Of a stretch of 64,000 nt of DNA, positions 1 through 64,000 are shown in pieces (position 1 is the stretch's first letter; each line of letters begins with the position of its first letter). The stretch comes from Clostridium sp. DL-VIII. GTDB lineage: Bacteria; Bacillota; Clostridia; Clostridiales; Clostridiaceae. The notes under the pieces were generated by a model that had not been told where the DNA came from, searched no databases, and saw only the letters and a list, made by a program, of their open reading frames with translations. The stretch spans positions 1,124,501 to 1,188,500 of the forward strand of contig NZ_CM001240.1 in the NCBI RefSeq assembly GCF_000230835.1, in the 5' to 3' direction. The position numbers were made by a program, and so were the translations under genes.

Positions 1-1
1 C

Positions 2-793
2 GTTGGGTATTCAAAAGAGGACATGGATAATCTAATACCTAAACTTGATAAATTTGCAGATGCTTTTGAAATTTCCACTCATTATGTGGGTAAGGATTTA
101 ACAACAATAAAAGAAACCTTAATGACCATAAGAAAGCATACGAAGAAGCCAGTTTATATGAAAATGAGTCCTCATATACCAGATCCAGTTGGATTTGCAA
201 AAATGGTCATAGAAAATGGAGGAAATGGAGTTGTAGCTATTAACTCCTTAGGGCCAAGCATGAAGATTGATGCAGCGGCTAGACAGGTTTTGCTAGGGAA
301 TAAGGAAGGCGAAGTATGGACTTCAGGACCAGCAATAAAACCAATAGCACTAGCTCTGATTCATAAGATTAAGAAAGCGGTGCCACAATGTGAAATCATA
401 GGGGTTGGAGGAATAGCCAGTGCAGAAGATGTCATAGAATTCTTACTTGCTGGAGCTAGTGCGGTTCAAATGCTATCTGCTGCAATGCTTAAAGGGAAAG
501 ATTTATATAAGAAGATAATTGATGAACTTCCAAGTGCATTAGAGAAGTTTGGATTTAACTCTGTAGAGGAAGTGCTAAATACTGAATTGCAAACTGGTAA
601 TGTAAAATACGACCCTATTTATCCAACAATTAATTATGATAAATGTGTTAATTGTAAATTATGTGAAAATGCCTGTCCATATTTTGCAATCAGTACTCAG
701 GAAAATAAAGTAACGGTAGATACAAGTAAATGTTTTGGTTGCGGACTATGTGAATCAAGATGTCCAAAGAAGGCAATTCAAAATGTGTTTTAA
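2..793 (+). CDS. PreA-like dihydropyrimidine/dihydroorotate dehydrogenase-type flavoprotein with C-terminal ferredoxin domain (5' partial)
   Basis: The reading frame is open from base 2, so the gene starts left of the window and only about the last 263 residues are seen. The visible part is the second half of an FMN-binding TIM barrel, with a GVGGIAS phosphate-binding loop. It is followed by two [4Fe-4S] motifs, CVNCKLCENACP and CFGCGLCESRCP. This layout is that of the PreA subunit of NAD-dependent dihydropyrimidine dehydrogenase and its relatives, which reduce or oxidise a ring C=C bond. It lies 130 bases upstream of a molybdenum hydroxylase operon on the same strand, so a role in nucleobase or N-heterocycle catabolism is likely. 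The exact substrate cannot be read from the sequence. Confidence 0.85.
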   Translation, partial: VGYSKEDMDNLIPKLDKFADAFEISTHYVGKDLTTIKETLMTIRKHTKKPVYMKMSPHIPDPVGFAKMVIENGGNGVVAINSLGPSMKIDAAARQVLLGNKEGEVWTSGPAIKPIALALIHKIKKAVPQCEIIGVGGIASAEDVIEFLLAGASAVQMLSAAMLKGKDLYKKIIDELPSALEKFGFNSVEEVLNTELQTGNVKYDPIYPTINYDKCVNCKLCENACPYFAISTQENKVTVDTSKCFGCGLCESRCPKKAIQNVF

Positions 794-923
794 GGGTTAA
801 TTGCAAATTATAAAGGTATAAGAGTATAAGGCACAATAAAATAAATGATTTTTGTGAGAAATTCCGTAAAGAAATTTCATCATTAACTGTTAATTGTCAA
901 TTGCTAATTGGAGGATTTGGCTT

Positions 924-3032
924 ATGGATGATATAAGAAAGTCAGTTATAAAAGCTGATCATAAAATTAAGGTGGATGGAAGTGCTAAATATATAGCAGA
1001 TATTAAATTTAAAGACAGTTTATATGCCAAAACATTGCGTTCAGAAAAAGCTAAAGCAGTCATAAAGAATATCATTATTCCAGAATTAAAGGATGGATAT
1101 TATATTGTTGAGGCAAAAGACGTCCCAGGAGTAAATAAGGTAAAGATAATTCAAAATGATATGCCGGTTTTTTCAGATAAAGAAGTGAATTATATAGGGG
1201 AGCCTATACTTTTAGTAGTAGGTCCTGAACTTGAAGAAATAATTAATGTTTTAAAAGCTATTAAGGTTGAATATGAAGAAGTCACTCCTGTTTTTGATAT
1301 GAAAAATTCTAAAGACATAATTGATAAGTATGAATATGAAAAGGGAGATATAGAAGAAGTAATTAAAGAGTCTTCAAGAATTATTGAAGAAGAATTTTAT
1401 ACAGGATACCAAGAACAAGCTTATTTAGAGACTCAAGGATTAGTAGGAACTTATGAAGATGGAAAGATTTCTGTGTATGGGACTATGCAATGTCCATATT
1501 ATGTTAAGGGAGCAGTGGTACAAGCATTAGGCTGCGAAGAAGATATGGCTAGAATTGTTCAAACTACAACTGGAGGCGGGTTTGGAGGTAAGGAAGATTA
1601 TCCTTCTCTACTAGGAGCACAAGTTGCAGTAGCTGCTTATAAAATTAAAAAGCCGGTGAGATTAATTTTAGATAGAATTGAGGATATGTCATTTACTACC
1701 AAAAGGCATCCGGCATTGTTAACTTATAAAACAGTTTTTGATAAAGATAATAAAATAATTGGAATGGATGTAGAGATCATATTAAATGGTGGCGCTTATG
1801 CGACAGTATCTGGAGTTGTACTGCAAAGGGCTTTGTTAGCTGCAATAGGAGTTTATAAAATACCAAATGTCAGGGTTAAGGGACGTGTAGTTAGAACTAA
1901 TACTGTACCTACAGGAGCCTTCAGGGGCTTTGGAGGTCCACAGAGCATCTTTGGAATTGAAACACATATGGCTCATATAGCAAAAGAAATAGGATGTACA
2001 CCATTGGAATTAAAGCATAAGTATTTTGTAAAAACTGGTGATGACACATGTACAGGTGGAAAATTTACTTATGACGTGAAGCTTGAAGAAATGCTTCAAA
2101 AAGCTGAGAGGTTAAGCGGCTTTAGCCAAAAGTATGAAAAGTATTCTAAAGAGCAGGGCATTATGAGAAAAGGAATTGGAATGTCAGTATTTTTGCATGG
2201 CTGTGGTTTTACTGGAAGTGGCGAAAGAGACTTTATTAAAGCTAAAGTTAAACTTTTAAAGCACAAGAATGATGATGTAGAAATTTTAGTAGCTAATACA
2301 GATATGGGACAAGGGCTTCAAACTACTTTTAAGAAAATTGTAGCAAAAGTACTTAACCTTGATTACCAGAAAATAATATACGAGAATCCCGATACAGATA
2401 GAGTTCCAGATTCAGGCCCAACAGTAGCTTCACGATCAATTATGGTAGTTGGGAAATTGCTTGAGAGAGCGGCAATAAGGCTTAAGGAAAGCTGGATTCG
2501 AGGAGAAGAACAGTTAATAGAAGAAAATTATAAACATCCAGATTTAATACCTTGGAATATTACGAAATTTAATGGAGATGCATATCCTAGCTATTCATGG
2601 GGAATAAATGTGGTAGAAGTTCAAGTTAATACTATAACTGCTGTTACAGAGGTTATAGGAATATACACAGTATTTGATGTTGGAATTCCAATTGATGAGA
2701 CCATAATGGAAGGTCAGATACAAGGTGGAGTTATACAAGGACTTGGGTATGGTTCTTGTGAAAACATGGAATGTGACGAAACAGGAAAGATAAAGCAGCA
2801 CAGTATAACGGATTATATTATTCCAACTGCTAAAGATGTTGTAAATGTTAAAAATGAATTAGTAGATAATCCTTGTGATCTTGGACCATTTGGGGCTAAA
2901 GGAGCAGGAGAATTGACATTGGTAGGAACAGCACCAGCTTATGCAAATGCAATTGAAAATGCCTTAGGAGTAAAGGTTAATAGATTACCTGTAACTCCAG
3001 AATGGATAATGGAGGCGATAACAAATGGGTAA
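924..3032 (+). CDS. Molybdenum hydroxylase large (molybdopterin-binding) subunit, xanthine dehydrogenase family (set 1)
   Basis: This is the catalytic subunit of a xanthine dehydrogenase-family hydroxylase, which inserts water-derived oxygen into a heterocycle or aldehyde. Family landmarks are present: GGGFGGKED near residue 218, TGAFRGFGG near 330, DMGQG near 461, and GAKGAGE near 657, which holds the catalytic glutamate. I chose ATG 924 because GGAGG lies nine bases upstream; an upstream in-frame TTG has no such site. At 702 residues it is shorter than the roughly 750-770 usual for clostridial homologues; the shortening lies in the second half, after the RLKESW segment. It is followed, with overlaps, by the 2Fe-2S and FAD subunits. 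Whether the substrate is a purine is not shown. Confidence 0.9.
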   Translation: MDDIRKSVIKADHKIKVDGSAKYIADIKFKDSLYAKTLRSEKAKAVIKNIIIPELKDGYYIVEAKDVPGVNKVKIIQNDMPVFSDKEVNYIGEPILLVVGPELEEIINVLKAIKVEYEEVTPVFDMKNSKDIIDKYEYEKGDIEEVIKESSRIIEEEFYTGYQEQAYLETQGLVGTYEDGKISVYGTMQCPYYVKGAVVQALGCEEDMARIVQTTTGGGFGGKEDYPSLLGAQVAVAAYKIKKPVRLILDRIEDMSFTTKRHPALLTYKTVFDKDNKIIGMDVEIILNGGAYATVSGVVLQRALLAAIGVYKIPNVRVKGRVVRTNTVPTGAFRGFGGPQSIFGIETHMAHIAKEIGCTPLELKHKYFVKTGDDTCTGGKFTYDVKLEEMLQKAERLSGFSQKYEKYSKEQGIMRKGIGMSVFLHGCGFTGSGERDFIKAKVKLLKHKNDDVEILVANTDMGQGLQTTFKKIVAKVLNLDYQKIIYENPDTDRVPDSGPTVASRSIMVVGKLLERAAIRLKESWIRGEEQLIEENYKHPDLIPWNITKFNGDAYPSYSWGINVVEVQVNTITAVTEVIGIYTVFDVGIPIDETIMEGQIQGGVIQGLGYGSCENMECDETGKIKQHSITDYIIPTAKDVVNVKNELVDNPCDLGPFGAKGAGELTLVGTAPAYANAIENALGVKVNRLPVTPEWIMEAITNG

Positions 3033-3501
3033 AGCAATTACTTTGAAAATAAATAATAAGACCATTACTACAGAGGAAGCTAATACTAAAAGACTCTTAG
3101 ACTTCTTAAGAGAAGACTTAGATATAACAGGACCTAAAGAAGGCTGTGGAGAAGGTGAATGTGGGGCTTGTGCTGTAATCATAGATAAGGAATTAGTTAA
3201 TTCCTGTCTAGTTACGATTGGTTCTGTTCAAGGGAAAGAAATTATAACTATTGAAGGCCTGGCAGGAACAAAACAGTTTGAAGTATTAGAGAAATGCTTT
3301 GCAGAAGCAGGAGCAGTACAATGTGGATTTTGTACACCAGGAATGATAATGGCAGCACATGCATTATTGTCTAAGCTTCCTAAGCCAACAGAAGCTGACG
3401 TAAGAGAAGGCATATCAGGAAATCTATGCAGATGTACAGGTTATAACATGATAATAAATGGAATACTTATGGCAGCCGAGAGAGGTGATGGCTTATGGTA
3501 G
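3025..3501 (+). CDS. Molybdenum hydroxylase 2Fe-2S subunit (set 1)
   Basis: This small subunit carries two [2Fe-2S] clusters that pass electrons from the molybdenum site to the flavin. The N-terminal plant-type ferredoxin motif CGEGECGAC and the C-terminal helical-bundle motifs QCGFC and CRCTGY are all intact. The length of 158 residues is normal. The ATG overlaps the end of the large-subunit gene by eight bases and its own stop overlaps the FAD-subunit start, so the three subunits are translationally coupled. Confidence 0.93.
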   Translation: MGKAITLKINNKTITTEEANTKRLLDFLREDLDITGPKEGCGEGECGACAVIIDKELVNSCLVTIGSVQGKEIITIEGLAGTKQFEVLEKCFAEAGAVQCGFCTPGMIMAAHALLSKLPKPTEADVREGISGNLCRCTGYNMIINGILMAAERGDGLW

Positions 3502-4328
3502 AAGGATATTATCCACGCACTTTTAAAGAAGCATTAGAAATACTGAAGGAGAAAGACGTGATGATTTACGCTGGTGGAACTGATCTAATGGTTAGGAACA
3601 AAAACACTGCGTCGCTTCTTCCAAAATTCAATAAAGACCTGCTTTATATAGGAAATTTAGAAAAATTAAAGGAAGTTAAAAAATCAGCGTCAGCTGTAGA
3701 AATAGGAACAGCATGTACATTATCCTCTCTTTTAAGAGAGGAGGAAGTTCCAGAAATATTAAAAGAAGCTATAAGACAGATAGCATCACCAGCCATAAGA
3801 AACATGGGAACTATTGGGGGAAATATATGTAATGCATCTCCTGCTGGAGATACTCTGCCAATCCTATATGCGTTGGATGCAAAACTTAAGTTAACTAGTG
3901 AAAGTTCTTCAAGAAAAGTTAATATAGAAGATTTTATATTAGGACCAAGGAAGATTGCTCTTAATAAAGATGAGCTTTTGGAAAGCATAATCATACCAAA
4001 GTTGGAGTTTAATAAAACTCATTATGAAAAGGTTGGAGCTAGAAAAGCTTCAGCCATATCAAAATTATCCTTTGTAGGACTTGCAAAAATAGAGGACAAA
4101 AAAATAAGAGATATAAGGATTGCGCTGGGATCAGTAAGTGCAACAGTAGTTAGAGTTAAAGATGCAGAAAAATTAATGCTAGGAAATGATTTAAAGGAAA
4201 TACAAGTGAAATTGGATGAGATAATAAAAGCTTACTCAGAAAAAGTGACTCCTATTAGTGATCAAAGATCTACAGCAGCTTATAGAAAGAAAGTAGCATT
4301 AAGGCTTATTCAATATTTTTTAACATAA
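3495..4328 (+). CDS. Molybdenum hydroxylase FAD-binding subunit (set 1)
   Basis: This is the flavin subunit that receives electrons from the iron-sulfur subunit and hands them to NAD or another acceptor. It has the family's AGGTD pyrophosphate loop near residue 26 and the second FAD-binding stretch IRNMGTIGGN followed by ASPAGD near residues 100-120. A CO dehydrogenase flavoprotein C-terminal domain follows. The gene is 277 residues long and overlaps the 2Fe-2S gene by seven bases. GAGGTG lies just upstream of ATG 3495. The next gene begins 36 bases later and is a transport lipoprotein, probably in the same transcript. Confidence 0.92.
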   Translation: MVEGYYPRTFKEALEILKEKDVMIYAGGTDLMVRNKNTASLLPKFNKDLLYIGNLEKLKEVKKSASAVEIGTACTLSSLLREEEVPEILKEAIRQIASPAIRNMGTIGGNICNASPAGDTLPILYALDAKLKLTSESSSRKVNIEDFILGPRKIALNKDELLESIIIPKLEFNKTHYEKVGARKASAISKLSFVGLAKIEDKKIRDIRIALGSVSATVVRVKDAEKLMLGNDLKEIQVKLDEIIKAYSEKVTPISDQRSTAAYRKKVALRLIQYFLT

Positions 4329-4364
4329 ATACAAAATCAAATAAATTTAAAGGGGGAAATATTT

Positions 4365-5498
4365 ATGAATAAGAGTATCAAAAGAAAATTATTTAAAATA
4401 CTTAGTGCAGTAGCTTGCTCTACTATGCTGCTAGTTGGATGTGGTTCAACTACACAAGGTGCTAAGGATGATGGAAAGGCGAAGACAGAGGCTTCAGGGG
4501 ACAAATTAAAAGTAGGCTTCATTTATGTTGGATCAGCTACAGATGGAGGCTATAGCCAGGCACATGATAATGGACGTAAGTATTTAGAACAACAACTTCC
4601 TAATGTTGAAACCATAGTTAAAGAATCAGTACCAGAAGGTCAGGAAGTAGAAAAAGTAGCTAATGACATGATTGACCAAGGAGCCAAAATCATTTTCGCA
4701 ACTTCATTTGGATATGGGGATTACATTTTAAAGGTAGCAAAGGATCATCCAGATGTTAAGTTCTTCCATTGTTCAGGAGTAAAGACTGCTGATAATATGA
4801 GCACATACTTTGGTAGAGAATATCAAGGCAGATACCTTACTGGAATTATTGCAGGTATGAAGAGTAAGACAGGCAAAATTGGCTATGTAGCAGCATTTTC
4901 AATTCCGGAAGTAGTTAGAGCAGTAAATGCATTTACTCTTGGAGTAAGATCAGTAAACCCTAATGCAGTTGTAAAAGTAACTTGGACTAATACTTGGTAT
5001 GACCCAGCAAAAGAAAAAGAAGCAGCTGTATCATTACTTGATCAGGGTGTTGATGTGCTTGGACAATATCAAGATACAACAGCGGCTCAGCAGGCAGCTG
5101 AAGAAAAAGGTGTAGCATGTATTGGATCTGATTTAGATATGTCAGCGGCAGCACCAAATACCAATATGACAAGTGCTATTTGGAATTGGGGTTCTTATTA
5201 TGTACAAGCTGTTAAATCAGTAATGGATGGAACATATAAATCAGAAAGTTATTGGGGCGGCATAGATACAGGAATAGTTGATATAGCACCATTAACTAAG
5301 AATGCACCAGAAGGAGCACAAGCAAAAGTTGATGAAGCTAAAGCTAAAATGAAAGATAAATCTTGGGATGTATTTACAGGACCTATTAAAGATCAAAGCG
5401 GAAATGTAAAAGTAGCTGAAGGGCAAAAGATGACAGATGAGCAATTGTTAAGTTTTGACTGGCTTGTAGAAGGAGTAGATGGTCAAATAAGTAAATAA
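4365..5498 (+). CDS. BMP-family ABC transporter substrate-binding lipoprotein
   Basis: This is an extracytoplasmic solute receptor of the basic membrane protein (BMP, PnrA-like) family, which binds purine nucleosides or related compounds. A lipoprotein signal peptide is evident: a basic N-terminus, a hydrophobic stretch, and the lipobox LLVGC with the lipidated cysteine near residue 27. The mature part begins with KVGFIYVGSATDGGYS, typical of the family, and YFGREYQGRYLTGIIAG fits as well. A strong AAAGGGGG site precedes the ATG. The following three genes encode its ATPase and two permeases. Placement after a Mo-hydroxylase suggests import of the hydroxylase substrate; this is inference. Confidence 0.92.
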   Translation: MNKSIKRKLFKILSAVACSTMLLVGCGSTTQGAKDDGKAKTEASGDKLKVGFIYVGSATDGGYSQAHDNGRKYLEQQLPNVETIVKESVPEGQEVEKVANDMIDQGAKIIFATSFGYGDYILKVAKDHPDVKFFHCSGVKTADNMSTYFGREYQGRYLTGIIAGMKSKTGKIGYVAAFSIPEVVRAVNAFTLGVRSVNPNAVVKVTWTNTWYDPAKEKEAAVSLLDQGVDVLGQYQDTTAAQQAAEEKGVACIGSDLDMSAAAPNTNMTSAIWNWGSYYVQAVKSVMDGTYKSESYWGGIDTGIVDIAPLTKNAPEGAQAKVDEAKAKMKDKSWDVFTGPIKDQSGNVKVAEGQKMTDEQLLSFDWLVEGVDGQISK

Positions 5499-5536
5499 GG
5501 CTGAAATAATAATGAGGAAAGGAAAGAAGGTCTCTT

Positions 5537-7102
5537 ATGGAACAATATGTGAGTGTTGAACTAAGCAAAATAACAAAGACTTTTGGATCTGTAGTAGCTA
5601 ATGAAGAAGTAGATCTGAAAGTGCAAAGTGGAGAAATTCATGCACTCCTTGGAGAAAATGGGGCTGGAAAGAGTACTTTAATGAACATGCTATCAGGAAT
5701 TTACAATCCTGATAGTGGTTCAATTTTTATAAGAGGAAGTAAAGTTCAGTTTAAGTCTCCAAAGGAATCCATAGAATATGGAATAGGTATGGTTCACCAG
5801 CATTTTAAATTGGTTGAGAGATTTACAGCAAAAGAAAATATAGTTGCAGGAAATAAGGGAAACTTTTTTACTAAAAATAAAGAAGTAGATAAAAATATTT
5901 TAAACTTATGTGAAAGATATAATCTTCAAATAGAATTAAACAAAAGAGTAAATCAAATGTCTATAGCGGAAAAGCAAATGCTGGAAATTATTAAAGTACT
6001 ATATAAAGGAGCTAATATTTTAATATTAGATGAACCTACAGCAGTGTTAATGCCACAAGAAGTGAGCAGGTTATTTAACATAGTTCGAAGGATGAAAGAA
6101 CAAGGGTGTTCAGTCATAATAATAACTCATAAACTGCATGAGGTAATGGAATTATGTGATAAAGTGTCGGTTTTGAGAAAAGGAAGAAATGTAAAAACCT
6201 TAAATATAGCTGATACAAATATAAATGAATTAACAGAACTTATGGTAGGGCACAAAAGTGATTTGAAAATAAATAAAGCATTTTCAAATAAGAATGATGT
6301 AATATGCCATATAAAAAATATTTCAATTAAGAATAATTTAGGAATAAATGTAATTGATGATGTGAGCTTTTCCATGAAGGAAGGCGAAATTTTAGGAGTC
6401 GCTGGAGTTGCTGGAAGTGGACAGAAGGAACTTTGCGAAGCTTTATTTGGATTGCAAAAAATTGAAAGTGGCAGGCTCCTATTTAAAGGTGAAGATATTA
6501 CCAATAAATCTCCAAGAGAAGTCTATAAAAAGGGAATAAAAATGGGACTCATACCTGAAGATAGATTGGGTATGGGATTAGTTGGCAGTATGGGGATTGT
6601 TGATAATTTATTACTAAGAAAATATTATGAGCAAAAAGGACTTATTTTAAAAAGAGATGAATTAAAAAATAAAGCTAAGAATATGATTGAACAGTTAGAA
6701 ATCAAAACACCAGGAATAGATCATCCAGTAAAACAATTATCAGGAGGAAATATTCAAAAAATATTATTAGGCAGGGAAATAAGTATAAGTCCCGATGTGC
6801 TTATAACTTCTTACCCGGTAAGAGGCTTGGATATTGGGGCTACATATCAGATATATGATCTTTTAAACAAAGAAAAGGAAAAAGGGGTATCAATACTATT
6901 TGTAGGAGAAGATTTAGATGTTCTTTTAGAATTAAGTGATAGAATAATGGTTTTATGCAGCGGCAAATTAATAGGCATTGTAAATGGAAAAGATGCTACT
7001 AAAGAGCAGATTGGACTTATGATGGCAGGCCATATTGAAGAGGCTGCTTTGGATTGCAATGAAAAAATACAATCTCAGAAAGGAGAAGACTTACATGATT
7101 AG
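5537..7102 (+). CDS. ABC transporter ATP-binding protein, duplicated ATPase (BMP/nucleoside type)
   Basis: This is the energising subunit of the BMP-type importer, with two tandem ATPase domains in 521 residues. The first has a complete Walker A (GENGAGKST), the switch MVHQHF and Walker B LILDEPTAVL. The second keeps LSGGNIQK but has a degenerate Walker A (GVAGSGQKEL) and a modified Walker B region (YPVRGLD). That asymmetry is normal for RbsA- and YufO-like proteins. The gene follows the receptor by 38 bases and overlaps the permease gene by eight bases. Confidence 0.93.
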   Translation: MEQYVSVELSKITKTFGSVVANEEVDLKVQSGEIHALLGENGAGKSTLMNMLSGIYNPDSGSIFIRGSKVQFKSPKESIEYGIGMVHQHFKLVERFTAKENIVAGNKGNFFTKNKEVDKNILNLCERYNLQIELNKRVNQMSIAEKQMLEIIKVLYKGANILILDEPTAVLMPQEVSRLFNIVRRMKEQGCSVIIITHKLHEVMELCDKVSVLRKGRNVKTLNIADTNINELTELMVGHKSDLKINKAFSNKNDVICHIKNISIKNNLGINVIDDVSFSMKEGEILGVAGVAGSGQKELCEALFGLQKIESGRLLFKGEDITNKSPREVYKKGIKMGLIPEDRLGMGLVGSMGIVDNLLLRKYYEQKGLILKRDELKNKAKNMIEQLEIKTPGIDHPVKQLSGGNIQKILLGREISISPDVLITSYPVRGLDIGATYQIYDLLNKEKEKGVSILFVGEDLDVLLELSDRIMVLCSGKLIGIVNGKDATKEQIGLMMAGHIEEAALDCNEKIQSQKGEDLHD

Positions 7103-8204
7103 GGTGAGAATAGTTAAAGCTAAAAAATTAAGTAAAAAGAAAAAGGCATCCCTTCAATTACTTGCAGTTTTACTTGCATTAGTATTAACTGGTATTTTCA
7201 TTTTATTTATGGGTCACAATCCGATTGAAGTGTATATATCAATGATAAGTGGATCCTTTGGTACTGGACACAGAATCAGCGAAACAATTGTAAAGACAAT
7301 ACCTCTTGTAATAGCAGGCTTAGGTATAGGCATAGCTTTTAAGATGAAATTCTGGAATATTGGAGGAGAAGGTCAGATGCTCATGGGTGGATTTGGAGCA
7401 ACTCTTATAGCTTTAAATTTCACAAATTTACCTAGAGTTTTATTAATACCAATAATGATAGTTACAGGAATATTATGTGGAGGTTTATGGGCTTTAATAG
7501 CAGGAATATTAAAAGCGAAATTTAAGACAAACGAAACTATTATTACTTTAATGCTGAATTATATTGCCCTAAAGTGGATCACATATCTTCAATATCAACG
7601 CTGGAAGGATCCAGCATCACTTGGCTTTCCTAAGATTGCAAATTTCAGTGATAATGCAGTTTTGCCAAAAGTATTTGGAATTCATATAGGCTGGATAATA
7701 GCACTTGTTTTAGTTCTTTTGGTACATGTATTTTTAAATTACACAAAGAAAGGTTATGAAATATCAGTACTTGGTGAAAGTGAGAATACTGCAAAATATG
7801 CTGGAATGAATGTAAAAAAAGTTATACTTTTGACTACATTTATTAGTGGTGGTTTAGTAGGACTTGCAGGAGTAATACAGGCTTCTGCTGTTACAAATAC
7901 ACTTAATATTCAATTAACATCCAATGTTGGTAATACAGCTATAATAGTATCCTGGCTTTCGGGACTTAATGCAATATGGACATTTGTGGTTTCGGTGGCA
8001 TTTGCTGTTTTAATACAGGGAGCTTCATATATTCAGACAGCCTTCCAAATACCACAGGCAGCAGCTGATATTATACAATCTACAATTCTATTTTGTGTCT
8101 TAGGCTGCCAATTCTTTTTGCAGTACAGGGTAGTGTTTGAAGTTTCAGCTAAATCTAAAATGGAAACCAATATGACTGAAAGAGGTGAATCATATGGAAA
8201 TTAG
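7095..8204 (+). CDS. ABC transporter permease (BMP/nucleoside type, first)
   Basis: This is an integral membrane permease of the YufP/BMP family, about 369 residues with roughly ten hydrophobic segments. The signature WNIGGEGQMLMGG sits in the middle of the first half. I start it at ATG 7095, with AGGAG at 7081-7085 and an eight-base overlap with the ATPase stop. An in-frame ATG 60 bases earlier would lie well inside the ATPase gene and is less likely. It pairs with the next permease to form the channel. Confidence 0.92.
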   Translation: MIRVRIVKAKKLSKKKKASLQLLAVLLALVLTGIFILFMGHNPIEVYISMISGSFGTGHRISETIVKTIPLVIAGLGIGIAFKMKFWNIGGEGQMLMGGFGATLIALNFTNLPRVLLIPIMIVTGILCGGLWALIAGILKAKFKTNETIITLMLNYIALKWITYLQYQRWKDPASLGFPKIANFSDNAVLPKVFGIHIGWIIALVLVLLVHVFLNYTKKGYEISVLGESENTAKYAGMNVKKVILLTTFISGGLVGLAGVIQASAVTNTLNIQLTSNVGNTAIIVSWLSGLNAIWTFVVSVAFAVLIQGASYIQTAFQIPQAAADIIQSTILFCVLGCQFFLQYRVVFEVSAKSKMETNMTERGESYGN

Positions 8205-9126
8205 TTTGTTTTTATCATCTGCAGTTATAGCAGGAACACCTTTATTATTTGCTACACTTGGCTGTGTTTTGGGTGAAAAAGTCGGAAATTTGAACCTTGG
8301 AATTGAAGGTATGATGCTCATGGGTGCCATTGGCGGATTTATTATTGGATATAACACAGGAAATGTTATTTTGGCATTTTTATGCAGTGGATTACTAGGC
8401 GCCGTTGGAGCACTTATATATGCAGTTCTTACTGTATCTCTTAGAGCGAGCCAGGTAGTTACTGGATTAGCCTTAGCCATATTTGGGAGTGGCTTCTCCA
8501 GCTTTATTGGAAAGGCTTATGTGGGGCAGACATTGTCAGATAATTTTAGAAATGCTTTAGCTCCTGCTAAGATACCTTTAATAAGCGATATACCTTTTAT
8601 AGGAGCAGCGTTGTTTAATCAGAGTGCATTTGTATATTTCGGTTATTTATGTGCAATAGTAATTTTTATTTATCTTAACTTCACAAAGTATGGATTAAAT
8701 ATGAAGATGATTGGTGAAAATCCTTATGCAGCAGATGCAGCAGGGATAAATGTTTCCTTATATAAATATGCTAATTTATTGATTGGTGGAGCACTATGTG
8801 GACTTGGAGGCAGTTTCTTATCTTTAGTTTACATACCTTCATGGGCAGAAAATGTAACTGCAGGCAGAGGCTGGATTGCAGTAGCGCTTGTAATATTCAT
8901 AGGATGGAACCCATTAAAAGCAATTTTTGGAGCTATTTTATTTGGTGGATTAGATATATTGGGCATAAGACTACAAGGAACAGGAATAGAGGTTAATCAA
9001 TACTTTATAGCTATGCTTCCTTATGCAGCTACAATAATTGTATTAGTTTTAGGAGGATTAAAGAAAAATAATCTTAACTCATCACCACAGGCTCTCGGAG
9101 AACCATATTTTAGAGAAGATCGGTAA
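8194..9126 (+). CDS. ABC transporter permease (BMP/nucleoside type, second)
   Basis: This is the second permease of the importer, YufQ-like, about 310 residues and almost entirely hydrophobic. It carries the family segment NLGIEGMMLMGA near the N-terminus, plus GLALAIFGSGF. The ATG at 8194 is preceded by AGAGGTG, which itself offers an in-frame GTG; the ATG is preferred because that GTG is the ribosome-binding site. It overlaps the previous gene by 11 bases. It is the last gene of the run that starts with the PreA-like gene. Confidence 0.92.
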   Translation: MEISLFLSSAVIAGTPLLFATLGCVLGEKVGNLNLGIEGMMLMGAIGGFIIGYNTGNVILAFLCSGLLGAVGALIYAVLTVSLRASQVVTGLALAIFGSGFSSFIGKAYVGQTLSDNFRNALAPAKIPLISDIPFIGAALFNQSAFVYFGYLCAIVIFIYLNFTKYGLNMKMIGENPYAADAAGINVSLYKYANLLIGGALCGLGGSFLSLVYIPSWAENVTAGRGWIAVALVIFIGWNPLKAIFGAILFGGLDILGIRLQGTGIEVNQYFIAMLPYAATIIVLVLGGLKKNNLNSSPQALGEPYFREDR

Positions 9127-9158
9127 AAGTCAGTTAGTAATGAATGAAAAAAGTTTAT

Positions 9159-9293
9159 ATATGTCATTATCATATATAATGGCATATATTGAATGAATTT
9201 ATGATAAGATAAAAAACAAATTTAAAAGTCAAGATAATGAAGAATTTTCTACGAGACTGCATAAACAGAGTGACTTAAATTACAAGTCTTTTT
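9159..9293 (+). promoter_or_regulatory. Structured leader upstream of the selenium-type xanthine dehydrogenase gene: inverted repeat plus possible attenuator
   Basis: The 308-base gap before the gene at 9435 holds two structures. One is a 12-base inverted repeat, 9159-9170 against 9176-9187, with one mismatch; it could be an operator. The other is a nested pairing. AAUUUAAAAGUC at 9219-9230 can pair with GACUUAAAUU at 9272-9281. The same GACUU can pair instead with AAGUC at 9284-9288, which is followed by five T. Such switching resembles a riboswitch expression platform, but the terminator stem is only five pairs. No known riboswitch class fits. Confidence 0.3.
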
Positions 9294-9434
9294 GAAAAAT
9301 ATATTCAGATTATTTTGAAAAAAGAATTTATATTAATAATTTTTAATCATAATTATAAATTATTAATTCTTAATTGTATATTATCAATTAAAAAGCTATG
9401 GGCATACCAAATTTTCTTGGAGAGGAGTTTCAAA

Positions 9435-12065
9435 ATGTTTAAGGTAAATATAAATGGTAAAGATTACGAATCAAAAACAGATATGGTATTAATGGACTTT
9501 CTTCGGGAAAAACTTAAGATAACATCTGTAAAAGATGGCTGCAGAGAAGGTGCCTGCGGGACTTGTACTGTTATTATTGACGGGAAGACAACTCGTGCAT
9601 GTATTCAAAAGCTTTCCAAACTTGAAGGGAAAAAGATACAAACTATAGAGGGGTTTACTGAAAGAGAAAGAGACGTATTTGTATATGCTTTTTCAGCTGC
9701 TGGAGCTGTACAATGCGGATTCTGCATTCCAGGTATGGTTATATGCGGTAAATGTTTAATAGATAAAAATCCAAATCCTACAAGAGAAGATATAAAGCAG
9801 GCAATTAGGACTAATATTTGTCGATGTACTGGATATGCCAAAATAGAAGAAGGCATTCTTCTAGCAGCAAAAATGCTGAGAGAAGATTTAGAAGTACCTA
9901 AGCTAAAGCAAACAGGCAAGGTTGGAGAAAAAACCTGTAGGGTTGATGCTAAAGGCAAAACCATAGGAACAGCGAAGTATGTAGATGATTACAATTTTCA
10001 GGGAATGTTATATGGAAAAAATGTATTCAGTAAGTATGCTCGTGCAAAAATATTATCCATTGATACAAGTAAAGCAATTAAAATGTCAGGAGTTGTTGCT
10101 GTATATACAGCAAAGGATATTCCAGGAAATAGATACATAGGACACTTAGCTCAAGACTGGCCAGGCATGATTGATATTGGAGAAGAAACAAAGTGCTGTG
10201 GAGATACACTTGCAATGGTTGTAGCAGAAACAAAAGAAGAAGCAATAGCTGCTGTAAAAGCAGTGGAAATAGAATATGAGGAATTGAAACCAGTTATAAA
10301 TCCAGAAGAAGCTGCTGCTCTTAACGCTTATCAAATTCATGGTAAAGGCTTTATGCAGTTTGGTAAATTTACTATTCCTAAAAATAATGTGTTTGATCAT
10401 GAAGAAGTAAAACGTGGAGATGCGGAAACTGCTCTTGCAAATTCAAAATTTGTAGTTGAAGGTACTTTTACACTTCCACCAACAGAACATGCTTTTATGG
10501 AACCTGAAACTGCTATTGGTATTCCAGAAGATGAAGATGGTGTAACGGTGATTACAGGAGCTCAAGGGATTTATGATGAATATCACGAAATAAGTAATTA
10601 CTTAGGAATTTCTATGGAGAAAATAAGAATACAAAGTGCAGTTGTTGGAGGAGGCTTTGGTGGAAAGGAAGACATGAGTGTACAGCATCAGGCAGCTCTT
10701 TGCGCATATCTTACAAAGAGACCTGTAAAAGTATTTTTTAGCCGTCAGGAAAGTATAAATTATCATCCAAAACGTCATGCAATGGAAATTTATTGTAAGA
10801 TAGGCTGTAATGAAAATGGAATTCTTCAAGGAATGAAAGCAAGACTTACATCAGATACAGGTGCTTATGCATCTTTAGGCGGACCAGTTTTACAAAGAGC
10901 GTGCACACATGCAGGTGGTCCTTATAATTATCAAAATGTAGATATTGAGGGAAATGCTTATTATACAAATAATCCACCAGCCGGTGCTTTTCGTGGATTT
11001 GGAGTAACTCAGTCTTGTGCAGCTGTAGAGCCTTTAATAAATAAGCTTGCAGAAAAAGCAGGTATTTCAGCATGGGAATTTCGTTATCGAAATGCAATAA
11101 GACCTGGTCAGTCATTACCCAATGGGCAGATTGCAGATGGGGGCACTGCAATGGTAGAAACTTTAGAGGCAGTAAAAGATGATTTTGAAAGATATGAAGC
11201 AGACTCAAATTATTATGTAGGAATTGCATGTGCCATGAAAAATGCTGGAGTTGGAGTAGGTGTACAAGATATAGGACGCTGCAACTTAAAAATAATGGAT
11301 GGAAAGGTTCATGCTAGGTCTTCAGCAGGTGCTATAGGACAAGGAATACAAACTGTTTTGCTGCAAATAATTTGTGAGACAACTGGACTAACTCCAGAGC
11401 AAATTATTGTAGAGCATCCTGATACAAAATATACACCGGATTCAGGTACCACAACAGCATCACGTCAAACAACTTTTGCTGGAGAAGCAGCTCATCAGGC
11501 ATCTTTAAAATTAAAAGCAGATTTAAATGATGGACATACCTTAGAAGAATTAGAAGAGAAAGAATACATTGGAGAATTTGAATTTAAAACAGATCCAATT
11601 GGATCTATAAAACCAAATCCAGTGAGTCATATTTCTTATGGATTTGCGACACAGCTTGTTATTATTGATAAAGATGGAAAATTAGTTAAAGTGATTGCGG
11701 CTCATGATGTAGGAAGAATAATTAATCCACTCTCAGCAACAGGTCAAGTTGAAGGAGGAGTGGCAATGGGACTTGGATATGGATTAACAGAGGATTTTCC
11801 GTTAAAAGGTGGAATTCCACAGGCTAAGCTTGGAACTTTAGGAGTTTTTAGGGCAAATCAAATGCCGACCGTTGAAGTGCATTTAGTTGAAAAAAATAAT
11901 CCTGACAGTGTTGCATTTGGTGCAAAGGGAATTGGTGAAATAGTATGTGTAATGGGGGCACCAGCTTGTCAAAATGCATATTACAAAAAAGATGGTGTAT
12001 TCAGATGCAAGTACCCTTTAGAAAATACGTATTATAAAAAGCAGAAAGTTACTGCTACGAAGTAA
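9435..12065 (+). CDS. xdhA: Selenium-dependent xanthine dehydrogenase-type protein, fused 2Fe-2S and molybdopterin domains (set 2)
   Basis: This protein of 876 residues fuses a two-cluster iron-sulfur module (CREGACGTC, QCGFC, CRCTGY; residues 1-150) to a full molybdopterin module. That module contains [26 protein letters not shown] and GAKGIGE. The fusion without an FAD domain is the layout of the selenium-dependent xanthine dehydrogenase family, in which the active site carries a labile, non-selenocysteine selenium. No in-frame TGA is present. The start at ATG 9435 has AGAGGAG ten bases upstream. The purine permease and yqeC downstream support a purine substrate and selenium maturation. No FAD subunit adjoins it, so its electron acceptor is not evident. 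Confidence 0.88.
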   Translation: MFKVNINGKDYESKTDMVLMDFLREKLKITSVKDGCREGACGTCTVIIDGKTTRACIQKLSKLEGKKIQTIEGFTERERDVFVYAFSAAGAVQCGFCIPGMVICGKCLIDKNPNPTREDIKQAIRTNICRCTGYAKIEEGILLAAKMLREDLEVPKLKQTGKVGEKTCRVDAKGKTIGTAKYVDDYNFQGMLYGKNVFSKYARAKILSIDTSKAIKMSGVVAVYTAKDIPGNRYIGHLAQDWPGMIDIGEETKCCGDTLAMVVAETKEEAIAAVKAVEIEYEELKPVINPEEAAALNAYQIHGKGFMQFGKFTIPKNNVFDHEEVKRGDAETALANSKFVVEGTFTLPPTEHAFMEPETAIGIPEDEDGVTVITGAQGIYDEYHEISNYLGISMEKIRIQSAVVGGGFGGKEDMSVQHQAALCAYLTKRPVKVFFSRQESINYHPKRHAMEIYCKIGCNENGILQGMKARLTSDTGAYASLGGPVLQRACTHAGGPYNYQNVDIEGNAYYTNNPPAGAFRGFGVTQSCAAVEPLINKLAEKAGISAWEFRYRNAIRPGQSLPNGQIADGGTAMVETLEAVKDDFERYEADSNYYVGIACAMKNAGVGVGVQDIGRCNLKIMDGKVHARSSAGAIGQGIQTVLLQIICETTGLTPEQIIVEHPDTKYTPDSGTTTASRQTTFAGEAAHQASLKLKADLNDGHTLEELEEKEYIGEFEFKTDPIGSIKPNPVSHISYGFATQLVIIDKDGKLVKVIAAHDVGRIINPLSATGQVEGGVAMGLGYGLTEDFPLKGGIPQAKLGTLGVFRANQMPTVEVHLVEKNNPDSVAFGAKGIGEIVCVMGAPACQNAYYKKDGVFRCKYPLENTYYKKQKVTATK

Positions 12066-12169
12066 AATAGATATTTTTAGTTAAGTAAAAGTCTAGCCTC
12101 AAGGAACATATGTGGCAAAATAAAAAATTAAATAACGAATAACTGCAATTTTAAAATTTCTATAGGTAT

Positions 12170-12262
12170 TAAGGCACAATCAAATAAATAACAAGTCCAT
12201 CCGGTAGCATATTTTTACAAATTTTGCAATTTTGGACTTATTATTTATTTTAAGGTGCCTAA
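12170..12262. repeat. MITE-like element with about 30-base terminal inverted repeats (AAGGCAC family)
   Basis: The ends at 12170-12199 and 12233-12262 are inverted copies matching at about 25 of 30 positions. The motif is AAGGCAC, then AAATAAATAA, then AAGTCCA. The middle is short and noncoding. Related ends occur at 827-846, 45322-45380 and 48732-48893, and possibly at 57710. The element lies in the gap between the xanthine dehydrogenase and permease genes. Confidence 0.65.
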
Positions 12263-12433
12263 TAAAAAAGATGTTTATATTATAATATGGTGAGATTTCC
12301 CATAAATATAACTATAATTATATAAAGATAGGCAGGAAGAGAAGGTAAATGGAATGAAAACTTAATTATATACACATATTTTTAAAAAAAGTTTGTGTTT
12401 TAACGAATTATATTTTAAATAATAAAAAAAATA

Positions 12434-12462
12434 TTCGACTTTTTTATTTTTTATGATAGAAT
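12434..12462 (+). promoter_or_regulatory. Promoter of the purine permease gene
   Basis: TTCGAC at 12434-12439 and TAGAAT at 12457-12462 are separated by 17 bases, a good sigma-A spacing. The predicted transcript would have a leader of about 150 bases before the permease start at 12621. Confidence 0.5.
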
Positions 12463-12517
12463 AATATTGCTAAGAGATAAACTGAATAGAAATAAATTAT
12501 TTATACAAATTTTCCAG

Positions 12518-12542
12518 CTATGTAATATTTAAATATACATAG
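12518..12542. promoter_or_regulatory. 25-base palindrome in the permease leader
   Basis: CTATGTA at 12518-12524 and TACATAG at 12536-12542 are perfect inverted copies around an AT-rich, nearly palindromic centre. It lies downstream of the predicted promoter and may be an operator or an RNA hairpin. A second inverted repeat built from AGGCAT and ATGCCT follows at about 12559-12588. Confidence 0.35.
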
Positions 12543-12620
12543 ATAAAATTGAAATTATTTAGGCATAATTTTTTCGACAATGCCTTAAATTACTTAAGAA
12601 AAATATTAAGGGGGTTTATT

Positions 12621-13946
12621 ATGTCAAACAACAATTTAGAAAAAGAAAGTAAAATAAACGAAAAGCTGCCAGTAAGCAAGCTTGCTATTTTGGGTTTACA
12701 ACATGTACTAGCTATGTATGCAGGTGCAGTAGCAGTTCCGTTAATTATTGGAGGAGCAGTTGGATTAACACCAGAGCAATTGGCACTTTTAGTAGCAGCA
12801 GATTTGTTTACCTGTGGTATCGCTACTTTATTGCAAGCAATTGGTATAGGACCATATATTGGTATTAGGCTTCCAGCAATTTTAGGCTGTACCTTTGCTG
12901 CAGTTGGACCATTAATCATTGTTGGTAAGAACTTAGGAATGCAAACAGCTTATGGTTCAATAATAGTAGCTGCAATTATTGTTGTGTTAGTAGCACCATT
13001 GTATGGAAAAATATTAAGATTTTTCCCAACGGTGGTAACTGGTACAGTAGTTACCATGATAGGTCTTTCATTAGTAAATGTAGGAGTTACAAGTATTGGT
13101 GGAGGTTCAGGGGCTAAAGACTTTGGAAGCATAGAAAATCTTTTATTAGCAGCATTTGTAATGATTGTCATTTTACTATCTAACAAATTCTTAAAAGGAT
13201 TTTTTCAAGCAGTGTCTGTTTTAAATGGCATTATTTTGGGAACAATAGTTGCTGCGTTTATTGGAAAAGTAGATTTCTCTGCTATAGGAAATGCAGAATG
13301 GATAAGTTTTGTACATCCATTTAATTTTGGCTTACCACAATTTGATCTTGGATCAATAATCATGATGACTTTTGTTATGTTAACAGTCATGATTGAATCA
13401 ACAGGTACATTCCTTGGAATCGGAAAAGTTTGTGAAAAAGAAATTACTGAAAAAGATATTGTACGTGGTCTTAGAGCAGAAGGAATTGCAACAATTTTAG
13501 GAGGAATTTTTAACTCGTTTCCATATACAACATTCAATCAAAATTTGGGACTTTTAGCTTTAAGTAAAGTAAAGAGCCGATTTGTTGTTGTAGCATCTGG
13601 TATTATTCTTGTTGCCTTAGGATTAATTCCTAAATTTGCTGCTTTAGCAACTATAATACCTCAACCTGTTATAGGAGGGGCTACAACTGTAATGTTTGCA
13701 ATGGTTGCAGTTGCAGGAATTCAAATGCTTTCAAGTGTAGATTTTAATAAAAATTCAAATATGCTTGTTGTTGCTTGCTCAATTGGTATAGGACTTGGAA
13801 TTACTACTGTACCTAATTTACTTGATAATACACCAACAATTTTTAAATCAATCTTTAGTAGTGGTATAGTTTCGGCATCTGTAGTCGCTGTAATTCTTAA
13901 TGCATTTTTAAACCATGGTAATAAGGAAAAAGATAGCGATATATAA
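12621..13946 (+). CDS. Uracil-xanthine (NCS2) permease
   Basis: This is a nucleobase:cation symporter-2 family membrane transporter of about 441 residues. It begins with the family's GLQHVLAMYAGAVAVPLIIG-type segment at residues 30-50 and contains the nucleobase-transporter signature region ESTGTFLGIG. About twelve to fourteen hydrophobic segments are visible. ATG 12621 is preceded by AAGGGGG; an in-frame ATG 72 bases upstream lacks a good site. Lying next to the selenium-type xanthine dehydrogenase, it probably imports xanthine or a related purine. It has its own predicted promoter and an intrinsic terminator. Confidence 0.92.
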   Translation: MSNNNLEKESKINEKLPVSKLAILGLQHVLAMYAGAVAVPLIIGGAVGLTPEQLALLVAADLFTCGIATLLQAIGIGPYIGIRLPAILGCTFAAVGPLIIVGKNLGMQTAYGSIIVAAIIVVLVAPLYGKILRFFPTVVTGTVVTMIGLSLVNVGVTSIGGGSGAKDFGSIENLLLAAFVMIVILLSNKFLKGFFQAVSVLNGIILGTIVAAFIGKVDFSAIGNAEWISFVHPFNFGLPQFDLGSIIMMTFVMLTVMIESTGTFLGIGKVCEKEITEKDIVRGLRAEGIATILGGIFNSFPYTTFNQNLGLLALSKVKSRFVVVASGIILVALGLIPKFAALATIIPQPVIGGATTVMFAMVAVAGIQMLSSVDFNKNSNMLVVACSIGIGLGITTVPNLLDNTPTIFKSIFSSGIVSASVVAVILNAFLNHGNKEKDSDI

Positions 13947-14351
13947 AAATACTTATAAAAAAGTATATTAGCAAGGTTAAGAGACTTTGTCAGTACAAAA
14001 AGAAGAAAAGCAATGTGCTTTTTTTCATTAACTTACAACTGATTTAAAGACTTCCTGTTATGTTATAACATCAAAATGTATAGCAATAACTGGAGGTTTT
14101 TGCTTTTTATTTCTTTAGAACTTATATTTTTTGACGATTTGTGGACTTGGTACTCCTTGTGGGGATAACTTATGGAAAAGGGAATTTCATTAGGTTTAGC
14201 GTGAAAAAAGAATAAAAAATAATCATATTCGCCTGCCAGATTTTTCTCACATGCATTCGGAAAGGCAGATGCGTAAAAAAGTCTACGGCTCAAAAGTCGC
14301 CTGCGATTTTGTTCTAGAAAAGTAATATAAATATTAACTAAAGGAGAAAGA
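13947..14351. other. Intergenic region of 405 bases, terminator plus GC-richer repeat-like segment
   Basis: After the permease terminator there is no convincing gene. The part from about 14225 to 14325 is richer in G and C than its surroundings and contains partly complementary pieces such as GCCTGCC and GGCAG. I suspect a dispersed clostridial intergenic repeat, but no second copy is in this window. The yqeC ribosome-binding site AAGGAG begins at 14341. Confidence 0.3.
14007..14025 (+). terminator. Intrinsic terminator after the permease gene
   Basis: AAAGCA, loop ATG, TGCTTT forms a short hairpin that runs into a T tract. Confidence 0.5.
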
Positions 14352-15146
14352 ATGAAAGTTTTCGAGTGTATTAATGGAGAGATAAAAGAACACAATTTAT
14401 TAGTTAAAGCATTAAAAATAGATATTAATAAAAATCAAACCATCTCATTTGTTGGCGGAGGGGGTAAAACAAGTTTAATTTATGAATTAGGGAAAGAATT
14501 AAGCGAATTAGAAAAAAAGGTAATTGTAACTACAACTACTCATATGTTTATGCCACAAAATAATGTAGTGCTTACAGGAAAAAAGGAGGATATTATTAAG
14601 CTTTTATACCATGAGAATTTAATTACAGTTGGAATAAAGGCATTTGAAAAAGGTATATGTTCTGATAAAATGTACAAATCAAAAGAAGAAACGTTGGAAA
14701 AAATAAGTGGTCTTCCAATGGAGAGGGCTAAAGAACTTATAGAATTAGCGGATTTTGTTTTGGTTGAAGCGGATGGATCAAAGAGGCTACCAATTAAAGT
14801 GCCAGCTGAACATGAACCAGTAATACTAGAGGGAAGCAGTCTAGTTATTGGAGTATGTGGTATTGATGCTTTAGGAAAAAGTATAAAGGAAATATGTCAT
14901 AGAGCGGATTTAGTTTCAGAATTTTTAAAGACAGATGAAAAGCATATTATTAATCCAAGGGATATGGCTAATATATTAACAAATCAAAAAGGCACTAGAA
15001 AAAATGTAATAGGCTCTTATAAAATTATTATTAATAAAGTAGATATAGCAGAAGAATTAGAAAAAGCTAAAGGGGTATCAAAGGAATTATTCAATTTTGG
15101 AGTAAAGGAAGTTATAATGACGACATTTAGAAATAAATTACAATAA
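14352..15146 (+). CDS. yqeC: YqeC, selenium-dependent hydroxylase accessory protein
   Basis: This is a P-loop protein of the YqeC family, found with selenium-dependent molybdenum hydroxylases and thought to act in maturation of the cofactor. Residues 35-41 form a glycine-rich nucleotide loop, GGGGKTS. It is followed by VTTTTHM and a LVEADGSKRLPIK segment typical of the family. At 264 residues it is of usual length. ATG 14352 is preceded by AAGGAGAAAG. The biochemical reaction of the family has not been settled as far as I know. Its position links the xanthine dehydrogenase at 9435 to the selenium branch. Confidence 0.88.
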   Translation: MKVFECINGEIKEHNLLVKALKIDINKNQTISFVGGGGKTSLIYELGKELSELEKKVIVTTTTHMFMPQNNVVLTGKKEDIIKLLYHENLITVGIKAFEKGICSDKMYKSKEETLEKISGLPMERAKELIELADFVLVEADGSKRLPIKVPAEHEPVILEGSSLVIGVCGIDALGKSIKEICHRADLVSEFLKTDEKHIINPRDMANILTNQKGTRKNVIGSYKIIINKVDIAEELEKAKGVSKELFNFGVKEVIMTTFRNKLQ

Positions 15147-15242
15147 TTTAGGTAAGAAGATATAGCTGCTGTATATATTGCAATTAGTTTAAAGTCATAA
15201 AATTCTTGAATGCAATTCTAATATCCAACATATATAGAAGGA

Positions 15243-15289
15243 TTATATTGATAAAAGGTGATAAATTTCAACACCTTTTATCAGTATAA
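15243..15289. terminator. Bidirectional hairpin between yqeC and niaR
   Basis: Eighteen-base arms at 15243-15260 and 15272-15289 pair with one wobble. The hairpin lies exactly between two converging genes and touches the niaR stop codon. The T tract is weak on both sides. Confidence 0.6.
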
Positions 15290-15805
15290 TTATTTCATTA
15301 GAATTCCTTTTTCATCTAAGGCTGATAACACTCTGTTTAAGATAACTTCATTACTACAGCTAATAGTATGAAGATGAATTCCTTGTGTTAGATTAGAAAG
15401 CAATGGTGAACTGTGTAATTGTGATTTTTTAATAAATTCATCAGCATCATAGCGTGAAAAAATATGCATAGAACCGCAAATTTGACCATATAGTGGATGT
15501 TCTACTGTTACATCTAGAATAGCACCACCATTGTCAATTATTGTATAGATCTCTTTAGATATTTCATTCTTTTTATGATTACAGGCAATTGTTTTTGTAA
15601 GATAATTTGAATTTTCTTTTAGAGTGGTTAGGTATCCGTGCGGGGTTGCTAATATTTCATTGCCTTCTGAACGTAATAATGCAATGTCACCCACAATTAT
15701 TTGCCTGCTTACATTTAATTGTTTTGCTAAGAGGTTTCCACTTATTGGAGTATTGTTATCATATAAAATTTGTTTTATTTTATTACGCCTTTCTAGTGTA
15801 TTCAT
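15290..15805 (-). CDS. niaR: NiaR-type niacin-responsive transcriptional repressor
   Basis: This DNA-binding regulator has a winged-helix HTH_11 domain at residues 1-60 and a 3H domain after about residue 75. The 3H domain keeps the metal and niacin site histidines, in EHPLYG and GIHLHTI. NiaR repressors normally use nicotinate as corepressor to shut NAD salvage and niacin uptake genes. Here the gene lies beside nicotinate catabolism genes, so it may control them or respond to the same pool. The start has a strong GGGGGG site. Upstream DNA contains TAGACA-aaga-TGTCAT, a candidate autoregulatory site. Confidence 0.88.
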   Translation of the reverse strand: MNTLERRNKIKQILYDNNTPISGNLLAKQLNVSRQIIVGDIALLRSEGNEILATPHGYLTTLKENSNYLTKTIACNHKKNEISKEIYTIIDNGGAILDVTVEHPLYGQICGSMHIFSRYDADEFIKKSQLHSSPLLSNLTQGIHLHTISCSNEVILNRVLSALDEKGILMK

Positions 15806-16006
15806 TAATTATTCCCCCCTGTGTAAATGACATTAAAGTAAATAGTGAAAAATGCCATTACAAATTTAATTGCAATGACATCTTTGTCTAAAAAACATAT
15901 ATTTCGCTATTAATGATAACATTTTATATTTTTTAGGTCAAGTTTAGAAGGTACATAATAGAGTGCTTATATAAAATGTTTGTTCATAAATGTTTAATAT
16001 TACATT

Positions 16007-17176
16007 TTAATTAAGTGAATCAATTTTTGGTTTAGGAAGCTTTATCGCAAGTGCGACTGCAATAAATGGCATGATCACTAAACATGAAATTGCTGTATGT
16101 ATTCCGTGATTATCAGATATCCATCCCAATATTGGAGAAACTAAACCTCCCATTGTCACGGCTAACCCCATTGTTACACCTGATGCTAATCCCATGTGAT
16201 TTGGTAAATATTTCTGACCAAGTACTACCATTGGACTGTATGGTGCATATAAGGCAAGTCCCAATGGAATTAATATTAAGCCGGCTAGTGTAGAATTAGT
16301 AAGATTTATAAATATTAACATTAAAGGGATTAAGCAAGAATAGCCAATTAATATTATTTTCTTATTTCCTACCTTGTCAGCAAGTCTTCCAGCCATAAGA
16401 GTACCAAATGCACCTACGATTATTAATGTAGATAAAGCAATACTTCCACTTACTTCTGACTGTTTTAATACATGTATCCAATATAATGGCAAGAAGGTAT
16501 TTAAACCAAAAAATATTATAGATCTGCAAAGAAGTGTTAAGGTTAACCTAGAAAATGGTCTCCATTCATCAATGCTTTTTTCTTCCTGTATTTTCTTAAA
16601 ATCAGTGTTAATTATTGTTTCATCTTTATCTAGCTTTGAGAAATTTGGTAATTGCCAAATAAGAATAGAACCCATAATAATTGCTGGAATACTTAAAAGT
16701 AATGTGCCTTTTAAACCGGAGGCTAGTAAGATAGCTGTTGTTATCATTGGACCTACAGCAAAACCTATATTTCCGCCTGCGGCAAATGTACTTACTCCAG
16801 CTCCTTTATTTTTTCCTGAAAGTTTGTTTGCAAGTCTTGCGCCTTCTGGATGATAAGAAGCAACTCCGATTCCACTAAGGGCTACAATAAAAAGCAATAA
16901 ATAATAGTTGGAGGTAATTCCTGATAACCCTATTCCGATTCCTGCACATAAAACTCCAAAAGGTAATGTCCAAGGAATTGATATTCTATCAGAATAAATC
17001 CCAAATAAGGGCTGTATTATTGATGAACTAATATTAGCCGAAAAGATTATTAGTGCAGCAGCAGCATAGCTTAAGTTTCTATTGGCTATTATAAAAGGAA
17101 GCATAGCTGGCAATGCACCTTGATATATGTCTGTTATTAAATGCCCAGCACTTATAATTCCTACTTTTTTATTCAT
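16007..17176 (-). CDS. MFS transporter, fosmidomycin-resistance (Fsr) type
   Basis: This is a 12-segment major facilitator of 389 residues. The N-terminal part, with GHLITDIYQGALPAMLPF and later ASYHPEGARLA, matches the Fsr subgroup of drug and metabolite exporters. It is divergent from the LysR regulator at 17348, the usual arrangement for a regulator and its target. The substrate is unknown. Given its position between niaR and hgd, export of a nicotinate-related acid is possible but unproven. AGGAAAGGA precedes the ATG. Confidence 0.82.
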   Translation of the reverse strand: MNKKVGIISAGHLITDIYQGALPAMLPFIIANRNLSYAAAALIIFSANISSSIIQPLFGIYSDRISIPWTLPFGVLCAGIGIGLSGITSNYYLLLFIVALSGIGVASYHPEGARLANKLSGKNKGAGVSTFAAGGNIGFAVGPMITTAILLASGLKGTLLLSIPAIIMGSILIWQLPNFSKLDKDETIINTDFKKIQEEKSIDEWRPFSRLTLTLLCRSIIFFGLNTFLPLYWIHVLKQSEVSGSIALSTLIIVGAFGTLMAGRLADKVGNKKIILIGYSCLIPLMLIFINLTNSTLAGLILIPLGLALYAPYSPMVVLGQKYLPNHMGLASGVTMGLAVTMGGLVSPILGWISDNHGIHTAISCLVIMPFIAVALAIKLPKPKIDSLN

Positions 17177-17347
17177 ATATATCCTTTCCTAATTTTAAAT
17201 GCATTTAAATTATATAAACTAAAAAAATTTTTTATATTGTAAAAGTAATACTTTTTTATTATTATAACAAATAGAGAACTATATTAAAAATACTTAATTT
17301 AAATGGATTCATATATAAAATATATAGATAAAGAAGGAGTAACATAA

Positions 17348-18250
17348 ATGGATATTAAGCAACTTAAGTATTTTCTTACTATTGTTGAAGAAGGGCAAAT
17401 AACAGCTGCTGCAAAGCGCCTAAATATATCACAACCGCCTCTTAGTCTGCAACTAAAATTATTAGAAGAGGAATTAGGCGTAATTTTATTTAAAAGAAAC
17501 AGTAGAAATTTAGAGTTAACGGAAGCGGGACTAATTCTTCAGCATAAATCTGAACAGTTGATAAGTTTATTTACTTCTACTATTAATGAGCTGAAAGATC
17601 TAAATGAAGGTACAAAAGGAACTCTGAATATAGGAACTGTTGGTTCAGCAGGTGTTACAATACTTCCTCAAAAAATTTATGAATTCAATAAGAAATATCC
17701 TAATATAACTTTTCAGGTATGGGAAGGGGGAAGTTTTAGAATTACAGAATTACTAAATAATGGAGTTATTGATATTGGATTTGTAAGAGAACCATTTAAT
17801 ACCAATAAATATAACTCGTTGTATATACAAGATAAGAATTTAGAGAAGGAATTTAATGATTTATTTGTAACAATTGCTAAACCAAAATTTTATGAAAATA
17901 TAGAAAAGAACACAATTCCTTTGAATGATTTAAAAGATAAGCCACTCATAATTCATCGAAGATTTCATAATATTATTGAAGATGCTTGTGCTGAAAAAGG
18001 TTTTGTACCTAAAATTATTTGCGAAAATGATGAAATTATGTCTTCTCTTAGTTGGGCGAAGGTTGGAATAGGCATTGCCATTGTTCCATTCACTTCTTCT
18101 AATTTGATACCAGATGTAAATTTAAAAATTAAAAAAATTATAGAGCCGTCAATAGAATCAAAGTCAGCTTTGATATGGATTTCAAATAAATATATATCTA
18201 CTATTGCGCGGCACTTCATAAAAAGTTTTGATAAAAATATAAAGTTTTAA
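17348..18250 (+). CDS. LysR-family transcriptional regulator
   Basis: The protein has 300 residues. The N-terminal winged helix (residues 1-60) has the LysR pattern ending in LSLQLKLLEEELGVILFKR, and a periplasmic-binding-like effector domain follows from about residue 90. It is divergent from the MFS exporter gene and convergent with hgd. It may regulate either or both. AAGAAGGAG precedes the ATG. Confidence 0.9.
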   Translation: MDIKQLKYFLTIVEEGQITAAAKRLNISQPPLSLQLKLLEEELGVILFKRNSRNLELTEAGLILQHKSEQLISLFTSTINELKDLNEGTKGTLNIGTVGSAGVTILPQKIYEFNKKYPNITFQVWEGGSFRITELLNNGVIDIGFVREPFNTNKYNSLYIQDKNLEKEFNDLFVTIAKPKFYENIEKNTIPLNDLKDKPLIIHRRFHNIIEDACAEKGFVPKIICENDEIMSSLSWAKVGIGIAIVPFTSSNLIPDVNLKIKKIIEPSIESKSALIWISNKYISTIARHFIKSFDKNIKF

Positions 18251-18265
18251 GTAATATATATATAT

Positions 18266-18301
18266 AAAAGAGAGATTATTACTTGTGTAAATCTCTCTTT
18301 T
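18266..18301. terminator. Bidirectional terminator between lysR and hgd
   Basis: AAAAGAGAGATT and AATCTCTCTTTT form a twelve-pair stem with T-rich runs on both strands, between two converging genes. Confidence 0.8.
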
Positions 18302-18310
18302 TACATATTT

Positions 18311-19195
18311 TTAATGTATGTTTATTCCAGTTAAATCTTCCCAAACTTTAATTATAGATGACATATCTTCTTTTCCAAGGCCTTTTGCACGTGCTGCTTC
18401 AAAAATTTGAGATGTAGCAGAGGTGATAGGCAATGGCATATGCGTATCTTTTGCTGCTTCAAGTGCTAAGCCTAAATCTTTATATTGTAAATCAACTGCA
18501 AATCCACCTGAAAAATTATCTGCCATAATGAATTTATCCATTTTAGCTTCAAAGGCATAACTTCTTCCAGAACTTACTTTTATAATTTCATGCATGGTTT
18601 CAGCACTTAATCCACATTTTACTCCAAGAATCAAAGCTTCTGCTAAAGCAGCCATGTTACAGCCAAGAAGTAAGTTGTTTACAACTTTAATTGCATCTCC
18701 AGAACCAACTGGTCCTACATGATAAATATTTTTTCCAAGAATATTTAAAATAGGAGAGACTTTTTCAAAAGTTTCTTTATCACTGCCAACCATAATTGTT
18801 AGAGTACCATTTTTTGCACCAGTAACTCCGCCACTTACAGGCGCATCAATATATGTTAATTTATAATCTTGTGCAATTTTAGAAATTTCTTTTGTTGTAT
18901 TTGGAGCTACGCTGCTCATATCAATTATTGTAACACCTTTATTACAACCCTTAAGCACACCATTTTTACCTAACATTACTGACTCGACTATTTTAGCATT
19001 TGGTAAAGAACTTATTATTACATCTACTTTCCTTGCTAATTCAACGGGAGTAGAGCAAGGAATTCCCTTTTCAGCTTCCATTTCTTTAATTATTTCCTCT
19101 GCTACATCATAAACATATACTTCATATCCAGATGCAATAAGGTTTAATGCCATTGGTTTACCCATAGCTCCTAAACCGATAAATCCAATTTTCAT
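18311..19195 (-). CDS. hgd: 2-(hydroxymethyl)glutarate dehydrogenase / beta-hydroxyacid dehydrogenase
   Basis: This is a 294-residue NAD(P)-dependent beta-hydroxyacid dehydrogenase. It has the N-terminal Rossmann motif GFIGLGAMGKPMALNL, the substrate motif DAPVSGG near residue 120, and the catalytic lysine in KVVNNLLLGCNMA. In general such proteins are called tartronate semialdehyde or 3-hydroxyisobutyrate dehydrogenases. As I remember it, the sequence is close to Hgd of Eubacterium barkeri, which reduces 2-formylglutarate to 2-(hydroxymethyl)glutarate. The hnr and ena genes on the same strand support that role. It is now separated from them by a nested insertion element. Confidence 0.82.
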   Translation of the reverse strand: MKIGFIGLGAMGKPMALNLIASGYEVYVYDVAEEIIKEMEAEKGIPCSTPVELARKVDVIISSLPNAKIVESVMLGKNGVLKGCNKGVTIIDMSSVAPNTTKEISKIAQDYKLTYIDAPVSGGVTGAKNGTLTIMVGSDKETFEKVSPILNILGKNIYHVGPVGSGDAIKVVNNLLLGCNMAALAEALILGVKCGLSAETMHEIIKVSSGRSYAFEAKMDKFIMADNFSGGFAVDLQYKDLGLALEAAKDTHMPLPITSATSQIFEAARAKGLGKEDMSSIIKVWEDLTGINIH

Positions 19196-19758
19196 ATATA
19201 TCCCATCCTTTATTTTTAGTTAGCGTAAAGTATTTACACTAATCTTCTTAAATTTTTCTTTATATATCAAGGGTTCGAACGTTTTTTTGTATAAAAAAAC
19301 AATGACCCCCTAATTTCATGTTATAATTAAATCTTCGAAAACCAAAAACAACATGAAAGGATGTCATTGTCTTGGATTCAATTATAACTTATTTACTTTT
19401 ATATAATCAATATTTAATTAAAACTATTTATAAACTTGTTTTGTTTATCTCAAGAAATATTCCCTTGAGTCAATGGGCTTTTGATGATTCTAACAGCCCA
19501 GAATACCAAAAATTCAAAGTAGATAAACTTCCTAAAATTATTCGTTTTGAAAAAGTTGACTATAAATTTCTTTTAGCTTATTACAAGTACAAATATAACA
19601 AGGTAGTAAAACACGTCCAACGACGGAACGGTAAGTCTATTCCTAGTAGAACTATCTGCCCAAAGTGTGGTGCACCTCATTGCCCTTTCCCCAATAAAAT
19701 AGACAACTTAAACTCGTAATATCTAACTTATTCGCAGAATATCGTAATATCTCAAAAT

Positions 19759-20568
19759 CTATGCTACTTTTAATTCTTTCTTTGCATTGTTATAATATTG
19801 TTCTGGTGTTATATAACCGTTTGAAGCGTGTATCCTTTGTCTGTTATAAAATATCTCAACATATTCAAATACAGCTGCACGGGCTTCATCTCGTGTTTTA
19901 AAGTGATTTTCATAAAGCCATTCGCATTTCATTTTTCCCCAAAAAGATTCCATAGGAGCATTATCCCAACAATTACCGTTACGAGACATGCTGCAAATAA
20001 AATTATACTTTTTTATTAAATTTTGGTAATCAGTTGAGCAATATTGAGACCCGCGGTCTGAATGTAAAATAACACCATTAGGCCTTCCAGCGCTATTATA
20101 CGCGTCGTTTAATGCATTAATCACTAAATCTTTTGTCATTCTTTCGCTCATTGATAAGCCAACAATTTTTTGTCCACATAAATCCATTATAGCAGCTACA
20201 TAAAGCCAGCCTTCATCAGTCCATACATATGTAATATCACTAACCATTTTTTCATTGGGTTTCTCCACAGAAAAATCTCTATCAAGAATATTTTTAGCTA
20301 CTGGAAGTTTATGATTTGAGTTAGTAGTAGCCTTAAACTTTTTGCTAACCTTAGATTTTATGCCATTTTCATTCATTAATCGCTCTATACGTTTGTGATT
20401 TATTGGAGGATTCTTGCCATCATTTAATTTTTTTCTGATTTTTATAGAACCATAGACTTTTTTGCTTCCATTGTGGATATCTTTAATTTTTTCTAATAGT
20501 ATTTTATTTGCCTTAGATCTATTGCTCTCAGGCCTTTTATCCCATGCATAATAACTGCTCCTAGACAC
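19759..20568 (-). CDS. IS3-family transposase OrfB (catalytic part)
   Basis: This is the integrase-core part of the IS3 transposase. The DDE residues are in VSDITYVWTDEGWLY, in LHSDRGSQYCS and in PMESFWGKMKCE. The separate frame starts at a GTG at 20568, but the working protein is probably OrfAB. A slippery A7G run at 20669-20676 (minus strand) allows a -1 shift from OrfA. After the shift the frame continues without stop through SGSLLRQEPKIKRFEF into OrfB. The C-terminal end KKELKVA is intact. Confidence 0.9.
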   Translation of the reverse strand: MSRSSYYAWDKRPESNRSKANKILLEKIKDIHNGSKKVYGSIKIRKKLNDGKNPPINHKRIERLMNENGIKSKVSKKFKATTNSNHKLPVAKNILDRDFSVEKPNEKMVSDITYVWTDEGWLYVAAIMDLCGQKIVGLSMSERMTKDLVINALNDAYNSAGRPNGVILHSDRGSQYCSTDYQNLIKKYNFICSMSRNGNCWDNAPMESFWGKMKCEWLYENHFKTRDEARAAVFEYVEIFYNRQRIHASNGYITPEQYYNNAKKELKVA

Positions 20569-20636
20569 TTCTAGAACATTACACAGCTTCGCTATTCGGT
20601 ATTTATTGCAATTAGCCTTGATAAACTCAAACCTCT

Positions 20637-20924
20637 TTATTTTTGGTTCTTGGCGAAGTAGGCTGCCGCTTTTTTTAATATTTCATTTTCTTCTTTAAGT
20701 TCTTTGATTTCTCTTTCCAATTTTTTTAATTTCTCATCTTCAGGTCTAAGGTGTCCGCTACCTGGAAAGGGAGTTTCAGGCGATTCTTTATATTTTTGAA
20801 CCCAGCCATTCATTGTTGTTGGTGCTACTCCTAATTCTCTTGCTACTTTACTTAATTGCTCTCCCGTTTTTTCTAATCTTTTTACTGCTTCTATTTTAAA
20901 TTCCACACTATATTTCTTCTTCAT
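20637..20924 (-). CDS. IS3-family transposase OrfA
   Basis: This 95-residue protein has a helix-turn-helix DNA-binding domain (residues 1-55, including KVARELGVAPTTMNGWVQKY). A leucine-zipper-like coiled coil follows (EDEKLKKLEREIKELKEEN). The frameshift site for OrfAB production lies 13 codons before its stop. The ATG follows GGAAGGATG. Confidence 0.9.
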   Translation of the reverse strand: MKKKYSVEFKIEAVKRLEKTGEQLSKVARELGVAPTTMNGWVQKYKESPETPFPGSGHLRPEDEKLKKLEREIKELKEENEILKKAAAYFAKNQK

Positions 20925-22406
20925 AATATATCATCCTTCCCTCACTTCTAATATACCACGAGTTCCTTGTGTCTATCAAAGTGGGTAAGGGTCACATCAT
21001 TATATCTACGATAACAACGGCAATAGAGGTCAGTTCCAATGCAAGATTTGTGGGCAAAATTTCAACGAAAGTAATTATGTTACTAAGCCTGTAGTACTTG
21101 TATGTCCTCATTGTGGTCATACTCTTTCTCAAAAGAAAGATCGTAAGCATTTTCGCATTCATAAATGTACAAATCCCAAGTGTTCATACTACTTAGATTG
21201 TCTTAAAAGACTTCCTAGTAATATAAAATCTTCTGATAAATATAAATACAAACTTCACTATGTTTATAGAGAATTTATTGTTGATTTCTTTAAGATGAAT
21301 TTACATACACTTTCTAAGCGTGCTATCAACTTTAATTTTAAAAAGTTTAATCCTCATATTATGGGATTATGTTTGACTTACCATGTTAATCTAAAGCTTT
21401 CAACTAGACAAACCGCTCACGCTTTAGCGGAGATACATGCTATAAAAATATCACATACTATGGTTGCTAACTATGCATTAACTGCAGCTGCTGTAATTAA
21501 ACCATTTGTAGATACCTTTGATTACAAACCTTCTAAAATCCTTTCTGCCGATGAAACCTACATAAAAGTAAAAGGCATCAGGCATTATGTTTGGATTGTT
21601 ATGGATGCTTGTAAAAAGTCTATTCTTGGTTATCAGGTATCTGACACAAGAGCTGTTGGTCCATGCATACTCGCTATGCGAATGGCTTTTGATAAGTTTC
21701 AAACATTCCCTAATAAAATGCTAAAATTTATTGCTGATGGTTATAGTGCTTATCCTCTAGCTAGACAACAATTTGAACTAGAAGAAGATAAGATTTTCGA
21801 CCTCACTCAAGTAATAGGACTTACAAATGATGATGCGGTTTCTAAAGAATACCGTTGGGTTAAACAAGTAGTAGAACGCTTAAATCGTACTTTTAAATCA
21901 TCATATCGTGTTACTTGTGGCTATGGGAGTGAAGACGGTGCCCTTTACGGAGTCTCACTTTGGGTTGCGTATTACAACTTTCTGCGCCCACATTCTTATA
22001 ATTATTGGCGGCCTCTAAATGAGATTGATCAATTAAAACAAGCTGATAACATGCCTGCTAAATGGCAAATACTTATTAGCCTTGGTCAGCAAACTATACT
22101 TTATATGCAAGAAAACCAATGCTCATGAGCTCTTGTTAATTTTAATATAGTTTACTTTTTTTGCCTTCGCTAACGGAGGTCTTTTGTTGTTCTCAAAATT
22201 GATTACAATCTTACTAAATCAGATAATTTTAACTAATACTGGCAGCTAATTTTTTATTTCTGTTTTTCATAGCTCACTTTACACTATCTATTTTTATTTA
22301 TCTACTTAAAATTTACAAAAAGCATGGAGAGCTTTACTATTAACTTTAAGTCATAATATGTGCTCACACTCATGCTATTTTTTAAATTATTTCATATAAA
22401 AATATA

Positions 22407-22991
22407 CTATCTTAAACCATCTTCGCCTTTAATTTCACTAACTTGTAACCCACCTATACGAGGATGTGGGCGTCCTCCATTTGTAACAACAAGTGCTACA
22501 ACAATTTCATTATCTTTTGGCGCATCAGGAATTCTAACTTCCATAGCATCATAATGAGTTCTAACAAAAGCAGCATCTTTATAGTGTAAAGGTACATCAA
22601 GAGCTGTTCCAGCGCCACCAGATTTTTTGGATGATGGAATAATTGCTTTACCTCCATTTACTTCTTCACGCATTGGCTTACCTAATTTAGGATGGAGAAT
22701 AGCTGCCCCGTGTTCAAGTTCTCCGTTTAAACCAATAATAGCACCTTTTCCATAACTATTTACTTCACTTTTTTCAATTCCCATGGTTTTTACTGCAATG
22801 GCAGTTAAATATCCTCCAAGGTATTCTCCTATATTACTCAATTCGCTTAAGTCTTCAACGTACTTTCCTGCAAAAGGATTTTTTATTACTGCTGCAACAC
22901 TACATTTTTTTATTGGATTTTCAAGTGATTTAAAACCTTCAAAAAATACTTCTTCTACATTAGTTACAATTTTTCTAATTTCAACATTCAT
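22407..22991 (-). CDS. DUF1185 'amino acid synthesis' family protein
   Basis: This 194-residue protein matches the DUF1185/AA_synth family, with the stretches AAVIKNPFAGKYVEDL, EHGAAILHPKLGKPMRE and KSGGAGTALDVPLHYKDAAFVR. The biochemical function of the family is not established to my knowledge. It overlaps the UPF0280 gene by 11 bases and is the last gene of the ena-hnr-UPF0280-DUF1185 operon. It is therefore probably part of nicotinate breakdown or of a parallel N-heterocycle pathway. No signal peptide or membrane segment is present. Confidence 0.8.
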   Translation of the reverse strand: MNVEIRKIVTNVEEVFFEGFKSLENPIKKCSVAAVIKNPFAGKYVEDLSELSNIGEYLGGYLTAIAVKTMGIEKSEVNSYGKGAIIGLNGELEHGAAILHPKLGKPMREEVNGGKAIIPSSKKSGGAGTALDVPLHYKDAAFVRTHYDAMEVRIPDAPKDNEIVVALVVTNGGRPHPRIGGLQVSEIKGEDGLR

Positions 22992-23853
22992 AATCTTTAT
23001 CTCCTTTTAATTTATTTATAAAATATTCCTTTGGATAGCATAAATATTTATCTTGAACATTAGCTAAAACTCCGTATAAATTTCCTAATTCAAGCTGATA
23101 TTTGCTTTCTTCTTTCATTTGTTCCAATGCCATAGAAATCTCTTTATGAGATAATTGTGAGACACTAACAACTACTTCTAAGTCTTTAATATCACTATCT
23201 GGATCTATATTCCCAGCTTTTACAGTGACGACATTTTTAGATGAAACATAAGATTTATTAGCAATATGAGTAGCTAATGCATCTGCCTGGGTACAGGTTT
23301 TAGCTAATATTGTAACAGCATTAGCTATTCCTTGAGTAAAGCTTCTTCCCCCAAGTCCGCTGGTTGCTATACCGCCTATGGTATCTTCACTGGAAATTGT
23401 AAGTGTGGCATCTATATTATTTGTATTCAAATCTGATAGAACTCCAACGGTAACACTTTCTCCATCAGATAATCTTAAAGCAATGTCACCGCCATTGTTG
23501 ACAATTACTTTTTTTCCTCCACGTTCATAAATCCAGTCTGCAACCTTATCTGACATTATTCCAGCTATTGTTGCCATTGGGGTTAAGTCAGGATTTTTAG
23601 TAATAATTACTGCATCATACATTTTTCTCGATAATCCTTCTAAACAATGAGGATTTATTAAGGAAGGTTTTTGTTTTAAAATATCTAGTGAAATTGAAAG
23701 TTCCTTTAAAGTTATTTCTATAACCTCAAAAGCAGAAACACATAAATCAGTTAATGGTTTTTTGTGATCAAATGCTGATATCACCATGGACACAGGACCA
23801 TAATCAAAAAAAACTTTTCCATCAGATAGTATTTGTATAAATTCAGAATTCAT
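22981..23853 (-). CDS. UPF0280 family protein (ApbE-like fold)
   Basis: This 290-residue protein belongs to the UPF0280 family, distantly related to the flavin transferase ApbE. Visible landmarks are MATIAGIMSDKVADWI, VNNGGDIALRL and TSGLGGRSFTQGIANAVTILAKTCTQADALAT. The last resembles the ApbE threonine/aspartate metal site. The gene starts three bases after hnr ends and overlaps the DUF1185 gene. Hnr of E. barkeri was reported to carry covalently bound flavin, so a flavinylation role for this protein is attractive. That is inference. Confidence 0.8.
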   Translation of the reverse strand: MNSEFIQILSDGKVFFDYGPVSMVISAFDHKKPLTDLCVSAFEVIEITLKELSISLDILKQKPSLINPHCLEGLSRKMYDAVIITKNPDLTPMATIAGIMSDKVADWIYERGGKKVIVNNGGDIALRLSDGESVTVGVLSDLNTNNIDATLTISSEDTIGGIATSGLGGRSFTQGIANAVTILAKTCTQADALATHIANKSYVSSKNVVTVKAGNIDPDSDIKDLEVVVSVSQLSHKEISMALEQMKEESKYQLELGNLYGVLANVQDKYLCYPKEYFINKLKGDKDYEC

Positions 23854-23856
23854 ATA

Positions 23857-25350
23857 TTAGTCCTCTTTTTCAAAGGAATTAATGTCTACAATTTTTTCCA
23901 TATGTCCGCCGATTGCTTCGTAGTCAGCTTTTGTCATTGTGTATTCAACGGGAGCTACAGTAGCTGGAGTAGGAACCCAGGTAAATGCTTTGTTAACTAC
24001 CTTTTCAGTATCTACAATAAAGTTAATTCCTCCACCAGGCATTACAAAGGTTGGCGCGCCGCCAATGGTTAATACTGCTTTTCCTTCATGGACAGCTTTA
24101 GTAACTGCAATAGGATTTACAGCAACACCGCCTCTTGCACTACCTCCAGTTCCACCAACATACATTACAGAAACTTTGGAATCTTCACAGTTATTATATA
24201 TAAGTGTAACTAATTCATCTGCTTCTTTTGTTAATTGAATTTCTTTTATCTCACCATTTTCTAATAATTCAAAAAATGCTCTAGTCTTTCCTGTAGTATC
24301 TGTAACAAGTATTTTCATTCCTATCTTAGCTATGTTCATGTCAAATCCTTTTATAATATCCTTTGGGTTTTTAATTGTTGTCCCACCAATTCCATCGCCC
24401 ATATCTCCAAAATATCTTCCGCGTGAGCTTTTGTTTCCATTTAATATAACTCCGCTCCAAGATAAACCAACCTCTGCTCCAGCTAAATGTTCTGAAAGAA
24501 GACCTATTACATGATGATCAATTACTATTACTTCATCACAAACTTCTTTCATTTTTCTTGCAAAAAGTCCAACAGTAGCACTTCCGCAGCCAACACGCAT
24601 TTTTGTTTCTTCAATACCATCTATGATTGGAGGTAAACCTGTTTTTAATTTTAAAGAAATTTTTTTATTTACAGAAAGATTAACCTCTTCTCCATTGGCA
24701 AGTTCTACTATTGTTTTAGCGACAATAAATCCCTCTTTGGATGTAAGTAGATTAGCACCACCAATGCTTAACATTTTAGAACCATATTCTTCTGTTGATA
24801 CCATTCCTACAATTTTCCCATCACGATAAATTTTATCGCCGGCTTCGCCAATGTGTGAATTTGTATCTAACTTAACTGTGACACCGCTATAACTTAATGG
24901 TGCTTCGGTTACTACAGTTACAACATCAATGCCATTACGATTTTCACTGACAATATGAGGAGCTGGTCTTAAACACGGATATGTAGTTCCAGCTCCAACT
25001 CCAGTTATTATAGGAGTTGCAAGCTTTGGATTTATTTCTGAAACTTTATCATTATTAATAACAAGAGCACGATTACGAACTAAAGTACCATTTTCATTTG
25101 TATAGCGCTTGCAAGCTCCTGTAAATCCTTCTTTTACATGACATTGAATTGGACAAGAACTGCAGACAACGCTTTTTTCTGAAACTGATGATTTTTCTAT
25201 GGCTTTAAATGGACATACACGTATACAAATTCCACATTCTACGCACTTAGCTTCAACCTGTGCTTTTTTATTTTCAACCTTGATAGAATTTAATGGACAA
25301 TTTTTTTCGCAAATTCCACAGCCTTTACAGTTTTCATTAATATTTACCAT
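23857..25350 (-). CDS. hnr: 6-hydroxynicotinate reductase
   Basis: This enzyme would reduce 6-hydroxynicotinate to 1,4,5,6-tetrahydro-6-oxonicotinate with reduced ferredoxin. The N-terminus has two [4Fe-4S] motifs, with cysteines at 8, 11, 14, 18 and at 36, 39, 42, 46. A third cluster of cysteines lies at 63, 66, 70 and 80. The long remainder contains glycine-rich stretches such as MGDGIGGTTIKNP and MYVGGTGGSARGG. I start at ATG 25350, giving 497 residues, close to the size expected for E. barkeri Hnr. An in-frame TTG 15 bases upstream is less likely. The downstream neighbours overlap or abut, so it is operonic with ena. Confidence 0.85.
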   Translation of the reverse strand: MVNINENCKGCGICEKNCPLNSIKVENKKAQVEAKCVECGICIRVCPFKAIEKSSVSEKSVVCSSCPIQCHVKEGFTGACKRYTNENGTLVRNRALVINNDKVSEINPKLATPIITGVGAGTTYPCLRPAPHIVSENRNGIDVVTVVTEAPLSYSGVTVKLDTNSHIGEAGDKIYRDGKIVGMVSTEEYGSKMLSIGGANLLTSKEGFIVAKTIVELANGEEVNLSVNKKISLKLKTGLPPIIDGIEETKMRVGCGSATVGLFARKMKEVCDEVIVIDHHVIGLLSEHLAGAEVGLSWSGVILNGNKSSRGRYFGDMGDGIGGTTIKNPKDIIKGFDMNIAKIGMKILVTDTTGKTRAFFELLENGEIKEIQLTKEADELVTLIYNNCEDSKVSVMYVGGTGGSARGGVAVNPIAVTKAVHEGKAVLTIGGAPTFVMPGGGINFIVDTEKVVNKAFTWVPTPATVAPVEYTMTKADYEAIGGHMEKIVDINSFEKED

Positions 25351-25382
25351 AATAAATATCCCCAATCCTTTAAAAATAAAAA

Positions 25383-26549
25383 TTAAATAATTTTTCCTTG
25401 ACGCTTTGCTGGCGGTGTATTTCTGCTTTTTGACACTTTTATTTCGCCATTAATAAGTACCATGCTTATACCTGGAATATCTCCAGCTTCAAAGGCTTCC
25501 AAAGCGGTATCAGCAATACTTCCCATAGGTGCATCCATAATAACTAAATCGGCTTCTTTACCTACAGCTATTATTCCGGTATTTAACTCATATACTTTTG
25601 CTGTATTTCCAGTTGCCATTGCTACAACTTTATCTGCCGGGATTTCTGAAATCGATGAAATTTGACATATATTTCTAAGAATTCCAAGTGGAATTAGTCC
25701 AGTACCAGATGGAGCATCATTACCAAAAATAATTCTATGAAGCATATTTTTATTTTCAGCTTGTTTTGCTACATAATTTGCAACTTTAGGATTTCCGCAT
25801 TGTACAATTTCAAGAGCAAAACTAGTTTTATCAATGATTTTATCAACTTCTTCAAGGGAAATTGCAGTTGGACCTCCATTAATATGAGAAACTACATCTG
25901 GAGCTGTTGCTATTACGTCTTCTGCAGTTACAGTTGAACTTCCTGGAATTGAAGTTCCTCCAGTATGCATTTGTACTTTAAAACCATATTTATGCGCCCA
26001 TTCTACCATAGGTGCTGCATCTTTAGGAGTATTTACACTCCCAAGACCTATTTCTCCTACAATCCATACTCCCTGTTTTTTTAATTCCTCAAAATCTTTT
26101 TCTACTAAACCTTTTTCTAATATAAGACTTCCACCGTGTACTTTTACACCAGCTGGAGGTGCATTATAAAAAGATTTTGAAGCAAGAATAGCAAGTGCTT
26201 TAGTGCCTTCAGGATCTTTTGGTCTGCCTGGAGTATGGCATTCACCAGCTGAAATCATTGTAGTTACACCACCATGTAGGGCACTAGAAATATAATCTAA
26301 AGTTTTTTGACGTGGTGCAAAATCCCCTAAAGTAGTATGTACGTGAGAATCAATTAAGCCTGGAATAACAGTAGTGTTATTGGCATCAATAATTGTTGCA
26401 TCAGCATTAGAATAAGAAGTTAATAAATCTTCATTACCAATTGCAATTATTTTCTTGTCTTCAATAATTATAGTGTTTTCTTTAAGAATAGGGTTTGATA
26501 TATCTCCGCTTACTATTTCTCCGATATTTTTTATAATAATTGTATTCAT
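25383..26549 (-). CDS. ena: Enamidase (amidohydrolase opening 1,4,5,6-tetrahydro-6-oxonicotinate)
   Basis: This is a 388-residue metal-dependent amidohydrolase. Metal ligands are visible in DSHVHT (histidines 69 and 71), GEIGLG, QMHTGG, SHINGG and the aspartate of FGNDAPSGTG. The sequence is, from memory, very close to E. barkeri enamidase, including ALHGGVTTMISAG and the C-terminal KSRNTPPAKR. Enamidase hydrolyses the tetrahydro-oxonicotinate ring to 2-formylglutarate and ammonia. The start is ATG 26549, with AAGGAGGA upstream; a longer frame would run through the leader hairpin and lacks a good site. It is the first gene of the minus-strand operon. Confidence 0.92.
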   Translation of the reverse strand: MNTIIIKNIGEIVSGDISNPILKENTIIIEDKKIIAIGNEDLLTSYSNADATIIDANNTTVIPGLIDSHVHTTLGDFAPRQKTLDYISSALHGGVTTMISAGECHTPGRPKDPEGTKALAILASKSFYNAPPAGVKVHGGSLILEKGLVEKDFEELKKQGVWIVGEIGLGSVNTPKDAAPMVEWAHKYGFKVQMHTGGTSIPGSSTVTAEDVIATAPDVVSHINGGPTAISLEEVDKIIDKTSFALEIVQCGNPKVANYVAKQAENKNMLHRIIFGNDAPSGTGLIPLGILRNICQISSISEIPADKVVAMATGNTAKVYELNTGIIAVGKEADLVIMDAPMGSIADTALEAFEAGDIPGISMVLINGEIKVSKSRNTPPAKRQGKII

Positions 26550-26591
26550 AGAATATAAGTCCTCCTTAATTAAGATTAATAAATAAAAAAA

Positions 26592-26633
26592 TGACGCTTT
26601 TAAAAATGAAAAATTCATTTTCGAATTAAGCGC
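26592..26633 (-). terminator. Leader attenuator hairpin of the ena operon
   Basis: On the minus strand GGCGCTT pairs with AAGCGTC at the base of a long stem. The stem is extended by AAAATGAA against TTCATTTT and is followed by seven T. It lies about 30 bases downstream of the predicted start of transcription and before the ena ribosome-binding site, so it can only act on the ena transcript's own leader. The sequence AAAAAGCAATGGCGCTT at its 5' side is shared with the ndh leader hairpin. Confidence 0.65.
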
Positions 26634-26670
26634 CATTGCTTTTTTTATGAAAAAATATTTTCCTGCTATT

Positions 26671-26699
26671 AAGTATAGCTATGTTTAAAAATAAAGTCA
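26671..26699 (-). promoter_or_regulatory. Promoter of the ena-hnr operon
   Basis: On the minus strand TTGACT (26699-26694) and TATACT (26676-26671) are separated by exactly 17 bases. This is close to the sigma-A consensus and directed into ena. Confidence 0.75.
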
Positions 26700-26753
26700 A
26701 TCGTAAATTTTAAAATTGCAGATTATGAAAAGTTGTAAAATAGAGCTGAATTT

Positions 26754-26815
26754 ACAGTGTACAGTACAGTTGACTTTACAAGCAAAAATCAGCTGTCAAG
26801 ACAGGTGTAAAGATA
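26754..26815. promoter_or_regulatory. Candidate operator sites between divergent nicotinate promoters
   Basis: Between the two promoters are CTGTC-AA-GACAG at 26793-26804, TTGACTTTACA at 26770-26780 and GGTGTAAAG just after the first. A similar TGTC/GACA arrangement lies upstream of niaR. A regulator such as NiaR or the LysR protein could bind here. This rests on pattern only. Confidence 0.3.
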
Positions 26816-26862
26816 GAAAATAGAAGGTAAAAATTTCAAAATAAAATAATTATAAATCTATA

Positions 26863-26891
26863 TTGACAAGTCCTATTAAAACATTTATGAT
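26863..26891 (+). promoter_or_regulatory. Promoter of the ndhFSLM operon
   Basis: TTGACA at 26863-26868 and TATGAT at 26886-26891 are separated by 17 bases. Transcription would start near 26898, only a few bases before the leader hairpin. Confidence 0.8.
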
Positions 26892-26904
26892 ATGAAAAAG
26901 CAAT

Positions 26905-26949
26905 GGTGCTTTAACAAAAAAATATGTTTTTGTTAAAGCACCTTTTTTT
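26905..26949 (+). terminator. Leader attenuator hairpin of the ndhFSLM operon
   Basis: Sixteen perfect base pairs (26905-26920 with 26927-26942) enclose the loop AATATG and are followed by seven T. No gene lies upstream on this strand, so the hairpin must act within the ndh leader. AAAGCA just before it can pair with TGCTTT in its 5' arm, giving an alternative small hairpin. The 5' sequence AAAAAGCAATGGTGCTT matches the ena leader except for one base. Confidence 0.75.
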
Positions 26950-27006
26950 ATAAAACTGCAAGAAAATATAATATAAAATTCATTATTTTAAAATAGGGGG
27001 CGTGTT

Positions 27007-27879
27007 ATGAAAGAATTTACATATAAATCACCAAGAACTGTAAAAGAGGCGTTAGAATTTTTGAATGAAGCCAATGAAAATACTTATATTGTAGCAGGCG
27101 GTACTGATATTGTAATAGCAATTAACGATGACAGAGTTAATGCTGAACAGGTAATAAACATAAATAAATTAAAGGAATTGAAGTACGTTCAGATAGATAA
27201 AAATGTTGTAAGAGTAGGTGCTCTTTGTACTTTTTCAGAATTAGAAAAAAATTCTTTAATTAAAGAAAATATAAAAGTGCTATATAAAGCAGTTTCAGAA
27301 GTTGGTTCACCTCAAATAAGAAATTTAGGAACTGTTGGCGGCAATATTGTTAATGCATCTGTAGCAGGAGATTCAATTACAGCCTTTTTAGCATTAAATG
27401 CTAAAGTAGTATTAAAAAATTCATATGGACAAAGGGTAATGAGCCTTAGAGAGTTTTATGAAGGAAAAGGAAATTGCCAGATTAAAAAAAATGAATTATT
27501 GACAGAAATTTTTTTTGATAAACCAACTGAAAATATGGCTACTTCCTTTTGTAAACTTGGAAAGAGAAATGCACTTGCTATTGTAGATATTGGTGGTGCT
27601 ATGGTCATAGAAAGAGGTAATAATAACATTTGCACAAAAGCATCTGTTATGGGAGGAGCACTAGCGCGTTATCCATTAGAATTCTTCAATGTGGAAGAAT
27701 TTTTAGTAGGAAAAGAAATCTCAAAAGAAACTTTATATAGCTGCTTTGATTTACTTTCAGAAGCAGTTTATGAAAGCATTAAAAGCAGACCCCTAGAAGT
27801 TGATTATAAAAAAGAAAGTGTAAAAGGTGTATTTAAGACAGTTTTTGATGAAGTTTTAGAATACTTTAAAATTGCATAA
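27007..27879 (+). CDS. ndhF: Nicotinate dehydrogenase FAD subunit
   Basis: This is the flavin subunit (290 residues) of nicotinate dehydrogenase. FAD-binding landmarks are AGGTD near residue 31 and GSPQIRNLGTVGGN near residues 101-115, followed by NASVAGDS. It is the first gene of a four-gene operon whose order F-S-L-M equals that described for E. barkeri. GGGGGCG precedes ATG 27007. The promoter and leader hairpin lie directly upstream. Confidence 0.88.
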   Translation: MKEFTYKSPRTVKEALEFLNEANENTYIVAGGTDIVIAINDDRVNAEQVININKLKELKYVQIDKNVVRVGALCTFSELEKNSLIKENIKVLYKAVSEVGSPQIRNLGTVGGNIVNASVAGDSITAFLALNAKVVLKNSYGQRVMSLREFYEGKGNCQIKKNELLTEIFFDKPTENMATSFCKLGKRNALAIVDIGGAMVIERGNNNICTKASVMGGALARYPLEFFNVEEFLVGKEISKETLYSCFDLLSEAVYESIKSRPLEVDYKKESVKGVFKTVFDEVLEYFKIA

Positions 27880-27895
27880 GAAGGGACTAGGCAAT

Positions 27896-28360
27896 ATGGA
27901 AAAAATAGAAATTTCATTAAATTTAAATGGTGAAAATGTACATATAAAGGTAAATCCAAATAAGAGAGTTGTAGATTTATTAAGAGAAGATTTTAAACTT
28001 ACAAGTGTGAAAGAAGGCTGTGGAGAAGGCGAATGTGGTGCATGTACCATAATATGGAATGGAAATGCAGTTACTTCGTGTACTATGCTAGCAGGTCAAA
28101 TAGATGGTGACAGAATTATTACATTAGAAGGTCTAAGTAAAAATGGTGAATTAGATAAACTGCAGGAAACTTTTATAGAGGCAGGTGCAGTACAATGTGG
28201 TTATTGCACTCCGGGCATGATATTGTCTGCAAAAGCATTGCTTATGAGAAATCCTCATCCAACAAAAGAAGAAATTAGACGAGCAATGTCAGGTAATCTT
28301 TGCAGGTGCACAGGATATGCAAAAATAATTAAAGCAGTAGAACTTGCCATAGAAGATTAG
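27896..28360 (+). CDS. ndhS: Nicotinate dehydrogenase 2Fe-2S subunit
   Basis: This two-cluster iron-sulfur subunit has 154 residues. Cysteines 42, 47, 50 and 62 form the first cluster, and QCGYC and CRCTGY the second. The start is ATG 27896, behind AAGGGA. An in-frame TTG 24 bases earlier lies inside ndhF and is not needed. It transfers electrons between the molybdenum subunits L/M and the FAD subunit F. Confidence 0.88.
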   Translation: MEKIEISLNLNGENVHIKVNPNKRVVDLLREDFKLTSVKEGCGEGECGACTIIWNGNAVTSCTMLAGQIDGDRIITLEGLSKNGELDKLQETFIEAGAVQCGYCTPGMILSAKALLMRNPHPTKEEIRRAMSGNLCRCTGYAKIIKAVELAIED

Positions 28361-28423
28361 GAAAGGGGAAAATTTTTTATATTTTAACCATTAAAGTTAG
28401 CTATAAAAAATTTAATTTAGTTT

Positions 28424-29698
28424 ATGGATGATTTTGTAGTAATAGGAAAAAGTGTTGTGAAAAAGGATTCTCTTCATAAGGTGCTGGGAAAAACCAAATT
28501 TGCGGGTGATATGGAATTTGAGAATATGTTATATGGTGAAGTTGTAAGAAGTACTGTTGCTTCAGCTTATATAAAGAAAATTGATACAAGTAAGGCTTTA
28601 AAGTTAGATGGTGTAATAAAAATTTTAACTTATAAAGACATTCCGGGGAAAAATAGAATAGGAATTATCTTAAAGGATGAGCCTGTTTTAGTGGATGATA
28701 AGGTTAGAAGGATTGGGGATGCAATAGCTTTAGTGGCTGCTAAAACAAAGGAAATAGCAAGAAAAGCAGCTGGATTAGTAGAAATTGAATATGAGGAAAT
28801 AGAACCTATTTTTTCTTTTGAACGTGCAATGGAAGAAGATTCACCTAAAATACATGGAACAAGCAATATCTTAAATAAGAAAACTTTAGTTCACGGTGAT
28901 ATTGATAAAGGATTTGAACAATGTGATGTTATAGTAGAAAACACTTATAAAACTTCCAGACTTTCACATATGTTTATAGAACCAGAAGCAGGAGTCGCTA
29001 AATATGAAAATGGAATAATAACAGTTTATAGTTCTACGCAAAATCCTCATTTTGACAGAGGCGAAATAGCTTCAACCTTAAATTTCCCTAATAATAGAGT
29101 GAGAAGTATACAAGCTACTACTGGTGGTGGATTTGGTGGGAAATTGGATATTTCAGTACAATGCCATTTAGCATTGCTTGCATATTACACAGAAAGACCA
29201 GTAAAAATGGTAAGAAGCAGAAAAGAGTCAACTTGTGTTTCTTCAAAAAGGCATGCAATGACGATGACAGCACGAACAGGAGCGACTAAAGATGGAAAAA
29301 TATTAGCCCACCATGTAATAATGACAGCAGATACTGGTGCATATGCTTCTTATGGACCTGCTGTTGTTACAAGAGCTATGGTTCATTGTACTGGACCATA
29401 TATGATACCCAATGTAAGGGTAGAGACAACTTTTGCATATACTAACAATCCAATGGGAGGAGCATTTAGAGGTTTTGGAGTGCCTCAGGTAGCAGTTTTA
29501 CATGAAGGGCAGATAGAAGCCCTAGCTAAAAAATTAAATATAGATTCCATTAAATTAAGATTACTAAATGCACAAAAAGTTGGAAGCGAAACTGCAACAG
29601 GACAAATATTAAAAGATAGTGTGGGATTAGTAGAATGCATTAATAAGGCTGTAGAAAAAGCAAATGAAGTAATGAAATGTGAGGTGATGGAAAAGTGA
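28424..29698 (+). CDS. ndhL: Nicotinate dehydrogenase large molybdopterin subunit (N-terminal half)
   Basis: This 424-residue protein corresponds to the first half of an ordinary molybdenum hydroxylase large subunit. It contains the a/b hammerhead domain and the first molybdopterin domain, with [11 protein letters not shown] near residue 230 and [11 protein letters not shown] near 345. The second half is a separate gene, ndhM, exactly as in E. barkeri nicotinate dehydrogenase. No clear Shine-Dalgarno sequence precedes ATG 28424, which is unusual in this window. Its close paralogue at 37768 is unsplit. Confidence 0.88.
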
Positions 29699-30687
29699 AG
29701 AAGAGAGGAAAAGGAATTGGATGTATGTGGTATGGCATTGGCAATACAGGTCTTCCTAATCCATCCGGTGCATTTATTGAAGTATTGCCTGATGCAACTG
29801 CCAATTTACTTGTAGGCTGTGCAGACATTGGACAAGGTTCTACAACGGTTATGGCACAGATTGCAGCAGAAGAATTGGGCTTACGTTATGATGATATTCA
29901 TGTGATTAGCGCAGACACAGGTGTTACTCCAGAAGGTGGGGCAACATCTGCAAGTAGACAAACCTTCATATCAGGGAATGCAACGAGAAATTCCTGCAAA
30001 ATGGCAAAGAAAACTTTAGGAGAAGTTGCAGCTGATTTCTTAAAAGTTCATATAGAAGATTTAATTTTTAAAGATAGAGAAATATATTTTAAAGAAGATG
30101 AAACTGTAAAAATGTCTTATGATGAATTAATGTCAGAAATGAAAAAGTTAGGTAAACTGGCACTAGGAGCAGGCTCCTACAATCCAAATACAACTTATTT
30201 AGATGATGAAACTATGGGTGGAATACCTTTTGAAGTGTATTCATATGCAGCAACAGTTGTTGAGTTAGAAGTAGATACGGATACAGGTAAAATAGAAGTA
30301 TTAAAAGTTGTTTCTGCCCATGACGTAGGGCAGGCAGTTAATGAAAAAATGATAGAAGGACAAATTGAAGGTGGCTGCGCTATGGGGCAGGGATTTGCTT
30401 TATTGGAAAAGATAATTGTAGAGAATGGAACAATATTAAACCCGCAATTCTCAAAATATTTAATTACAACAGCATTAGATACACCGGAAGTTTATCCTAT
30501 AATTGTTGAAAGCAATGCCTCAGCAGGACCATTTGGGGCAAAAGGAGTTGGAGAGCCAGCGTTGATCCCAATTATACCGGCTATTGTAAATGCTGTTGAA
30601 GATGCTATAGGAATTCATTTTTATGAACTGCCAATTACGCCAACAGATGTAATCAAGGAATTAAAGCAGCAGAATCAAACTCAGTAA
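29695..30687 (+). CDS. ndhM: Nicotinate dehydrogenase medium molybdopterin subunit (C-terminal half)
   Basis: This 330-residue protein is the second molybdopterin domain. It contains CADIGQGS near residue 43, [18 protein letters not shown] near 66, and the catalytic region [13 protein letters not shown] near 282. It starts at GTG 29695, overlapping the ndhL stop by four bases, with GAGGTG upstream. L and M together align end to end with the 754-residue protein at 37768. In E. barkeri this enzyme contains labile selenium, which agrees with the maturation genes nearby. Confidence 0.9.
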
Positions 30688-30832
30688 TGGATATTTGAAA
30701 AAATTCAGATATAATTATCAATTAAAAATCCAGAAAGGAGTAAAATAATAAATTTACTAAAGGGGAGGTTTTGAATAATAAAGCAATAAGTATGAACAAA
30801 ATTTTAATACATAATTAAGGGGGATTTTATTA

Positions 30833-32212
30833 ATGGAAGAATTACAACGCAATGATACATTATCTTCAAAAAAGCTTATTTCACGTATGGAAAATTTTCC
30901 GGTAGGAAAATTTCATTACAAATTATTAAATATTAATGGTGCTGCCTGGGCATTTGATGCCTTTGACGTAGGTATAGTTACATTTATTGTTGCAGCACTT
31001 ACAAAGTCTTGGAATTTAACAACTGGACAGGTAAGTATATTTTTAAGTGTTGGTTTATTTGGAATGCTCTTTGGAGCAAGCATTTCAGGTGCTTTAGCAG
31101 ATCGATTTGGGCGTAAATCTGTATTTAAGGTTACTATGCTTCTTTATTCGATATGTTCACTAATTTGCGCTATTGCACCGAATTACACATTTCTTTTAAT
31201 TGCTAGATTTTTTGTAGGAGTAGGTCTTGGTAGTGAAACACCTATTGTTACAGCTATTTTAGGTGAATTTATTCCAGCTTCAAGGCGAGGAAAAGTTCAG
31301 GGATTACTTGATACGTTTTGGGCAGTAGGATGGCTTGCGTCAGCAGTAATAGCTTATTTTGTTATTCCAACAGTAGGATGGAGATGGACCTTTGTTATAG
31401 GTGCTATGCCGGCTTTCTTTGTTTTTGTAATTCGTAGACATTTACCGGAATCTCCAAGATGGTTAATATCAAAAGGTAGAATAAAAGAAGCCGAAGAAAT
31501 TGTAAATAATATAGAAGAAACACTAATTACTCAAGGCTTATCAATTCCGGAAGTAAAAATAGAACAAATTTCTGATAATAAAAGAGAAGTTATCAATAAA
31601 AAAAGCGGTATTGGATTATTATTTTCTAATAAATACTGTAAAGCAAGTGTTATGCTTTGGGGAGTATGGTTTTTTGTGTTCTTTGGATATTATGGATTGT
31701 TTTCTTGGATGCCATCTATTTTTGTAAAAGCTGGTCATAGTATGGTTCAATCTTTTTTCTATGTTTTAATTATGCAGATAGCATTTGTTCCTAATCAATT
31801 TATTTGTGCTTATCTTATGGATAAAATAGGACGTAAGACAGTACTTGGTACTAATTTATTATTATCGGCACTAGCTACTATAGCATATGGATTGGCTTTT
31901 GGAAGTGGTGTTAGTTCAACAATAGTAGTGATTTTAGGTGCTTTAACATCATACTTTGTTTCAGGTATTTTTGCAGTTATTTATACATATTCACCAGAGT
32001 TATATCCAACCAGTGTGCGTGCTACTGGAGTTGGTGCAGCATCTGCAGTTTCACGTGTAGGATCAATGCTTGCGCCAATTGTTATTGGATATGGTTTGAC
32101 ATCTGTTGGTATAACAGGGGTATTTGCAATAGTAGCAGTATCTTTTGTTTTAGGTGCAGTGTTTGTATGGGTTCTTGGGACTGAAACTAAAGGAGTAATA
32201 TTAGAAGATTAA
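30833..32212 (+). CDS. niaP: MFS transporter, NiaP-type nicotinate uptake
   Basis: This is a 459-residue, 12-segment major facilitator. The N-terminal AWAFDAFDVGIVTFIVAAL, the loop motif ADRFGRKSVFK, the FWAVGWLASAVIAYFVIP segment and PELYPTSVRATGVG resemble, from memory, the NiaP niacin transporter. It follows ndhM by about 145 bases and is preceded by AAGGGGGA. It is the logical uptake system for the nicotinate pathway. A general metabolite:proton symporter is the alternative. Confidence 0.75.
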   Translation: MEELQRNDTLSSKKLISRMENFPVGKFHYKLLNINGAAWAFDAFDVGIVTFIVAALTKSWNLTTGQVSIFLSVGLFGMLFGASISGALADRFGRKSVFKVTMLLYSICSLICAIAPNYTFLLIARFFVGVGLGSETPIVTAILGEFIPASRRGKVQGLLDTFWAVGWLASAVIAYFVIPTVGWRWTFVIGAMPAFFVFVIRRHLPESPRWLISKGRIKEAEEIVNNIEETLITQGLSIPEVKIEQISDNKREVINKKSGIGLLFSNKYCKASVMLWGVWFFVFFGYYGLFSWMPSIFVKAGHSMVQSFFYVLIMQIAFVPNQFICAYLMDKIGRKTVLGTNLLLSALATIAYGLAFGSGVSSTIVVILGALTSYFVSGIFAVIYTYSPELYPTSVRATGVGAASAVSRVGSMLAPIVIGYGLTSVGITGVFAIVAVSFVLGAVFVWVLGTETKGVILED

Positions 32213-32295
32213 TTTTATAATTAATTCTTCATAAGGAAAATATATAATGATGCTAAAATTTAATTAAATGTATAAAATTCTGGAGGGATTATCAT

Positions 32296-34164
32296 ATGGA
32301 TTATAAAAAAGTAGGAAATCAGATAATAGAACTTGTAGGAGGTACGGAAAATATAAAAACTCTTACTCATTGTGCAACAAGACTTAGATTTGAATTTTAT
32401 GATATGTCAAAAGTTCAGAAAGAAAAGCTTGAAAAATTGGAAGGGGTTATTGGAGTTGTTAACAAGGGGGGACAATTTCAAGTTATAATTGGAAATGAAG
32501 TACAACAAGCTTATAAAGAAATTATCAGTAAGACAGGAAATTTAGAAAGCTCTAATAAAAAAGCTAACAATGCTTCTAAGGGAAAAAATGGTATATTGGC
32601 GGAATTTATAAGTATAATTTCAACAACATTTACACCAGTTATACCAGCACTTACTGGTGCTGGTATGGTAAAAGCTGTTCTTGCAATTTTAAATTTGGCA
32701 GGAATAGTATCTAGTGATAGTCAGACGTATTATCTTATCAACATGATAGCAGATGCAGCCTTCTTTTTTATGCCTGTATTGCTTGCATATGGAGCAGCTA
32801 TTAAATTTAAATGCAGTCCAATATTAGCAATGACACTTGCAGGAGTACTGTTACATCCAAGTTTAAGTGCTTTAGTTACGGCTGGAAAACCAGTATATTT
32901 CTTTGGAATTCCAATGAGGTTAGCAGATTACTCATCGTCAGTTCTTCCAATATTATTTACAGTATGGGCAATGTCTTATATAGAGAGATTTGCAGAAAAA
33001 GTATCACCATCAATCATAAAATTTTTTACAAAACCGCTAATTATATTGCTAGTTACTGCTCCGCTTGCATTACTTGTAATAGGACCTATTGGAGTATACC
33101 TCAATGATATAGTTGCAGCTACTGCAGAAATTATTAATGGAAAAGCCAGCTGGTTAATTCCGATGTTAATGGGAGCATTTCAGCCAGCATTAGTAGTAAC
33201 TGGTACTGCTTGGGCAATGACTCCAATTGCAACAATGCAGTTAACTAATAAAGGATCAGAAATGATAAACGGACCTGGAATGTTAGCTTCTAATATTGCT
33301 CAAGGTGCTGCAACTTTATGTGTAGCAGTTAAATCAAAAAATAAAAATCTTAAGCAGCTTGCAGGATCAGCAGGTGTTACAGCACTTTTAGGAATCACAG
33401 AACCATCTTTGTATGGTGTAACATTAAAGTTAAAGAGACCATTAATTGCTTCTATGATAGGTGGAGGATGTGCTGGAATTTACGCAGGACTTTCAGGACT
33501 TGTACGTTATGCATTTGTTTCACCAGGCCTTGCAGCACTTCCAGCATTTATTGGTAAAAATCCAATGAATATTGTAAATGCTTTGATTACATGTGTGATT
33601 GCTTTTGTAGTAACATTTATAGTAACTTGGATTTTAGGTTTTGATGACCCAGTAGATGAAGAAAAAGAAGTGATTTTAACTCATGATGGTAATAATGGTG
33701 TAAATATTAGCAAAGATGTAAATCTGTTTAGTCCTTTAGAGGGAAAATTGGTTCCATTAAGTGAAGTAAATGATGCTGCTTTTTCAGGAGAATTATTAGG
33801 GAAGGGTGTTGCAATAATACCTGATAAGGGTTCAGTGGTATCACCGATAAATGGAACAGTAGCAACAGTTTTAGAATCTAAGCATGCAATTGCACTTCAA
33901 TCAGATGAAGGAGTTGAAATTCTAATACATATAGGAATTGATACAGTAAATCTAAAAGGAAAATATTATACAACATATGTTAATAGTGGAGAAAGAATAA
34001 GTGTTGGAGACAAATTAATTGACTTTGATATAGAAGAAATTAAAAAAGCTGGTTATGATACAATAACTCCAGTACTAGTTGTTAATCCTGATATGTATAC
34101 AGAGATAATAAGTGAAGATTCAAAGAATGTAAAGTTTGGAGAGAAAGTTATAACTGTTAAATAA
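32296..34164 (+). CDS. bglP: PTS beta-glucoside-specific IIBCA component
   Basis: This 622-residue phosphotransferase permease has the domain order IIB-IIC-IIA. The IIB phosphorylated cysteine is in THCATRLRF near residue 27. The IIC membrane domain spans about 100-460. The IIA histidine is in ILIHIGIDTVNLKG near residue 550. It imports and phosphorylates beta-glucosides. No BglG-type antiterminator gene or obvious RAT site is nearby. The GH1 gene downstream would process the product. Confidence 0.92.
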   Translation: MDYKKVGNQIIELVGGTENIKTLTHCATRLRFEFYDMSKVQKEKLEKLEGVIGVVNKGGQFQVIIGNEVQQAYKEIISKTGNLESSNKKANNASKGKNGILAEFISIISTTFTPVIPALTGAGMVKAVLAILNLAGIVSSDSQTYYLINMIADAAFFFMPVLLAYGAAIKFKCSPILAMTLAGVLLHPSLSALVTAGKPVYFFGIPMRLADYSSSVLPILFTVWAMSYIERFAEKVSPSIIKFFTKPLIILLVTAPLALLVIGPIGVYLNDIVAATAEIINGKASWLIPMLMGAFQPALVVTGTAWAMTPIATMQLTNKGSEMINGPGMLASNIAQGAATLCVAVKSKNKNLKQLAGSAGVTALLGITEPSLYGVTLKLKRPLIASMIGGGCAGIYAGLSGLVRYAFVSPGLAALPAFIGKNPMNIVNALITCVIAFVVTFIVTWILGFDDPVDEEKEVILTHDGNNGVNISKDVNLFSPLEGKLVPLSEVNDAAFSGELLGKGVAIIPDKGSVVSPINGTVATVLESKHAIALQSDEGVEILIHIGIDTVNLKGKYYTTYVNSGERISVGDKLIDFDIEEIKKAGYDTITPVLVVNPDMYTEIISEDSKNVKFGEKVITVK

Positions 34165-34193
34165 AAGAAATATATATTTAATTTTTTAGGAGA

Positions 34194-34218
34194 TGAGCTT
34201 AAATATTATTTAAGCTCA
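34194..34218 (+). terminator. Hairpin between the PTS and GH1 genes
   Basis: TGAGCTTAAATA and its exact inverse form a palindrome followed by ATCTTTAT. It may be a partial terminator or an RNA-processing site that sets PTS and glucosidase levels apart. Confidence 0.5.
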
Positions 34219-34284
34219 ATCTTTATATTCTTATAATAAAATTTTAACTATTAAATAAATTGAATAATTTGGAGGCATTAATAA

Positions 34285-35697
<1,413 letters not shown>

Positions 35698-35705
35698 GGG
35701 TTACT

Positions 35706-37154
35706 ATGAAGCAGATAAAACAAGAAAAAACATTGGGGAAATTTGAGAAATTTAAGTTGAAATGGGGGATACCTATTTCAATTGTTGTGTTAATTATATT
35801 TTTACTATTACCATGTCCCAAAGGATTATCAGTAGAGGGACAACGATGTTTAGCAGTATTTTCAGCAGCCTTTGTATTGTACTTGTCAGAAGCAATTCCA
35901 GCATCAATTGTAAGTTTAGCAGTTGTACCTGTATTAGCAATATTTAATATTGTTTCAATAAAAGATGCATTGTCGGGATTTTCATCTACATCTACTTATT
36001 TAATAGTGGGATCATTCATTTTGGCAGCAGCAATGTTAAAATCTAAATTGGCAGATAGGATTACATATTTAATAATGCTAAAGATAGGTACATCAGCAAG
36101 AAATATAACCTTGGGAATTTTAATGGTAAATATTGTTCTTGCATTTATGGTTCCATCATCTACTGCACGTACAGCTATGTTACTTCCAATATGTATTAAT
36201 ATTATTAATAAATTTAGAGGTGAAAGTAGGGAAAAAACAAAATTTGGAGCTAATATTTTGTTGACATTATGTTGCACCAATTCAACTATTAGTTCGGGTA
36301 TTTTAACATCAACTATAAGCAATCCTATGGCTGTTCAGTATATTTCTGATGCTAGTGGACGAACCGTTACCTTTGGAGAGTGGTTTACTTGGGGATTTCC
36401 TCCAGCACTAATAATGACTTTTGTAGCATGGGGGATTATTCAAATAATGTTTAAACCTGAAGTAAAAGAATTAAAGGGTGGAAAATCATTTATACAGGGG
36501 AAGATGAATGAACTTGGAAAGTTAAATATAAATGAAGTAAAAGCTATTATAGTACTAGGTATAACTATAATACTATGGGCTTTTGGAGATAAAGTTGGAG
36601 TTGATAGTACAACAGCTTGTCTGCTAGGTGCTTGTGCTTTATGTATTCCTAAGATAGGTTTTCTTTCCTGGGATGATTGTAAAAATAGTATTTCTTTGAG
36701 TGTGGTTTTTATTACTAGTGGCGGAATAAGTTTGGGAGCTGCAATGAGTAGTAGTGGTACAGCTAAATGGATGGCAGAAGGGATTTTTAATTCTCTCCAT
36801 TTAGGAAATTATTCAGCGGCTACTATGATTATTATTTTGATTATTGTGGTGCAATTTATGCATGTGGTATTTGTAGGGACAGCTACAATGGCAAATGTAT
36901 TTTTTCCAATACTTATAGGTATTGCCAGCGTAGCAAATATAAATCCGATTTTGACAATTATACCGTCTGCTATGATGCTAGGGGGATATCCAATAATAAT
37001 GTTTTTTAATACAACTCCGAATATATTATGCTATGACACAGGTGAGATAGGTTCTGATGTTTTTCCAAAATTTGGGACAATTTTATCAATATTAGCGTGT
37101 GCAGTATATGCAATATGCGTGTTGATATATTGGCCATTGATTGGAATGATTTGA
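35706..37154 (+). CDS. DASS/SLC13-family anion:sodium symporter
   Basis: This membrane transporter has 482 residues and about twelve hydrophobic segments. The family motifs are FMVPSSTARTAMLLPI near residue 150 and TSTISNPMA near 205, with a second half-repeat ending in GGYPIIMFFNTTPN. DASS proteins carry dicarboxylates, sulfate or related anions. It starts eight bases after the GH1 stop and is probably cotranscribed. Its substrate may instead belong to the neighbouring catabolic genes, for example a dicarboxylate product; this cannot be told from sequence. Confidence 0.85.
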   Translation: MKQIKQEKTLGKFEKFKLKWGIPISIVVLIIFLLLPCPKGLSVEGQRCLAVFSAAFVLYLSEAIPASIVSLAVVPVLAIFNIVSIKDALSGFSSTSTYLIVGSFILAAAMLKSKLADRITYLIMLKIGTSARNITLGILMVNIVLAFMVPSSTARTAMLLPICINIINKFRGESREKTKFGANILLTLCCTNSTISSGILTSTISNPMAVQYISDASGRTVTFGEWFTWGFPPALIMTFVAWGIIQIMFKPEVKELKGGKSFIQGKMNELGKLNINEVKAIIVLGITIILWAFGDKVGVDSTTACLLGACALCIPKIGFLSWDDCKNSISLSVVFITSGGISLGAAMSSSGTAKWMAEGIFNSLHLGNYSAATMIIILIIVVQFMHVVFVGTATMANVFFPILIGIASVANINPILTIIPSAMMLGGYPIIMFFNTTPNILCYDTGEIGSDVFPKFGTILSILACAVYAICVLIYWPLIGMI

Positions 37155-37291
37155 TATACAGTACGGTAACTATTATAGAGGATTATATCGTTGGCTTAAA
37201 GATTGCAAGTAATTAGAATAAGTGAACATAAAGAAATTAGAGCATTTAAGTAATTTAGAATAAAAATAATATTTAAGAAGGGGATAATAAT

Positions 37292-37765
37292 ATGACAGAA
37301 AAAGTTCAAATTCAATTTACACTTAATCAAAAAAAAGTTTCTTTAGAAGTTGCGGCAAATCGCCGTGCAGTTGATGTTATAAGAGAAGACCTTGACCTTA
37401 TAGGTACTAAAATTGGATGTGGTGAAGGAGACTGCGGAGCCTGCACGATTATTATTGATGGAAAAACAGCTAACTCATGCTTAGTGATGGCACCACAGCT
37501 TGATGGAAAAGATGTGATGACTATAGAAGGATTAGGCACTTATGACAAGCTTCATGAACTTCAACAGTCTTTTATAAATGAAGGTGCTGTACAATGCGGT
37601 TTTTGTACGCCTGGAATGTTATTGTCAGCCAAAGTACTGCTTGATAATAATCCTAAACCTAATCGACAGGAAATCATGGAATCAATATCAGGAAATTTAT
37701 GTCGCTGCACAGGATATGAGAAGATTGCTAATGCTATCGAAAATGTTGTAAATAAGGAGGAATAA
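37292..37765 (+). CDS. Xanthine dehydrogenase-like 2Fe-2S subunit (set 4)
   Basis: This 157-residue iron-sulfur subunit has intact motifs CGEGDCGAC, QCGFC and CRCTGY. A strong AAGGGG site precedes the ATG. It opens an operon of four genes: FeS subunit, Mo subunit, HD-domain protein, FAD subunit. Only two bases separate it from the Mo-subunit gene. Sequence is closest within this window to ndhS and to the set 1 subunit. Confidence 0.92.
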   Translation: MTEKVQIQFTLNQKKVSLEVAANRRAVDVIREDLDLIGTKIGCGEGDCGACTIIIDGKTANSCLVMAPQLDGKDVMTIEGLGTYDKLHELQQSFINEGAVQCGFCTPGMLLSAKVLLDNNPKPNRQEIMESISGNLCRCTGYEKIANAIENVVNKEE

Positions 37766-37767
37766 AC

Positions 37768-40032
37768 ATGGAAGAGTTATCTGTAGTAGGAAAAACTATT
37801 ATTCGTAAAGATGCTTTAGATAAAGTACTAGGTAAAACTCGTTTTAGTGCAGATATAAAAATGTATGGTATGCTGTATGGAAAGGTATTGCGTAGTAAGA
37901 TTGCACACGGATTTGTTAAAAAAATAGACATTAGCAAGGCTGCTGCGTTACCAGGAGTTCATGCAGTGCTAACTTCAAAGGATGTACCAGGACTAAATGG
38001 ACATGGCATTATTTTTAAGGATGAACCTGTACTTGTAAGTGATAAAATTCGAAAAATAGGTGATGGCCTGGCTGTTGTTGCTGCTGAAAGTGAAGAAATA
38101 GCAAACCAAGCAATTAAACTTATTGAAGTCGAGATTGAAGAAATTCCAGGAGTATTTGATCCTGTAGAGGCTATGAAAGAAGATGCACCTAAGGTTCATG
38201 GAGACAATAATATTTTGGCGCTGAGAAAAATAATACGAGGAAATATTGATGAAGCATTTAAGAATGCTGATATTGTTGTTGAAAATGAATACCATACCCA
38301 AATGCAGGAACATGCGTATCTTGAACCGGAAGCTGGAATTGCTTATATGGACAATGATGTTATTGTTATAAAAGCATCAACTCAAAACACACATTTTGAT
38401 TGTCGTGAAATTGCTCGTAATTTAGCTATGCCTCAAAGTCGAATTAGGATGATTCAAGCTCCTACAGGTGGAGGTTTTGGTGGTAAACTCGATGTTTCAG
38501 TACAAATTTATTTAGCTCTTTTAGCATTAAAAACTCGACGTCCTGTAAAGATTGTTTATTCTAGAGAAGAATCGATTATTACTTCTTCTAAGAGGCATCC
38601 GTGCATTATTAAGTATAAAACAGCAGCTGATAAGACAGGAAAGCTTTCAGCTATTGATGTGAATGTAGTGGCTGACACTGGTGCATATTCATCATATGGC
38701 CCCGCACCTATAACTCGTCTAGCAGTCCATGCTGCTGGTCCTTATGATGTACCTAACGTTAAAATTTATGCATATACAGTTTACACAAACAATCCAACTG
38801 CGGGTGCTATGAGAGGATTTGGTGTACCACAAATAGCATTTGCTTATGAGCAGCAAATGGATATGATTGCAGAAAAAGCAGGAATTTCATCTTTAGAAGT
38901 TCGTTTGCGAAACACTCTAAAAAAAGGTAGTATGACATCAACGGGGCAAGTAATGAATATTGAAGGTGATATAAGTGGTACACTAGTTCCGGCATATGAT
39001 AAATTAATGGAAAATAGATGCAAGAAAGTTTTAGCTCCATATAAAAAAAGAGGTATTGGAATGGGGTGCTTATACTTTGGTATTGGGAATACCGGACAGC
39101 CAAATCCAGCTGGTGCATTTTTAGATGTAATGGAAGATGGAAGTGCAAATTTGATGGTTGGTGCTGCTGATATGGGGCAAGGCTCAAATACTATTTTAGC
39201 ACAAATTGCAGCTGAAGAACTAGGAATTGATTTTTATGATATCAAAGTTATTTCAGCTGATACTGGAGTTACACCTGATGGAGGTGCATCTTCAGCAAGC
39301 AGACAGACATATATTTCTGGAAATGCAGTTTTAGAGGCAGCTAAAGCAGTTAAAAACATATTTGTTAATGAAGTGGCAATCTGGCATAATGTTTCGCCGC
39401 AAGTTGTTACATTAAAAAATAAAGCTGTATTTATAAACGGTGAATCTACGGATATTACTGTGCCACAATTGGTGTCTAGATGCAGGGGGAAAGGAATTAT
39501 GACTATTGGACATGGAGGATATAATCCAACTACTACAGCGTTAGATGAAGAAACAGGTCAAGGTGAACCTTATGAAGTATATTCATTTGCAAGTCAGGTT
39601 GCAGAGGTTGAGGTTGATACTCAAACTGGTCAAATTGATGTGTTGCGAATTGTGGCAGCTCATGACGTTGGGCAGGCAGTAAACCCGTTGCAAGTTGTAG
39701 GACAAATTGAAGGTGGTACAATAATGGGCCTTGGCTATGGTTTGTTTGAAGAAGTAAAAAAATCCAATGGTAAGATACAAAATCCTTCTTTTGCTACATA
39801 TGTTATTCCTACAGCTGTAGATATCCCACCTATCGATTCGATTATCGTAGAAGAAAAGGCAAATACAGGACCGTTTGGAGCAAAAGGATTAGGAGAACCT
39901 CCATTAGTTCTGCCGGCAGCTGTTATAGCAAATGCTATATATGACGCAATTGGCGTTAGAATTCATTCATTGCCGATTACTCCGGAAAAGGTATTAAAAG
40001 CCATAGAAGAAGCACGAAAACAAGGTAAATAA
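37768..40032 (+). CDS. Xanthine dehydrogenase-like molybdopterin subunit (set 4)
   Basis: This full-length catalytic subunit has 754 residues. It contains [11 protein letters not shown] near residue 232, GAMRGFGVPQ near 349, ADMGQGSNTILAQ near 468 and GPFGAKGLGEPPL near 700. In the FRGFG position a methionine-arginine pair (AMRGFG) is seen instead of phenylalanine-arginine; the arginine is kept. It aligns with NdhL plus NdhM of this window. The substrate may be a purine or another N-heterocycle. AAGGAGGAA precedes the ATG. Confidence 0.9.
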   Translation: MEELSVVGKTIIRKDALDKVLGKTRFSADIKMYGMLYGKVLRSKIAHGFVKKIDISKAAALPGVHAVLTSKDVPGLNGHGIIFKDEPVLVSDKIRKIGDGLAVVAAESEEIANQAIKLIEVEIEEIPGVFDPVEAMKEDAPKVHGDNNILALRKIIRGNIDEAFKNADIVVENEYHTQMQEHAYLEPEAGIAYMDNDVIVIKASTQNTHFDCREIARNLAMPQSRIRMIQAPTGGGFGGKLDVSVQIYLALLALKTRRPVKIVYSREESIITSSKRHPCIIKYKTAADKTGKLSAIDVNVVADTGAYSSYGPAPITRLAVHAAGPYDVPNVKIYAYTVYTNNPTAGAMRGFGVPQIAFAYEQQMDMIAEKAGISSLEVRLRNTLKKGSMTSTGQVMNIEGDISGTLVPAYDKLMENRCKKVLAPYKKRGIGMGCLYFGIGNTGQPNPAGAFLDVMEDGSANLMVGAADMGQGSNTILAQIAAEELGIDFYDIKVISADTGVTPDGGASSASRQTYISGNAVLEAAKAVKNIFVNEVAIWHNVSPQVVTLKNKAVFINGESTDITVPQLVSRCRGKGIMTIGHGGYNPTTTALDEETGQGEPYEVYSFASQVAEVEVDTQTGQIDVLRIVAAHDVGQAVNPLQVVGQIEGGTIMGLGYGLFEEVKKSNGKIQNPSFATYVIPTAVDIPPIDSIIVEEKANTGPFGAKGLGEPPLVLPAAVIANAIYDAIGVRIHSLPITPEKVLKAIEEARKQGK

Positions 40033-40043
40033 GGGGGGTTTAT

Positions 40044-40604
40044 ATGCTACCTACATTACCAGAAATTTTAGATATTTATACAGAAAAAAAGCTCCCAAGC
40101 ACTGTTGTTGAACATAGTATAGCAGTTGCTTATGTTGCAGTTAGTATTGCAAAATGTATTATATCAAGTCAAGGTTTAACACTTGACATACAAGCTTTGA
40201 CAGCTGGAGGGCTGCTTCACGATGTTGAAAAATTTCAGCCTAATCATGCAGCAAGGGCAGCGGAACTTGTTACAAGGTTAGGCTATTCTTCTTTGGCACC
40301 AATGATAGCTACTCATATGGATCTTGTTTTCCATGAATATGATCCATTGAATGAATCAGCGATTTTATATTTAGCAGATAAAATATGCAAGGGTTCCAAA
40401 TTTGTTACTTTGGAAAAGCGTTTAGAAGAAAGCATTCAAACATATGGAGATTTATCTAGAATTCGCGGAAGGTTTTCTACAGCATTTGCAATACGTGAGA
40501 AAGTTTTGGAATTAGTAGATATAGAATATGTTCCTTTGAAAGAATTAATAATGTGGAAAATAATCAAAAAATATACAATGAGAGGGAGATTATATGAGTT
40601 ATAA
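40044..40604 (+). CDS. HD-domain phosphohydrolase-like protein within the hydroxylase operon
   Basis: This 186-residue soluble protein has the HD metal site: VEHS near residue 23, LLHDVEK near 60, ATHMDL near 92 and YLADKI near 112. Such proteins hydrolyse phosphate esters of nucleotides or related molecules. It lies between the Mo and FAD subunit genes and overlaps the FAD gene by 11 bases, so its synthesis is coupled to the enzyme. A role in cofactor handling or in removing a nucleotide by-product is conceivable. No function is known to me. Confidence 0.78.
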   Translation: MLPTLPEILDIYTEKKLPSTVVEHSIAVAYVAVSIAKCIISSQGLTLDIQALTAGGLLHDVEKFQPNHAARAAELVTRLGYSSLAPMIATHMDLVFHEYDPLNESAILYLADKICKGSKFVTLEKRLEESIQTYGDLSRIRGRFSTAFAIREKVLELVDIEYVPLKELIMWKIIKKYTMRGRLYEL

Positions 40605-41463
40605 ATATATAAAACCACAAACAATTCAAGAGGTTGTTAGTACTATGCAACAATATCCGGACTACCATTTGCTAGCTGGAGGCACTGATTTGTTGGTAAA
40701 AATGAAATTAGGACGTATCGAATCTGGCACTTTTGTTGATATAAGTGATTTAAATGAATTGAAACAGATTACGGTACATAATAATACAATAACTATTGGT
40801 GCGGCAGTTACGCATTCACAGATTTCCAGTTCAGCTGATATTATTGAGTTGGCACCTGCACTTGCAGCAGCATCAGCATCTGTAGGTTCGCCACAAATTC
40901 GTAATAGAGGTACTGTTGGAGGCAATTGTGGCAATGCTTCACCTGCAGGTGATACTATTCCAGCTTTACTTGCCTATCATGCCGTTGTTAATGTCAATGG
41001 ACCTCAAGGTGTTAGAACAATCCCACTTAATGAATTTTTTATGGGTCCTGGGAGAACTGTACTTAAATCAGGTGAATTCATACTAAGTTTTTCATTCAGT
41101 ATGCAGCAGCCAGGCCAAGGAAGTGCTTTTGAAAAACTTGGCAAGCGAAAAGCACTGGCTATCTCGATTATAAATATAGCTTCTTTTATTTCAGTGGATG
41201 CAGACAAAATAATAACTCAAGCAAGAATTGCAATGGGTTCTGTGGCTCCTACACCTATTAGGATAACTGAAATTGAAAGCATATTAGTAGGGAAAAAATT
41301 TACTGATAAGATAATAATTGAAGCAGCACAGGTTGCTGCGGATAATATAAAGCCTATTGATGATGTACGTTCAGAAGCTGAATATCGTAAAAAAATGGCA
41401 TCAATATTAACACAAAGAACATTAGAAAATATTCGAACTCAGAAATTCATAAATATTATTTAA
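40594..41463 (+). CDS. Xanthine dehydrogenase-like FAD-binding subunit (set 4)
   Basis: This 289-residue flavin subunit has LAGGTDLLVKMK near residue 28, IRNRGTVGGNCGNASPAGDT near residue 106, and a CO dehydrogenase flavoprotein C-terminal domain. It is the last gene of the set 4 operon and overlaps the HD-domain gene. GAGGGAG precedes the ATG. A hairpin at 41542-41570 probably ends the transcript. Confidence 0.92.
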   Translation: MSYKYIKPQTIQEVVSTMQQYPDYHLLAGGTDLLVKMKLGRIESGTFVDISDLNELKQITVHNNTITIGAAVTHSQISSSADIIELAPALAAASASVGSPQIRNRGTVGGNCGNASPAGDTIPALLAYHAVVNVNGPQGVRTIPLNEFFMGPGRTVLKSGEFILSFSFSMQQPGQGSAFEKLGKRKALAISIINIASFISVDADKIITQARIAMGSVAPTPIRITEIESILVGKKFTDKIIIEAAQVAADNIKPIDDVRSEAEYRKKMASILTQRTLENIRTQKFINII

Positions 41464-41541
41464 GTTGGGTGGTATTTTCCGTATAGCGTAGAAATTTTTT
41501 TATCAATAATTTATTGAGCCTTTATGTAAATGCTGTAATTA

Positions 41542-41570
41542 TTTTTAATGCATACAAGTTGCATTAAAAA
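41542..41570. terminator. Hairpin after the set 4 operon
   Basis: TTTTTAATGC and GCATTAAAAA are exact inverted copies around a nine-base loop. The A/T flanks make it a weak, possibly bidirectional terminator. Confidence 0.45.
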
Positions 41571-41693
41571 GGTTACAGTTCATAATTAGTATATGTATTT
41601 ATATAATTAATCATAATGTGACGTTATTATTGCAAATTATATAGATATATTAATGTGTTAGAATTTAAATAATATTTAGAGGAGAGGATGTTT

Positions 41694-42533
41694 GTGGAAG
41701 AATTAAATAATAATGAAAATGAAATCATTAGTTGTTTGATTAAGGCTATTCCTATTTTTCAAAAACTTTTACATATAGATAGTGCATTTGTAATAACTGA
41801 TAAGGAAAAGATTTTATATTATCGTCCAGGTAAAGAGGTTGATACAAAATTATCTTTAGGAGCACCGATTAACAAGAAGTCTGGATTGTATAAATGTCAA
41901 CAGATGGGTGAAAAGATAGCATTAAATTTACCGAAAGAGGTTTATGGAATTCCTATAAAGACATGCGCTATGCCTATAAAAGGAGAAAATGGATCTATAA
42001 TAGGAGCTTTTAGTATAGGGCTAAGCATTGATACTCAAGAAAAATTGTATGAATCGGCTCAAATAATTGCTGATACATCAGAAGAAATAAATGCTACAAC
42101 AGAAGAAGCGGCATCTACAGCTATTAAACTTGCAGAAGACTTAGAATCTCTGAAAAATTATGGAGAAAATATGATGGTTGAAGTTGAAAAAACATCTGAA
42201 ATATTGCGCTTTGTTAATGAAATTGCTACAAGTTCCAATCTTCTTGGTCTAAATGCAGCAATTGAAGCTGCACGTGCAGGTGAGCAAGGACGCGGATTTA
42301 CAGTAGTAGCTAAGGAAATAAGGAAAATGGCAGACAATAGTGCAAAATCAGTAAAAGATATAGCAGAAATACTTAAATCAATTGAAAATAATGTCTCAAG
42401 TATTACTAAAACTTTATTAAACACAGCTCAATTAGGAGATGCCCAAGCAGCTATTACAGAAGAAATATCTGCATCAATGCAGCAGCTTGCATCTACAGCA
42501 TTAGAATTAGAAAAAATTTCTGAAGTTATATAA
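41694..42533 (+). CDS. Short soluble methyl-accepting chemotaxis-type protein
   Basis: This protein of about 279 residues has no membrane segment. The N-terminal 120 residues look like a small ligand-sensing domain ([42 protein letters not shown]). The rest is a short MCP signalling coiled coil with the hairpin tip [24 protein letters not shown] 41694 is preferred over ATG 41688, because AGGAGAGG abuts the ATG but is well spaced for the GTG. It sits alone between hydroxylase set 4 and yqeB. It may sense an intracellular metabolite or redox state and feed into chemotaxis. Confidence 0.85.
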
Positions 42534-42625
42534 ATAATAAATTGTTTTAATAAATTCTATGATATTGTTTTAGTGTTAGTTTTATTACATAATTAATAAT
42601 ATGCTTTAAATAGAGAGGTAGAATT

Positions 42626-43420
42626 ATGATTATACTTATAAAAGGTGCAGGAGATTTAGCAACAGGAGTTGCTCATAGATTAAAAATGAGTGGTTTTAAT
42701 GTTATTATGACAGAAATTAAAGAGCCTACCACAGTTAGACGAACAGTTGCTTTTTCTCAGGCTGTATATGATAAGGAAGTAGAAGTGGAAGGAATTAAAG
42801 CAAAATTTGCAGAAGGATTAGATGGAGTTAAAAAGACTATTGAAAATGGAGAAATTCCAATAATAATAGATGAAAAAGCAGAAATAATAAAAGAACTAAA
42901 ACCTAATGTAGTAATAGATGCAATTATTGCAAAAGAAAATTTAGGAACTACAATCGGAGAAGCACCAATTGTAATTGCACTTGGGCCAGGATTTGAGGCA
43001 GGAATCGATTGTCATTGTGTTATAGAGACACAAAGAGGTCATTATTTAGGGAAAGCAATATATAAGGGAAGTGCTATACCTAATACTGGAGTTCCAGGAA
43101 ATATTGGAGGGTATACAAAGGAAAGAATAATAAGAGCTGCAAGTGATGGCAAAATAATGCCGGTATCTAAAATAGGTGATTATGTAGAAAAGGGTGACAT
43201 TGTAGCCTATGTAAACCAAAAACCAATTTTCGCTCAGTTAAATGGAATAGTACGTGGAATGCTGCAAAAAGGGGTAGAAGTACATAAGGGAATGAAGAGC
43301 GGAGATATAGATCCAAGATGTGAAAAAGATCATTGTTTTACAATTTCGGATAAGGCTAGATCTATTGGAGGAGGGGTGTTGGAGGCAATTTTTCACCTGA
43401 GTTCTATAGTTAAGCATTAA
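42626..43420 (+). CDS. yqeB: YqeB, selenium-dependent molybdenum hydroxylase system protein
   Basis: This 264-residue protein of the YqeB (EF2563) family begins with LIKGAGDLATGVAHRL. It contains IALGPGFEAGIDCHCVIETQRGH and the C-terminal cysteine/histidine region DPRCEKDHC. The family co-occurs with selenium-dependent molybdenum hydroxylases and is needed in their maturation; its chemistry is not fully known. AGAGAGGT precedes the ATG. The next genes are yedF and selD, which strengthens the selenium link. Confidence 0.92.
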   Translation: MIILIKGAGDLATGVAHRLKMSGFNVIMTEIKEPTTVRRTVAFSQAVYDKEVEVEGIKAKFAEGLDGVKKTIENGEIPIIIDEKAEIIKELKPNVVIDAIIAKENLGTTIGEAPIVIALGPGFEAGIDCHCVIETQRGHYLGKAIYKGSAIPNTGVPGNIGGYTKERIIRAASDGKIMPVSKIGDYVEKGDIVAYVNQKPIFAQLNGIVRGMLQKGVEVHKGMKSGDIDPRCEKDHCFTISDKARSIGGGVLEAIFHLSSIVKH

Positions 43421-43468
43421 TAAACAATACAATTATATTCAAAAAATAATTACTTTTTTGTTTATTAA
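43417..43468. terminator. Hairpin after yqeB
   Basis: TTAATAAACAA and TTGTTTATTAA are exact inverted copies separated by 30 bases, beginning at the yqeB stop codon. The right arm is preceded by T6. Confidence 0.4.
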
Positions 43469-43606
43469 AAATACAGTATAATTTTAAATAATTAAGTATT
43501 TGTATATTTTTTTAATCAGAGTTAATATAGTTTAATAAATATAATATACTCAACTGTTTAAATACATATAGGAGATTAAAATATAGATAAATTGGAGGAA
43601 TGCTTC

Positions 43607-44215
43607 ATGAATAAGATAATTAATGCTAAAGGAAAGGAATGTCCAATTCCAGTAATAATGGCAAAAAAAGAAATAGATAATGGAAATAGAAATTTTACAA
43701 TTGAAGTTGATAATAATATTGCGGTGCAAAATTTACAAAAGTTGGCCAATAGTCAAAGCTTATTAATAGATATACAAGAAGAAAATAATATATTTAAAGT
43801 TAAGTTTATAAATAAAGATAATGAATGTATAGAATGCAATGAAATGTTGAATGAATTTGAAGAAAATAAAAATCAAACAGGAAGTTGGTCCGTTTTTGTT
43901 GGAAAAGAAATTATCGGTGCTGGAAATGAGGAACTTGGAAAATCACTAATGAAAATGTTCTTCTATACAATAGCAGAAGCTAGTGATTTACCTAAATCAA
44001 TTTTATTTATGAATGATGGAGTAAAGGTTCCAACACTAAATGAACAGGCAATAGAGCATCTGAAAGATCTTGAAACAAAGGGTGTTGAAATTTTAACTTG
44101 CGGAGCATGCCTTAACTTTTACAAGTTAGAAAATGAGCTGAAGGCAGGAAAAGTAAGTAATATGTATGACATAACAAATGCAATGAAAGAATCGTCAAAA
44201 GTTATTACATTATAA
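43607..44215 (+). CDS. yedF: YedF, sulfurtransferase-like selenium metabolism protein
   Basis: This 202-residue protein joins a TusA/SirA-like domain (residues 1-70, with the cysteine of GKECPIPVIMAKKE) to a DsrE-like domain. The DsrE-like domain has the cysteine pair CGAC near residue 167. The combination is the YedF family found with selD. It may deliver selenium, by a persulfide-like relay, to the molybdenum hydroxylase cofactor. ATG 43607 follows GGAGGA; an in-frame TTG upstream overlaps that site. Confidence 0.9.
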   Translation: MNKIINAKGKECPIPVIMAKKEIDNGNRNFTIEVDNNIAVQNLQKLANSQSLLIDIQEENNIFKVKFINKDNECIECNEMLNEFEENKNQTGSWSVFVGKEIIGAGNEELGKSLMKMFFYTIAEASDLPKSILFMNDGVKVPTLNEQAIEHLKDLETKGVEILTCGACLNFYKLENELKAGKVSNMYDITNAMKESSKVITL

Positions 44216-44262
44216 CTGTAAACTGTGGACTGGAACTGTAAACTAATAAAGTGGGGTGCTAT

Positions 44263-45300
44263 ATGACCAAGAATATAAAACTTACCAGCCTGGTTAAAAC
44301 TTCAGGATGTGCTGCTAAAATAGGTCCAGGTGTTCTTCATAATGTTTTGAGTAACCTGCCTAAATTTGAAAATCCCAATTTACTTGTAGGATTTGATACT
44401 AATGATGATGCATGTGTATATAAAATTAATGATAATACAGTAGCAATTCAGACAGTAGATTTTTTCCCGCCAATGGTTGATGATCCATACACCTTTGGGC
44501 AAATTGCAGCTGCTAATGCTCTTAGTGACATTTATGCAATGGGAGGGAATCCTGCAGTAGCCATGAATTTACTTTGTTTTCCGTCCTGTTTAGATACATC
44601 AGTTATGAGAGAAATACTTGCTGGTGGATATGACAAGGTTAAAGAAGCAGGAGCAGTAATTGCTGGAGGACATACAATATCAGATCCTACTCCTAAATAT
44701 GGACTTTGTGTAAGCGGATTTGCACATCCAAGTGAAATACTTTCAAATAGTAATGCAAAATCTGGAGATTTGCTGGTACTCACAAAACCATTAGGTATTG
44801 GAATAATGAATACTGCTGCAAAAGCAGAATTACTAAGTGAAAGTAAAATCAAAGAAGTTACCTCTATAATGTCCACACTAAACAAATATGCTAAAGAGTG
44901 TACAAAAGGGCTTGATGTACACTCATGTACTGACATAACTGGCTTCAGTTTAGTTGGTCATAGTTATGAGATGGCAAGTGGAAGTAATAAAACAATAGAA
45001 GTTTTTAGTGAGTGTGTGCCTGTTATAGATGAGGCACTAGATTATGCGAAGATGGGGATTATACCAGAAGGAATGTACAATAATCTTGATTATTTGAAAG
45101 ATAAGTTTAAGTTGGCTTCAAATATTGCACAAGAACTGCAGGATGTGTTAATAGATCCGCAGACTTCAGGTGGGTTACTGATCTCACTTCCAGAAAATGA
45201 TGCTAAAGAGTTTTTGTCAAGAATTGAATCATTTACTTCTGATGCAAGAATTATTGGGCAGGTTATTGATAAAAGCGATAAACATATAATTATAAAATAG
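44263..45300 (+). CDS. selD: Selenide, water dikinase
   Basis: SelD makes selenophosphate from selenide and ATP. The active-site segment SGCAAK has cysteine 16 and lysine 19, corresponding to cysteine 17 and lysine 20 of E. coli. It is cysteine, not selenocysteine (codon TGT). Nucleotide-binding parts include DTNDDACVY and GGHTISDPTPKYGL. At 345 residues the length is normal. ATG 44263 has GTGGGGTG upstream. It feeds the selenium cofactor of the hydroxylases; no selA, selB or selenocysteine gene is seen here. Confidence 0.95.
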   Translation: MTKNIKLTSLVKTSGCAAKIGPGVLHNVLSNLPKFENPNLLVGFDTNDDACVYKINDNTVAIQTVDFFPPMVDDPYTFGQIAAANALSDIYAMGGNPAVAMNLLCFPSCLDTSVMREILAGGYDKVKEAGAVIAGGHTISDPTPKYGLCVSGFAHPSEILSNSNAKSGDLLVLTKPLGIGIMNTAAKAELLSESKIKEVTSIMSTLNKYAKECTKGLDVHSCTDITGFSLVGHSYEMASGSNKTIEVFSECVPVIDEALDYAKMGIIPEGMYNNLDYLKDKFKLASNIAQELQDVLIDPQTSGGLLISLPENDAKEFLSRIESFTSDARIIGQVIDKSDKHIIIK

Positions 45301-45321
45301 ATACTTTAACGTAAAAACACT

Positions 45322-45380
45322 ATAAGGCACATGAAAATAGGGTGGCAAATGGACTTGTTATTTATTTGATTGTGCTTAAG
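45322..45380. repeat. Deleted MITE-like element (AAGGCAC family)
   Basis: The right end at 45348-45380 is an inverted copy of the left end of the element at 12170, matching about 29 of 31 bases. The left end keeps only AAGGCAC. The centre appears deleted. It ends one base before the GATGGGGG ribosome-binding site of the next gene, so that gene's upstream region now consists of the repeat. Confidence 0.6.
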
Positions 45381-45395
45381 ATGGGGGCAAGAATC

Positions 45396-46547
45396 ATGGA
45401 GTTACAAAAAAATTTACCAGAAATATTTGAAGAATTTGCAGATGGTAGAAGGAATGCTTTTATTAAAGCCAAGGAACTAAAAGATAAAGATATACCGCTA
45501 ATAGGTGTATTTTGTACTTACTTCCCACAGGAAATAGCATTAGCTATGGGGGCTGCTACCGTTTCACTATGTGCAACCTCTGATGAAACTATTGCCGATG
45601 CTGAGCAGGATCTTCCACGTAATTTATGTCCATTAATTAAATCCAGTTATGGGTTTGCAAAAACTGATAAATGTCCATTCTTTTTCTTTTCAGATTTAGT
45701 TGTTGGAGAAACAACTTGTGATGGTAAAAAGAAAATGTATGAATATCTTTCGGATTTTAAACCAGTGCATGTTATGGAACTTCCAAATTCTCAAAGTGAA
45801 GCAGGACTTAGACTATGGAAAAATGAAATTATTAAATTAAAATCAATTTTAGAGGAAATGTTTAATGTAAAGATAAGTGAAGATGATATACGAAAAGCAA
45901 TTAAAATAAAAAATAATGAACGTAAGGCCTTAAAGAGATTTTATGAGATTGGTAAAAGAGAGCCAGTTGCAATGCTAGGTCAAGATATATTTAAAGTTAT
46001 AAATGGAACAACTTTTAGTTTTGATAAAGAGCAAATCCCAAAGCAAATGAACGAGCTGATTGAAAAAATTAATTCAGAATATGAAACTAAAAAGAAATAT
46101 GAATCTAAACCACGTATATTAATTACTGGATGCCCTATTGGTGGTGCGGCTGAAAAAGTAATTAAAGCAATTGAAGATAATGGAGCTTATGTAGTTGCTT
46201 TTGAAAATTGCAGTGTTGCAAAAGCTGTTGATGAATTAGTAGATGAAGAAAATCCAGACGTTTATGATGCGCTCTCTCGTAAATATTTATCAATCGGATG
46301 CTCGTGTATGAGTCCTAATCCTAATAGGATTAAACTGCTCAATAAAATGATTGATGAATATAAGGTAGATGCAGTAGTGGATGTAATATTAACTGCCTGC
46401 CATACATATAACGTAGAAACTTTATCAATTAAGAGATTTGTAAATAATGAAAAAAATAAACCATATATGAGTGTTGAAACTGATTTTTCTACTAACGATA
46501 TAGGGCAGCTAAATACAAGGATGGCTGCATTTATAGAAATGCTTTAA
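45396..46547 (+). CDS. Double-cubane-cluster anaerobic reductase (2-hydroxyacyl-CoA dehydratase family, YjiM-like)
   Basis: This 383-residue protein belongs to the family of 2-hydroxyacyl-CoA dehydratase subunits and double-cubane cluster proteins. Conserved cysteines are in GVFCTYFPQEIA, ITGCPIGGA, SIGCSCMSPNPNR and TACHTYNVE. Such reductases use an ATPase that fires low-potential electrons. The partner is encoded at 47002. ATG 45396 follows GGGGG by about eight bases; an in-frame ATG 15 bases earlier is too close to that site. Its location among selenium genes suggests a role there, but the substrate is unknown. Confidence 0.88.
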   Translation: MELQKNLPEIFEEFADGRRNAFIKAKELKDKDIPLIGVFCTYFPQEIALAMGAATVSLCATSDETIADAEQDLPRNLCPLIKSSYGFAKTDKCPFFFFSDLVVGETTCDGKKKMYEYLSDFKPVHVMELPNSQSEAGLRLWKNEIIKLKSILEEMFNVKISEDDIRKAIKIKNNERKALKRFYEIGKREPVAMLGQDIFKVINGTTFSFDKEQIPKQMNELIEKINSEYETKKKYESKPRILITGCPIGGAAEKVIKAIEDNGAYVVAFENCSVAKAVDELVDEENPDVYDALSRKYLSIGCSCMSPNPNRIKLLNKMIDEYKVDAVVDVILTACHTYNVETLSIKRFVNNEKNKPYMSVETDFSTNDIGQLNTRMAAFIEML

Positions 46548-46584
46548 CATATCTGACTTTAAATTTAGAGTTATGTGATAATCA

Positions 46585-46782
46585 ACCGAAAGGACATGTA
46601 CTCTGTTATTTCGGTTACTGAGAGAATTAGTTGTGGATTTCTAACATCAAAAGTTGCACCATTTTAGCATGTTCCCAAGACAAGCTTGTGACAAGCAAAA
46701 ATGGAACAACTTTTGATGAAGAAATACCTACAACAAATTCTCTAATGTAACACTGCATAAAAGAGTACATGCCCTTTCTGGT
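46585..46782. repeat. Long imperfect palindromic element (198 bases)
   Basis: The two halves are inverted copies over about 80 bases each, including ATCAAAAGTTG in the left arm and CAACTTTTGAT in the right. The transcript would fold into one long hairpin. The loop region (from 46666) contains GCATGTTCCCAAGACAAG and TGTGACAAGC. A related loop sequence occurs in the element at 53674. No protein is encoded. The remaining 200 bases to the next gene are AT-rich without recognisable features. Confidence 0.65.
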
Positions 46783-47001
46783 ACGATATATATTTTAATT
46801 TATAAAGTTATTTCTTAATATTTATATCTGTTTATAGATAAGAAATTTATAAATTTGACTTGTATATAGAATAAGTAGTTATTTAAGTTAAACTTTTCTG
46901 GTGCAGATAAGCACAATAGTTTAATAAGAATAGAAAAATACGACATGTATAAATTATATAGGCTATGTAGAAATTCTTGAATAAGAACATAAGGAGAGGC
47001 T

Positions 47002-47775
47002 ATGAAGGGATGTACTCTAGGGATTGATTCGGGATCAACAACTACTAAGGGTGTGGTATTTGATGGCAGGAATATTATCAAAAAAGTTATTATTAAAACT
47101 TCAGCAAAACCAAAGGAAAGTATCTATAAAATTTATAAGGAACTTTATTCTGAAGAGGTTAAATATACTATAGCTACAGGGTATGGCAGAGATTTATTAA
47201 AAGAGACTGATAAAACTGTTACTGAAATAACCTGTCATGCTCAGGGAGCAGCTTTCTTAAATCCAACTATTAGAGGTGTTATAGATATTGGCGGGCAGGA
47301 TTCAAAAGCTATTTTGCTAGATAACTCTTTGAATGTTATAGATTTTGTAATGAATGATAAATGTGCTGCTGGAACTGGTAGATTTGTTGAGGTTATGATG
47401 AGAATTTTAGAAGAAGATATTGATAATATTGATGAATTTGTTAAGGATAAAAACCCAGTAAATATATCTAGCATGTGTACTGTTTTTGCAGAAAGTGAAA
47501 TTATCAGCCTTTTGGCAAAAGATGTGGATAGGGGAGATATTGCTTCTGGGATTATCCATTCCGTTTGTAAGAGAACAGCTAATTTTGCACAAAAACTTAA
47601 TTTAGATCAGGATATATTCTTTAGTGGAGGCTTGGCAGCTTCAGAAATATTTAGAGCAACCCTTGAAGAATATCTTAACAAAAAAGTAATAACAAATGTT
47701 TTAAGCCAATATGCTGGTGCAATTGGTGCAGCGGTTATTGGTTATAAAAAGATTGAGTCACAATCAAAAAAATAG
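47002..47775 (+). CDS. Acyl-CoA dehydratase activase-type ATPase (YjiL-like)
   Basis: This 257-residue ASKHA-fold ATPase has the phosphate motifs GIDSGSTTTKG (residues 7-17) and DIGGQDSK near 95. Cysteines in NDKCAAGTGRF and SSMCTVF bind the shared [4Fe-4S] cluster at the dimer interface. It drives electrons, with ATP hydrolysis, into the double-cubane protein encoded at 45396. AAGGAGAGG precedes the ATG. A palindromic element of 198 bases separates the two partner genes. Confidence 0.92.
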   Translation: MKGCTLGIDSGSTTTKGVVFDGRNIIKKVIIKTSAKPKESIYKIYKELYSEEVKYTIATGYGRDLLKETDKTVTEITCHAQGAAFLNPTIRGVIDIGGQDSKAILLDNSLNVIDFVMNDKCAAGTGRFVEVMMRILEEDIDNIDEFVKDKNPVNISSMCTVFAESEIISLLAKDVDRGDIASGIIHSVCKRTANFAQKLNLDQDIFFSGGLAASEIFRATLEEYLNKKVITNVLSQYAGAIGAAVIGYKKIESQSKK

Positions 47776-47854
47776 CAAGTCTACATGTGTTAACAAATAA
47801 TGAAAGGGATTATACAAAAAAATAATTTTCAGGTGTAGTTAAAAGGTAAATATT

Positions 47855-48439
47855 ATGAAAATAAATTTGATTTTATTGGCAGCAGGTAATAGTAATAGAT
47901 TTAAAGGAAATAAATTACTAGCTACAGTTAATAATAAACCAATGTATATGAATATTATGGAGAAGGTTTTAAAAATAAATTTTAATAAAATTATATTAGT
48001 TACTAAGTATGAAGAAATTAAGGAGGCCTTGCTAGAGCGTAATGTAGAAGTGATCATGAATTATAATAATGAACTTGGAATATCTCATTCAATTAAACTT
48101 GGAATACAGAAATATCAGGATGTAGATGCTTATATGTTTATGGTATGCGATCAACCATTTATAACCTTGGATAGCATAAAAGCATTAATAGATTTATATA
48201 TGAAAAGTAATAAGGGATTAGCTTGTTTACAATATGGAGACAATTTAGGAAACCCAGCTATTTTTTCAAAAAAGTATAAAAATGATTTGATAAACTTAAA
48301 TGGAGACATTGGCGGGAAGTATATAATAAATAGAAATTTAGATGATTTAGTAAGATTTGAAATTCATGATAAATTGGAGATAACAGATATTGATACAAGA
48401 AAAGAATTAGAGAATATAAAACAAATAGAGATAAATTAA
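47855..48439 (+). CDS. mocA: MocA-like molybdenum cofactor nucleotidyltransferase
   Basis: This 194-residue NTP-transferase-fold protein has the N-terminal signature LLAAGNSNRFKGNKLL and the metal aspartate in MVCDQPF. LGNPAIF and GDIGGKYI are also typical. MocA attaches CMP to molybdopterin. The YgfJ-like branch, found with yqeB and yqeC, is thought to serve selenium-dependent hydroxylases. The Shine-Dalgarno sequence is weak (AAAAGGT). Confidence 0.87.
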   Translation: MKINLILLAAGNSNRFKGNKLLATVNNKPMYMNIMEKVLKINFNKIILVTKYEEIKEALLERNVEVIMNYNNELGISHSIKLGIQKYQDVDAYMFMVCDQPFITLDSIKALIDLYMKSNKGLACLQYGDNLGNPAIFSKKYKNDLINLNGDIGGKYIINRNLDDLVRFEIHDKLEITDIDTRKELENIKQIEIN

Positions 48440-48731
48440 AGGAATGACATGTTATTGTGGGTGCTATAAGAAATTTTGCAAAAAGATAATACGTTGATTG
48501 TCAAAATTTATAGAATGCGGATGGTAAGTGTGATAAAATAAATTTAGAAATACTAAATTTATTTATTGAGACTAATTAAGACATAATCAAAAATTGACAT
48601 AGAATATTTAAAATCAAAGTATCCGCTAAACGTATATTAATAAATGCTTAGTGGATATTTTAATGTGTAAGGTTTATTAATGAAATATGGGAATTAACAA
48701 TTGAATGTAAAAATAATATTTTTACATATGA
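48440..48731. other. AT-rich intergenic region with hairpins
   Basis: No gene is visible. There is a perfect 11-base inverted repeat at about 48538-48564 (AATAAATTTAG and its inverse) and a palindrome near 48704-48726 (ATGTAAAAAT and its inverse). The terminator at 48620 is listed separately. Confidence 0.4.
48620..48660 (+). terminator. Hairpin downstream of mocA
   Basis: TATCCGCTAA at 48620-48629 pairs with TTAGTGGATA at 48648-48657 and is followed by a short T run. Confidence 0.45.
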
Positions 48732-48893
48732 ATAAGGCATATGAAAGAAAACAACAAGTCCAAATATGCCGATAATATTTTTCATCAGACAAGGAATTAA
48801 ATTGCGCATGCAATTTAACCTCCTTGTTATAGTTCTTCTGATGATGAAAAATAGTCAGGCAAATTGACTTGTTATTTTTTTGATAATGCCTAA
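48732..48893. repeat. MITE-like element with long arms (AAGGCAT family, 162 bases)
   Basis: The outer ends share AAGGCAT, AACAAGTC and a GCC step with the elements at 12170 and 45322. The arms continue inward for about 80 bases, for example TTTTTCATCAG against CTGATGATGAAAAA, and TTAAATTGC against GCAATTTAA. The right end stops just before the GGAGG of the next gene. Confidence 0.65.
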
Positions 48894-48911
48894 AATGGAG
48901 GTAAGAAGAAT

Positions 48912-49712
48912 TTGTTTACGATTAAGAATTATGTGGTAGCAGAAAACCTAGAGCAGGCTTATGAGCTAAATCAGAAAAAGAATAATACTATTTTAGGCGG
49001 GATAGCTTGGCTCAAAATGGGAAATCGTAATATTGATACAGCAATTGATTTATCTAAACTTGGACTAGATAAGATTGAAGAAGATGAGGAAGCTTTTAAA
49101 ATAGGATGCATGTGCACATTAAGAGATTTAGAAGTACATAAAACTTTAAATTCTTATTTCAATGGTGCAATAACTAAATCATTAATTCATATAGTTGGAG
49201 TACAATTTAGAAATTGTGCAACTATTGGCGGAAGTATTTATTCACGTTTTGGTTTTTCTGATATTTTAACAGTATTAACGGCTTTAGATGCTTATGTAGA
49301 GCTTTATAAAGGCGGGATAATTCATTTAGATGTATATAAGGATATGCAATATGATAATGATATTTTATTAAGAATAATAATAAAAAAAGATTCTAGATTA
49401 GTATCATATTTAACACATAGAATGAGTGCAACAGATATTCCAACATTAGCAGTTGCGGTTTCCAGAAATGAAGGTAAATGGAGAGTAGTATTAGGTGCCA
49501 GACCTCAGAAGGCAATGTCAGTCAAGCATTCAGAAGAGATACTCAGTGAAATTCCAAGTAGAGAAGAAATTGAGTCTTTATTGAACAGAATAATTAAAAA
49601 TGTTAAATTTGAAAGCAATATGAGAGGAAGCAAAGAATATAGACAAATTCTAGCTAAAGTACTTGTTAACAGAGCAATAGAGGAAATCACGGGAGGCACT
49701 TATGCAAATTAA
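48912..49712 (+). CDS. Molybdenum hydroxylase FAD-binding subunit, divergent (set 5)
   Basis: This 266-residue protein matches the FAD-subunit family by length and by VGVQFRNCATIGGS near residue 97, but it differs at key places. The usual AGGTD loop reads LGGIAW, and the usual NASPAGD stretch reads YSRFGFSD. It starts at TTG 48912, with GGAGG nine bases upstream. It is the first gene of the set 5 operon and overlaps the FeS gene by 11 bases. Altered FAD contacts may mean a different acceptor or redox tuning. Confidence 0.82.
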   Translation: MFTIKNYVVAENLEQAYELNQKKNNTILGGIAWLKMGNRNIDTAIDLSKLGLDKIEEDEEAFKIGCMCTLRDLEVHKTLNSYFNGAITKSLIHIVGVQFRNCATIGGSIYSRFGFSDILTVLTALDAYVELYKGGIIHLDVYKDMQYDNDILLRIIIKKDSRLVSYLTHRMSATDIPTLAVAVSRNEGKWRVVLGARPQKAMSVKHSEEILSEIPSREEIESLLNRIIKNVKFESNMRGSKEYRQILAKVLVNRAIEEITGGTYAN

Positions 49713-50148
49713 ATTATGGATAAATAATAAGTTGTTTGAAGATGATATACAGGCTGATATGCTGCTAATTGATTATTTAAGAAGCAAGGGCTTTTATAGT
49801 GTTAAAAGAGGATGTGAAACTGCAAATTGTGGTTTATGTACTGTACATCTAGAAGGAAGACCAATTTTATCTTGCAGCACTTTAGTCATGAAGGTAAATG
49901 GATTTCATGTAACAACACTTGAAGGGCTGCAAGATGAGGCAGAAGAATTTGGTGCATTTATGGCGGATCAAGGAGCAGAACAATGTGGATTCTGTAGTCC
50001 AGGTTTTGTAATGAATATTTTAGCAATGAAGAAAGAACTGAAAAATCCAACTGAAGAAGAAATTAAACAATATCTTGTAGGAAATTTGTGCCGATGCACA
50101 GGATATATGAGCCAGTTAAGAGCAGTGAAAAAATATTTGAATATGTAG
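49702..50148 (+). CDS. Molybdenum hydroxylase 2Fe-2S subunit (set 5)
   Basis: This 148-residue iron-sulfur subunit is divergent but complete. The first cluster motif reads CETANCGLC instead of CGEGECGAC. The second cluster motifs are QCGFC and CRCTGY. GGGAGGC precedes the ATG, inside the end of the FAD-subunit gene. Confidence 0.9.
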   Translation: MQIKLWINNKLFEDDIQADMLLIDYLRSKGFYSVKRGCETANCGLCTVHLEGRPILSCSTLVMKVNGFHVTTLEGLQDEAEEFGAFMADQGAEQCGFCSPGFVMNILAMKKELKNPTEEEIKQYLVGNLCRCTGYMSQLRAVKKYLNM

Positions 50149-50210
50149 CTGATAATGTTGGAGCGTAGTTGAAATTATACAGAAAAGTTTGTTAAATAAG
50201 GAGAATTAAG

Positions 50211-52487
50211 ATGAGTTTTGTAAACAAGGGGATAAGAAAAAAAGATGCAATGTCGCTTGTAACAGGTAAGCCAGTGTATACAGATGATATAGCACCAAGT
50301 AATTGTTTAATTGTAAAAGTTCTAAGAAGTCCACATGCTCATGCTTCAGTGGAAGATATTAATATAGAAATAGCTAATAAAGTACCAGGGATTGAATGTA
50401 TCTTAACCTATAAAGATGTTCCTAAATCTAGATTCACTATGGCAGGGCAATCTTATCCGGAGCCAAGCCCTTATGATAGATTAATTTTAGATAAAAAAAT
50501 TAGATGCGTTGGAGATCCTGTTGCAATAGTTGCAGGTATTGATAATAAATGTGTAGATAAAGCATTAAAACTAATTAAAGTAAAATATGAGGTTTTAGAT
50601 GCTATATTGGATTTTAGAGAAGCTAAGGACAATAAGATTTTAGTGCATCCAGAGGAAGATTTTAAGGTGTTATGTGATGTTGGAGCAAACGCTAAAAGAA
50701 ATATCTGCTCGTGTGATGAACTCGAAATTGGAAATGTAGAACAAGAATTAAGCAAATGTGACTACGTAATTGAACAAACTTATCATACAAAAGCTAACAG
50801 CCAGGCCATGATGGAGACTTTTAGAACCTTTACTGAGTTGGATACTTATGGAAGATTAAATATAACAAGTTCAACTCAAATTCCTTTCCACGTAAGAAGA
50901 ATATTATCAAATGCCCTTGAAATACCAAAATCTAAAATAAGAGTAATTAAACCGAGAATCGGTGGAGGTTTTGGTGCTAAGCAAAGTGTTGTAGCAGAAA
51001 TTTTTCCTGCTATGGTAACCTTGAAAACAGGAAAACCAGCTAAAATGATTTTTACTAGAAAAGAAAGTATGACTAACGGAAGTCCTAGACATGAAATGGA
51101 GATAAAAGTCAGGCTGGGTGCAGACAAAAATGGTGTGATTAAAGCTATAGATGTATACACATTATCAAATGCAGGAGCATACGGTGAACATGGACCAACT
51201 ACAGTTGGACTATCTGGACATAAATCGATGCCGCTTTATGGTAAAGTTAATGCATATAGATTTAATTTTGATGTTGTTTATTCAAATACAATGGGTGGAG
51301 GAGCTTATAGAGGATATGGAGCAACACAAGGAATATTTGCATTAGAATCTGCAGTTAATGAATTAGCAGCCAAGCTTAATATGGATCCAATTAAGATAAG
51401 AGAAATTAACATGGTAAAAGAAGGACAAGTTATGCCTGCTTATTATAATGAAACAGCTAATAGTTGTGCGTTAGATAAGTGCTTAGAAAAAGCAAAAGAA
51501 ATGATTGACTGGGATAAAAAATATCCATGCAGAGATATGGAAAATGGAAAAGTGAGATCAGTAGGTGTTGCTATGGCTATGCAGGGATCAGGAATATCTA
51601 ATGTAGATACTGCAGCGGTTGAAATAAAGTTAAATGATGATGGTTTTTACACATTAATGATAGGTGCATCAGAAATGGGAATGGGTTGTGATACAATACT
51701 TGCTCAGATGGCAGCAGACTGTTTAGATTGTGCTATTGACAACATAATTGTCCATGGAGTTGATACAGACCAATCACCTTATGATACAGGTTCTTATGCT
51801 TCAAGTACCACTTATATTACTGGTGGGGCAGTAGTGAAGACCTGTGAGACATTAAGAAAAAAGATAATTGAAGAAAGTTCTAAGTTACTTAACTGCTTAG
51901 CAGAAAATTTAGATTTTGATGGTGAAAAGATATTTTCACTTGAAGATAATAAAAGTATTACTTTAAAGGAATTAGCTAATGCCACATATATTGCAGGAAG
52001 TAGTATGTTAAGTGCTAGTGAATCAAATTCTTCGCTGATTTCACCACCACCGTTTATGGTTGGAATCGTAGAAACTGAAATAGATAAATTAACAGGAAAG
52101 CTTGAAATAATAGATTATGTTGCAGTTGTAGACTGCGGAACTGTTATAAATCCAAATCTTGCGCGAATTCAAACTGAAGGTGGAATAGTCCAAGGAATAG
52201 GAATGGCTTTATATGAGGATATTACATATGACAAGAATGGCAGGATGAGAAATGATTCCTTCCTGCAATATAAAATACCAACTCGTCTTGATGTAGGTAA
52301 TATAAGAGTAGAATTTGAAAGCAGTTTCGAACCAACAGGACCATTTGGCGCAAAATCAATAGGTGAAATTGTAATAAATACACCATCTCCAGCTTTGGCT
52401 AATGCAGTTTACAATGCTACAAAAGTAAATATAAGAACATTACCAATAACAGCAGAGAAAATAGTTATGGGAATGCTTGAAAAATAA
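50211..52487 (+). CDS. Molybdenum hydroxylase molybdopterin subunit, divergent (set 5)
   Basis: This 758-residue catalytic subunit has GGGFGAKQS near residue 252 where others have GGGFGGK, and GGGAYRGYGATQ near 362 where others have AFRGFG. At about residue 485 it has SEMGMGCD, where the other sets have GQG. The glutamine that normally lies next to the molybdenum is therefore methionine. The catalytic region GPFGAKSIGEIV near residue 710 keeps the glutamate. It lies among selenium maturation genes and may be selenium-dependent. The substrate is likely different from those of sets 1-4. Confidence 0.88.
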   Translation: MSFVNKGIRKKDAMSLVTGKPVYTDDIAPSNCLIVKVLRSPHAHASVEDINIEIANKVPGIECILTYKDVPKSRFTMAGQSYPEPSPYDRLILDKKIRCVGDPVAIVAGIDNKCVDKALKLIKVKYEVLDAILDFREAKDNKILVHPEEDFKVLCDVGANAKRNICSCDELEIGNVEQELSKCDYVIEQTYHTKANSQAMMETFRTFTELDTYGRLNITSSTQIPFHVRRILSNALEIPKSKIRVIKPRIGGGFGAKQSVVAEIFPAMVTLKTGKPAKMIFTRKESMTNGSPRHEMEIKVRLGADKNGVIKAIDVYTLSNAGAYGEHGPTTVGLSGHKSMPLYGKVNAYRFNFDVVYSNTMGGGAYRGYGATQGIFALESAVNELAAKLNMDPIKIREINMVKEGQVMPAYYNETANSCALDKCLEKAKEMIDWDKKYPCRDMENGKVRSVGVAMAMQGSGISNVDTAAVEIKLNDDGFYTLMIGASEMGMGCDTILAQMAADCLDCAIDNIIVHGVDTDQSPYDTGSYASSTTYITGGAVVKTCETLRKKIIEESSKLLNCLAENLDFDGEKIFSLEDNKSITLKELANATYIAGSSMLSASESNSSLISPPPFMVGIVETEIDKLTGKLEIIDYVAVVDCGTVINPNLARIQTEGGIVQGIGMALYEDITYDKNGRMRNDSFLQYKIPTRLDVGNIRVEFESSFEPTGPFGAKSIGEIVINTPSPALANAVYNATKVNIRTLPITAEKIVMGMLEK

Positions 52488-52511
52488 GAGCATCCATATT
52501 ATTATAAGTTA

Positions 52512-52556
52512 AACTAAGATTAAGAGGCAGAATAGGCTTATGCTTTAATCTTAGTT
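52512..52556 (+). terminator. Terminator-like hairpin after set 5
   Basis: AACTAAGATTAA and its exact inverse, 52512-52523 and 52545-52556, form a twelve-pair stem followed by AAATTTT. It separates set 5 from the XdhC-like gene, which has its own strong ribosome-binding site. Confidence 0.55.
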
Positions 52557-52601
52557 AAATTTTAATAAGCAATTATAGATAATTATAAAGGGGGCAAGGA
52601 G

Positions 52602-53645
52602 ATGAAAAAATTTTTCTATAATAAATTGGCACATTTGTTGAAGGTAAATGGGGAAGTTCATGTTATTACAATAATGAGTGGTGAATATAACGGGAAAAGT
52701 ATTATAGGAGAAAAGCTCGTAAAGAGCAAAGATACTATATTCATGGAAAGTGAAAGTATTTCAGAGTTTTGGAAGAAAATTTTAAATAATGTTAATTTAA
52801 ATAAAGGAACATATACAGCAGTATTAGATGATGAGACAGAAGTATTTATAGAGTATATTTTGGATAAACCTAATCTAATTATTTGCGGTGGAGGACATAT
52901 TGCATTGCCTTTGTGTAATATAGGAAAGATGCTGGAGTTTAAGACAACTATAATTGATGACAGAATTCAGTTTGGGAGTGCTGAAAGATTTCCTATGGCA
53001 GATCGAGTTTTATGTAAAGATTTTAATGAAGCAATAGAAGAAGTAAAACCTAATAAGAGCACTTATTTTGTTATTGTTACAAGAGGGCATAAAGACGATA
53101 GAAAATGCTTAGAAAAGATATTAACAAAGGATTTCTTTTATGTTGGGATGATTGGTAGTAAAAGCAAAGTTGCCTTTGTCATTAATAATATGTTAGCAAA
53201 TGGATATACAAAAGAGCAAATAGAAAAGGTACATACACCAATTGGACTTAATATTGGAGGTCAGACTCCAGCCGAAATAGCTGTAAGTATTGCTGGGGAA
53301 ATAATTTTAGAAAAGAATAAAATAGAGACAGGTAACATAGATGAAGATATTTTAAATCCAATTTGTAATAGAAAGGAACCTATGGTGCTTGCAACGATAA
53401 TTGAAAAACATGGTTCTTCTCCCAGAGGAGTTGGAACTAAGATGCTTATATATGAGAATAGAGAATTTAGTGGAACCATAGGTGGAGGAAGCGTAGAAAA
53501 TGCTGTTTATGAACTAGCTTTAGATCTTATTAAAAGGAAAGAGTCACTTGTAGAAAGTTATAATCTATCAAATTCAGCAGCATCAAAGCTTGGGATGGCT
53601 TGTGGAGGGAATATAAAAGTTTTATTTGAGTATATAGATATCTAA
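52602..53645 (+). CDS. XdhC/CoxI-family maturation protein with swapped domain order
   Basis: This 347-residue protein is related to XdhC, which binds molybdenum cofactor and prepares it for xanthine dehydrogenase. A Rossmann-type domain comes first (about residues 90-215, with LIICGGGHIALPL, VTRGHKDD and VGMIGSKSK). The XdhC_CoxI part comes last (about 258-347, with IEKHGSSPRGVGTKML, GTIGGGSVE and LGMACGG). In classical XdhC the CoxI part is N-terminal. The GGGGGCAAGGAG before the ATG is strong. It presumably serves the hydroxylases of this island. Confidence 0.87.
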   Translation: MKKFFYNKLAHLLKVNGEVHVITIMSGEYNGKSIIGEKLVKSKDTIFMESESISEFWKKILNNVNLNKGTYTAVLDDETEVFIEYILDKPNLIICGGGHIALPLCNIGKMLEFKTTIIDDRIQFGSAERFPMADRVLCKDFNEAIEEVKPNKSTYFVIVTRGHKDDRKCLEKILTKDFFYVGMIGSKSKVAFVINNMLANGYTKEQIEKVHTPIGLNIGGQTPAEIAVSIAGEIILEKNKIETGNIDEDILNPICNRKEPMVLATIIEKHGSSPRGVGTKMLIYENREFSGTIGGGSVENAVYELALDLIKRKESLVESYNLSNSAASKLGMACGGNIKVLFEYIDI

Positions 53646-53673
53646 CTTTAAAATTAATCTTATGTGGTAGCTT

Positions 53674-53949
53674 ACCGAAATCACATACATTTTTATTCCG
53701 CAGGACTTATGAAATTTTCGCTGAAAGTTCTAAATGCGAGCATGCACCCATTTCTGCATGCTCCCGAAACAAGTTCGTGACAAGCAGCAAATGGAACAAA
53801 CATTAGAGGAAACTCGACTCACATTCATTCGCTGAGTACTCACAGAGTAAGCGACCATCATCAAATCATAGATTTGGGTTCTCTGCTTAAGCACTTTTAG
53901 CAGCTCAATTTCAAATGCCTGCTTCACAAAAATGTATATGATTTCTAGT
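53674..53949. repeat. Long imperfect palindromic element (276 bases), related to the one at 46585
   Basis: The outer arms, 53674 onward and up to 53949, are inverted copies (ACCGAAATCACATACATTTT against a similar inverse). The interior contains GCATGCTCCCGAAACAAG and GTGACAAGC from 53756, which match the loop of the element at 46585. The rest of the 538-base gap up to 54183 contains an AT-rich inverted repeat near 53970-54006 and nothing else recognised. Confidence 0.6.
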
Positions 53950-54183
53950 ATAGATACACACAAAAGTTTAACTTAACATAGATAATTATTCTATATAAGT
54001 TAAGTTTATAATTATTTTATCTATAGATATCCAATTTAAGACTTTGACATATACATTGGCGTAAGAACTATAAATTAAAAGACTTCTACAATGTTATAAA
54101 TTTACTTTTTGATTTGGGTATCTATATACGAGGATTATTGGCTAGCTATGGAGAGACATATAAGGAAAAAGGAGGCAGAAGAT

Positions 54184-55209
54184 ATGAAGATGATAAAGAC
54201 AACAGAGGCTGTTGGTAATGTGTTATGTCATGATGTTACTCAGATAATAAAAGGAGTAAGTAAAGGAGTTGCCTTCAAGAAAGGTCATATTATAAAAGAG
54301 GAAGATATTCCGGTGTTACTTTCCTTAGGAAAAGATAATATCTACATATGGGAAAAAAATGAGAAGATGATGCATGAAAATGAAGCAGCAGATGTTTTAT
54401 TTAGGATATGCAGAGGAAAAAATATAAGTGGAACTGAAGTAAAAGAAGGCAAAGTTGAACTTATATCAGAGGTGGATGGAATTCTACAAGTTGATGTAGA
54501 AAGGTTAAATAAGATTAATTCCTTGGGAGAAATTATAGTTTCAACTCGCCATAGAAACTTTCCAGTTAAAAAAGGGGATAAATTAGCAGGAACTAAAATT
54601 ATACCTCTTGTTATAGAAAAAGAAAAAATGAAGGAAGCTGAGAAAATAGCTTCAGATGAACCGCTGCTCAATGTTATTGAATTTAGTAAAAAGAAAGTCG
54701 GCATTGTTACTACTGGGAATGAAATTTTTTATGGAAGAATTAATGATACCTTTGGCCCTGTTATAATAGAGAAATTATCAGAATATGAGGTTGAAATTTT
54801 AGGACAGGAAATAGTTAATGATAATCTTGAAAATATAACTGGAGCTATTGATAAGTTTTTAAAAATGGGTGCAGACATGATAATTTGCACAGGAGGCATG
54901 AGCGTTGATCCAGATGATTTAACACCAAGTGCCATAAAAAGAACAGATGCTGAGATTATATCTTATGGTGCGCCAGTACTTCCAGGAGCAATGTTTTTAT
55001 TAGCCTATTATAAAGATAATATTCCAATAGTTGGCTTGCCGGGCTGCGTAATGTATTCTAAGCGCACAATTTTTGACTTAGTTCTACCAAGAATAATGGC
55101 AGATATAAAGTTATACGATAAAGACTTAATTGAAATGGGGCATGGAGGTCTATGTTTATCATGTAATGTATGCACGTTTCCTAATTGTGGATTTGGAAAA
55201 GGAATGTAA
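54184..55209 (+). CDS. MoeA-like molybdopterin-binding protein with cysteine-rich tail
   Basis: This 341-residue protein has a MoeA/MogA-type molybdopterin-binding domain in its second half (GIVTTGNEIFYG near residue 177; TGGMSVDPDDLTP near 237; GLPGCVMY near 283). Such proteins insert molybdate into molybdopterin. The C-terminus ends in a cysteine-rich run, CLSCNVCTFPNCGFGKG, that ordinary MoeA lacks and that could bind metal or selenium. ATG 54184 follows AAGGAGGC; earlier in-frame starts have poor sites. moaC and moaA follow. Confidence 0.88.
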   Translation: MKMIKTTEAVGNVLCHDVTQIIKGVSKGVAFKKGHIIKEEDIPVLLSLGKDNIYIWEKNEKMMHENEAADVLFRICRGKNISGTEVKEGKVELISEVDGILQVDVERLNKINSLGEIIVSTRHRNFPVKKGDKLAGTKIIPLVIEKEKMKEAEKIASDEPLLNVIEFSKKKVGIVTTGNEIFYGRINDTFGPVIIEKLSEYEVEILGQEIVNDNLENITGAIDKFLKMGADMIICTGGMSVDPDDLTPSAIKRTDAEIISYGAPVLPGAMFLLAYYKDNIPIVGLPGCVMYSKRTIFDLVLPRIMADIKLYDKDLIEMGHGGLCLSCNVCTFPNCGFGKGM

Positions 55210-55224
55210 GAAAGGGTGATAAAT

Positions 55225-55707
55225 ATGGGATTAAATCATTTTGATAGTAATGGAAATGCAATTATGGTAGATGTAACTGAAAAGGAAGTTACAGAAAGAT
55301 TAGCCATTGCAAAAGGAAAAATAAAAGTAAATAAGGATGTATTTGAAGCAATAAAAAATGGAACTGCTAAAAAAGGCGATGTTTTAGGAGTTGCAAGGGT
55401 TGCTGGAATTATGGCCACTAAGAGAACAGCAGATTTAATACCAATGTGCCATGTTCTAATGATTACTAAAAGCAGCATTGAATTTGAAATGCATGAAGAG
55501 GAACTTGAAGTTGAAGCAGCCTGTACTGTTAAGATAAGTGGCAAGACAGGGGTTGAAATGGAAGCTTTAACTGGTGTAACAGTAGCACTGCTTACAATTT
55601 ACGATATGTGTAAGGCCATGGATAAAACTATGGAAATAGGTGAAGTATATCTATACAAGAAAACAGGCGGTAAAAGCGGGGATATAGAAAATAAAAGTAT
55701 ATTATAG
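55225..55707 (+). CDS. moaC: Cyclic pyranopterin monophosphate synthase
   Basis: MoaC converts the MoaA product to cyclic pyranopterin monophosphate, the second half of step one of molybdenum cofactor synthesis. The 160-residue protein has the signatures [20 protein letters not shown] and [12 protein letters not shown] 55225 is preceded by AAAGGGTG, which contains an unneeded in-frame GTG. It starts 15 bases after the MoeA-like gene. Confidence 0.95.
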
Positions 55708-55768
55708 AAAGCGTAGTCATTAGCTGGGATAAAATTCAAATGAAGATAAATAGGGAGGAGTGCAGATT

Positions 55769-56746
55769 TTGTTAGATTTATTTGGACGTACTATAGATTA
55801 TCTTAGAATATCTATAACAGATAAGTGCAATTTTAGATGTAAATACTGCATGCCAGAAGGTAATGTTGATTCTTTAAAGAATGATGAAATTTTAACTCTT
55901 GATGAAATAATTAAAATCTGTAAAAGTGCCTCTGAATTAGGGATTAAAAAGATTAAAATAACAGGTGGAGAGCCGCTACTTAGGGAAGATGTAATAGAAC
56001 TTATAAAGTGCATTAAAAGGTTACCCCTTATAAATAATGTCACATTGACAACAAATGGAGCACTTCTCTATGATAAAATTCAAGAGCTTAAGGAATCAGA
56101 AATTGATAGTATAAATGTAAGCTTAGATTCACTGGTAAAAGAAAAATTCAATGATATTACAAGAAGAGAAGAATTTGATGCAGTTATTAAAGGTATAAAG
56201 GAAGCAATAAAGAATGGAATAAAAGTAAAAATAAATTGCGTCCCTATTAAAAATTTTAATTTTGATGAAATAACTAATATTGCATTAATTAGCAAAGAAA
56301 AAAATGTAGATGTTAGATTTATAGAAATGATGCCAATGGGTTTAGGTCAATCTTTTTCAGGAGTATCAAGCAAAGAGATATTGGAAGTCCTTGAAAAGGA
56401 GTATGGGGAGTTTTCAAAGATAGAAAACATAGATGGTAATGGGCCTGCTACATATTATAGAAATAAAGAATTTAGGGGCAGCATAGGATTTATTAGTGCA
56501 GTAAGCAATGAATTTTGTAAGAATTGTAATAGGATAAGAGTTACTGCAGATGGTTTTTTAAAACCATGCTTATGTTATGGATCAGGATTTGATATAAAAA
56601 ATTTAATTAGAAATAGGATTGATGAAAAAGAATTAACAAACGCAATAAAAATTGGTATTTTAAGTAAACCTGAAAAGCATGAATTTAATGAAAAGAAGAA
56701 ATCAGATAAAATTGAAATCAGGAAAATGTCACAAATCGGAGGTTAG
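55769..56746 (+). CDS. moaA: GTP 3',8-cyclase
   Basis: MoaA is the radical-SAM enzyme that starts molybdenum cofactor synthesis from GTP. The SAM cluster motif CNFRCKYC is near residue 21, TGGEPLLR near 67, and the second cluster cysteines in FCKNCNRIR and KPCLCYG near 250-275. TTG 55769 is the likely start: GGGAGGAG at 55753-55760 is well spaced for it, while the in-frame GTG at 55760 overlaps that site. The C-terminal glycine pair is present (QIGG). Confidence 0.94.
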   Translation: MLDLFGRTIDYLRISITDKCNFRCKYCMPEGNVDSLKNDEILTLDEIIKICKSASELGIKKIKITGGEPLLREDVIELIKCIKRLPLINNVTLTTNGALLYDKIQELKESEIDSINVSLDSLVKEKFNDITRREEFDAVIKGIKEAIKNGIKVKINCVPIKNFNFDEITNIALISKEKNVDVRFIEMMPMGLGQSFSGVSSKEILEVLEKEYGEFSKIENIDGNGPATYYRNKEFRGSIGFISAVSNEFCKNCNRIRVTADGFLKPCLCYGSGFDIKNLIRNRIDEKELTNAIKIGILSKPEKHEFNEKKKSDKIEIRKMSQIGG

Positions 56747-56748
56747 TT

Positions 56749-57177
56749 ATGGGGAGAGTCATAGCAGTATGTATAAGTGAAAAACGTGGTACACAAAAGA
56801 CTAACATTAAAGAGGCTAATTTTATAGAAAACTTTGGAATAGAAAAAGATGCTCATGCAGGAGATTGGCATAGACAAGTAAGTTTATTGTCTTATGAAAA
56901 AATAGATGAATTTAATAAAAAGGGTGCTAATGTGATAGATGGAGCATTTGGTGAAAATCTAGTAGTAGACGGTATAAAATTTACAGAACTGCCTGTTGGA
57001 ACAAAGCTACAGTGCAATGATGTGATTTTAGAGATGACACAAATAGGCAAAGAGTGTCACAGTCATTGTGAAATCTATAAAAAAATGGGAGAATGCATCA
57101 TGCCAACAAACGGCGTATTCGCAAAAGTTATTAAAGGCGGAAAGATAAAATGCGGAGATGAAATGATGGTCATTTAA
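56749..57177 (+). CDS. MOSC-domain protein
   Basis: This 142-residue protein is a stand-alone MOSC domain, named after molybdenum cofactor sulfurase C-termini. Landmarks are GIEKDAHAGDWHRQVSLL, GAFGENLVVDG, and a conserved cysteine in IGKECHSHC. MOSC domains bind molybdenum cofactor and are thought to handle sulfur, or possibly selenium, transfer. It follows moaA by two bases, with its GGAGG inside the moaA end, so it is cotranscribed. Confidence 0.92.
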   Translation: MGRVIAVCISEKRGTQKTNIKEANFIENFGIEKDAHAGDWHRQVSLLSYEKIDEFNKKGANVIDGAFGENLVVDGIKFTELPVGTKLQCNDVILEMTQIGKECHSHCEIYKKMGECIMPTNGVFAKVIKGGKIKCGDEMMVI

Positions 57178-57277
57178 AAATATATTTTTTGAATTAACCT
57201 TTATATACTTGATATATAGGATAATATATGTATAATTGATAATTAAATAAGTTAATTTTGATTTGGGGGAATGAAAA

Positions 57278-57658
57278 ATGTTAAAAGTAACAAACACAGA
57301 AAAGGCTCCAGCAGCCATAGGACCATATTCACAAGCAATAAGCTTTGGAGATTTATTATTTACATCAGGACAAATACCACTAGATCCTGTAACTGGCGAG
57401 GTAGTAGGGACTAATATAGAAGAACAGGCTCTTCAAGTCATGAAGAATATTTCAGCTATATTAGAAGCAAGTGACACTCAGTTTAAGAATGTTATTAAAA
57501 CAACTTGTTTTATTGCAAACATGAGTGATTTTGCTAAATTTAATGAAGTTTATGCAAAATATTTTGTTAGCAATCCAGCACGTTCATGTGTGGCTGTAAA
57601 AGAACTTCCTAAGGGAGTTTTATGTGAAGTTGAAGTGATAGCCTGCAAAAATTCATAA
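57278..57658 (+). CDS. ridA: RidA family enamine/imine deaminase
   Basis: This 126-residue RidA protein has KAPAAIGPYSQAI at its start, the substrate arginine in NPARSCVAVKELPKG, and the C-terminal CEVEVIA. RidA proteins hydrolyse reactive enamines and imines made by amino acid enzymes. Such intermediates may also form in N-heterocycle breakdown. TTTGGGGGAATG precedes the ATG. Confidence 0.94.
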   Translation: MLKVTNTEKAPAAIGPYSQAISFGDLLFTSGQIPLDPVTGEVVGTNIEEQALQVMKNISAILEASDTQFKNVIKTTCFIANMSDFAKFNEVYAKYFVSNPARSCVAVKELPKGVLCEVEVIACKNS

Positions 57659-57762
57659 AATATAAGCAGTGCATGACATATTTTGCTTTATTAATAAGTG
57701 CGTAGCTCTAGGCATAATCAAATAAAAAATGGACTATTCACAAATTTATGAACAAAATAATA

Positions 57763-57812
57763 AATTGTCCACAAGATTTACTTTAGAAATAAGTTGTTTT
57801 GTGGACAATTTT
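57763..57812. terminator. Terminator between ridA and the nitronate monooxygenase gene
   Basis: AAATTGTCCACAA and its exact inverse, 57763-57775 and 57800-57812, form a 13-pair stem followed by a T-rich stretch. It lies between converging genes. The flanks, from 57710, resemble the ends of the AAGGCAC repeat family. Confidence 0.75.
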
Positions 57813-57817
57813 TTATT

Positions 57818-58885
57818 TTAGGCATTTTTTAGTTCTGAAACCAATTCATCCATAAGTTCTTTTACCGTCGTAATTTTAGTAATTCTACTTGCATTTTCAC
57901 CACAGAATATAAGACCTTCATCAATCTTACCATTTACTGCGTTTATTAATGCTTTACTAATGCAATAAGGAGTAGTCGCAGGATTACAAGGCGTTAGACA
58001 ATTGTAACAATGAGTTACTTTTTCGCCTTCAGAATGAGCCTTTTTAACAAATGGATTGCTAATAGCTCTTCCTGGCATTCCTACAGGACTCTTTACTATT
58101 TGGATATCCTCTTTTTTGCAATTGATATAAGCATTCTTAAATTCATCAGAAGCATCACATTCTTCAGTTGCAACAAATCTTGTTGCCATTTGAACACCAC
58201 TAGCTCCTAATTTTAAGTACTTAGCAATATCATATCCATCAAAAACTCCTCCAGCAACTACTACTGGGATTTCTTTGTTGTATTTTTTTGCATATTTTTT
58301 TGTTTCATCTATTATATCTGCAACGGATTTGTCAAAATCTATATTTCCGTCTTCTAATTCTTCAACCTTAAAACCTAAATGTCCACCAGCTTTTGGGCCT
58401 TCGATAACAACAAGATCTGGGGCTACATTATCATGCTTATCCCAAAGCTTTAGAATTACTTTTGCCGCCTTTAAAGAAGATACAATTGGTGCAATTTTTA
58501 CAGAAGAACCTTTTACTATTTTAGGTAGCATTGTAGGAAGTCCAGCTCCAGATATTATTAAATCAACTCCAGCTTCTATTGCAGCTTTTATATGAGCTTC
58601 GTAATTATTTGTTGCAACCATAGCATTAATACCAATGATTCCATTTACTGCTTTAGACTTTGCAAGAGTAATATGCTTCTTTAAAGCCCTTAAATTCGCT
58701 TCTAAAGGGTTTTTTATAAAATCATCCTCATTGTAACCAAGCTGTGCAGCAGAAATAATTCCAACACCGCCAGCATTTGCAACAGCAGCAGCCAAATTTG
58801 AAGATGAAACACCAATACCCATACCTCCTTGAATAATAGGAATAGGGGCAATTAAATTTCCAATCTTAAGAGAATTAAAATTCAT
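57818..58885 (-). CDS. Nitronate monooxygenase / FabK-like flavoprotein
   Basis: This 355-residue FMN-dependent TIM-barrel protein has PIIQGGMGIGVS at its start, SGAGLP, EGPKAGGHLG and a VAGGVFDG phosphate loop. It belongs to the nitronate monooxygenase/2-nitropropane dioxygenase family, which includes the enoyl-ACP reductase FabK. A cysteine-rich C-terminal segment, CYNCLTPC with a further cysteine, may bind a metal. The gene has its own promoter with three tandem operator-like repeats, listed separately. It does not belong to the hydroxylase island. Confidence 0.87.
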   Translation of the reverse strand: MNFNSLKIGNLIAPIPIIQGGMGIGVSSSNLAAAVANAGGVGIISAAQLGYNEDDFIKNPLEANLRALKKHITLAKSKAVNGIIGINAMVATNNYEAHIKAAIEAGVDLIISGAGLPTMLPKIVKGSSVKIAPIVSSLKAAKVILKLWDKHDNVAPDLVVIEGPKAGGHLGFKVEELEDGNIDFDKSVADIIDETKKYAKKYNKEIPVVVAGGVFDGYDIAKYLKLGASGVQMATRFVATEECDASDEFKNAYINCKKEDIQIVKSPVGMPGRAISNPFVKKAHSEGEKVTHCYNCLTPCNPATTPYCISKALINAVNGKIDEGLIFCGENASRITKITTVKELMDELVSELKNA

Positions 58886-58906
58886 TTTACATATATCCTT
58901 TCACGA

Positions 58907-58956
58907 GAAATTCGACAATAAAATATTTCGATAATCAAAATACTTCGAGAATCAAA
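58907..58956 (-). promoter_or_regulatory. Three tandem 17-base operator-like repeats upstream of the FabK-like gene
   Basis: Read on the minus strand, TTTGATTCTCGAAGTAT (58956-58940), TTTGATTATCGAAATAT (58939-58923) and a 16-base degenerate copy (58922-58907) lie end to end. They sit just after the predicted start of transcription, where a bound repressor would block it. The TTTGAT-ATCAAA-like half sites recall the MarR-family FabT/FabR operators of fatty acid genes; that assignment is inference. Confidence 0.55.
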
Positions 58957-58968
58957 GCATTATACTCT

Positions 58969-58997
58969 ATTATAAAATAATATTTGTACTTAAACAA
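58969..58997 (-). promoter_or_regulatory. Promoter of the FabK-like gene
   Basis: On the minus strand TTGTTT (58997-58992) and TATAAT (58974-58969) are separated by 17 bases. Confidence 0.6.
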
Positions 58998-59098
58998 GAA
59001 ATATTTAAAAAACTACCTTATAAATGAGTATTTACAAGGCAAAGATTCTATTTTAATAATAATATTTCTTGGATTAAAAAATTAAAATAATAATTTTC

Positions 59099-59128
59099 TT
59101 GACACTAACCATGATTGCATGATAAAAT
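59099..59128 (+). promoter_or_regulatory. Promoter of tRNA-Trp
   Basis: TTGACA at 59099-59104 and TAAAAT at 59123-59128 are separated by 18 bases. The mature tRNA begins 12 bases later. Confidence 0.7.
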
Positions 59129-59140
59129 ACTTAATGTCTT

Positions 59141-59215
59141 AGGGGTATGGCTCAACGGTAGAGTAGTGGTCTCCAAAACCATTGGTTGTGGGTTCAAATC
59201 CTACTGCCCCTGCCA
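59141..59215 (+). tRNA. tRNA-Trp (anticodon CCA)
   Basis: A complete cloverleaf can be drawn. The acceptor AGGGGTA pairs with TGCCCCT. The D arm is GCTC/GAGT, the anticodon stem GTGGT/ACCAT with loop CTCCAAA, and the T arm GTGGG/CCTAC with TTCAAAT. CCA is encoded at 59213-59215. The anticodon CCA reads UGG, tryptophan. Confidence 0.96.
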
Positions 59216-59220
59216 CAAAG

Positions 59221-59249
59221 GTCGTAGCACGTTGTGCTACGGCTTTTTT
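59221..59249 (+). terminator. Terminator of tRNA-Trp
   Basis: GTCGTAGCAC and GTGCTACGGC form a ten-pair stem with a three-base loop, followed by six T. Confidence 0.9.
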
Positions 59250-59328
59250 ATTTTTTATAAAAAATTAATTCAATATTAGAATAGTGCAAGCATATTATGG
59301 CAATAATCCATTTTGAGGTGGAATCAAA

Positions 59329-60294
59329 ATGAGCGAACTAATTTTATTAAATGAAGTAAGAGATGAAAAAAAGAAAAGCCAATTATTAATATCAGATAAA
59401 ATTAAGAATGAAAGAGTTTGTGAAGAGTCTTATATTACGTTTGAAGAAAAATTTAATTTATTTAAAGATAGCAAAGAGTCAGATGACTTAAATAATGAAA
59501 GAGTTGATAATGAAAAAGATATAAGTTTGATTATAGATAGAATTTTTTTATTAAATAATGATACGCTAATAATAGATTTTATAAATGCAATATATAATGA
59601 TAATTTAAAGATAAACACCCAAATTAGATGTATTGAAAATAGTCAAATAGTAATTTCTCAAAATTTAAATTATAATATTAAAATTTTCGCTCAGGATGAG
59701 TATAGAAATTTTGAATATGAGATACAATTTAAAATTAGTGATTATGAGAATCTAGGAATAATAATAAGTAAGAAGGACTTAACGAATAAGAACATAGTTA
59801 CTTTTAGTAAAAGAAAAAATAATTCAAATATTATGAGTAACTTAAAAGAATGTCAGGATAAATGCATGATAGTATTAGACTCAGAAGTTCGAGTACCAGA
59901 TGTATATGAACGCAAGCCAAGTTTTAATAAAAAAAATATGAAATATAAAATAAATGTAGTTAAAGGTTGGAAATATGATTTTAGAAGATTATTCGAAGAA
60001 AAAATGTATTTATTGTTTCCACTAAAGGTAATAGATTTAAGAAAAAGATTGTTAGACATAAATTCAGAAGCAGTATCTAAAAAGATGATTAAAGATGAAA
60101 TTTTCATATTTTTCAAAGATATGAACAGATACTTGAAAAGGATTAAAAGCGCAGATTTAATTATGGATAGAGAACTTAATAAAATGAATTTGATAGCAAT
60201 AGATTTATTAAATAGCTTAATTAATGATGAAAATGATATCTCTATTAATTTAAAAATGGATATACAGGCTGTATTAAAGGAAATGGTGGTATAA
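59329..60294 (+). CDS. Unknown protein, possibly degenerate Rpn/PD-(D/E)XK-like
   Basis: I do not firmly recognise this 321-residue, lysine-rich, soluble protein. The region from about residue 68 to 200 (LIIDFINAIYNDN; FEYEIQF; DVYERK) has the rhythm of Rpn/PD-(D/E)XK-nuclease family transposase proteins, including an E-x-Q pair. The expected upstream catalytic aspartate is not evident. The C-terminal half is predicted helical. It stands alone after tRNA-Trp. GAGGTGG precedes the ATG. Confidence 0.6.
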   Translation: MSELILLNEVRDEKKKSQLLISDKIKNERVCEESYITFEEKFNLFKDSKESDDLNNERVDNEKDISLIIDRIFLLNNDTLIIDFINAIYNDNLKINTQIRCIENSQIVISQNLNYNIKIFAQDEYRNFEYEIQFKISDYENLGIIISKKDLTNKNIVTFSKRKNNSNIMSNLKECQDKCMIVLDSEVRVPDVYERKPSFNKKNMKYKINVVKGWKYDFRRLFEEKMYLLFPLKVIDLRKRLLDINSEAVSKKMIKDEIFIFFKDMNRYLKRIKSADLIMDRELNKMNLIAIDLLNSLINDENDISINLKMDIQAVLKEMVV

Positions 60295-60508
60295 TGATTA
60301 TTTGAGTTTACTGAAGAATTACATGTTTTTAAGAAAAGTATATGAAATATAACAAGAAGTAATTCGGATTATTAGGATTAATATTGAAGATTAACCATAT
60401 ATTAATAAGAATAAAAGTTACCTTTAAGGTTAAAATACTATTGTCGGTAGGGGAAATAAAATATTTTGTCTATTGATGTATACCATATTAACCGAGGAGG
60501 GGATCGTT

Positions 60509-60700
60509 ATGTCACACAATAGTAATAGAACAGTAGTTCCAGAAGCAAAAAATGGCTTGGCAAAATTCAAGACAGAAGTAGCTCAAGAACTAGGAGTTCC
60601 ATTTAAAGAATATAATGGAGACTTAAGTTCTAGACAATGTGGTTCAGTAGGCGGAGAAATGGTAAAAAGAATGGTAAAGGAATATGAAAGCAGAATCTAG
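60509..60700 (+). CDS. Alpha/beta-type small acid-soluble spore protein
   Basis: This 63-residue DNA-binding spore protein has the core TEVAQELGV, which includes the GPR protease cleavage site, and the C-terminal signature SRQCGSVGGEMVKRMV. These proteins coat and protect spore DNA. A cysteine stands in SRQCGS where alanine is commoner. ATG 60509 follows GAGGAGGGG; an in-frame ATG upstream has no site. A terminator follows. Confidence 0.95.
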   Translation: MSHNSNRTVVPEAKNGLAKFKTEVAQELGVPFKEYNGDLSSRQCGSVGGEMVKRMVKEYESRI

Positions 60701-60775
60701 TTTAAAGTTATTAAATTTTAAATTAAATTCAAAAGCTAATATGTTGAAATAACATAATCATATTCTAAAATCAGG

Positions 60776-60807
60776 GAGATACATTACGCAGTTGCGCAAT
60801 GTATCTC
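60776..60807 (+). terminator. Terminator of the spore protein gene
   Basis: GAGATACATT with CGCA pairs with TGCG and AATGTATCTC in one long hairpin followed by TTCTTTAT. Confidence 0.75.
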
Positions 60808-60927
60808 TTCTTTATGTGTACTAAATTTTATTTTCATATGCCTTAAAATTTTAAACATTTTGGACTGATTGTGAATTTCGTGATAAAATTAGAACAAAAG
60901 TTCGATAGAATAATTATAGGTGATTAT

Positions 60928-62061
60928 ATGAGAAAGATTAGGATTTTACATACAGCAGATTTACATTTTGATACGCCTTTTAGTGGAATGTCACCTAAAG
61001 AAGCATTGAAAAGTAAAGAAGAATTAAAACAGGTTTTTGAAAAGATAATACAGATTTCACTAGAGAAAGAAATAGATATTCTTTTAATTGCAGGAGATAT
61101 TTTTGATAATTTATCTGTAAATAAAACTACTCTTTATTTTATTAAAAATTGTCTTGAAAAAATAAATACCATTAAAGTATTTATAAGTCCAGGGAATCAT
61201 GATCCATTTAATGAAAAATCTTTTTATAGTATTGTAGATTGGCCTGAAAATGTTTATATTTTCAAGGGAAAGATGGAAAAAGTAATATTAGAAGATCTAA
61301 AGACTATAGTTTGGGGTGCTGGATTTAATACTTCCCATGTTAATAAATCTATGCTAAAAGAAGTGAAAAGAGTAGAGGACTATAACAATATAATGGTCAT
61401 ACATGGTGAAGTTGCTTCTATAAAAGATGGAAATGAGTATAATCCTATTACAGAAGAGGATATAGCGGAAAGTAATATGGATTATATAGCACTAGGCCAT
61501 AGACATAAATTTTCAGAAGTAAAGAAAATAAAAAATACTTACTATAGCTATAGTGGATGTCCTCAAGGAAGAGGTTTTGATGAACTTGAAGATAAAGGAA
61601 TAGTTTTATTAGAGATTAAAGATAGATTTCTTGAAAGTAAGTTTATTAGAACATCCATTAGAAACTATTATGAAAAAGAGATAAACATTGAAGGATGTTT
61701 TGGCTATAGCGAGGTAAAGAGCAGAATTGTTAATGAAATTTCAAATGATTATAGAAAAAATAATTTTTATAAGATAATTTTAAGTGGACAGGTATCCGAG
61801 GGATTTGTAATTAATGAAGAAGTTTTGCAAGATCTTCTTAAGGGAGAGTTTTATTTTATAAAACTTATAGATAAAAGTGAAATTAAATTGAATTTGAGTG
61901 AATTAATGAAGGGATATTCTCTTAAAAGCATGTTTGCTAAGAAAATATATGATAAACTGCAAAGCGCAGAGACAGAAGAGGAAAAGGAACTTATAACCTT
62001 AGCGCTAAAAATAGGACTTCAAAGTATTTCGGGAGAAGAGGTAAAAATTTATGAAGGATAA
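60928..62061 (+). CDS. DNA repair exonuclease, SbcD/YhaO-like metallophosphoesterase
   Basis: This 377-residue calcineurin-like phosphoesterase has the metal motifs HTADLHFD near residue 7, GDIFDN near 51, SPGNHDP near 83, VIHGE near 150 and ALGHRH near 180. It is the nuclease partner of the ATPase encoded next. ATG 60928 with AGGTG is chosen over an in-frame GTG at 60871, since HTADLH then falls at the usual distance from the start. It is a YhaO/SbcD/Mre11-type protein. Confidence 0.9.
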   Translation: MRKIRILHTADLHFDTPFSGMSPKEALKSKEELKQVFEKIIQISLEKEIDILLIAGDIFDNLSVNKTTLYFIKNCLEKINTIKVFISPGNHDPFNEKSFYSIVDWPENVYIFKGKMEKVILEDLKTIVWGAGFNTSHVNKSMLKEVKRVEDYNNIMVIHGEVASIKDGNEYNPITEEDIAESNMDYIALGHRHKFSEVKKIKNTYYSYSGCPQGRGFDELEDKGIVLLEIKDRFLESKFIRTSIRNYYEKEINIEGCFGYSEVKSRIVNEISNDYRKNNFYKIILSGQVSEGFVINEEVLQDLLKGEFYFIKLIDKSEIKLNLSELMKGYSLKSMFAKKIYDKLQSAETEEEKELITLALKIGLQSISGEEVKIYEG

Positions 62062-62168
62062 ATTAACAACATATGAACTTGTGAGTTGTAGATTTATGCT
62101 TGGTATAAGTGAACATATGGAAAAATTTATGAAGAGATACATCTTATCTTGTAAAAGAGGTGAGTTTT

Positions 62169-64000
62169 TTGAAAATTAAAAATGTTAATATAAAAGCTTT
62201 TGCCGGACTTAAAGAAAAAAGATTAGATTTTGAGGATGGATTTAATTTAATTTATGGAAAAAATGAAAAGGGAAAGAGTACAATTGAAAATTTCATTAAA
62301 ATATGGTTGTATGGAATTGATAATTCAAGGGGAAAGTTTAATGATAGAAAAAAATATTCACCGTTAACTGGGGAAAAAATTTCTGGTGAGCTAGTATTAG
62401 AGCATGAAGAAAAAGGATATATCATAAAGAGAAGCTTTGGAGCAACCAAAAAAGATGATACTTGCGAAATCTTAGATGAGATAACTGGCGAGATTATAGA
62501 AATTGAAAATAAAAATGAACCAGGAAAGTATTTTTTAGATATAAATCTGGCAACTTTCATAAAAACTTTATTTATAGGGCAATTAGGAGTTATGGTTTCA
62601 AAAGATAAAGAAGAAGAAATAATGGAAAAAATAACAAATATATATAACACCGGAGATGAAAACACATCTGTAAAAAAAATAATTGAAAAGTTAGAAAAAA
62701 GGAAAAAACAATTAACTGGAGTTAGAAAAGGCGGAGAACTTGATTTATTGAAGGATAATGCTGATGCTCTTAAAGCAGAACTCTGGGAAGCATATAAATT
62801 AGCTGAAGAAAATGTTGATAATGAAGAAAGTTTAATAAGAAAAAAAGAGTTAAAGATTCATATAAATGAACAGATTCAAAAATTAGATTTGTATAAGAAG
62901 TATGTAAAGAAAATAAAGCTTCAAAAAGATTATAAAGAAATAAGCGATTATCTAATAAAAGGCGAAGAGTTAAAAAGAAAACAAGATGCTATAATACAAG
63001 AACTCAAAAAAGGTGATGACTATATAACTACTGAGTTTTTAGATGATATTAATGAGAAATGTTCCAGATACTTAAGTTTATTAGATGTTAAGCAGGAAAA
63101 ATTAAATAAACTTACTGAGTTAGAGAAAGAACTAAAAGGAAAAAGTGATGATATTGGAAGTTATAAAGTCTTTTCTTCTATGGGAAATAATATTAAAGAT
63201 AAGATATACACCTTAAAAGCTGAGCAAAAAAACTTAGAGGACAAACTTAATGATATTATTAATCTCAAAAATTCCATATCTAGACTTAAAATGGATATAA
63301 GCAAAAAAGCCGCAGCTATTGAAAATTTAGAATTATTAAGTGAGAGTAGAGAGGAAATAGAACAATTACTTAATTCATACAAGGAAGCTCTAAAAGAATT
63401 GAAATATAAGATAGAGAATCAAGGTTATGATAAGAAAGAAGTAGATTTAAAAGGCTTAAGAACAAAGGTAAATATTATATATATAGTAGGTATTGTTAGT
63501 GTCTTATTTTTTACTTATGGGGCAATTAAGCAAATAGTTCCTGCTATGATCATTTGTATTCCTATATTTATTTTATTGATAAGATTTTATTTAAAATATT
63601 CTATAGCAATAAAGAATGAAGAACTTATCAGCAAAAATAAGAAGTCAGTTGAAAATATAAAGGAAAGAATTTCGCAATATGAAGAAAAATTAAATTTGTA
63701 TATTAATAAGACAAATTGTAAATCTTATGAGGAATTTATTAATAAATTAACTCAATATGATAAGTTTAAAAGCTATAAAGATAGTACTAACTTAGCGGTT
63801 AAGGGTAAAGAAGAAGAGATTAACAAATATAATATTACAGAATTAAAATCCAGTCATAACAGAAATAAAGGAGTAATAGCTTCATTATATAGTGTGTTAT
63901 CATGTAGTTCCTTAGATGAAGTATTAAGTAAATTAGAAATATATGAACAATTAAAGGAAAAAATTCTTATAAGTGAATATGAAGTTGATAGAATTAAGCA
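62169..64000 (+). CDS. AAA-family ATPase, SbcC/YhaN-like (3' partial)
   Basis: The gene runs off the right edge; about 610 residues are seen. It starts at TTG 62169, behind AGAGGTGAG. The N-terminus has a Walker A variant, YGKNEKGKST, near residue 31. A long lysine- and glutamate-rich coiled coil follows. Two hydrophobic segments near residues 437-478 would place part of the protein in the membrane, as in the YhaN branch rather than classical SbcC. It pairs with the nuclease gene upstream for DNA end processing. Confidence 0.85.
   Translation, partial: MKIKNVNIKAFAGLKEKRLDFEDGFNLIYGKNEKGKSTIENFIKIWLYGIDNSRGKFNDRKKYSPLTGEKISGELVLEHEEKGYIIKRSFGATKKDDTCEILDEITGEIIEIENKNEPGKYFLDINLATFIKTLFIGQLGVMVSKDKEEEIMEKITNIYNTGDENTSVKKIIEKLEKRKKQLTGVRKGGELDLLKDNADALKAELWEAYKLAEENVDNEESLIRKKELKIHINEQIQKLDLYKKYVKKIKLQKDYKEISDYLIKGEELKRKQDAIIQELKKGDDYITTEFLDDINEKCSRYLSLLDVKQEKLNKLTELEKELKGKSDDIGSYKVFSSMGNNIKDKIYTLKAEQKNLEDKLNDIINLKNSISRLKMDISKKAAAIENLELLSESREEIEQLLNSYKEALKELKYKIENQGYDKKEVDLKGLRTKVNIIYIVGIVSVLFFTYGAIKQIVPAMIICIPIFILLIRFYLKYSIAIKNEELISKNKKSVENIKERISQYEEKLNLYINKTNCKSYEEFINKLTQYDKFKSYKDSTNLAVKGKEEEINKYNITELKSSHNRNKGVIASLYSVLSCSSLDEVLSKLEIYEQLKEKILISEYEVDRIK

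Follow-up and report, generated by a model that had tools for sequence, protein, structure and literature searches.

The two leaders between the divergent nicotinate operons of Clostridium sp. DL-VIII are very probably targets of ANTAR antitermination, with the NitR homologue of this organism as the probable effector, as judged from sequence comparison within the genome and across its relatives. Both lie in the window, the stretch of 64,000 nucleotides that we analyzed (contig NZ_CM001240.1, positions 1,124,501 to 1,188,500). A preliminary description of this DNA had not recognized the arrangement; it is recognizable as an ANTAR-type hexaloop antiterminator that carries one hexaloop instead of two. 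The features of the region, in window coordinates, are the following.

15290..15805, − strand: NiaR-like regulator (HTH_11 and 3H), in the nicotinate cluster
22407..26549, − strand: ena operon, encoding an amidohydrolase (enamidase-like), a ferredoxin-type protein (6-hydroxynicotinate reductase-like), and ApbE/UPF0280-like and AA_synth proteins
26585..26637, − strand: predicted intrinsic terminator, imperfect, from folding, at about 26637-26590 with T7 at 26591-26585, overlapping the antiterminator
26628..26641, − strand: predicted antiterminator hairpin AAGC[AATGGC]GCTT, hexaloop 26637-26632
26672..26700, − strand: ena-hnr operon promoter, TTGACT-17-TATACT (-35 26700-26695, 17 nt, -10 26677-26672), 10/12 consensus positions
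26789..26808, no strand assigned: TCAGCTGTCAAGACAGGTGT, located between the ena and ndh promoters and fitting TGT-N4-ACA, the type I NiaR box
26863..26891, + strand: ndh operon promoter, TTGACA-17-TATGAT (-35 26863-26868, 17 nt, -10 26886-26891), 11/12 consensus positions
26898..26911, + strand: predicted antiterminator hairpin AAGC[AATGGT]GCTT, hexaloop 26902-26907, with A1 and G4
26905..26949, + strand: predicted intrinsic terminator, stem 26905-26942 (16 bp), T7 26943-26949, its 5' arm overlapping the antiterminator
27007..32212, + strand: ndh operon, encoding a molybdenum hydroxylase (FAD, 2Fe-2S and two molybdopterin subunits) followed by a major-facilitator transporter

The proteins of the ena operon matched NCBIfam models below their cut-offs, and its pathway names follow those of Eubacterium barkeri. 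We take the ndh operon to encode a putative nicotinate dehydrogenase and NiaP, names in part carried over from the preliminary description. Its molybdopterin subunit appears as two overlapping frames (28424-29698 and 29695-30687), presumably resembling the large and medium subunits of the E. barkeri nicotinate dehydrogenase. Several further molybdenum hydroxylase gene sets are present in the window (894-12065 and 37292-57177), whose neighbours we read as putative selenium and molybdenum-cofactor genes, and transposase-like genes, identified by translation, adjoin the ena operon at 19759-22128.

The sequence features of both leaders proposed earlier were borne out. The near-consensus promoters match 11 (+) and 10 (−) of the 12 consensus positions, and terminator-like hairpins with seven T follow soon after, their arms starting 13 nt (+) and about 34 nt (−) past the -10 element. 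Both leaders share one layout, in which the promoter is followed by AAAGCAATGGYGCTT and then by the intrinsic terminator with its seven T. The sequence common to the start of both hairpins is a 17-mer, AAAAAGCAATGGTGCTT at 26895-26911 on the + strand and AAAAAGCAATGGCGCTT on the − strand, the − copy having C for T. Throughout the 6.48 Mb genome, exact copies of the 16-mer AAAAGCAATGGYGCTT occur only at these two leaders, and a search allowing up to two mismatches listed 19 other matches, each with one or two mismatches. The + leader folds at -21.1 kcal/mol (z -5.1), with none of 200 shuffles as good, and the − leader at -17.5 kcal/mol (z -3.6), with one of 200 shuffles as good. The + hairpin was also listed by a simple terminator scan, from which the − leader hairpin was absent, the − strand entry of that scan being the antisense of the + hairpin; the − terminator is thus an assignment from folding. 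The small competing AAGC/GCTT hairpin suggested in the preliminary description folds alone at -3.9 (+) and -3.0 kcal/mol (−); the lowest-energy fold predicted for the + leader has an additional pair between loop bases 1 and 6. At the gathering score, the only Rfam match in the window was a tRNA at 59141, and a permissive scan of 26500-27050 gave chance-level matches only, with no curated riboswitch or cis-regulatory family.

The element AAGC[AAUGGY]GCUU forms a hairpin whose six-base loop has A at position 1 and G at position 4. ANTAR targets have been defined by a hexanucleotide loop with A at position 1 and G at position 4 on a short stem (PMC3369931), and the window hexaloops AATGGT (5 pairs) and AATGGC (4 pairs) show these features. 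In both leaders the hexaloop also overlaps the intrinsic terminator: the right half of the hairpin, GGYGCUU, doubles as the left terminator arm, and the two folds are therefore mutually exclusive. Each leader contains the one-hexaloop minimal binding unit of the 2022 definition (PMC8934654), and neither carries the two tandem hexaloops of the 2012 definition.

A search of the genome yielded a single ANTAR protein, which is NitR-like (75 bits). Its gene lies directly after glnA (Pfam) and before a gltB-like gene; the gltB-like and gltD-like genes were read from their translations. The PDB matches of NitR are Rv1626, EutV and NasR, the first and last being named in part after the depositors' labels. 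RNA-contact residues are described for EutV, including Y164, which stacks on G4 (PMC8934654). Six of the seven are identical in the alignment with NitR (R142, K143, K147, K149, E160 and M172), and Y164 is replaced by Phe; the numbering carries a shift of two, as the Asp of LMDIQM is chain position 56 in the alignment and Asp54 in the paper. The phosphate-accepting Asp is absent from the NitR receiver (PDLVLVGY), and Gly also occupies this position in the 12 other same-genus proteins that we read. Lacking this residue, NitR is probably switched by other means, as AmiR is controlled by AmiC (PMC8934654). NitR of C. acetobutylicum has been described as an antiterminator of ammonia assimilation (PMC4676874), and NitR of C. 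saccharobutylicum as an ANTAR protein that antiterminates and induces the GS/GOGAT genes on nitrogen limitation (PMC6316151, citing Stutz 2007).

Two observations were made at ANTAR genes themselves. For some relatives (L169, L176, L188, L191) the nitR start codon falls within a hexaloop hairpin; we set this candidate aside, as the nitR of DL-VIII reads GATGGC there and the likeness is likely a by-product of the ATG. Within the genus g12 (L126, L127, L128, L129, L130), AAGC[AATGGC]GCTT with a terminator-like hairpin lies directly past the stop codon of the glnA-linked ANTAR gene, possibly for self-regulation or as a sponge.

Leaders of the same kind recur elsewhere in the DL-VIII genome. The glnA-nitR operon has two hexaloop-terminator units in tandem, TGAC[AACGGA]GTCA and TTGAGC[AAAGGC]GTTCAA (locus L134, about 9421 and 9170, − strand). 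Others precede the gene of a 697-residue glutamine synthetase, here named glnN by us, its matches to NCBIfam glutamine synthetase models being below cut-off; the EutA-permease-EutB genes (AAGT[AATGGT]GCTT); a nitrilase-like gene, whose match to the Nit6803 nitrilase model (NCBIfam) is below cut-off; and a GntR gene with that of an amino-acid-binding protein, in an amino-acid transport operon. In the eutA frame (L122, 3158-4150) the Pfam EutA match begins only at position 137 and the leader lies 588 nt upstream; the 5' part may be broken, or the start may lie elsewhere. Three own-genome matches with terminator-like sequence (L250, L269, L270) were rejected by eye for want of a hexaloop stem. 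Relatives have a hexaloop with terminator ahead of urease genes with a urea-type transporter (L124), of a PucR operon (L123) and of further genes; gene labels for L123 and L124 were checked with Pfam, the remaining ones being read from translations. By these annotations the genes with leaders share the theme of nitrogen acquisition, with some of the relatives' operons of uncertain function.

The long shared sequence fared less well as a marker. A family-wide search for the exact 15-mer found nine other places, of which one, L009 in genome G013, is a leader and eight lie by eye in or beside coding sequence. Since exact copies are mostly not in leaders, the conserved unit is the hexaloop with its terminator and not the long motif. 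Within DL-VIII, a one-mismatch copy at 2825557 (L003) was also discarded as a leader, having no terminator downstream.

For glnN, loci were picked by protein, which avoids selection by motif only, and the 30 best loci were analyzed. Imposing A1, G4, at least 4 pairs and a T run, we found a hexaloop leader in 25 of them, with A2 in 25/25 and G5 in 24/25, both positions having been left free. Under somewhat different rules (A1, A2, G4, G or A at position 5, a C-G closing pair and at least 4 pairs) a hexaloop and terminator fold was present at 28 of the 30, with loop position 3 being T in 12, A in 11, C in 4 and G in 1; a further picking rule used A1, A2, G4, C-G or T-G closing and at least 4 pairs. 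A 29th leader, with a U-G closing pair, was recognized by eye at L291, and the one remaining locus, L298, has no hexaloop leader.

The covariation analysis of aligned leaders that the preliminary description had called for showed compensating changes in the stem pairs. Our alignment A1 joined 25 glnN leaders with the two window leaders (L277, L278, L289 and L302 being left out and L298 having no leader); loop positions 3 and 6 and the kinds of pair were free, and the other picked features imposed. Its five stem pairs are 97.7% paired, falling to 23-49% when the partners are slid, and because picking already required at least 4 pairs, the evidence lies in the kinds of pair and not in the pairing itself. 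The covariation score was 0.542 against 0.232 in shuffles (0/500), and 19 cells were changed on both sides against a shuffle mean of 5.0 (0/500). Two of the five measures were not extreme, namely the pairs changed on both sides (4 vs 2.3; 20/500) and the further pair types (9 vs 7.6; 70/500). In an earlier control, of 36 strong-terminator matches, 30 were paired at position 3 and 28 at position 4 (shuffles 18.6 and 17.3). The corresponding counts for 61 matches without a scored terminator were 43 and 44 (shuffles 30.3 and 25.7), a group that is not a clean negative, since it holds missed true leaders (glnN, the window − leader, g12) and loci from longer, pairing-imposing patterns; we give this control no weight.

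The distribution of the leaders follows that of ANTAR genes. We ran the pattern GCAATGGNGC-N10-40-T5 on 206 family genomes, 124 of which have an ANTAR gene, and counted co-occurrence in 77 of these, G000-G076, for which places were listed. Genomes with a terminator-coupled hexaloop numbered 26 of 55 with an ANTAR gene and 0 of 22 without (Fisher P 2.6e-5, uncorrected for relatedness and genome size); by place, the counts were 50/86 and 0/15 (Fisher P 1.8e-5, likewise uncorrected). Terminators were judged by folding the matched strings. The pattern match of the window + leader ended at an inner T run, so its string was used at full length; leaders elsewhere whose match ended in this way (e.g. 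in G050) were scored as misses. Within the same set, 29 of the 55 ANTAR-positive genomes had no terminator-coupled match of the pattern used. One genome, G053 (a 1.5 Mb assembly, 90% complete), has no ANTAR gene found, yet carries a glnN leader, GAAGAC[AACGGC]GTTTTC, with a strong fold (L292); either the gene is lost from the incomplete assembly or this is a leader without ANTAR, and given this case the split is imperfect.

Leaders at nicotinate operons of other genomes are few. We scanned 69 of 71 ena loci, leaving out the weak relatives L119 and L120, and found a hexaloop (A1/G4) with terminator directly before ena at 3: TAGC[AACGGA]GCTA in Hespellia (L052) and CACAC[AATGCC]GTGTG in Pelosinus (L059) and a Bacillota MAG (L061). 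The latter two genomes also carry a hexaloop leader before a 502-residue hnr-like gene. Altogether the scan gave 16 intergenic matches in 12 loci, comprising the 3 before ena, 2 at the hnr-like genes, 1 before the 2Fe-2S subunit gene of L059, and 10 that are probably chance. At some loci (L057, L080) a coding frame reaches nearly to ena, so that a missing leader there is weak evidence, and in some scanned loci a gene other than ena stands first. All three leader-bearing nicotinate genomes have ANTAR genes, as do 11 of the 12 nicotinate genomes examined; as such genes are this common, their presence proves little.

Compared with known ANTAR terminator leaders, these differ in the number of hexaloops. 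The eut leaders of E. faecalis EutV have the same A1/G4 hexaloop, short stem, terminator overlap, ANTAR protein and nitrogen theme, but two hexaloops instead of one (PMC3369931); the closing pairs A27-C28/G35-U36 were mutated there, whereas closing pairs here are mostly GC/GC. EutV receives its phosphate from EutW, but the accepting Asp is missing in NitR. The AmiR and NasR leaders likewise serve ANTAR antitermination of nitrogen genes, and AmiR also has a pseudo-receiver, but they have two hairpins and a different sensory input (PMC3369931, PMC8934654). The C. saccharobutylicum NitR is the same kind of protein, an ANTAR antiterminator inducing GS/GOGAT on nitrogen limitation; its targets as cited in PMC6316151 are GS/GOGAT, and the likely regulon here adds nicotinate, ethanolamine, nitrilase-like and transport genes.

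The strongest of the alternatives is that the leaders are ordinary dual-hexaloop ANTAR targets whose second hexaloop was overlooked, on a longer transcript from an upstream promoter or as a weak hairpin. Published ANTAR terminator leaders have two hexaloops, with a linker of 5-12 nt in E. faecalis eut, and the EutV ANTAR domain no longer bound once the second stem-loop was deleted (PMC3369931); according to the 2022 EutV-RNA structure, termination is prevented only if the dimer contacts one hexaloop after the other (PMC8934654). We searched 33 leaders chosen by hand for a second hexaloop. Of the matches from which they were chosen, L194 (a PTS-type operon with a weak T run), L200 and L225 (the same leader as L203) had been dropped; the window − leader, L138, L140, L196, L202, L213 and L223, missed by the scorer, had been added by eye; L212 was kept as a dual control, and the g12 loci were kept apart. 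L212, the eut leader of a relative about 1.5 kb from its ANTAR gene, showed the dual form (ACAC[AATGGT]GTGT and AAGC[AATGGG]GCTT), which the scan thus detects where it is present; as a canonical dual eut leader it ties the motif to a known ANTAR target. Some leaders do carry a second ANNGNN hexaloop with at least 3 pairs, upstream in 6 of 33 (2.8 expected, and one of the six being L212) and in 4 of 28 glnN leaders, and downstream in 3 of 33. However, no second hexaloop was detected upstream or downstream of either window leader, and an AT-only glnN candidate, TTA[ATTGAA]TAA, reads ATTAAA by eye in L284, L285, L286 and L290, with G4 lost.

The promoter positions also argue against this alternative. 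Of the 33 leaders, 20 have a promoter of at least 10/12 no more than 50 nt from the loop, a score reached by 58 of 1280 shuffles (4.5%), and in 10 of 33 the -10 of such a promoter ends at most 20 nt before the loop, so that the RNA starts almost at the hairpin and leaves no room for a second hexaloop. We thus regard an overlooked second hexaloop as unlikely, and one hexaloop appears, on the comparative evidence, to be enough in these leaders; that they operate singly is the reading to which we incline. As the 2022 paper holds both hexaloops to be needed, such leaders are an exception to that view, or a test of it. In the same paper a single hexaloop becomes the unit of binding, and both computational and experimental study of single-hexaloop sites is urged; its authors expect such sites where the transcribing polymerase sets no time limit, whereas here they apparently work in attenuation (PMC8934654). 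A search of the PMC literature found no description of single-hexaloop leaders of this kind; the supplementary tables of PMC3369931 may list clostridial sites.

Another possibility is that AAGC-N6-GCTT acts as a DNA operator, a repressor site at the start site to which the terminator-like hairpin would be secondary. The motif is palindromic and near the predicted start, and the DNA-binding NiaR-like protein is encoded nearby. Against this, the conserved core runs on into the terminator arm of otherwise variable sequence, its loop lies anywhere from 10 to 50 nt from the best -10 among the 33 curated leaders, and motif plus terminator tracks an RNA-binding domain, with the exception of G053. The NiaR-type box, moreover, sits elsewhere in the intergenic region. 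We consider an operator at the motif very improbable.

This box suggests a further level of control. The type I NiaR box has the consensus TGT-N4-ACA, and NiaR is described as a niacin-dependent repressor (PMC5343564, PMC7713382). TGTC-N2-GACA occurs once in the window, at 26789-26808. The genome has two 3H proteins, one being the NiaR-like protein of the window, and no TGTC-N2-GACA was found in the 7 kb surrounding the other 3H gene. The box is a candidate for a possible second, substrate-related input, and from the sequence we infer two inputs, nitrogen via NitR and niacin via the NiaR-like protein. Separately, a terminator with GAC[AAAGAT]GTC lies at 15885 (−), between a transporter gene and the NiaR-like gene, and could be an ordinary terminator or another leader.

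That the leaders sense nicotinate or another metabolite directly, as a tiny riboswitch, is suggested by their presence on both nicotinate operons, but the motif also precedes glutamine synthetase, ethanolamine and nitrilase-like genes and a relative's urea genes, and with merely 4-5 stem pairs, 6 loop bases and no Rfam match we consider this highly doubtful. The coordinated attenuation of both operons proposed in the preliminary description, by an RNA-binding protein favouring the AAGC/GCTT hairpin, is supported by the comparative evidence; a nicotinate signal more likely comes from elsewhere than the leaders, for example from the NiaR-like protein. Least credible of all is a chance likeness of two 5'-UTR hairpins through local duplication of the intergenic region, as the leaders are about 265 bp apart but differ in their flanks and in the arms past GCTT, and the core recurs in other operons and genomes.

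ANTAR antitermination by NitR thus remains the preferred reading, supported at the sequence level by the promoters, the two alternative folds, the shared motif, the distribution with ANTAR genes and the nitrogen theme; we infer NitR binding, read-through and the sense of the signal. With plentiful nitrogen, the nascent GGYGCUU arm would fold into the terminator and transcription would end after about 50-90 nt. Upon nitrogen limitation, the NitR homologue would hold the AAGC[AAUGGY]GCUU hexaloop hairpin, which would keep GGYGCUU from the terminator and let the polymerase read into ena-hnr and ndh-transporter. As the leaders are common to glutamine synthetase, ethanolamine and nitrilase-like genes and a relative's urea/urease genes, the likely signal is general nitrogen status via NitR, and the switch shared with the glnA-nitR, second glutamine synthetase, ethanolamine, nitrilase-like and amino-acid transport operons would make nicotinate use one arm of a NitR regulon.

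Taken together, we favour, with some reserve, a model in which the clostridial NitR, a pseudo-response-regulator, runs a genome-wide nitrogen-scavenging regulon via single-hexaloop antiterminators at or near the 5' start of the transcript, where nicotinate fermentation would be licensed by nitrogen shortage and the NiaR-like protein would add a substrate signal. The two unrecognized leaders are thereby explained, and the anaerobic nicotinate pathway gains a likely regulator. A search for dual hairpins such as that of 2012 would presumably miss leaders of this kind, so clostridial ANTAR regulons may exceed the catalogue. The leaders are natural single-hexaloop candidates for ANTAR attenuation, making the question raised in 2022 testable (PMC8934654), and if the model is true, a single hexaloop would suffice as a full co-transcriptional switch, contrary to the current view that both are needed.
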